Positions 1 through 24,469 of a DNA stretch of 24,469 bases are shown here, piece by piece. Both the position numbers and the translations under genes were made by a program. Numbering within the stretch: position 1 is the first letter of the stretch; each line of letters starts with the position of its first letter. The notes beneath the pieces are model-generated. The model worked only from the letters and a program-made list of their open reading frames with translations, searched no databases and was not told where the DNA came from. This stretch comes from a virus, in IMG/VR virus record IMGVR_UViG_3300035698_020428, positions 1 through 24,469 of that record; one strand, 5' to 3'.

Positions 1-1
1 A

Positions 2-565
2 AGTGCAGAATTTGTAGACAATAAAAACCTGCGTAAAGAGATTGGAAATCTCAATAAGTGTGGAGTTCTTTTTGATGCTGAAAAGAAACCGTACACAATC
101 AAATCTGTAGGACTTAAAAGAGTAGATCTAATTGAGCTGTTTCTTAAAGGGGTTGAGAGTGTACCTGAAGATCATGAAGATGCTAAAAAAATTCCTGAGT
201 CTGTTATTATTTTTTATAATGACATTGTAAACGGAGTAGATCCGAGTCCAGAAGAAATTGCTGAGATTCGTAAGAAAAAAGCTCCAAAAGTAAAAAAAGA
301 TAGAGGTCCTAATTTTGAACAGAGAGCATATGATATGATCAAAAGCATGGCTGGTAAGACTAAAGAAGAGATTGTGGCCGCAGGACTTGCTATGTATACA
401 GATTTGTATGCTAAAAAGGATCCGCCTAAGACAGATGCAGTTTTTATCGCTAAACGTAATAACATTTATATTGATATTGCTGAGAAGAAGATCAAAAAAG
501 AATCTACTCCTGTAGAGGAAACTCCTGTAGAAGAAGCTCCTGTAAAAGAAAAGAAAGGTAAGTAA
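2..565 (+). CDS. Partial conserved phage protein with charged, repeat-bearing tail (5' end outside window)
   Basis: The reading frame is open from the first bases of the window to the TAA at 563-565, giving 187 residues without the true N-terminus. An internal ATG at 335 exists but the frame upstream has the same character, so I treat this as one truncated gene. The visible part is hydrophilic. Its middle is Lys/Pro rich (around KKKAPKVKKDRG) and the tail carries imperfect short repeats of the type PVEE/TPVEE/APVKE before ending in KKGK, which looks disordered. It ends one base before the folE ATG, so the two are probably co-transcribed. I do not recognise the family and assign no function. 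Confidence 0.75.
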   Translation, partial: SAEFVDNKNLRKEIGNLNKCGVLFDAEKKPYTIKSVGLKRVDLIELFLKGVESVPEDHEDAKKIPESVIIFYNDIVNGVDPSPEEIAEIRKKKAPKVKKDRGPNFEQRAYDMIKSMAGKTKEEIVAAGLAMYTDLYAKKDPPKTDAVFIAKRNNIYIDIAEKKIKKESTPVEETPVEEAPVKEKKGK

Positions 566-566
566 T

Positions 567-1145
567 ATGGATCAAAGTCTTGTAAAAAAAGAATTCTCAA
601 GGCTACTAGTCGATGGGTTGGGGTTAAATTTAAATGACCCCAACCTACTTGACACTCCTAAAAGAGTAGCTAAAATGTATTGTCAGGAACTCTTAAAAAA
701 TATAGGAAAAGAATTTAATGAGTTTAAAGAGTTTCCCAATAGTCAAAAGTATGACCAAATAGTAATGTCAGATCGTATATCTTTTGTTTCAATGTGTTCA
801 CATCATTTCCTCCCATTTTCTGGGGAAGCATGGGTAGCTTATATACCAGATGTAAAACTTACAGGATTATCTAAATTAGCAAGATGTGTGGAACATTATT
901 CTGCTAAACCTCAACTACAAGAGAATTTATGTCAAGAAGTAATTAAAAGAATAGATACAATTCTTAAACCTCAAGGCACATTTGTGTTTATGAGAGCTAT
1001 ACATAATTGTGTACGATGTCGTGGTGTAAAACAATCTAATTCAGGAATGATAACAAGTTCAGTATCTGGAGTTTTTAAAACTAATCAGCATCTGGAAGAA
1101 AAAGCTCTAGCAATGATCCAGATATCTTTAAAATCTACATTATAA
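567..1145 (+). CDS. folE: GTP cyclohydrolase I (FolE)
   Basis: FolE converts GTP to 7,8-dihydroneopterin triphosphate in the cytoplasm. This is the entry step to folate and also to 7-deazaguanines (preQ0, queuosine). At 192 aa it is close to the catalytic core length of the family. The zinc site is visible as C77 and H80 in MCSHHFLPF plus C148 in CVRCRG. Other hallmarks are GLSKLARCVEHYSAKPQLQE (the GLSKL...RPQLQE family block) and the tail MITSSVSGVF. The ATG at 567 has an AAAGG site about 8 bases upstream. The next gene is a QueD-like protein and a DpdA-like transglycosylase lies in the same cassette, so a role in DNA 7-deazaguanine modification is more likely than folate supply. A GC-rich hairpin lies within its early codons. 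Confidence 0.95.
   Translation: MDQSLVKKEFSRLLVDGLGLNLNDPNLLDTPKRVAKMYCQELLKNIGKEFNEFKEFPNSQKYDQIVMSDRISFVSMCSHHFLPFSGEAWVAYIPDVKLTGLSKLARCVEHYSAKPQLQENLCQEVIKRIDTILKPQGTFVFMRAIHNCVRCRGVKQSNSGMITSSVSGVFKTNQHLEEKALAMIQISLKSTL
616..645 (+). other. GC-rich hairpin inside the start of folE
   Basis: A perfect 9-bp inverted repeat, GGTTGGGGT at 616-624 and ACCCCAACC at 637-645, has a 12-base A/T loop. It begins 49 bases after the folE start codon. In a gene this AT-rich such a stem is conspicuous and would be stable in the mRNA. No T-run follows, so it is not an intrinsic terminator. A role in mRNA stability or translation is possible but unproven. Confidence 0.5.
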
Positions 1146-1172
1146 TTTCAATTCAACTATAAGAGGTGCTTT

Positions 1173-1508
1173 ATGACGAATATTATTCTAAATACACAGT
1201 TCTCGGCAATTCATTGTTGGTCTGACTGTGGTATACCTGAGATGAAATATCTTAAACATCCTCATAGGCATGTATTCCATATACGTATGAAATGGGAAGT
1301 AAATCACGATAATAGAGATATAGAATTTATACAACAAAAAGAAAAAGTAGAACATTATATACGGGAACAATGGTTAAATAAAAATTTAGGTCAAATGTCT
1401 TGTGAGAGTATAGCTAAAACATTTGGAGTATATTGGAAAGCAGATTATGTACGTTGTATGGAGGATAATGAAAATGGAGCAGAATGGATGAAAGAGGAGG
1501 AAAAATGA
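1173..1508 (+). CDS. QueD / 6-pyruvoyltetrahydropterin synthase-like protein, divergent
   Basis: QueD turns the FolE product into 6-carboxytetrahydropterin, the second step to preQ0. This 111-aa protein shows the family layout: FSAIH near residue 10 (first zinc His), HPHRHVFHI near residue 30 (in place of HGHxY), MSCESIA (equivalent of PTxEN/A) and a final Glu region CMEDNENGAEW. The canonical catalytic Cys just before the HGH motif is not present there; the nearest Cys is further upstream (DCGIPEM). The chemistry may therefore differ, or another residue may serve. It follows folE by 27 bases with an AGAGG site and overlaps the radical SAM start by 4 bases (ATGA), so the three genes form a translationally coupled unit. 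Family assignment is by motif only; moderately sure. Confidence 0.7.
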   Translation: MTNIILNTQFSAIHCWSDCGIPEMKYLKHPHRHVFHIRMKWEVNHDNRDIEFIQQKEKVEHYIREQWLNKNLGQMSCESIAKTFGVYWKADYVRCMEDNENGAEWMKEEEK

Positions 1509-2860
1509 AATATGATAGTATTATAATTGATCCAGCATCTACAGAGTTTAATAGGGGAAGTTTTTGTTATTTGCCTTATATATTCTACTCTGCATGTAAA
1601 CAAGGAAAAGAAAATGTAAAAATTCTTGAAAACTTCACAATCGCAGAAATAGATAACTTACCAGAAGCGGATAATTACTATATTGCACTCTGGTCATATC
1701 CGCAAATCGAAGCTTGCAAAGTATTAAATCGTTTTATTAAAGGAAATGTACATTTTTTCGGGTACTACGGTCTTATTGACGAATTAAATTTACCTAAAAT
1801 AGTAATAGGAGACAGCTTAATTAAAAAAGGCATTATGGATTATCCTTATTACTTTGAAGACTTTAAGTATCTATTGTTAAGTGATTGTGATATGCATTTG
1901 AAAAAATATCAAGGTCAAGTCTATCCTTTCTGTACTACATACGGGTGTCCTAATGGATGTACATTCTGTCCTTCTACTATTAATTGTAATAAAACAAGAG
2001 TTGTTCCTGATGGTAAAGAAGTTATTAAAAGTTTAGAGTATATGGATTCTGAAAATATAAGATGTATACATTTTACAGATGAAGATTTCTTTTGGAATAC
2101 AGATAGAACATGTGAAATATTAAGTTGGTTTGATGATTGTAATAAATGTAATGATAAAGACGACCAATATCAACTTATTGCTATGGGTCATATAGGAACA
2201 GTTCTTAAATTTGTAGAAAAATATGGAATAAGGCCTTTAGAGAGGGCAGGAGTAAAATTAATAGAAGTTGGATTTGAAACAGCAGATGAAAAATTAGCTA
2301 AAGATATGGGTAAAGTATCTGTGGAAAAATATGAAAAGTTAGCTAAAACATTCAAACACTCTAAAGTAAACATTTTTTGGCTTACTTTAACTTTCTTTCC
2401 TGGTGAAACATTAAATACTTTAAATAAAACAGGGGAATTTCTTAAAGTAAACGGTTATAAATTAGAAGAGCTATATGGCAGAATACAAACAAATAGTACA
2501 GAAGGAGGATTAGGCCAATTCTTTCAGTGGTACCCGGGTACTAGAGGATTTGAAAAAAGAAGAGTATTTGGAAAGGTTCTAGATGAAAGACCAGTTAGAC
2601 TGTTACCTTCTTATATACCTGATTCTTTCTTATATGATAAAATTAAATCTGTAAAAGAAATATCTACATTAGATTATAAATGGTTTGAACTTTACAATTT
2701 ACCCAAAAGTTTATGCAAATTTACTAATCCTAAGGAGTTTGATAAATGTACTATAATTGAAGCAGTAGAGTATCTATATTTGGTTAAACGCTGTACTAAA
2801 GAAGAAGGGTATACTTTCTTTGCCATAGCGGCTCGTCTAGGAATAATTACTAGTCGTTAG
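1505..2860 (+). CDS. Radical SAM enzyme with B12-binding-like N-terminal region
   Basis: Radical SAM enzymes use a [4Fe-4S] cluster to cleave S-adenosylmethionine and start radical chemistry. The cluster motif is C148-x3-C152-x2-C155 within GCPNGCTFC. Other family blocks are IHFTDEDFFWN (the strand after the cluster), IEVGFETADEKLA (the G-ES-like block) and LTFFPGETLNTLNKT (the GlPGET-like block). About 145 residues precede the cluster, as in cobalamin-binding radical SAM proteins, but I see no DxHxxG cobalamin ligand motif. At 451 aa it is about twice the length of QueE. The start at 1505 is preferred over 1484 because GAGGAGG sits just upstream. It is coupled to the QueD-like gene, so it may act on a pterin, a deazaguanine or the modified DNA base. 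It could replace QueE or tailor the base; neither can be shown from sequence. Confidence 0.85.
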   Translation: MKYDSIIIDPASTEFNRGSFCYLPYIFYSACKQGKENVKILENFTIAEIDNLPEADNYYIALWSYPQIEACKVLNRFIKGNVHFFGYYGLIDELNLPKIVIGDSLIKKGIMDYPYYFEDFKYLLLSDCDMHLKKYQGQVYPFCTTYGCPNGCTFCPSTINCNKTRVVPDGKEVIKSLEYMDSENIRCIHFTDEDFFWNTDRTCEILSWFDDCNKCNDKDDQYQLIAMGHIGTVLKFVEKYGIRPLERAGVKLIEVGFETADEKLAKDMGKVSVEKYEKLAKTFKHSKVNIFWLTLTFFPGETLNTLNKTGEFLKVNGYKLEELYGRIQTNSTEGGLGQFFQWYPGTRGFEKRRVFGKVLDERPVRLLPSYIPDSFLYDKIKSVKEISTLDYKWFELYNLPKSLCKFTNPKEFDKCTIIEAVEYLYLVKRCTKEEGYTFFAIAARLGIITSR

Positions 2861-2866
2861 CTATGT

Positions 2867-2905
2867 ATAGCTACTACATAGTTCCTTGCTTAAAACGCAG
2901 AATTC
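2867..2905 (+). repeat. 39-bp intergenic repeat, copy A, leading into a 16-bp palindrome
   Basis: This 39-base stretch matches 12883-12921 at 37 of 39 positions; the differences are at repeat positions 11 and 13. Both copies are intergenic. Copy A runs into a perfect 16-bp palindrome ACGCAGAATTCTGCGT at 2895-2910; copy B stops after the first half plus the centre. Function is unknown. A regulatory protein site, promoter part or RNA leader are possible readings. Confidence 0.8.
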
Positions 2906-2967
2906 TGCGTCTAATTAGCAAAATATTTTTAAGTCAATAGTATAATAACAGTTGAAAGGAGTTTAAA

Positions 2968-3228
2968 ATGGAAAAAATTATAGGTATTTCAGCAAAAGAG
3001 CTTTTAGAACAACCAAAAACACCGTCTACGGTCAAAATCGAAAATGAGGAGTTTGTAATTATCGATGAAGGGTACAGTTTTGAAACCTCTAGATGTAATG
3101 ACCCCTTCAAATTGGTAGTTTGGATTGGTCATCTAACAGAGAAAAATTGGTGTACTACTGAAATGATATCTGATCTAATAGATGAATTTTGTAAAGAATA
3201 TAAATATGATAGAAATTGGAACTGCTAA
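2968..3228 (+). CDS. Hypothetical 86-aa protein in the modification cassette
   Basis: This small acidic protein lies downstream of the 39-bp repeat. A good GGAG site lies 7 to 8 bases before the ATG. There is no signal peptide or membrane segment. Four Cys/Trp-rich stretches stand out in the second half (RCNDPF, VVWIGH, NWCTTEM, NWNC). Its stop lies 8 bases before the ATG of the glycosyltransferase, and its last bases supply part of that gene's AAAGGAGG site. I do not recognise the family. Position suggests a helper to the modification enzymes, but nothing in the protein shows this. Confidence 0.7.
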   Translation: MEKIIGISAKELLEQPKTPSTVKIENEEFVIIDEGYSFETSRCNDPFKLVVWIGHLTEKNWCTTEMISDLIDEFCKEYKYDRNWNC

Positions 3229-3238
3229 AGGAGGTAGT

Positions 3239-4267
3239 ATGAAAATTATTAATGTACCAATAGAGCCTTTGGAAGAGAGATACTCTGCACAATGGGATAC
3301 TTGGTTTTGTAACCATTTAGCTGTGGACATAATAGATTATGATAATGTATACGGTAGAAAGTATGAAGGCATAAAAGACGGTTCTTTTTTAGATGTTGTC
3401 CAAACAAATATTTACAAGGCTACTCAACTTAGAAAAATCTGTAAAATATTAACCAAAAAGGAGTTTCAAACAAACAGTGCTCAAGATGTAGTTGTATTTT
3501 TTCAAGATATTTGGTTTCCAGGACTTGAAATGTTAGCATACATTAGAGATGGCATAGGACTCAAATTTAAAATCTGTGGATGCCTTCATGCTGGTACATA
3601 TGACCCTAATGATTTTTTAGCTAAACAGGGGATGGGTAAATGGGGTGAAAAATTAGAGGAGAGTTGGTTTGAAATAGTAGATGCTATTTTTGTAGCTACA
3701 GAGTATCATAGAGATTTAATAAAACAAAGAAGAAAAATTGCTCCTCATAAAATACATGTTACTGGATTTCCTATATATGCAGATGAAATAGATCATACAA
3801 AAGGTATTAAAAAAGAGAATATAATAGTATTTCCTCATAGACTAGATGAGGAAAAGAGACCTGACTTGTTTGGTAGACTTAAGGAAGAATGTAAATGTAT
3901 GAAAGAATTTAAAGGGTGGGTGTGGCTTAAATCTAAAGATGCCTGTAGAAATAAAAAAGAGTATTATGAATTATTGGCTAGATCCAAAATAGCTATATCA
4001 TTTGCAGAGCAAGAGACGTGGGGAATTGCGATGCAGGAGGCTGTATTTAATGGATGTTATCCTATAGTTCCTGATAAGCTTAGTTACTCTAAAATGTATG
4101 AACGATGTTTTCGATATAATGATTGGAAAGAATTATTATTAACATTAGAATTATGTATGAAAACTAGTTACACCCCTCATAAAGAGTTTGATAGAAATAA
4201 GAAATATTTATCTGATAAAGGTAAACAAGCTATACCTAACATGATTAATATTATGAAACTGTTGTAA
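3239..4267 (+). CDS. GT-B glycosyltransferase, resembling queuosine mannosyltransferase (QTMAN/GTDC1) in its C-terminal half
   Basis: At 342 aa, a retaining GT-B enzyme would transfer a sugar from an NDP-sugar. The C-terminal half has VFPHRLDEEKRPDLF followed by the E-x7-E type donor site AEQETWGIAMQEAVFNGCYP and LSYSKMY. This order, with PHR-DEEK and GCYPxxPxxLxY, is what I recall from the GT domain of the tRNA-queuosine mannosyltransferase family. The N-terminal half has FQDIWFPGLE, CLHAGTYDPNDF and VDAIFVATEYHRDLI, typical of an acceptor domain. The start at 3239 is chosen over 3182 because of an AAAGGAGG site just upstream. Placed between a radical SAM enzyme and a DpdA-like gene, it may glycosylate a modified DNA base; alternatives are another phage DNA base or a host surface sugar. 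Confidence 0.82.
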   Translation: MKIINVPIEPLEERYSAQWDTWFCNHLAVDIIDYDNVYGRKYEGIKDGSFLDVVQTNIYKATQLRKICKILTKKEFQTNSAQDVVVFFQDIWFPGLEMLAYIRDGIGLKFKICGCLHAGTYDPNDFLAKQGMGKWGEKLEESWFEIVDAIFVATEYHRDLIKQRRKIAPHKIHVTGFPIYADEIDHTKGIKKENIIVFPHRLDEEKRPDLFGRLKEECKCMKEFKGWVWLKSKDACRNKKEYYELLARSKIAISFAEQETWGIAMQEAVFNGCYPIVPDKLSYSKMYERCFRYNDWKELLLTLELCMKTSYTPHKEFDRNKKYLSDKGKQAIPNMINIMKLL

Positions 4268-4285
4268 ATATCTTACAAAAATACA

Positions 4286-4302
4286 GAACATATGTTATAA
4301 TA
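4286..4302 (+). promoter_or_regulatory. Extended -10 promoter with ACATATGT palindrome, copy 1
   Basis: The element GAACATATGTTATAATA holds the palindrome ACATATGT and an extended -10 (TGT then TATAAT at 4296-4301). A weak TTACAA lies 17 bases upstream as a possible -35. It stands 32 bases before the small CxxC gene at 4334. The surrounding 44 bases (from 4277) are nearly identical to those of copy 4 (from 18507). Confidence 0.75.
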
Positions 4303-4333
4303 TATTATAAAAGTAAATAAATGAGGCAATATT

Positions 4334-4576
4334 ATGAAATGTTCGATCTGTAGAAGAGAACGTAGTGCTATATATCTAGATGAAGTAGTAAAAGATATTA
4401 GTTATGAATTGGATTTAGACCCCGAAACTGTTACAACAAAAGTGAGATATTGTAATGACTCAGATAGTTGTAAATCTAAACTCAATGCTTTTGTATTTTT
4501 TACTAAAGAAACTGTAAGAAGAGCATCCAAAGGAATAGTGCCCTCGACGAGGGTAGCTAGGAGGGTAGGTGTATAA
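4334..4576 (+). CDS. Small CxxC protein, possibly zinc-binding
   Basis: This 80-aa protein begins MKCSICRRERSAIYLDE and has a second Cys pair in YCNDSDSCKSK near residue 45, so four Cys could hold one zinc ion. The tail is basic and ends in RRVGV. It is the first gene after promoter copy 1 and has a GAGG site 7 to 8 bases before the ATG. A homing endonuclease with its own promoter follows. I do not recognise a named family; DNA or RNA binding would be plausible for a basic small zinc protein but is not shown. Confidence 0.7.
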   Translation: MKCSICRRERSAIYLDEVVKDISYELDLDPETVTTKVRYCNDSDSCKSKLNAFVFFTKETVRRASKGIVPSTRVARRVGV

Positions 4577-4583
4577 TTTATAG

Positions 4584-4612
4584 TTGACAAAGTACCTTAG
4601 ATGTGCTACACT
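4584..4612 (+). promoter_or_regulatory. Sigma-70-type promoter for the homing endonuclease
   Basis: A perfect TTGACA (4584-4589) is separated by 17 bases from TACACT (4607-4612). A TGC directly before the -10 box gives an extended -10. It is the only canonical two-box promoter I found in the window, and it lies 35 bases before the HNH gene start. Confidence 0.75.
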
Positions 4613-4646
4613 TCTTATGACTATTAATTAAAATAAGGAGTATGAT

Positions 4647-5123
4647 ATGGAAGAAATATGGAAAGATATACCTAAATTTGAAGGATATTATCAAGCTAGT
4701 AATTTAGGAAGAGTTAAAAGTTTTTGGAAAAGCGGAAGGATACTTAAACAAAGAGTTAATCCAACAACTGGATATGTTCAAGTATCTTTACATAAGAATA
4801 AAAAATCATATCATAGAAGTACACATGTTTTAATTGGGCTAACATTTTTAGGACCTAGACCAACAGGATATGAAATTAATCATAAAGATTTTAATAAAGA
4901 AAATAATTTTTCAGATAATTTAGAATATTTAACACCAGAACAAAATGTATTGTCTAGTTCAAAAGCAGGTAAATGTAGAAAAAAATTAACGGAAAAAGAT
5001 GTATTAGAAATTAGAGCAAATAAAGATACAGTTCATTGTTTTATTCTAGCTAAAAAATTTAATTGTTCTGAAGGTAACATTAGACATATACAAACAAGGA
5101 AATGTTATAAATGGGTAAAATAG
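4647..5123 (+). CDS. HNH homing endonuclease (NUMOD4-HNH)
   Basis: At 158 aa, this free-standing homing endonuclease would cut DNA in relatives lacking the gene and so spread. Residues 3-25 (EIWKDIPKFEGYYQASNLGR) are a NUMOD4 motif. Residues about 70-105 are an HNH core (YEINHKDFNKENNFSDNLEY then LTPEQNV), with the His, Asn and Asn positions in place. The C-terminus (KLTEKDVLEIRANK, then CSEGNIRHI) looks like a helix-turn-helix DNA-binding module. An AAGGAG site lies 7 to 8 bases before the ATG. It has its own promoter and interrupts the modification cassette between a small CxxC gene and the DpdA-like gene, which fits a recent, independently expressed selfish insertion. Confidence 0.9.
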   Translation: MEEIWKDIPKFEGYYQASNLGRVKSFWKSGRILKQRVNPTTGYVQVSLHKNKKSYHRSTHVLIGLTFLGPRPTGYEINHKDFNKENNFSDNLEYLTPEQNVLSSSKAGKCRKKLTEKDVLEIRANKDTVHCFILAKKFNCSEGNIRHIQTRKCYKWVK

Positions 5124-5138
5124 AAAGTAAGGCTAAGT

Positions 5139-6125
5139 ATGCGAAAAGACGTTAAAATTTTCTTAGATTCGGGCTCTCCCAGTTTGTATAATAAATTAAT
5201 GCGACAAAATAAAGATGCTGGACATATGGGTAGTTTTTTAGGAGAAAGAAAACATGATGATTATTCTTTTCTTAAAACAGACGATTATAGATTATATAGA
5301 GATAATTACATTGCTTTCATTAAAGAACATATGGAAGATTTAGAAGTATATGCTAATTTTGATGTAATTAATAACGCAGAAGAAACTTGGGTTAATCAAA
5401 TGTATATGGAAGAATCTGGTCTTAATCCTTTACCTGTCTTTCATTTAGGTTCAGATATTAAATGGTTAAAAATGTATATGGATAAAGGATACGATTATAT
5501 TGCACTAGGCGGCCTTATTCCAAATCCACCTAGTATATTAATTCCTGCTTTAGATAAAATATGGAGTGAAATATTTACAGATAAATACGGAATGCCTTTA
5601 GTAAAGGTTCATGGATTTGCTGTAACTTCTGTAAAATTAGTAAATCGATGGCCGTGGTTTTCCGTTGATAGTACCAGTTGGGTTAAGTTCGGAAGATATG
5701 GAGTAATCTGTGTTCCTAAAAAAATAAATGGTAAATATGACTACACAGTAAACGCCTGGACGGTGGCGGTCTCTGCTAGAAGTCCTTCTAATAAAGAAAC
5801 AGGCAAACATTTTGATACTTTTGCTCCTGCAGAACAGAAAATAATATTAAATTATATCGAATCTAAAGGACTTAAATTAGGTAAATCGGAAATATTTAAA
5901 ACAGATAAAGAGTATGAACCTGCTGAAAATGAAAAGAAGTTTTCATCTGACGATCCTAATGTAGTAATGTATGAAAGAATTATAGAAGAAGGTATATGTA
6001 ATAATTATAAATTAAGAGACGAATTAAATATAATGTATTATTTAGATTTAGAAGCTTCCATACCCGAATGGCCTTGGGCTTTTAAAGTTGAGAATGAAAC
6101 TAAAAAATTCAAGTTATTTAAATAG
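5139..6125 (+). CDS. dpdA: DpdA-like DNA 7-deazaguanine transglycosylase
   Basis: DpdA enzymes are related to tRNA-guanine transglycosylases and exchange guanine in DNA for a 7-deazaguanine such as preQ0. This makes phage DNA resistant to many restriction enzymes. At 328 aa it shows the phage DpdA signature: FLDSG at residues 8-12 (first catalytic Asp region), YANFDVINNAEETWVNQ at about 71-87, LPVFHLG, DYIALGG, KVHGFAVTS and WPWFSVDSTSW (second Asp, D177) followed by GRYGVI. The AAGG site lies about 6 bases before the ATG. With folE and a QueD-like gene in the same cassette this is the insertion step of a DNA hypermodification pathway. QueE, QueC and any amide- or nitrile-processing gene were not seen here; they may lie outside the window or come from the host. 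Confidence 0.88.
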   Translation: MRKDVKIFLDSGSPSLYNKLMRQNKDAGHMGSFLGERKHDDYSFLKTDDYRLYRDNYIAFIKEHMEDLEVYANFDVINNAEETWVNQMYMEESGLNPLPVFHLGSDIKWLKMYMDKGYDYIALGGLIPNPPSILIPALDKIWSEIFTDKYGMPLVKVHGFAVTSVKLVNRWPWFSVDSTSWVKFGRYGVICVPKKINGKYDYTVNAWTVAVSARSPSNKETGKHFDTFAPAEQKIILNYIESKGLKLGKSEIFKTDKEYEPAENEKKFSSDDPNVVMYERIIEEGICNNYKLRDELNIMYYLDLEASIPEWPWAFKVENETKKFKLFK

Positions 6126-6136
6126 GAGGGGGAGTA

Positions 6137-6325
6137 ATGGAGTTCTATCAAAGAAAAGCAATTACCTTCCAACAATTAAAAAGAATATGTGAACATAAAC
6201 GTACTGGTAAAAATCCTTTAGCTTATCCTAATTTTTGTAAAAATTCTCTACATAAAGGAATAATACAAATATGTTCCAAGAAATATTGTCCTGTATGGAA
6301 AAGGTGGAAACATGATACTATTTAA
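6137..6325 (+). CDS. Cys-rich micro-protein, CPVW family member A
   Basis: This 62-aa basic protein follows a strong GGAGGGGGAG site. Four Cys are spaced along it and the C-terminus is ICSKKYCPVWKRWK. The same plan (ITF/L near the start, a Cys before HK/KY, a middle Cys, then C-x4-C-[PS]-[VI]-W-[KQ]-[RK]) recurs at 7066-7299 and 11769-11927. A zinc-knuckle fold is likely from the Cys spacing. It overlaps the next micro-ORF by 14 bases. Function unknown. Confidence 0.7.
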   Translation: MEFYQRKAITFQQLKRICEHKRTGKNPLAYPNFCKNSLHKGIIQICSKKYCPVWKRWKHDTI

Positions 6326-6479
6326 TGCAGGAAATTTTCCTATGATGAATACAGACGGGGAAGAAAGTAGAATGAGAGATAATCTTCTAAGTAGAGGATA
6401 CACTTGTTTTAATAGACTTTATTCCTTCTTTTACTTAGAAGAACTTGAACATGCATTAATGGAACATAAGGAGAGGTAA
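6312..6479 (+). CDS. LYxAG micro-protein, member A
   Basis: This 55-aa ORF starts inside the end of the Cys-rich gene. It begins MILFNAGNFP and has RLYSFFYLEELEHAL later. These two blocks match three other micro-ORFs in this window, at 6908, 8956 and 11924. The conservation of a short N-terminal strand (LYxAG) and a distal R-L-x-SFF-Y block supports it as a real gene. No membrane segment or signal peptide. Function unknown. Confidence 0.6.
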   Translation: MILFNAGNFPMMNTDGEESRMRDNLLSRGYTCFNRLYSFFYLEELEHALMEHKER

Positions 6480-6481
6480 TT

Positions 6482-6748
6482 ATGAAAAATAAATTTATGA
6501 TTCCTTTTTGTTTGCTTTTTATTGTTTGCTGTTTTTTAATATACCAAATAATAATTGGAAATACACAAATAAAAGAATTAAAAACTGAAATAAAAGGTCT
6601 TGAATACAAATTAAAAATATGTGAAATTGGTTCAACTGTGTATGAAAATTTTGCTCGTAAATGTATGGATGATGTAGAAGATTACCTAGAAGATATTAAT
6701 ATTAGCAGGGGAGAAGAATATGCTGTTAGAACAAAGTCCTGTAAGTAA
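6482..6748 (+). CDS. Small single-pass membrane protein
   Basis: This 88-aa protein has a short basic N-terminus (MKNKF), then a hydrophobic segment at about residues 6-26 that includes the run CLLFIVCCFLIYQIII. A predicted coiled coil (IKELKTEIKGLEYKLK) and an acidic region with three more Cys follow. The layout suits an inner-membrane anchored protein with the rest on one side. An inner-membrane spanin-like role is possible from shape alone, but no lysis genes are nearby. A GGAGAGG site lies just before the ATG; the end overlaps the next gene by 29 bases. Confidence 0.65.
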   Translation: MKNKFMIPFCLLFIVCCFLIYQIIIGNTQIKELKTEIKGLEYKLKICEIGSTVYENFARKCMDDVEDYLEDINISRGEEYAVRTKSCK

Positions 6749-6911
6749 CAAAGCTTTAGGAATAAAAACTAGAGATGAAAAAATTATAGATAATTTAAAA
6801 GAAATTACAGAATTAGCTTACAAAGGACAACATCATAATGTAGATTCAATTCCACATTTAAAAGCTATTGAAAAAATAGCTTTAGATGTAATATACATAT
6901 TAAAATCATGA
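6720..6911 (+). CDS. Hypothetical 63-aa helical protein
   Basis: This small, mostly helical, soluble protein (core KIIDNLKEITELAYKGQHHN and HLKAIEKIALDVIYIL) has no Cys. An AGGGGAGAAG site inside the preceding gene supports the ATG at 6720. It overlaps the previous gene by 29 bases and the next micro-ORF by 4 bases (ATGA). I do not recognise it. Confidence 0.6.
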   Translation: MLLEQSPVSNKALGIKTRDEKIIDNLKEITELAYKGQHHNVDSIPHLKAIEKIALDVIYILKS

Positions 6912-7069
6912 AATTATACTTTGCCGCTGTAGGATCAGATAGATTACCAAGTTTCAACCGTATACATAAAGATCGTAATAGGAATATACTTTATTCTTTT
7001 TACGACTTAACTTTAGGCTTATTCCAATTTCGTAAAGTAAGTTGGAAACTATTAAAGGAGGAAATATGA
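6908..7069 (+). CDS. LYxAG micro-protein, member B
   Basis: This 53-aa ORF shares an ATGA junction with the previous gene and another ATGA junction with the next. It begins MKLYFAAVGSDRLP and later has RNILYSFYDLT, matching the N-terminal LYxA block and the distal SFF/SFY block of the members at 6312, 8956 and 11924. It is the most divergent of the four in its tail. Here it precedes, rather than follows, its Cys-rich neighbour. Function unknown. Confidence 0.55.
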   Translation: MKLYFAAVGSDRLPSFNRIHKDRNRNILYSFYDLTLGLFQFRKVSWKLLKEEI

Positions 7070-7299
7070 GTAGAGATAATCCTACACCAAGAATTACACT
7101 TACAAATTTCAATAAGATGAAATTAATTTGTAAATATTATACTCCAGAACGAGGCTGGTGTAGTTATAATAGGGGAGATAAAAGTTGGAGTCCTAAAGTA
7201 GAATTTTGTAAAATAAGAACTTGTCCTATATGGCAAAGGTGGTTAAAATCTGAAACAAAAACTCTTGAAAAAATATTATATTCAAAAAATAAATCTTAA
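7066..7299 (+). CDS. Cys-rich micro-protein, CPVW family member B
   Basis: This is a 77-aa protein. The start at 7066 is preferred to 7042 because AAAGGAGG lies 5 bases before it and it forms an ATGA junction with the preceding micro-ORF. It contains LICKYYTPERGWC in the middle and FCKIRTCPIWQRWL near the end, so it aligns with the proteins at 6137 and 11769. The C-terminal extension is Lys rich. Four Cys suggest one bound zinc. It is the last gene before promoter copy 2. Function unknown. Confidence 0.7.
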   Translation: MSRDNPTPRITLTNFNKMKLICKYYTPERGWCSYNRGDKSWSPKVEFCKIRTCPIWQRWLKSETKTLEKILYSKNKS

Positions 7300-7308
7300 A
7301 AGAATTAA

Positions 7309-7325
7309 GGACATATGTTATAATA
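7309..7325 (+). promoter_or_regulatory. Extended -10 promoter with ACATATGT palindrome, copy 2
   Basis: GGACATATGTTATAATA, with TATAAT at 7319-7324 and TG one base before it. No good -35 box is visible. It lies 35 bases before the sliding clamp start. Its flanks resemble those of copy 3 more than copies 1 and 4. Confidence 0.75.
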
Positions 7326-7359
7326 TTATTATTATAACAATTTAACAGAAAGGACATAA

Positions 7360-8379
7360 ATGAAAATTGATAGAGTAGAATTATTAAATGCATTAAATAG
7401 AGTAAAACCTGGAATTGCAAAGAAGGGCATAATTGAACAGTTCACCCACTTCATATTTACCGGAAAGGAAATTACTACATATAATGACGATATTTGTATT
7501 ACACATCCTTTTGAAACAGAATTTAGATGCTCTGTAAAAGCTGAAGATTTGTATAAAGTAATATCTGGTATTACTAATGATTTAATTAAAATGGAATTGG
7601 AAAATGGAAAATTATTAATTAAAACAGATAAAACAAGAGCAGGATTAGCTACTACAACTGAGGGTGATGCTGAAGAACATATAAAACTCCTTGATTTACC
7701 TTCTTTGAAATGGGAAAAACTGCCTTCTGATTTCATAAAAGGTTTATTTCTTTGTATGTTCTCAGCATCCTCAGATATGACACAAGGAGTTCTAACTTGT
7801 GTTCATGTAAATGGCAATAAAATTAATTCTGCTGAAGAAGTACGTATAAGTGAATATATAATGGAAGAAGGTATTAAAGGGGAAGTTTTAATACCCGCAC
7901 GTAATATAGTAGATCTTGTTTCTTTTGATGTTACTGAAGGATGTTTTACAGATAATTGGGCACATTTTAGAACTAAAGAAGGATTAATTTTCAGTAGTAG
8001 AGTAATGATTGGTGATTATCCTAATAATTTAGATGAAAATTTTTCTGTAGAAGGAGAGGAGATAAAACTACCTAAAGAGTTTAAAGAAGTAATTGAAGAT
8101 ATGACTTTTATGACGGATGGTAATATTGATATGGATAAAGTTATTTCTTTAAAAGCAAAGGATAAAAAGATACTTGCAAGAGCTGAAAAACAAACAGGGT
8201 GGATTGAAAAAGAAACTGCTTTTGAATTTGATCATGAATTAGAAATAGAAATTAATCCTTCTTTTTTAGTACAAATACTGGAGAAAGCTACTTCTTTAGT
8301 AACAGATAACAAAAAAGCATTATTTGTATCTGGTAATTTTAAACATGTAATAATGTTACCTGGGGATGATAATGAGTAA
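7360..8379 (+). CDS. DNA polymerase sliding clamp (DnaN/beta-like)
   Basis: The beta clamp is a ring that holds the polymerase on DNA. This 339-aa protein is slightly shorter than bacterial DnaN (about 366 aa). It shows the family pattern: LLNALNRVKPGI at the start, TYNDDICITHPF at about residue 40, VKAEDLYKVISGI at about 58, then ELENGKLLIKTDKTRAGL, and a second domain with YIMEEGIKGEVLIPARNIVDLV. The last part has a beta-strand end VSGNFKHVIMLPGDD. It stands right behind promoter copy 2 with an AAAGGA site, ahead of the polymerase and in the same region as the clamp loader. The stop overlaps the next start by 8 bases. Assignment is by pattern; fairly sure. Confidence 0.82.
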   Translation: MKIDRVELLNALNRVKPGIAKKGIIEQFTHFIFTGKEITTYNDDICITHPFETEFRCSVKAEDLYKVISGITNDLIKMELENGKLLIKTDKTRAGLATTTEGDAEEHIKLLDLPSLKWEKLPSDFIKGLFLCMFSASSDMTQGVLTCVHVNGNKINSAEEVRISEYIMEEGIKGEVLIPARNIVDLVSFDVTEGCFTDNWAHFRTKEGLIFSSRVMIGDYPNNLDENFSVEGEEIKLPKEFKEVIEDMTFMTDGNIDMDKVISLKAKDKKILARAEKQTGWIEKETAFEFDHELEIEINPSFLVQILEKATSLVTDNKKALFVSGNFKHVIMLPGDDNE

Positions 8380-8956
8380 AAATAAAGATATTAAATTAGA
8401 TTACTCTATACCCAAAGAAAAAAGTAAAGCAATAATTTTTAGTAATCCTAATTATTCTTCTAATTGGGTATACGATATGTATAAAGAGGAAGCTGAAAGA
8501 AAAGCAGATAAATTGGTATCAAATATTTTAATGAATCCTTTTTTATGTAATGGTACTTTTAGTGATGAATGGAATAATAAAAAACCGGAGAATATACTAA
8601 AGAATATTGAAGAGGGGAAAAAAATAATAAGTGAACAAATAGGGTATCATTATGAAGAATGTGGTTGGCTTAAAGGATTGGATTACAAAGGAACTTTAAA
8701 TAATAAATTAACAAAGGAGGAAAAGGTGATGATTAGTTTAAAAAAGAAAGCAGAGATATTGAATTGTAGTTATTGTGATTTTTGTATTGAGGGTGATGAT
8801 GAATTTGAAATGGATATTGAGACTGTGGAGGTGAAAGAAGCAGATATGTGTAGAAATTGTACAATGTGGGAGGCAAGAGGTTGTGTTTTGGATATTTCTA
8901 TTCTTTATAATAATATTTGTACTCTTCATAAAAGAAAAGTGGATAAAGAAAAATAA
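8372..8956 (+). CDS. Hypothetical protein with Cys-rich C-terminus
   Basis: This is a 194-aa protein. I use the ATG at 8372 because the GGGG site then lies 6 bases upstream; the ATG at 8366 would be too close. The first 125 residues are charged and helical. The C-terminal 60 residues hold ten Cys in LNCSYCDFCIEGDD, then ADMCRNCTMWEARGC and NNICTLHKRK, which likely bind zinc or an Fe-S cluster. The C-x2-C-x2-W piece recalls the Cys-Trp motif in the small CPVW proteins and in the tail of the single-strand binding protein. It overlaps the clamp gene by 8 bases and joins the next micro-ORF by TAATG. Function unknown. Confidence 0.7.
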   Translation: MSKNKDIKLDYSIPKEKSKAIIFSNPNYSSNWVYDMYKEEAERKADKLVSNILMNPFLCNGTFSDEWNNKKPENILKNIEEGKKIISEQIGYHYEECGWLKGLDYKGTLNNKLTKEEKVMISLKKKAEILNCSYCDFCIEGDDEFEMDIETVEVKEADMCRNCTMWEARGCVLDISILYNNICTLHKRKVDKEK

Positions 8957-9117
8957 TGGTGCTCTACTTTGCAGGAGTTCCTGGCGGTACTCAGATAGAA
9001 CGTGAAAAAGATTTATCTGATATAATGACTATTGACCGACTCGTATCCTTCTTTTACTTTGAACAAATGATGACCACACTTGTATACTATAAAAGGATTG
9101 ATAATGGCGAAACTTAA
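8956..9117 (+). CDS. LYxAG micro-protein, member C
   Basis: This 53-aa ORF is joined by TAATG to the preceding gene and overlaps the polymerase start by 14 bases. It begins MVLYFAGVPGGTQIER and has DRLVSFFYFEQMM later, the best match to the shared plan M-x-LY-x-AG-x-x-GG ... R-L-x-SFF-Y. There is no clear ribosome site, so translation probably depends on the upstream gene. Function unknown. Confidence 0.6.
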   Translation: MVLYFAGVPGGTQIEREKDLSDIMTIDRLVSFFYFEQMMTTLVYYKRIDNGET

Positions 9118-11785
9118 GAAGTTTTTTAATATTAAAGATATGCCTGGAAATACAGGTGTGGAAATTAAAGGTAATAAAAAAGGACCTTCGTTAGAAATAA
9201 CCCACAAAGCCGGAAATCCAGACTGCGGGTCTTGTGGGTTAAATACCCAAGATAAAATACTTATAACAGGAAATGGTAAAAAAGGAATATTATTATTATG
9301 TGAGCATCCATATAAAACAAAAGAAGGTGAAATTATAGCTTTCTTACCTTATGCACTTAAATTATTAATTAAAGTATTAAGACAAAACGGAATAGATTTA
9401 CACGAAGATTGTTGGGTAGTTCACTCCACTGCTTGTCCTCAAAAAGATAATAAACCTACTATTAAACAAAAAAGAGCTTGCAGGCCTAGGGTATTTAAAG
9501 CTATTAAAGAATTAAAGCCTAAAGCAGTTTGGATAATGGGTAGAGCAGGAATGGAATCTTTACTTGAAGGTAGACATAAAAATTTAACAGAAATAATCTG
9601 GGAAAAATTATGGATACCCGACCAATTTATAGGTGTTCCTATTATTTATATTCAAAATCCTAATTATTGCTTTAAAGTAAATAAGGATAAAAAAAGAGAA
9701 CAAGATGTTGGATTAACAAAATATTTTGAAAAGAAAGTTAAGTATGCTAAAAATTATTTACATGTTGAATTTGTAAAAAAGACTTTAGAAGAGTATAAAA
9801 AAGATATAGTTCTACTTTATGACTTTCAGAACATACTTACCCTCTTATTACATATTTTAAAAAATTCTTTTGAAATATCTTTTGATTATGAAACTACTGG
9901 AGCTAAGCCATATAAGCCTGGTCATAGAATAGAATGTATTTCTCTATGTTTTATAGAAAAAAGAGTAACTAAAGCATATTGTTTTCCATTACAAAGAGAA
10001 GGAATATGGGATGAAAAACAATTAGATCAAATTACATCTATTTGGAAAATGATATTAGAAACTCCTGAAATTAAAAAGATAGCTCATAATCTTAAATATG
10101 AAGATACTTGGAGTAGAAATATATTTGATGTTAAAATACAAGGTTGGGTTGCTTGTACTATGAATACAGCTCATATTATAGACGATAGAAAAATGTTCTG
10201 TGGACTTAAACATCAAGTATATATAAATTTTGGAATAGACGAATATGATAAGGAATTACACCATCTACTTACAACAAAAAAGAATGAGGAATTTAATAAA
10301 GTACATGAAATACCTTTACCTAAATTATTAGAGTATGGTGCTCTAGATTCATTATTTACTTTACTATTATATAAAAAACAAACCGAATATTTAAAAAGGA
10401 ATCCAGAATTAAATAAAGCAAATAGATTTTGGCTTGACGGATTACTTGCTCTATGTGAAATTCAAATTAATGGAATTGGTGCTAATGAAAAGTATTATAA
10501 TAATATGGATAAAAAATTAAATATTAGAGTAAATAGAATTGAAACACAATTACTCGAGATGGACGAAGCTTTATTGTTTAAAAAAAGTACTGGTAAAACA
10601 ATTAAAACTACCTCAGACGATAATTTATGTTACTTATTCTATAGTTTACTAAAACTTAAACCTTTAAAAGAAACAGCTGGTGGGGCTAATTCTGTAGACG
10701 CAGAATCTTTAACTTCCTTAGACAGTCCTTTTGCTGATAAATTATTAGAAAAAAAGAAATTAATCAAAACTAAAGATACATATCTTGCTCAATTCTTAAG
10801 AGAAGTATACAATGGTAAAATACATCCTAATTTTGATTTACATAGAGCTAGAACATATCGTAGTTCTAGTAGTGAGCCTAATTTTCAAAACATACCTGTA
10901 AGAGACGAAGAAGCAAAACGTATGTGTCGATCCGGAATAATTGCTTCACCAGGACATAGACTATGTGAAATAGATTATAGTTCCTTGGAAGTAAGAATAG
11001 CGGCTTGTTATACCCAAGATCCTGTACTTGTAAATTATATAATTACAGGGGGAGATATGCATACAGATCAAGCAGTTGATGTATTTAAATGTAAAAGAGA
11101 ACAAGTTAGTAAGACGATGAGATTTTATACTAAGAATGGATGGGTATTTCCTCAATTTTATGGGGCTTGGTATAAAACATGTGCTATTACTATTTGGACA
11201 GAAGTAAATAATTTATTCTTAAATGATGGAACACCTTTACTATCCCATTTGAAAAGTAAAAAAATAGGAACTTATGAATCTTTTGAACAACATTTACAAA
11301 AATGTGAAAAAGCTTTTTGGAATAGATTTAAAGTATTTAAAAAATGGCAAGAGAAAATGGTTGAAAATTATAATAAAAACGGTTACGTTGAAATGTTTTT
11401 TGGACATAGAAGAGGAGGTTTTTTATCTAAAAATGAAATACTAAATTCCTCTATACAAGGAGCAGGTTTTCATTGTTTACTGTGGACACTTACAAGATTA
11501 CAAGAAGTATGTGAAATAGAAGATTGGGATAGTAGGATAGTAGGACAAATACATGATTCTATTGTAGGAGATGTAGATCCTGTAGAGCAAAATGATTTTA
11601 CTTTTACTGCTAAACAGATAAGCTGTGTGGATATAAGAAAAGAGAATAAATGGATAATAGTACCTTTAGATATAGAAGTAGAAATGACTCCAATAAATGG
11701 AACATGGTATCAAAAAGAAGAAGTATTTGAAAAGAATGGAGTATGGAGGAATAGTAAAGGCCAAGTATATGATGAAAGCTATTAA
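9104..11785 (+). CDS. Family A DNA polymerase with N-terminal Fe-S uracil-DNA-glycosylase-like domain and 3'-5' exonuclease
   Basis: This 893-aa protein is the replicative polymerase of the phage. Residues about 20-225 look like a family 4/5 uracil-DNA glycosylase: DCGSCGL (C41, C44), ITGNGKKGILLLCEHP, HEDCWVVHSTACPQ (C111), C126 in RACRPR and AVWIMGRAG; the four Cys fit a [4Fe-4S] cluster. Residues about 250-430 are the proofreading exonuclease: FDYETTG, AHNLKYEDTW and EYGALDSLFTLLLY. The polymerase core has motif A IDYSSLEVRIA (about 623), motif B RFYTKNGWVFPQFYG, and motif C GQIHDSIVGD (about 816). I recall similar N-terminal domains in SPO1-like phage polymerases. The start at 9104 has AAAAGGA at the right distance. 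The UDG-like part may sense modified or damaged bases, or be structural. Confidence 0.93.
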   Translation: MAKLKKFFNIKDMPGNTGVEIKGNKKGPSLEITHKAGNPDCGSCGLNTQDKILITGNGKKGILLLCEHPYKTKEGEIIAFLPYALKLLIKVLRQNGIDLHEDCWVVHSTACPQKDNKPTIKQKRACRPRVFKAIKELKPKAVWIMGRAGMESLLEGRHKNLTEIIWEKLWIPDQFIGVPIIYIQNPNYCFKVNKDKKREQDVGLTKYFEKKVKYAKNYLHVEFVKKTLEEYKKDIVLLYDFQNILTLLLHILKNSFEISFDYETTGAKPYKPGHRIECISLCFIEKRVTKAYCFPLQREGIWDEKQLDQITSIWKMILETPEIKKIAHNLKYEDTWSRNIFDVKIQGWVACTMNTAHIIDDRKMFCGLKHQVYINFGIDEYDKELHHLLTTKKNEEFNKVHEIPLPKLLEYGALDSLFTLLLYKKQTEYLKRNPELNKANRFWLDGLLALCEIQINGIGANEKYYNNMDKKLNIRVNRIETQLLEMDEALLFKKSTGKTIKTTSDDNLCYLFYSLLKLKPLKETAGGANSVDAESLTSLDSPFADKLLEKKKLIKTKDTYLAQFLREVYNGKIHPNFDLHRARTYRSSSSEPNFQNIPVRDEEAKRMCRSGIIASPGHRLCEIDYSSLEVRIAACYTQDPVLVNYIITGGDMHTDQAVDVFKCKREQVSKTMRFYTKNGWVFPQFYGAWYKTCAITIWTEVNNLFLNDGTPLLSHLKSKKIGTYESFEQHLQKCEKAFWNRFKVFKKWQEKMVENYNKNGYVEMFFGHRRGGFLSKNEILNSSIQGAGFHCLLWTLTRLQEVCEIEDWDSRIVGQIHDSIVGDVDPVEQNDFTFTAKQISCVDIRKENKWIIVPLDIEVEMTPINGTWYQKEEVFEKNGVWRNSKGQVYDESY
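9199..9240 (+). other. Inverted repeat in the early polymerase gene
   Basis: AACCCACAA at 9199-9207 and TTGTGGGTT at 9232-9240 form a perfect 9-bp stem with a 24-base loop that can add a short inner CCG/CGG pair. It lies about 95 bases into the polymerase gene. It is similar in kind to hairpins in early folE and recA. It also spans the codons for the first two cluster Cys, so coding constraint may explain part of it. Confidence 0.35.
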
Positions 11786-11927
11786 AAAAAAGATTACTTT
11801 TAGAACATTTAAGAAATACTGTAAATATTATGATTCTAGATGGCAATATTGTGGTAATAAAGGTAGTAGTTCTTTCGGCAACTATTGTTTTGCTAGATAT
11901 TGTTCTGTTTGGAAAAAATTAACGTGA
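11769..11927 (+). CDS. Cys-rich micro-protein, CPVW family member C
   Basis: This 52-aa basic protein starts inside the end of the polymerase gene (17-base overlap) with an AAAGG site 8 bases before; the ATG at 11772 is an equal alternative. It contains KKITFRTFKKYCKYYDSRW and YCFARYCSVWKKL, aligning with the proteins at 6137 and 7066 over the whole length. Four Cys are conserved in order. It overlaps the following LYxAG micro-ORF by 4 bases (GTGA). Confidence 0.7.
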   Translation: MMKAIKKKITFRTFKKYCKYYDSRWQYCGNKGSSSFGNYCFARYCSVWKKLT

Positions 11928-12082
11928 AATTATACTTAGCTGGTAATACTGGGGGAGGAGAAGTAGGGAAGTATAGAGAATTAATGCTTAAAAAATTAGG
12001 GGCTTATAGATTATATTCCTTTTTTTGGGTAAGTAAAGAAGGTAGATTTTATAAAACTTTTTTAACATGGATAGGAGAATAA
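11924..12082 (+). CDS. LYxAG micro-protein, member D (GTG start)
   Basis: This 52-aa ORF starts with GTG at the GTGA junction with the Cys-rich gene. It begins MKLYLAGNTGGGEVGKYREL and has YRLYSFFWVSKEGRF, matching the members at 6312, 6908 and 8956. The LYLAG start recalls the first strand of nucleoside deoxyribosyltransferases, but the protein is far too short and lacks their other motifs. A GGAG site at its end serves the next gene. Function unknown. Confidence 0.65.
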   Translation: MKLYLAGNTGGGEVGKYRELMLKKLGAYRLYSFFWVSKEGRFYKTFLTWIGE

Positions 12083-12083
12083 G

Positions 12084-12437
12084 ATGCTTGGACAAATAGT
12101 TTTAACAGGCTCCCAAGTTTATGGTCCTGCGACTAAAGAAAGTGATATTGATATTGTATTAAATTGGATTGATGCTGAAAAATTTAAAATTTATCTTTTA
12201 AAAAAAAATATTAAGATTGAAAAGACTCAATCACAACTTGATAATATGTACCCCGGTTTTTATTTTTATCTTAATGAATTAAAATTTAATATTATCTGTG
12301 CATCAACAAATGAAGAATTAAAACAATGGAGAATAGCAACAAATAAAATGCTTGAATCGCCTCCAATTAAAAATAAAGAAAAAAGAATAAATAAATTTCA
12401 GAGATATTTTAAAAAAGGAGTAAATAATGGAAAATGA
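12084..12437 (+). CDS. Minimal nucleotidyltransferase (Pol beta superfamily)
   Basis: This 117-aa protein resembles MNT-type nucleotidyltransferases, which add nucleotides to small molecules, RNA or proteins; in bacteria they often pair with HEPN toxins. The signature is TGSQVYGPATKESDIDIVL, that is G9-S10, then D21-x-D23 as metal ligands. The strand that usually carries the third Asp reads KFNIICAS, with Asn (N69) in that place, so activity is uncertain. No HEPN gene is adjacent. A GGAGAA site lies 6 bases before the ATG. The stop overlaps the following gene by 11 bases. Superfamily assignment is fairly sure, substrate unknown. Confidence 0.75.
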   Translation: MLGQIVLTGSQVYGPATKESDIDIVLNWIDAEKFKIYLLKKNIKIEKTQSQLDNMYPGFYFYLNELKFNIICASTNEELKQWRIATNKMLESPPIKNKEKRINKFQRYFKKGVNNGK

Positions 12438-12867
12438 AGAGGAAGTAAATGCGGATGCTACAGCTAATGAAATAACATTAGGATTTAAAAATAAAAACAT
12501 AATTAGTTTAAGAAGAAACGGTGACATATTTGTAAAAGATAAATTAATTGAAAATGATTATGAAGTATACACTGGTATGAAAGAGTTTTTAGAACATTCT
12601 TTTCACTTTGCTGAGACAATGAAAGAGTTAAAAAAGAGAACAACTAATTTGGAAATAGATGAGAAGAAATTTGAGTCTATGGAAACTAGACGTACCAAAC
12701 AAAGAAAAGAAGCTATGGAGTTTTTCAAACAATATAATGATACTGTTCAGAAGAGTGTAAATGAAATTGAAAGAAAGAAGAATAAAGATCCTAAAAGAGT
12801 AGAAGAAGTAACTAAATCACTAAGAGAATTAGGTATGGGCTTAATGGAAATCTTGTCACAATATTAA
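12427..12867 (+). CDS. Hypothetical coiled-coil phage protein
   Basis: This 146-aa acidic protein has AAAAAAGGAG before the ATG. Residues about 28-50 (IISLRRNGDIFVKDKLIEND) look like the small beta-hairpin RNGDI-V-GKLIEND block I have seen in many hypothetical phage proteins. The rest, from about residue 55, is heptad-rich helix with many Lys and Glu, suggesting a coiled coil. No catalytic motif is visible. It is the last gene before the second 39-bp repeat and the clamp loader. Confidence 0.7.
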   Translation: MENEEEVNADATANEITLGFKNKNIISLRRNGDIFVKDKLIENDYEVYTGMKEFLEHSFHFAETMKELKKRTTNLEIDEKKFESMETRRTKQRKEAMEFFKQYNDTVQKSVNEIERKKNKDPKRVEEVTKSLRELGMGLMEILSQY

Positions 12868-12882
12868 TACTTAATACAATGC

Positions 12883-12921
12883 ATAGCTACTATAAAGTTC
12901 CTTGCTTAAAACGCAGAATTC
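12883..12921 (+). repeat. 39-bp intergenic repeat, copy B, upstream of the clamp loader
   Basis: Matches 2867-2905 at 37 of 39 positions. It sits 21 bases before the clamp loader ATG. After it the palindrome seen in copy A is not completed: the sequence turns to GAAGGATAG, which may serve as a distant ribosome site. The sharp end of identity at the palindrome centre is notable. Function unknown. Confidence 0.8.
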
Positions 12922-12942
12922 GAAGGATAGAAAGCTTTTATA

Positions 12943-13893
12943 ATGACAACTAACAGCATAAATCTCAGTTTAGACTTAAAATATAGACCCAAAACATTAA
13001 CTGACATGGTAGGTAATAAAAGTACAGTTGAGAGTATTCAAAGCCTATTAAATAGAAAGCAAGGACCACCTAAAAGTTTTCTTTTCATAGGCCCATCGGG
13101 CTGTGGTAAAACCACGTTTGCTATGATAATTAGGAATCTCTTAAAAGTTTCAGAACAAGACACCTTTATTTACAATACAGCTAATACAAGAGGAATAGAT
13201 ACAATTAGAAAGTTGGAAGCAACCTGTAAGTATGCCCCTATGCACGGTACTAAAAAATTCTATTTACTTGACGAGTGTCATATGCTTACAAAGGAAGCCC
13301 AAAATGCTTTACTACTTTTATTAGAAGATCCCCCAAAACATGTATATTTTGTTCTATGTACTACTAATTCTGAAAAAGTATTAGAGACTATTAAAACAAG
13401 ATGCTCCACGTACACCGTTTCTTCTTTACCTAGAAATAAAATAATGTTACTATTGAAAAAAGTAGTTAAAGAAGAAGGAATAGAACCACCATTACCTGAT
13501 AGAAATCTAAATGAAATAGCATATTGTTCTGGGGGCTCTTGTCGTAAAGCTCTTAAAATATTAGAACAAGTAATTGAAATAGCAGATGATGAGAGAGCAT
13601 TTAAGATGATACAGGATACTTCTATTGGGGAAGCTACTGTATTGGAAATATGTAAAATGCTAGTTGAACCAGGAAAAGGTAAATGGGCTGAAATGTCTAA
13701 ATTGATAAAAGGGGTAGATTCTGATACTGAGAGTATAAGGTATGCTATACTGGGTTATTTATCTGCTGTATTATTAAATAGTCCAGAAGGAAACCCTAGA
13801 ATAGCTGAAATGATGAGTATATTTGTAGAACCATGTATGTATACAGGAAAAGGAGGAATTGTACTAGAAATATATCTTGCTTGTCAACTATAA
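12943..13893 (+). CDS. Clamp loader ATPase subunit (DnaX/RFC-like)
   Basis: Clamp loaders open the sliding clamp with ATP and place it on primed DNA. This 316-aa AAA+ protein has YRPKTLTDMVGN at the N-terminus, Walker A GPSGCGKTT (residues 50-58), Walker B LLDECHML (about 108-115), sensor 1 CTTNSEKV and the arginine finger block IKTRCSTY, then a short helical C-terminal part. It is a single-subunit version; no second clamp loader gene is visible, so a homo-oligomer or a partner elsewhere is expected. The ATG at 12943 has no close ribosome site; AAGGA lies about 15 bases upstream, which is unusual here. Its end is followed by promoter copy 3. Confidence 0.92.
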   Translation: MTTNSINLSLDLKYRPKTLTDMVGNKSTVESIQSLLNRKQGPPKSFLFIGPSGCGKTTFAMIIRNLLKVSEQDTFIYNTANTRGIDTIRKLEATCKYAPMHGTKKFYLLDECHMLTKEAQNALLLLLEDPPKHVYFVLCTTNSEKVLETIKTRCSTYTVSSLPRNKIMLLLKKVVKEEGIEPPLPDRNLNEIAYCSGGSCRKALKILEQVIEIADDERAFKMIQDTSIGEATVLEICKMLVEPGKGKWAEMSKLIKGVDSDTESIRYAILGYLSAVLLNSPEGNPRIAEMMSIFVEPCMYTGKGGIVLEIYLACQL

Positions 13894-13900
13894 GAACTAA

Positions 13901-13917
13901 GAACATATGTTATAATA
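13901..13917 (+). promoter_or_regulatory. Extended -10 promoter with ACATATGT palindrome, copy 3
   Basis: GAACATATGTTATAATA, TATAAT at 13911-13916, TG one base before. It lies 8 bases after the clamp loader stop and 30 bases before the next ATG. Flanks (AGAACTAA before, ACAATTTAA and AGAAAGGA after) match those of copy 2. Confidence 0.75.
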
Positions 13918-13946
13918 GTAATATACAATTTAAAGAAAGGAAAAAA

Positions 13947-14420
13947 ATGAACGCTAAAGAAGATTTAATTATAGATGAAAATAATTTGGATCAAGGATGG
14001 ATTAAACAAGCTCATTTATATCAACAATATTCTGAAGAACTTGCGGATGCTATAAAAATTCAACAAGAAACTAAGGATGATTTAGAACTTTTAGAAGCAC
14101 AATTTTCTAAAGATATAAGAATGTTTCCGCAAAAATATGAAATAGATGTTAAAATTACAGAAAAATTAGTTGAAAGAACTATTTGGCTACAAGAAAAATA
14201 TATAGATAAAAAACAAGAAGTAGTAGAGACTAATCATAATGTGAATGTTTTAAAAGGAATATTAAGTGGGTTTGATCATAAGAAATCTGCATTAGAGAAT
14301 TTAACTAAATTATTTTTATCTCATTATTATGCAGAACCTCATATTTCAGATAGTAGTAAAGAAAAAATAGAGGAACATGATGACATGCGAAGAGCTAGTA
14401 GAGTATTTAAAGATGAATGA
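13947..14420 (+). CDS. Possible UvsY-like recombination mediator
   Basis: This is a 157-aa helical, acidic protein. The start at 13947 with AAAGGAAAAAA before it is preferred to 13833, which lies inside the clamp loader gene. It shows WIKQAHLYQQYSEELADA, then DLELLEAQFSKDIR, KITEKLVERTIW, and a late block GFDHKKSALENLTKLFLSHY. The general plan (Y/W-rich first helix, KiTEk block, then a fdhkK-aLe-L-L block) fits proteins annotated as UvsY in some phages, which help load the RecA/UvsX recombinase onto DNA coated with single-strand binding protein. It stands just upstream of the SSB and RecA genes, which suits that role. Tentative, because similarity to T4 UvsY itself is weak. Confidence 0.45.
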   Translation: MNAKEDLIIDENNLDQGWIKQAHLYQQYSEELADAIKIQQETKDDLELLEAQFSKDIRMFPQKYEIDVKITEKLVERTIWLQEKYIDKKQEVVETNHNVNVLKGILSGFDHKKSALENLTKLFLSHYYAEPHISDSSKEKIEEHDDMRRASRVFKDE

Positions 14421-14586
14421 GTTATTTATAAATTCTTTTTTAGAAGTTTTAAAAGTAGTTGCAGTTCTTATCTTGAGCTATATGGTAGTGAGGCTTGTGG
14501 CCTCAGCTATCTTCAGAAGCTATTTTGCTAATATTAATAAATTTAAGAAGAAGGAGAAAAAAAATGAGTCTAAGAGACAAAGCTAA
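14380..14586 (+). CDS. Small single-pass membrane protein
   Basis: This 68-aa protein has one hydrophobic helix at about residues 19-43 (VLKVVAVLILSYMVVRLVA is within it) and a basic tail rich in Lys. The ATG at 14380 has AGAGGA 6 bases upstream; 14377 is an alternative start. It overlaps the preceding gene by 41 bases and the SSB gene by 23 bases, a dense arrangement that supports translational coupling. A membrane protein directly before SSB and RecA is odd. Function unknown. Confidence 0.55.
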   Translation: MTCEELVEYLKMNELFINSFLEVLKVVAVLILSYMVVRLVASAIFRSYFANINKFKKKEKKNESKRQS

Positions 14587-15604
14587 ACAACAGTTGCCAA
14601 GTAGATCTAAGGAGGCGTACGATAGTAAAGATTCCTCAGGTATGTATGAAACTATTTTCAAAAAGGATTTAGAAAGTGTTAAATTTTGGAAATGTGAGAA
14701 TGGGGAACATAGTATCAACATACTTCCGTTTGAAGTAGGAAACCATTTTCCTACATGTTCACCTTATGAGCATATTAAACCTGGGGATGCTGTATACTTT
14801 TTAGATATTTGGGTACATCGTGGAGTAGGTATTAATGAAGCAAGTGTTGTATGCCCAGGAAGGAATTTTGGACAGCCTTGTCCTATTTGTGAAGATTTAG
14901 CTGAAAAGAGAAAAGAGGATGATGGTTCAGATAAAAAATATACACAATCTTTAAAAGACATCACCCCTAAAAGAAGAACTGTTTATAATATAATTTGTTT
15001 AGATTCTGATGAAGAAGAAAAGAAAGGTGTTCAAGTATGGGAAGTAGCACATTTCTTCATGCAAAAACACTTGGCGGCCAGAGCTAAGAAAAGAAAAGGC
15101 GGGGGTTATATTTCTTTTGCATCCCCAGATGAAGGAAAAGAAGTAGTATTTGAAAAATCAGGAAGTAAAACACAAACAGAATTTACAGCTCATAATTTTG
15201 AAGATCGTGATGGATATATTATTGAGGATAGTGATTTAGAACAAACAAAGAGTTTAGATGAATTAGTAATTCTGTATACATACGAGCAGATAGACACAAT
15301 GTATTATGGAAAAGAGAAGAAGGAAGAGGAGGAAGAGGAGGAAGATATTCCTATAGATCCAAGTCCAGAAGAAGAGCCTGCTAAAGAAGAAGAGCCTGCT
15401 ACAAGAACAAGAACAAGAGCTACTATTGAAGAACCTGTTAAAACAGAAGAAAATAAATGCCCCAATAAAAAAGTATTTGGAATAGATGCAGATAAATATC
15501 CCGAATGTAATGATTGTGATATGACTTTATGGGAAGAATGTAGTAAATTATCTGAAGAAAATAAAAAGAAAGAACCAGTTAAAACAAGAACAAGGAGAGG
15601 TTAA
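14564..15604 (+). CDS. Single-stranded DNA-binding protein, T4 gp32-like
   Basis: This protein coats single-stranded DNA during replication and recombination. At 346 aa, the start at 14564 has AAGGAG 9 to 10 bases before. The core has SVKFWKCENGEHSINILPFE, a His-bearing strand (DIWVHRGVG) and CPGRNFGQPCPICEDL, a C-x8-C-x2-C zinc motif as in gp32. An acidic linker (long Glu run at about residue 250, several EEEP repeats) follows, as in gp32 tails that bind replication partners. A second Cys cluster lies after it: NKCPNKKVFGIDADKY and ECNDCDMTLWEEC, absent from T4 gp32. It ends with a basic RTRRG. TAATG coupling to recA places it in a recombination unit. Confidence 0.85.
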   Translation: MSLRDKAKQQLPSRSKEAYDSKDSSGMYETIFKKDLESVKFWKCENGEHSINILPFEVGNHFPTCSPYEHIKPGDAVYFLDIWVHRGVGINEASVVCPGRNFGQPCPICEDLAEKRKEDDGSDKKYTQSLKDITPKRRTVYNIICLDSDEEEKKGVQVWEVAHFFMQKHLAARAKKRKGGGYISFASPDEGKEVVFEKSGSKTQTEFTAHNFEDRDGYIIEDSDLEQTKSLDELVILYTYEQIDTMYYGKEKKEEEEEEEDIPIDPSPEEEPAKEEEPATRTRTRATIEEPVKTEENKCPNKKVFGIDADKYPECNDCDMTLWEECSKLSEENKKKEPVKTRTRRG

Positions 15605-16716
15605 TGGAAAGAGTTGCTCGTACATCACGAGGAGCTACTACGGAAACATCTGCTGGGGGAAGTACCCCCAGCAGTACCCGTAAACCAGCTTCTGAAACTG
15701 TTAAAAATTATGAAAAAGATATGTCTGAAGATAAAGTTAAGATGGTAGAGTCTGGGGATATGTATATAACTACAGGCTCTACTTTACTTGATTTAGCTCT
15801 TACAGGAACAAGAGTACAAGGGGGAGGTATACCTGGTGGAATAATGGCTTTAATATATGGCCCATCTGGATTAGGTAAGTCTGCTATACTATCTGAAATA
15901 GGAGGTTCTTCACAAGGAAATGATGGTGAAGTAAGGTTTAATGATCCAGAAGGTAGACTTGACCAGGAGTATGCTGAAATATATGGTATGTCTCTTGAAA
16001 AGAAAAATTATCAAAGAATGGAACTTGTAAGTGAAGTATTTGATGATATAGCTAATTGGGAACCTGAAAATAAGGATACTGTAAATGTTTATGCTACAGA
16101 TAGTTTGGCGGCCTTAACTACAGAGTTGGAGATGAGTGATAAAGGGGATAAGATGGGAATGCGAAGAGCAAAAGAATTCTCTGCTGGTCTTCGTAAAGTA
16201 GCTAGAATTGTAGCTTCACCACATAAACTTCTTGTATGTACTAACCAAATACGTCAAGGTGATTATGGTAAAGTGATGCCTGGAGGAATGGCTTTACTTT
16301 TTTACTCAACTATTGCAATGGAAGTTCAACCTATAGCTAAAGCAAAAAATTCTACACCTTACATAATTAAAAATTCTACAATAGGTAATGATAAAAAAAT
16401 ATCTAAAACAATTGGAATTAATATTAATGTTAAAATAACAAAGAATACTAAGAATGATCCTTTTAGAGAAGCTCCTGTATGTATTGTATTTGGGTATGGA
16501 ATAGACGATATTAGAGCTAATTTACAATGGCTTAAAGATAAAACAGGAGCCACAAAGTATGATTGTATTACCGAATCTTATCAAGCTATGGAAAGAGCTA
16601 TTGTTTACATTGAAAACAATAAGCTTGAAGGATCATTAAAAAAGAAAGTACAAGATTTATGGTATGAGATTGAAAATAAACTTAAAACAACAAGGAAAAA
16701 GAAACAAAGAGGTTAA
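15604..16716 (+). CDS. RecA-like recombinase
   Basis: This enzyme forms filaments on single-stranded DNA and drives strand exchange with ATP. The 370-aa protein has a Ser/Thr-rich, probably disordered N-terminus (about 35 residues), then YITTGSTLLDLALTG, Walker A GPSGLGKSA (residues 86-94), FNDPEGRLD, VYATDSLAAL (Walker B region), LLVCTNQIR (L1/L2 region) and VMPGGMALLFYSTIAMEV, all in RecA order. It overlaps the SSB stop by one base. The tail is Lys rich and ends TTRKKKQRG. A 10-bp GC hairpin lies in its disordered N-terminal codons, and a strong hairpin follows the stop. Confidence 0.92.
   Translation: MERVARTSRGATTETSAGGSTPSSTRKPASETVKNYEKDMSEDKVKMVESGDMYITTGSTLLDLALTGTRVQGGGIPGGIMALIYGPSGLGKSAILSEIGGSSQGNDGEVRFNDPEGRLDQEYAEIYGMSLEKKNYQRMELVSEVFDDIANWEPENKDTVNVYATDSLAALTTELEMSDKGDKMGMRRAKEFSAGLRKVARIVASPHKLLVCTNQIRQGDYGKVMPGGMALLFYSTIAMEVQPIAKAKNSTPYIIKNSTIGNDKKISKTIGININVKITKNTKNDPFREAPVCIVFGYGIDDIRANLQWLKDKTGATKYDCITESYQAMERAIVYIENNKLEGSLKKKVQDLWYEIENKLKTTRKKKQRG
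15650..15674 (+). other. Perfect GC-rich hairpin in the early recA coding region
   Basis: CTGCTGGGGG (15650-15659) and CCCCCAGCAG (15665-15674) form a perfect 10-bp stem with a 5-base loop. It begins 46 bases after the recA start codon. The codons give a low-complexity Gly/Ser/Pro stretch, so protein sequence is unlikely to be the reason for the stem. No T-run follows, so it is not a standard terminator. Possibly it tunes recA translation relative to SSB or protects the mRNA. Confidence 0.6.
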
Positions 16717-16719
16717 ATT

Positions 16720-16788
16720 AATTGGGGTGGGGCGAAGGGGCTTATTGGCATTTCCTCTTCTACGGAATGAGCCCCACCCTAATTTTTT
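16720..16788 (+). terminator. Strong stem-loop with T-run between recA and the exonuclease
   Basis: A 14-bp stem, AATTGGGGTGGGGC (16720-16733) against GCCCCACCCTAATT (16771-16784), has one G-T pair. It is followed by T's at 16783-16788, the form of an intrinsic terminator. The 37-base loop holds a second option: GGGGCTTATT (16737-16746) can pair with AATGAGCCCC (16766-16775), which competes for part of the main 3' arm. That leaves room for an attenuator. It starts 3 bases after the recA stop codon and ends just before the exonuclease ribosome site. Confidence 0.75.
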
Positions 16789-16798
16789 AAGGAGTAAT

Positions 16799-17650
16799 AT
16801 GAAACCAACTTTAATTATAGATTGTAATGCTCTAGGTCACACAGTAAAACATTCCTTAGGTGAATTAACTCACGAAGACCTTCAAGTAGGTGTTATATAT
16901 GGATTTTTATTTAGAATACTCTACTTAGCCCGTTTATTTGAAACTAATCAATTTGTATTTTGTTGGGATAGTAGTACTAATATTCGATACGATATTTTTC
17001 CTGACTATAAAAAGAAAGATAAAGAATTCACAGAACAAGAGAAAGATGAAAATGGAGCTGTCCACGATCAATTTGATATTTTACGTAAAAAAGTCCTACC
17101 TGCTTTAGGATTTAAAAATATTTTTATGCAAAAAGGTAGAGAAGGTGATGATGTAATAGCAAGTGTGGTTAAAAATACATCTAATATAAAGAGATTAATT
17201 ATAGTAAGTTCAGATAATGATATGTATCAATTAATGGACCCTTGTTGTTCTATGTATCTTCTTAAAAGTAAAAAAGAATTTACACAAAATGATTTCATGG
17301 AAAAATATAATATATTTCCAGAACAATGGGCAGAAGTTAAGTCATTAGCAGGGTGTACAGGGGATAAAGTACCTGGTATTAAAGGAGTAGGATATCAAAC
17401 AGCTATTAAATATTTAAAAGAACAACTTACTAAAGGTGTAGTGTTTGATAGGATAAAAAACTCTGACGATGTAATTGAATTCACAAAACGATTAGTAGTT
17501 CTTCCTATAGAAGGTACTAGACCTATTACATTACATCCTACTGAAACTTTTGATATAGAACAAATAATACAAGTCTTAGAGACTTATGATATGTATACAT
17601 TAACTTCTGGGGTAAACTATCAAACATGGAAGGAGATATTTTGTGGGTAA
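16799..17650 (+). CDS. 5'-3' exonuclease / flap endonuclease
   Basis: Flap nucleases remove RNA primers and 5' flaps during lagging-strand replication; the family A polymerase here lacks its own 5' nuclease domain. At 283 aa, metal-binding Asp residues are visible in LIIDCNAL (D8), FCWDSS, GREGDDVIAS and VSSDNDMYQL. The helix-3-turn-helix block is GCTGDKVPGIKGVGYQTA. The start at 16799 has TTAAGGAG 4 to 6 bases before and excludes an upstream in-frame extension that would run through the hairpin. The end overlaps the next gene by 8 bases. Known phage equivalents are T5 D15 and T4 RNase H. Confidence 0.92.
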   Translation: MKPTLIIDCNALGHTVKHSLGELTHEDLQVGVIYGFLFRILYLARLFETNQFVFCWDSSTNIRYDIFPDYKKKDKEFTEQEKDENGAVHDQFDILRKKVLPALGFKNIFMQKGREGDDVIASVVKNTSNIKRLIIVSSDNDMYQLMDPCCSMYLLKSKKEFTQNDFMEKYNIFPEQWAEVKSLAGCTGDKVPGIKGVGYQTAIKYLKEQLTKGVVFDRIKNSDDVIEFTKRLVVLPIEGTRPITLHPTETFDIEQIIQVLETYDMYTLTSGVNYQTWKEIFCG

Positions 17651-17906
17651 TAAACCTGAATGGTGTAGTAAACCTGATTTTTTAGAATGTCCTTTTGTAA
17701 ATAAAGATTGGGCTCCTTATTGGTGTAAAGTACCCAGGAATTGGGTTAAGTGTCCTTTACCCCCAGGTAGCACTATTATTTCTGAACCAAATAAAGAATT
17801 AGAATGTTATGAATGTTTAAAGAAAACTAAAAAAACATCTATAGAACAAATAGCATTACATTACTCTGATGGTTCTACAAAAATAATAAATACAAGGACA
17901 AAATAA
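17643..17906 (+). CDS. Cys-rich small protein (GTG start)
   Basis: This 87-aa protein starts at GTG 17643 with AAGGAG 7 bases upstream, inside the exonuclease end. Six Cys and five Trp are in the first 60 residues: EWCSKPDFLECPF, YWCKVPRNWVKCPLPP and ELECYECLKK. Such spacing suggests one or two bound zinc ions. The tail is a beta-like basic segment (HYSDGSTKIINTRTK). It is coupled by TAATG to the RuvC-like gene, so it may assist DNA processing, but I do not recognise it. Confidence 0.65.
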   Translation: MGNKPEWCSKPDFLECPFVNKDWAPYWCKVPRNWVKCPLPPGSTIISEPNKELECYECLKKTKKTSIEQIALHYSDGSTKIINTRTK

Positions 17907-18508
17907 TGAATAATATAAAAGGAGTTGTAGGGTTAGATTTATCTGTAACATCTACAGGATTTAGTAGAATAGATCTTATACAAGGATTACAAGAGACTTG
18001 TCGCTTTGGTACAAAGGCAGGTTACGGGGATATGAAAGATCGACAAGAGTATATTGTAGCTCAAGTATCTGAAAAAACTATGTTTGATGATTTATTTATT
18101 ATTGAAAATTCCTCTTTTGCTTCTAGAAATAGTATATTTATATTAGCTGAATTAGCAGGTGTTATTAAGTATACTATCTATAATGAGCTATCTAAAAACA
18201 TACTTCTTGTTGCTCCCACCACTCTTAAAAAATGGGCTACAGGAAAAGGACAAGGCAAGAAAGATCAGATCAGATTAGGTGTGTATAAAAAATATAATAA
18301 AGAATTTAAAACTGATGATGAAATAGATGCTTTTGTATTAGCTGATATAGGACTTCAATTAATTGCTTCTACTAGAGAACTTAAAAAATATGAGATAGAA
18401 TGTTTAAATAGTATTAAAAAAGGAAAAGATAATTTAGCTACTATTGAAAGATTAGAATTAAATAAATCTGTTAAAATTATTAAACGGACAGTAAGAAATA
18501 TCACGTAA
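17906..18508 (+). CDS. RuvC-like Holliday junction resolvase
   Basis: Resolvases of this kind cut four-way junctions left by recombination and replication. At 200 aa it has an RNase H fold: VVGLDLSVTSTGFS (D11, first carboxylate), LFIIENSSFA (Glu at about 70), VAPTTLKKWATGKGQGKK and DDEIDAFVLADIG (final Asp pair). The C-terminal 60 residues are basic helix. It closes the SSB-RecA-exonuclease region and is followed by promoter copy 4. Fold and active-site pattern are clear; the exact substrate is inferred from phage relatives. Confidence 0.8.
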   Translation: MNNIKGVVGLDLSVTSTGFSRIDLIQGLQETCRFGTKAGYGDMKDRQEYIVAQVSEKTMFDDLFIIENSSFASRNSIFILAELAGVIKYTIYNELSKNILLVAPTTLKKWATGKGQGKKDQIRLGVYKKYNKEFKTDDEIDAFVLADIGLQLIASTRELKKYEIECLNSIKKGKDNLATIERLELNKSVKIIKRTVRNIT

Positions 18509-18515
18509 AAATACA

Positions 18516-18532
18516 GGACATATGTTATAATA
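18516..18532 (+). promoter_or_regulatory. Extended -10 promoter with ACATATGT palindrome, copy 4
   Basis: GGACATATGTTATAATA, TATAAT at 18526-18531, TG one base before. It stands 8 bases after the resolvase stop and 43 bases before the next ATG. Flanks on both sides match copy 1 closely, out to the shared AAAAGTAAATAA. Confidence 0.75.
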
Positions 18533-18574
18533 TAATTATAAAAGTAAATAATTAATAACATATGAGGAGGATAA

Positions 18575-18829
18575 ATGGAAGATTTGGATTACTATAATGC
18601 ACTGATTGAAAATGTAAGTACTGTATTTAATGTACCTTTCGATGAAGTTACTAATGCTCTTTATAAACTTAAAACATTCGATAGTTTATTTGCATGTATA
18701 TTAGCTTCTAAAGAAATAGGAATGAGATTAAAAGATGTAGCAGAAAAAAGAATTAATGTACCTGAAATTGAAGCTGTTTGTAAGCAAGAATCAAGTAAAT
18801 GGAAAACTAAGCTAAAAGATTTTAATTAG
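18575..18829 (+). CDS. Hypothetical 84-aa helical protein
   Basis: First gene behind promoter copy 4, with a GAGGAGG site before the ATG. It is soluble and helical (YYNALIENVSTVFNVPFDEV and SLFACILASKEIGMRLKDVA), with two Cys and no motif I recognise. The ligase follows after 9 bases, so the two are co-transcribed. Function unknown. Confidence 0.7.
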   Translation: MEDLDYYNALIENVSTVFNVPFDEVTNALYKLKTFDSLFACILASKEIGMRLKDVAEKRINVPEIEAVCKQESSKWKTKLKDFN

Positions 18830-18838
18830 GAGATAGGA

Positions 18839-20323
18839 ATGAGTCTTAAAAAAGAATATGAAATTTTACAAGATATTAAAAATACATCAGGAAATAAGAA
18901 TAAACAAGCTAAATTACAGATAGCTTTATCTAAAGGATTAGAAAGTGAAAATTTAAGAACAGTTCTTAAATATGCTTTAAATCCTTATATGAGATTTAAT
19001 ACTAAAAAAATAGAATTTTTGCCTTATGGTAGTAATTTATATTCTGATATTTTACCTAATGTAAAAAGTATATTTTCATGTTTATTATCTTTATCGAAAA
19101 ATAATGGAGCTACTAATACAGATATTCAATATTTAAGTCATTTATCTTCTATGAACAAAGAAACTATAGAGGTTGTTAGAATGATTTTAAATAAAGATAT
19201 AGATTGTGGATTAGGATTAACATCTGTACTTAAAGAAATACCTGAAATACCTAAACATGATCTTATGCTTTGTGGATTAAAATATACTAATTTTGAATCT
19301 GAAGATTTACATAAATTTATACAAGCATCTGGTGGGTGGGGTAATATTTGTTGGAGTTTAAAGAAAAACGGAGTAAGAGTAAATATATATGTTACAGGAA
19401 CAAAAGTACTTTGGTTGAGTAGAAGTGGTAAAGAATATCATAATTTTCATAAATTTGACGAACAACTTATTTATATGGCAGAGTATGCAAAGAAATTATA
19501 CCCAGAAAGTAAAGATATTATAGAGTTTGATGGGGAATTAACTCCTAAAGATAAGTCTTTTAATAAATTAATGACACAAACAAGGAGGTTAGAGAATTTA
19601 GACCCTGATGTTTTTAAATTAGAGTTATTTGATATGCCTGAGGATGCTTATTTATGTGAAAGATTAGATTTATTAGAAAGATGTACTTTATATAATAAAA
19701 CTAGTACTTTATGGGATAATGTATACTATGTAGACCATCCGGGCGGATTAACCTGCATTAAAGATGTTAAAAAATTATTAAAAAAAGTAGACTCTGAAGG
19801 TGAAGAAGGATTAGTTCTTAAATTATTAAATTCACCAATTAAATATGGTAAGAATCATAAGTACTGGATTAAATGTAAATTATTTAAAGAAGTAGATGTA
19901 AAAGTAATAGGAGTAGAAGAAGGGGATAAAAAATATACTATTGAAGGCCAAAAAAAGAGTGTATCTGATGTAAGATCAAGATTACGTAAAGTAAAAGACC
20001 CTGAACTTATAGAAAAATATCAACAGTATCTTATTGCTAAAGCTTTTAATGAAGATCCTAGTTTACATACTTGGATGCAAGCTTTAAAATTTTACTCCAA
20101 TTCTAATTATTCTAAATATATTAAAGCTTCCTTAGGAGCTTTAATAATAGATTTTGAAGGTGTAAAAGTTAAAATTGGGGGAGGTTATACAGATATAGAG
20201 AGAGCTTGGCTTCTTCATACACCTCCTAAAATAATAGAAATACATTATAAAGAAATAACGGAGGATGGAAGTTTATTATTTCCTACATTTAATAGAATAA
20301 GAGAAGATAAGGGGGAGGTATGA
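18839..20323 (+). CDS. ATP-dependent DNA ligase
   Basis: It seals nicks after primer removal. At 494 aa, the order of ligase motifs is complete: motif I WSLKKNGVRVN (nucleophile K175), motif III IIEFDGELTP, motif IIIa FKLELFDM, motif IV EEGLVLKLL, motif V KYWIKCKLFKEVDVKV. The C-terminal end EDGSLLFPTFNRIREDK is typical of phage OB domains. The first 165 residues form the DNA-binding helical domain. In motif I the usual Asp of KxDGxR is Asn (KKNGVR), a rare change next to the nucleophile; the Lys, Gly and Arg remain. Its gene ends 4 bases into the next ORF. Confidence 0.93.
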   Translation: MSLKKEYEILQDIKNTSGNKNKQAKLQIALSKGLESENLRTVLKYALNPYMRFNTKKIEFLPYGSNLYSDILPNVKSIFSCLLSLSKNNGATNTDIQYLSHLSSMNKETIEVVRMILNKDIDCGLGLTSVLKEIPEIPKHDLMLCGLKYTNFESEDLHKFIQASGGWGNICWSLKKNGVRVNIYVTGTKVLWLSRSGKEYHNFHKFDEQLIYMAEYAKKLYPESKDIIEFDGELTPKDKSFNKLMTQTRRLENLDPDVFKLELFDMPEDAYLCERLDLLERCTLYNKTSTLWDNVYYVDHPGGLTCIKDVKKLLKKVDSEGEEGLVLKLLNSPIKYGKNHKYWIKCKLFKEVDVKVIGVEEGDKKYTIEGQKKSVSDVRSRLRKVKDPELIEKYQQYLIAKAFNEDPSLHTWMQALKFYSNSNYSKYIKASLGALIIDFEGVKVKIGGGYTDIERAWLLHTPPKIIEIHYKEITEDGSLLFPTFNRIREDKGEV

Positions 20324-20496
20324 ATACAGAAGATATAATCAAACAAGCTGAAAAAGAATTGGAAGAGGAGGAATTTAGAAGACTTGTAGAGTTAAAAAAA
20401 GAAGTAATACGAAATAGGAAAAAGGGTTTATTAAGTAGATTATTCCCTTGGAAACTAACAATAATTTTAACAAAAATAGGAGAAGACAATGAGTGA
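20320..20496 (+). CDS. Small charged helical protein
   Basis: This 58-aa ORF begins at the ATGA junction with the ligase end and has GGGGGAGG 3 bases before the ATG. The first half is an acidic helix (AEKELEEEEFRRLVELKK), then NRKKGLLSRLFPWKL and a short hydrophobic piece TIILTKIG. The basic-amphipathic RLFPWK region might touch the membrane. The end overlaps the next gene by 8 bases. Function unknown. Confidence 0.55.
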   Translation: MNTEDIIKQAEKELEEEEFRRLVELKKEVIRNRKKGLLSRLFPWKLTIILTKIGEDNE

Positions 20497-20683
20497 TATA
20501 AGTACTAAAGCATTATCAGTTATTAATGAAGCTGAAAAAGAAATTAATGAAGAAAGAGCATTACATTTAAAAAGGAAATACAAAGAAAAATTAAGAGAAT
20601 TGAAATCTGCAAAAGAAATTGTAGCTAATGTTAATAGAGAACTAGAATTATTAAAAATTGAAATAGAACAGAAACTAAATTAA
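20489..20683 (+). CDS. Small coiled-coil protein
   Basis: This 64-aa protein is almost all heptad-rich helix (KYKEKLRELKSAKEIVANVN then ELELLKIEIEQKLN). An AGGAGAAG site lies 4 bases before the ATG. TAATG couples it to the next gene. It probably self-associates or binds a helical partner. No family recognised. Confidence 0.6.
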   Translation: MSDISTKALSVINEAEKEINEERALHLKRKYKEKLRELKSAKEIVANVNRELELLKIEIEQKLN

Positions 20684-21264
20684 TGGCTTATAATCCACAA
20701 AATATGCAAGGAAGATTGATAAATCCGCCTTTTATTCTACATTGGGCGGGATGGACTGCGGATTCATTATCTTTAAATAGAGCAGGATGGGAAATACAAC
20801 TCAATGAAAAGAATGATCCTTATGGGTTTTATATTTCATTAAGATTTCCTAATCAAAAAGCATACGGAAGAAGTAATTTTATTCAGCTGGAAGATTTAAG
20901 AAGAGAGTATAATACTTTCAATAATGGTAGAGGATTAGAGATAGGAGCTAGTTTAGAATTAGCCCAAGAAATAAAGATTTTGGAACAACAAAAATATCCT
21001 ATGGGTGGATGGGAACTAGATCCTAACCCTAGTATTAGTCATAATCCTATGAGAACTTATAGTGTATCTGAAATATTTAAACCCCCTTCCATTTCTTCTG
21101 AAAACATCTTATTAAAAGAAGTAAGTCTCCTAGAAGTATTAGAAGTAGCTCGTTCTAAACAAGAACCTATGCAAGCTGAAATAAGAGAAAGAATATTACA
21201 AGATCGAGAATTAAACATTTTACCTGAAAATGAATTAAAAGCTAACTTAAGGTTAATAGCATGA
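20683..21264 (+). CDS. Hypothetical phage protein upstream of the SbcC-like ATPase
   Basis: This 193-aa soluble protein is coupled on both sides: TAATG with the preceding gene and ATGA with the ATPase gene. The N-terminal half is beta-rich and Trp-rich (FILHWAGWTADSLSLNRAGW and EIQLNEKNDPYGFYISLRF), and the C-terminal half is helical with Glu and Arg. No catalytic motif is seen. The close coupling to the Rad50/SbcC-like gene suggests a shared task in DNA repair or end processing, but that is inference. Confidence 0.7.
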   Translation: MAYNPQNMQGRLINPPFILHWAGWTADSLSLNRAGWEIQLNEKNDPYGFYISLRFPNQKAYGRSNFIQLEDLRREYNTFNNGRGLEIGASLELAQEIKILEQQKYPMGGWELDPNPSISHNPMRTYSVSEIFKPPSISSENILLKEVSLLEVLEVARSKQEPMQAEIRERILQDRELNILPENELKANLRLIA

Positions 21265-22319
21265 TTAAAACATTAAATGTTCAAAATTTCCAAGCCCATA
21301 AAGATTCTACATTAGAGTTTCATCCTGGGGTTAATATAATTAAAGGAACTTCTTATCATGGTAAAAGTAGTATTATAAGAGCATTAAGATGGTTACTTAC
21401 TAATCGCCCACAAGGGTTTGCTTTTAAATCACACTTTGCAGATGAAAATGAAGATACAATAGTTGCTATTGCTACAGAAGAGGGTAGTGAAATATCAAGA
21501 ATAAGGGGTAAAGTTGAAAATGGGTATGTTTGTGAAGATATAGAGTATAAAGCACTTAGAGGAGAAGTACCTGAAGAAGTGTTGAGTAAGTTTAATACAA
21601 ATGAAATTAACTTACTTACTCAACACGAGCCTTATTTCATGTTACAAGATACAGCAGGAGAAAGAGGACGTAAATTAAACTCGGTCGTAAATTTAGGAAT
21701 AATAGATGAAGTATTAGGAAAGGCCGCTGGCTTAATTAGAAAAATAAATTCAGATATTATAGATACAACTAATAAATTAGAAGTTAAAAAAGAGGAATTA
21801 CAAAAGTTTGATTTTTTAGAAGAAAAAGAAATTCTTGCTAATGAAATAAATAGTTTACTTATAGAACAAGAGGAAATATCTAAAAAATATTTTAATTTAT
21901 CTGTACTTATTAAAGATATTGAAGAAGTTAAAAAAAGTAAAGAGGACAACGAGTTATGGTTATATATAAAGAAACCTTATGAAGAATTAATAATCCTTAT
22001 ACCTAATAATCAAAAAATAAAAAATAAAATAGAAGAATTAAATAAACTTACTTATGAGATAGAGAAGTGTACTAATAAAATAAAAGAAGATAAAAATTGG
22101 TTATTTATTAAAAACGAGTATTCTATTTTAAATAAAGAAATAATTTTTAATAAAAATTTACGTGTTAAAATAACAGAACTTTTTAAATTAGTACATAGTA
22201 TTGAAAAAACAAAAACAATACAGAATTCAGCAATACAAGCTGTTAAAACAATTAAAGAGCAGTATGACACAATGTTAAAAAGTAATAAAATATGTCCTTT
22301 ATGTGGGGCTAAGTTATAA
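21261..22319 (+). CDS. Rad50/SbcC-like ATPase, N-terminal half ending at the zinc hook
   Basis: Rad50 and SbcC are ABC-type ATPases that work with a nuclease at DNA ends. This 352-aa protein has MIKTLNVQNFQAHKD, Walker A GTSYHGKSSIIRALRWLL (residues 29 on), the Q-loop-like LLTQHEPYFML, and then a long coiled coil from about residue 165. It ends with C345-P-L-C348-G, the zinc hook. The second coiled-coil arm, ABC signature and Walker B are missing. The stop is followed by unrelated small genes, so this is not a frameshift of a longer gene. I have seen similar short forms in phages; the missing half must come from another protein, or the protein has another role. Confidence 0.82.
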   Translation: MIKTLNVQNFQAHKDSTLEFHPGVNIIKGTSYHGKSSIIRALRWLLTNRPQGFAFKSHFADENEDTIVAIATEEGSEISRIRGKVENGYVCEDIEYKALRGEVPEEVLSKFNTNEINLLTQHEPYFMLQDTAGERGRKLNSVVNLGIIDEVLGKAAGLIRKINSDIIDTTNKLEVKKEELQKFDFLEEKEILANEINSLLIEQEEISKKYFNLSVLIKDIEEVKKSKEDNELWLYIKKPYEELIILIPNNQKIKNKIEELNKLTYEIEKCTNKIKEDKNWLFIKNEYSILNKEIIFNKNLRVKITELFKLVHSIEKTKTIQNSAIQAVKTIKEQYDTMLKSNKICPLCGAKL

Positions 22320-22364
22320 GGACGTGAAAAGAACTTTTGTACTTTCTTTAGATGGAGAAAACAA

Positions 22365-22655
22365 ATGAGCACAAAAGAATTGATTAAAAATTTAAGGTTA
22401 TTATCATACAGCACAGGAACGGGTAATCTTTTGACCGAACTCGAAGCTGAAATTGCTAAGTATAAGAATGATAGTGCTTTACTGGATTGGATTGATGAAA
22501 ACAAACCACAAATAGATACGTATTGGGTTACTGAAGATGGTGAAGTTGTCGTAGATCATTTTGTTGCTCACAACCTTGAAGGTGATGAAATTGTAGCTCT
22601 AAACATACGTGATCTAATAAAACAAGTCATAATTAGCGAGAAAGAAATAAAATGA
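22365..22655 (+). CDS. Hypothetical 96-aa protein
   Basis: This soluble acidic protein has GGAG 8 bases before the ATG. It contains NLLTELEAEIAKYKNDSALL and DWIDENKPQIDTYW, an SALLDWxxENKP type block I have seen in small phage proteins, and a beta-hairpin EDGEVVVDHF. It overlaps the next gene by 4 bases (ATGA). Base composition from here on is richer in G+C than upstream. Function unknown. Confidence 0.7.
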   Translation: MSTKELIKNLRLLSYSTGTGNLLTELEAEIAKYKNDSALLDWIDENKPQIDTYWVTEDGEVVVDHFVAHNLEGDEIVALNIRDLIKQVIISEKEIK

Positions 22656-22855
22656 TAGCAATTATTAACATAGACAAAAACGTAAGACAAACCGGATATC
22701 ATCTTTATTCATTGAGTATTAACGAAAAAGGGAAGTTTTATTTTAGTCATAAAAGGGAAGAGCCTTTGTCTGCCTGTTTGTTGAGTGCCTATGAAGCCGC
22801 TGTTAAAGACGAAGAAGAAACTATGATTAAAATTATGAGGGACAACTTAAAATGA
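22652..22855 (+). CDS. Hypothetical 67-aa protein
   Basis: This small alpha/beta protein (IAIINIDKN, YHLYSLSINEKGKFYFSHK, then REEPLSACLLSAYEAAVKDE) is coupled by ATGA to genes on both sides. The strand-strand-helix plan with a late LSACLLxAxEAA helix recurs in uncharacterised phage proteins, as I recall. No function is known to me. Confidence 0.65.
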   Translation: MIAIINIDKNVRQTGYHLYSLSINEKGKFYFSHKREEPLSACLLSAYEAAVKDEEETMIKIMRDNLK

Positions 22856-23157
22856 TTAACATGTTTTTATTAGCTATTTTATTAACTATAACAGACACAG
22901 GGCCTGAGCAGGTCACGCTTGCATGGGACAGAAACCCTGAGCATCAGGTAACTGATTATTTTCTATATTACGGCCCTGAGAGTCGGAAATATGATAATAT
23001 CCGTAGTGCAGGGAATAATACTCAGATCACGGTCAATAATATGGTTATAGGCCAAACGTATTTCTTTGCTGTAACAGCTGTAATTGAGAGCGATTACTCG
23101 GATGAAATAAGCTATAAGATTCCGAACCCCTGCTGTAATGTTTCGCTTTGCCATTAA
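22852..23157 (+). CDS. Exported fibronectin type III domain protein
   Basis: This 101-aa protein has an N-terminal hydrophobic stretch (residues 1-13, MINMFLLAILLTI) that looks like a short signal peptide. A single Fn3 domain follows: VTLAWDRNPEHQVTDYFLYY, then ITVNNMVIGQTYFFAVTAV and DEISYKIP. The end is Cys-rich (NPCCNVSLCH). The Trp, Tyr and Tyr core of the fold is in place. Fn3 domains occur on phage virion surfaces and in secreted proteins. It stands alone among small accessory genes, so its target is unclear. Base composition is clearly less AT-rich than the replication genes, hinting at transfer. Confidence 0.75.
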   Translation: MINMFLLAILLTITDTGPEQVTLAWDRNPEHQVTDYFLYYGPESRKYDNIRSAGNNTQITVNNMVIGQTYFFAVTAVIESDYSDEISYKIPNPCCNVSLCH

Positions 23158-23166
23158 GGAGGTGCT

Positions 23167-23274
23167 ATGCCAACAATAAAAGACATTAAGAAGTGCCAAC
23201 TTGTGTCATTGAGAGACCTTTTCCGTGAAGTCAAGAAAAAGGTGGGTAGAATGATTTTATTGGATACAGAATAA
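23167..23274 (+). CDS. Very small ORF, possible remnant
   Basis: This 35-aa ORF has a strong GGAGG site 4 bases before its ATG. Its start MPTIKDIKKC resembles the start of the zinc-finger protein at 24171 (MNPTMKDIRECKVCGG), after which the two differ. It may be a decayed or shortened relative, or an independent peptide. The remainder is basic (FREVKKKVGRM). Weakly supported. Confidence 0.4.
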   Translation: MPTIKDIKKCQLVSLRDLFREVKKKVGRMILLDTE

Positions 23275-23309
23275 AATATAAATGCTCAAATTGAAAAATA
23301 GGAGGTATT

Positions 23310-23915
23310 ATGAAAAAAGTAAACAACAGATGGATAGATGATAATAATAATAGTTGGTCGTGCGATATATGGACGGAAGAACAGGCAAAAAAAGAAAGCT
23401 CAGAGCTTCATGATTGCTCAGGGCTTCAGAACTGCTCAGAGCTTCATGATTGCTCAAGGCTTCAGAACTGCTCAGAGCTTCGGGATTGCTCAGGGCTTCG
23501 GGATTGCTCATGGCTTCATCACTGCTCAGAGCTTCATCACTGCTCAGAGCTTCGGGATTGTTCAAGGCTTCAGAACTGCTCAGAGCTTCGGGATTGTTCA
23601 AGGCTTCGGTATTGCTTAGAGCTTCAGAACTGCTCAGAGCTTCATGATTGCTCAGGGCTTCAGAACTGCTCAGTGCTTCAGCATGTAAAAAATACAAAAG
23701 AAAACCCACAAACATTTATATCGAAAAATATAGGTAGCAGGCAGGCAAGAACATTCTTCCATAGAATTAAAAACGAAACCTATGTTAAATGTGGTTGTTT
23801 TTACGGTACGATAGAAGCTTTTGAAAAAGAGGTAAATGAGACACACGCTGACAATCAACATGGAGTAGACTATTTAAGTCTTATTAAAAAAGTTAAAATT
23901 ATTTTTGAGGACTAA
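23310..23915 (+). CDS. Hexapeptide-repeat protein with conserved C-terminal domain
   Basis: This 201-aa protein has GGAGG 5 bases before the ATG. Residues 1-30 form a Trp-rich head. Residues 31-126 are 16 tandem units of six residues with plan S-x-L-[HQR]-[DNHY]-C (for example SELHDC, SGLQNC); one begins with Leu and the last ends in Val. Regular Leu and Cys suggest a stacked beta-helix-like solenoid, akin to pentapeptide repeats but six long. Residues 127-201 are a non-repeat domain (GSRQARTFFHR, VKCGCFYGTIEAFEKEV, THADNQHGVDYLSLIKKV). I recall this CGCF-GT-E-F domain with repeat heads in other phage proteins. Function unknown; solenoids of this sort can mimic DNA. Confidence 0.75.
   Translation: MKKVNNRWIDDNNNSWSCDIWTEEQAKKESSELHDCSGLQNCSELHDCSRLQNCSELRDCSGLRDCSWLHHCSELHHCSELRDCSRLQNCSELRDCSRLRYCLELQNCSELHDCSGLQNCSVLQHVKNTKENPQTFISKNIGSRQARTFFHRIKNETYVKCGCFYGTIEAFEKEVNETHADNQHGVDYLSLIKKVKIIFED
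23400..23687 (+). repeat. 18-bp tandem repeat, 16 units
   Basis: Sixteen imperfect 18-base units in frame, typified by TCAGAGCTTCATGATTGC and TCAGGGCTTCAGAACTGC. Variation is at a few fixed places. Because the unit length is divisible by 3 and contains no stop, several frames stay open on both strands, but only the frame of the 23310 gene has a ribosome site and a conserved C-terminal domain. Copy number is likely to vary by slippage or recombination. Confidence 0.92.
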
Positions 23916-23949
23916 AATTAAATAACACCAACAACCAATAGGAGTGATT

Positions 23950-24126
23950 ATGAAAAAAATAGTTGAATTAGAAATTAAAAAAGGGTCAGACGGTCACTGG
24001 TTAAACTTCAAAGATAGTAAAGGTAGACATGCAAGTATTAATATTAATATTGAAAATGTATTTCGTAATGAAGGAATTATAGACCCATGTATTAGACAGT
24101 GGGCAGAAGACCAGTTTAAAGACTAA
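23950..24126 (+). CDS. Hypothetical 58-aa protein
   Basis: The ATG at 23950 has TAGGAG 5 bases before and is preferred to an in-frame GTG at 23944. It is small, soluble, with a beta-like first half (IVELEIKKGSDGHWLNFKD and ASININIENVF) and a helical end (CIRQWAEDQFKD). Flanked by short gaps. No family recognised. Confidence 0.6.
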   Translation: MKKIVELEIKKGSDGHWLNFKDSKGRHASININIENVFRNEGIIDPCIRQWAEDQFKD

Positions 24127-24144
24127 CAATATAAAGGGGGTTGA

Positions 24145-24174
24145 ATGGTAGACATTAAAGGAGAATCCAAATGA
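24145..24174 (+). CDS. Possible 9-codon leader ORF
   Basis: A short frame (MVDIKGESK) follows AAAGGGGG and ends in an ATGA junction with the next gene. Its own codons carry the AAAGGAG site of that gene. This could couple translation of the two or be chance. Weak. Confidence 0.25.
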   Translation: MVDIKGESK

Positions 24175-24469
24175 ACCCAACAATGAAAGATATTAGAGAG
24201 TGTAAAGTTTGTGGTGGCAAGACGAGACGATGTAACTATAAAGGCCCAAGAGGCGGTAAGTGCAAAAATTATCGTAATTGTCAAGATTATAGAACATGCA
24301 GTTACAATGAGGAATTACAGCCATGCCCTCACTGCAACGGTACAGGCTATGAGCTGATAGTGACCCAACGAGAAACAAACCTCTCTCCGGACTATGTTTT
24401 TTGTCATATCAGCAGAAAATTTAGGGACGCAATCTTTGTCAACGACGAAAAACTTTGGGTCAGAATCCC
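24171..24469 (+). CDS. Partial zinc-finger protein with DnaJ-type CxxCxG motifs (3' end outside window)
   Basis: 99 residues are visible. AAAGGAG lies 5 to 6 bases before the ATG. Cys pairs are ECKVCGGK, RRCNYKGPRGGKC, RNCQDYRTC and PCPHCNGTGYEL; the last has the C-x2-C-x-G-x-G form of DnaJ zinc repeats. After the zinc region comes a beta-like part ending LWVRIP at the window edge. Base composition is markedly less AT-rich than the replication genes. DnaJ-like fingers without a J domain bind unfolded protein or nucleic acid; which applies here is not visible. Confidence 0.75.
   Translation, partial: MNPTMKDIRECKVCGGKTRRCNYKGPRGGKCKNYRNCQDYRTCSYNEELQPCPHCNGTGYELIVTQRETNLSPDYVFCHISRKFRDAIFVNDEKLWVRI

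Follow-up and report, generated by a model that had tools for sequence, protein, structure and literature searches.

The window, a stretch of viral DNA of 24,469 nucleotides, has a cluster of five genes on the + strand: folE, a gene resembling queD, one for a radical SAM enzyme (rSAM), one for a glycosyltransferase (GT) and dpdA (Table 1). The five-gene, one-strand cluster described in an earlier sequence-only reading is thus real and lies approximately where that reading had placed it, and QueE and QueC, which it had not seen, are indeed missing from the window. The window is a fragment. Its left edge falls where relatives have queD and queE; these canonical genes were seen in relatives only, immediately before the position that matches the window start, FolE being inside the window. 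In the relatives L009 and L010, the end of queE is followed after ~100 nt by a homologue of the gene at 2..565 and then by folE. Because the contig starts inside this gene, directly 3′ of queE in the two closest relatives, queE probably lies off the left end; the truncated gene itself is probably an edge marker outside the pathway.

Table 1. Features of the window (coordinates in nucleotides).
Feature	Position	Strand	Evidence
Conserved gene, 3′ part, cut at contig start	2..565	+	58% identity to L028:3878-4447, alignment starts at residue 18; synteny
FolE, GTP cyclohydrolase I	567..1145	+	PF01227 E 4e-52; phrog_2197 E 2e-55
QueD2, divergent second QueD/PTPS paralogue	1173..1508	+	phrog_17812 E 5e-21; alignment against canonical QueD; PDB 2dj6 profile E 0.0045
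Radical SAM enzyme (rSAM)	1484/1505..2860	+	PF04055 E 4e-13; PDB profile AprD4 E 2.5e-9; AlphaFold model
Small ORF, 86 aa, between rSAM and GT	2968..3228	+	phrog_12459 E 2e-7, function not annotated
Retaining GT-B (GT4-like) glycosyltransferase, predicted	3242..4267	+	Weak Pfam GT4 matches; EX7E Glu pair; model; family alignment
Small ORF, 80 aa	4334..4576	+	31% over 51 aa to L009 ORF
NUMOD4-HNH homing endonuclease, an insertion separating GT from DpdA	4647..5123	+	PF07463 E 2e-17; PF13392 E 8e-10
DpdA-like DNA guanine transglycosylase	5139..6125	+	phrog_887 E 2e-34; tblastn to phage 9g-type DpdA; alignment; motif table
Flanking replication/recombination genes, tailed phage	7360..22319	+	PHROGs; context only

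Two small ORFs interrupt the cluster. The 86-aa ORF is missing from compact cassettes, for example that of L004, and is probably an insertion, while the 80-aa ORF has a weak relative in L009, located upstream of DpdA. Downstream, the flanking genes encode a clamp, polymerase I, a clamp loader, SSB, UvsX, an exonuclease, RuvC, a ligase and an SbcC-like protein.

The relation of the QueD-like protein, named here QueD2, to the PTPS family is visible only through its relatives and a PDB profile search. In a 12-member alignment, the His triad (H14, H31 and H33) is invariant, as is a Ser-Cys-Glu set, but the catalytic Cys of QueD, located before the HxH, and its Asp-His pair are missing from every aligned member. 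Both are kept by the canonical QueD that resides in the same cassettes in the relatives G003 and G008. Lacking these residues and coexisting with a true QueD, QueD2 is not itself QueD.

The ATG of rSAM at 1505 overlaps the queD2 stop codon (ATGA). The encoded protein has a CxxxCxxC cluster motif and, in an AlphaFold model (pLDDT 90), a Rossmann-like N-terminal domain. It is not a QueE, since it comprises ~450 aa with this extra domain compared with a QueE core of ~220-240 aa, and a separate QueE is found in the same cassettes. AprD4, a radical SAM diol dehydratase with an aminoglycoside substrate, is the top match both by fold and by PDB profile and hence the closest solved relative, although identity is ~12-14%; TsrM and CysS are also among the fold matches. 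In the window cassette, neither the partner reductase of AprD4 or any AprD3-type reductase nor a sugar-nucleotide gene was noticed. No B12-binding Pfam domain was matched in any of 22 family members. The best reading is an AprD4/TsrM/CysS-like enzyme that would tailor a sugar or a base. A search with rSAM gave no match in 50,697 phage records, and a search of 84,980 species genomes returned a single match, a contig that looks phage-derived and has this cassette too.

The start of the GT gene at 3242 was chosen by homology, the ORF itself opening at 3182. Its product matches GT4 models at E 7e-4, under the Pfam cut-off, and a pattern scan using the window GT alone gave no match. The structural model (pLDDT 90.9) shows a confident GT-B fold matching PglA, MshA and BshA, and an invariant Glu pair is spaced as EX7E. 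By modelled fold and Glu spacing, the predicted enzyme is a retaining, GT4-like GT-B glycosyltransferase. Large phages that are unrelated to one another also have members of this family next to TGT-like genes.

The DpdA-like protein matches phrog_887, annotated 'queuine tRNA-ribosyltransferase', is ~33% identical to the DpdA of phage 9g and conserves the DSG, NLD, HGF and VDST motifs, so that, judged by its sequence, the window holds the transglycosylase characteristic of phage 7-deazaguanine DNA modification. It reads DSGSP instead of DSGAF/Y and has a longer loop behind the motif. Searching PDB sequences with a profile of DpdA found no match. The TGT model PF01702 also gave no match over whole records, a null that is uninformative because the same model misses the window DpdA.

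In 17 relatives the genes follow the order QueD-QueE-FolE-QueD2-rSAM-GT-DpdA in a compact arrangement with ATGA stop/start overlaps, and some two dozen further contigs share the cassette, which argues for more than chance. All 30 contigs with rSAM have both GT and QueD2 and none has QueC, while DpdA is found in 26 of them, the remaining four being cut by the contig end. This bears out the sequence-only reading in assigning GT and rSAM to a deazaguanine cassette: a case that would have spoken against it, GT and rSAM in relatives devoid of dpdA, was looked for, and the rSAM contigs lacking DpdA are all truncated.

The association of GT with QueD2 extends much further. The QueD2 alignment is too diverged to serve for a contig scan. 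Contigs were collected with GT independently of QueD2; QueD2 was present in 104 of 110, and of the six without it, five are truncated at one end. The two genes are usually within 2 kb of each other, across three TGT-like lineages and mostly beside a TGT-like gene. The core occurs in cultured phages of Pseudomonas, Acidovorax, Xanthomonas, Sinorhizobium and Synechococcus; in PA5oct, ACP17, X1, BUCT-ZZ01 and Phosso it is accompanied by QueE, and in most of these also by FolE and a TGT-like gene. Phosso and L154 have GT and QueD2 with no recognisable TGT-like gene close by, and an HMM profile search for a transglycosylase in Phosso found none near the cassette.

QueC (PF06508) is absent in the rSAM relatives G003 and G008-G017. 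None was detected in the whole records of PA5oct, ACP17, Phosso, BUCT-ZZ01 and phiST, and X1 has only a sub-threshold match. Within the DpdA lineage, QueC and QueD2 occur together in 0 of 81 contigs (Fisher p 2.5e-7, a value that ignores phylogeny). Since the DpdA tree indicates only about three cassette switches, this exclusion comprises few independent cases, namely two to three pairs, and the p value is not taken as the basis of the argument. QueC converts 7-carboxy-7-deazaguanine (CDG) to preQ0 (PMC13329287), hence CDG remains where QueC is absent. The preQ0 route proposed from the sequence alone is therefore not supported, given the absence of QueC from long rSAM contigs and complete GT phages and its exclusion with QueD2 in the DpdA lineage.

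The cassette probably encodes a QueC-less pathway in which a CDG-derived base, formed via QueD2, is inserted into DNA by DpdA, glycosylated and tailored by rSAM. Genes, gene order, co-occurrence, QueC absence and folds were read from the sequences, and from these we infer the biological role as well as every chemical step, the step order, the sugar and the acceptor atom. FolE would act with QueD and QueE, encoded just off the contig, to form CDG. QueD2, standing in the place of QueC, would then act on CDG, perhaps by decarboxylation, and DpdA would put the resulting base into completed DNA in exchange for guanine. The GT would add a sugar to this base, most likely after its insertion in DNA, and in this lineage the AprD4/TsrM-like rSAM would then tailor the product, either methylating it or removing a hydroxyl from the sugar. 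A base of this bulk would guard the genome against restriction and other defences that target DNA. Loss of the carboxyl through QueD2 would, however, leave C7 with neither O nor N, requiring a C-glycoside or another acceptor. Overall, the cassette data strengthen the earlier idea of a glycosylated deazaguanine. A more specific version is offered tentatively: guanine may be replaced by a 7-deazaguanine with a sugar at or near C7, either C-glycosidic or esterified to the carboxyl, then deoxygenated in this lineage or methylated by rSAM. GT-QueD2 would then form a widespread second branch of deazaguanine DNA chemistry that exists alongside the QueC branch in large and jumbo phages.

Other readings have to be weighed. 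The base could stay undecorated, as 7-carboxy- or C7-unsubstituted 7-deazaguanine, with GT and rSAM serving another end, for example the attachment of sugars to proteins of the virion or to surface sugars of the host, and accompanying the cassette by coincidence or through common regulation. The phages phiST, MA9V-3, RHph_I1_18, D479, Bakedbeans and Roos have QueD2 but no GT, implying that QueD2 can complete a pathway alone, and a weakly related GT lies amid other sugar genes in Xanthomonas phage PhiXhv-15. However, this reading is unlikely given the tight GT-QueD2 linkage across three TGT-like lineages and the fact that rSAM is never found without GT and QueD2. A role of the cassette in supplying host tRNA queuosine or folate metabolism, with no DNA modification, is highly improbable: although FolE and QueD-like genes are also used in folate and queuosine synthesis (PMC6884629), the DpdA belongs to the phage DNA-type family and not to the tRNA TGTs, the QueC needed for queuosine synthesis is absent and the cassette sits among replication genes.

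Alternatively, the substrate of GT and rSAM could be free CDG or deazaguanine, the finished base then being inserted by a DpdA with a reshaped pocket. Known DpdA substrates are free bases (PMC6884629), and the residue after DSG(A/S) is Pro, Val or His in rSAM-cassette DpdA, in addition to the longer loop, compared with Phe or Tyr in QueC-type DpdA. Supporting this order, L215 and L219 fall within the rSAM-type DpdA on the tree and have the long loop, yet they carry QueC and have Phe. Against it, not every GT cassette shows the motif change: Tyr is retained in L220, and an aromatic residue, as DSGG[F/Y]Q, in the TGT-like family found in most GT cassettes of large phages. The independent switches on the DpdA tree are also few. 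In addition, known sugar additions to DNA, such as that of T4, are post-replicative on DNA (PMC13216743). Decoration before insertion is rather doubtful, a little more so than an undecorated base.

Several known systems come close to the window cassette. DpdA-type modification yields dG+ in phage 9g and dPreQ0 in CAjan (Hutinet et al. 2019, PMC6884629). These systems share with the window type the FolE-QueD-QueE pathway and DpdA in one cluster, whereas in the window type no QueC or amidotransferase is seen, QueD2, GT and rSAM are found instead and the DpdA motif is altered. Known 7-deazaguanine forms in DNA are preQ0, preQ1, archaeosine and carboxy-type bases. In 2023, Cui et al. reportedly described dCDG as well as dDG in phages, predicted that DpdL is a CDG decarboxylase and distinguished additional DpdA subfamilies. 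QueD2 may be DpdL, and the phrog_10773 or unnamed TGT-like proteins may be one of these subfamilies; that work is not known to include a glycosylated deazaguanine or deazaguanine glycosyltransferase. A literature search found no paper tying a glycosyltransferase to deazaguanine in phage DNA, and the Paride paper does not mention deazaguanine.

The glucosylated hydroxymethylcytosine of T4 is comparable as a sugar-bearing phage DNA base used as camouflage, but base and pathway differ, and the window type has a GT4-like retaining GT-B tied to deazaguanine genes. The GT family of T4 differs from that of the window. In animal tRNA, galactosyl- and mannosyl-queuosine carry the sugar on the cyclopentenediol of queuosine, likewise a sugar on a 7-deazaguanine, but in tRNA and not DNA; no QueA or QueG genes of the cyclopentenediol route were noticed here. 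Tubercidin biosynthesis is a precedent for a CDG-based, QueC-less 7-deazapurine route (PMC6112128), with the difference that tubercidin is a free nucleoside antibiotic made with a UbiD-family decarboxylase and without DpdA.

If correct, a QueC-free branch with a glycosylated base would unite base replacement and glycosylation, the two main strategies of DNA camouflage. It would also assign functions to a GT that is frequent in phages but has no name, to a paralogue of QueD and to a radical SAM family specific to viruses.

The five genes that the sequence-only reading had placed together on one strand were recovered by ORF and profile annotation (see the table), with a homing endonuclease and two small ORFs interspersed among them and tailed-phage replication and recombination genes located 3′ of the cassette. 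The window, a 24,469-base virus record, is classed as linear in IMG/VR and is hence probably a fragment. Its start falls inside a conserved gene (2-565), whose alignment begins at residue 18 of the counterpart in L009/L028, its relatives (58% identity). There, about 100 nt separate this counterpart from the end of queE, the start of which is overlapped by a canonical PTPS-family queD. The 75-kb contig G003 carries queD and queE directly upstream of folE, with a further ORF between. Because these relatives carry both genes at that point, queD and queE of the window phage most likely lie just beyond the left contig end. A 149-aa ORF (L026, 6586-7032), whose family was not recognised, lies between queD and queE of the G003 cassette.

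Genes of the modification cassette in the window
Feature	Coordinates	Strand	Basis or remark
FolE	567-1145	+	ORF/profile annotation
QueD-like protein (QueD2)	1173-1508	+	phrog_17812 match
Radical SAM protein (rSAM)	1505 (start by homology)-2860	+	
Glycosyltransferase (GT)	3242 (start by homology)-4267	+	
NUMOD4-HNH homing endonuclease	4647-5123	+	within cassette
DpdA-like transglycosylase	5139-6125	+	

Elsewhere in the window, four small Cys-rich proteins (6137-6325, 7042-7299, 11697-11927 and 17643-17906) share recurring Cys at similar spacing and a C-x-x-W end and, by eye, look like scattered paralogues. The ORF at 23310-23915 contains many tandem six-residue units (e.g., CSELHD, CSGLQN). In the DNA polymerase ORF (9080-11785), which is divided over two ORFs in several relatives, the N-terminal part ahead of the exonuclease region resembles by eye a uracil-DNA-glycosylase-type domain.

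Viral contigs were scanned with rSAM, GT and DpdA alignments and their genes labelled with HMMs built in this analysis. GT and QueD2 were found in all 30 rSAM contigs and QueC in none of them, while DpdA was present in 26, the other four being interrupted by the contig end. Among the 25 distinct cassettes listed, including that of the window, 17 show the full order QueD-QueE-FolE-QueD2-rSAM-GT-DpdA, six an incomplete version of it, and in two GT precedes rSAM. The rSAM gene ends in ATGA in 16 of the 25, as expected for overlapping translation units. A search of 84,980 species genomes returned a sole rSAM match, on a Bacillota-binned contig that is probably a phage, since the same cassette adjoins the same replication genes. 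HNH homing endonucleases have inserted repeatedly in or near the cassette, as in the window, L009 (1799-2233, 6968-7444 and 8118-8612) and L010; the compact form in L004 has none.

In a GT scan run independently of QueD2, QueD2 was present in 104 of 110 contigs, and in five of the other six GT lies less than 400 nt from the contig end. The GT-QueD2 pair occurs with QueE in the cultured phages PA5oct, ACP17, Phosso, BUCT-ZZ01 and X1, and in most of them FolE accompanies it too (none was seen in the PA5oct stretch examined). HMM labelling found QueC in none of the 110 contigs within the stretch covered. PF06508 (QueC) likewise gave no match in PA5oct, ACP17, Phosso and BUCT-ZZ01, searched as whole records, or in eight long rSAM contigs; the whole X1 record gave only a match below threshold, and the long GT contig G019 a split match above the cut-off. 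In the Synechococcus phage BUCT-ZZ01 (L045), the cassette includes two more genes (3447-3908, 5364-6707): one annotated as xanthine-guanine phosphoribosyltransferase, the other an additional GT4-like glycosyltransferase unrelated to the first.

A TGT-like gene from one of three lineages accompanies GT in 117 of 132 loci; complete flanks are found in only two of the remaining 15, Phosso (L044) and L154. The first lineage is the DpdA family of the window; the second is phrog_10773, whose X1 member is annotated as queuine tRNA-ribosyltransferase. The third family is unnamed, has the motif DSGG[Y/F]Q in 50 of its 53 members and aligns to phrog_10773 with 97% probability. Judged by profile and motif, the latter two are TGT-like and count as putative transglycosylases.

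The QueD-like protein of the window had been assumed to be a normal QueD, which was not borne out. In profile searches it matches phrog_17812 and none of the QueD models. The family alignment retains three His and a C-terminal Glu. The co-resident QueD has a Cys preceding HxH and an Asp-His pair; QueD2 lacks both and shows an invariant Ser-Cys-Glu in their place. QueD2 was rejected as QueD and represents a second paralogue, which may be the DpdL reportedly described by Cui et al. 2023. Its link to the PTPS fold is a distant one: the family profile matches 2dj6 in the PDB over its full length (E 0.0045), and one of 12 members matches Pfam PTPS (E 3.5e-4). QueD2 also occurs without GT in phiST, MA9V-3, RHph_I1_18, D479, Bakedbeans and Roos (L050, L047, L051, L049, L048 and L052), the MA9V-3 ORF being fused to an endonuclease VII-like domain.

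Among 81 contigs of the DpdA scan, QueC is present without QueD2 in 41, QueD2 without QueC in 18 and neither gene in 22; no contig has both. The Fisher p of 2.5e-7 is inflated by shared descent, as cassette type switches about three times on the DpdA tree. Weak GT-like matches next to weak QueC matches in two DpdA contigs (L203, 8030; L213, 6553) possibly mark another decorated deazaguanine type. In tRNA TGT, the aromatic residue following DSGG stacks on the base. QueC-type DpdA has DSGA[F/Y], nearly all rSAM-type DpdA have D[S/C]G[A/S]P and about 29 extra residues before the NLD motif, and DpdA of GT-QueD2 types without rSAM have mostly DSGAH. The residue after DSG(A/S) thus tracks cassette type in most cases, with exceptions. 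DpdA of L215 and L219 is nested with the rSAM type and retains the long loop, yet has a QueC cassette and Phe after DSGA, which we read as a natural reversal or intermediate; L220 has a GT-QueD2 cassette but its DpdA retains Tyr. This partial association is a hint of a different base, short of proof.

The GT model (pLDDT 90.9) matches the GT-B enzymes PglA, MshA and BshA, and EX7E is invariant in the family. The rSAM model (pLDDT 90.1) combines a Rossmann-like N-terminal domain with a radical SAM core and matches AprD4 best, followed by TsrM, MgmA and CysS. By sequence, too, rSAM comes closest to AprD4 (E 2.5e-9), a diol dehydratase with a known structure in complex with paromamine, an aminoglycoside; B12-binding Pfam models did not match rSAM. 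Because rSAM is found only together with GT, one natural guess is that it modifies the sugar once attached; base methylation, as by TsrM, would be the alternative.

The preQ0 route of the sequence-only reading was not supported, as QueC is absent from the rSAM contigs and never accompanies QueD2 in the 81 DpdA contigs. FolE, QueD and QueE would yield CDG (7-carboxy-7-deazaguanine), which QueC converts to preQ0 (PMC13329287). With QueC absent, the precursor is likely CDG or a QueD2 product, which DpdA would put into DNA, GT would glycosylate and rSAM would tailor. The weak point of this scheme is the sugar acceptor: a decarboxylated C7 has no O or N, so that either QueD2 has another role or the sugar would be held in a carboxyl ester, a C-glycoside or on another acceptor atom. 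Tubercidin provides a precedent for a CDG route without QueC (PMC6112128), and carboxymethylcytosine a recent one for phage DNA in which a carboxyl group serves as a handle for further elaboration (PMC12783734). The proposal that these phages may carry a glycosylated deazaguanine in their DNA is strengthened by the comparative evidence, and the relatives examined do not contradict it.
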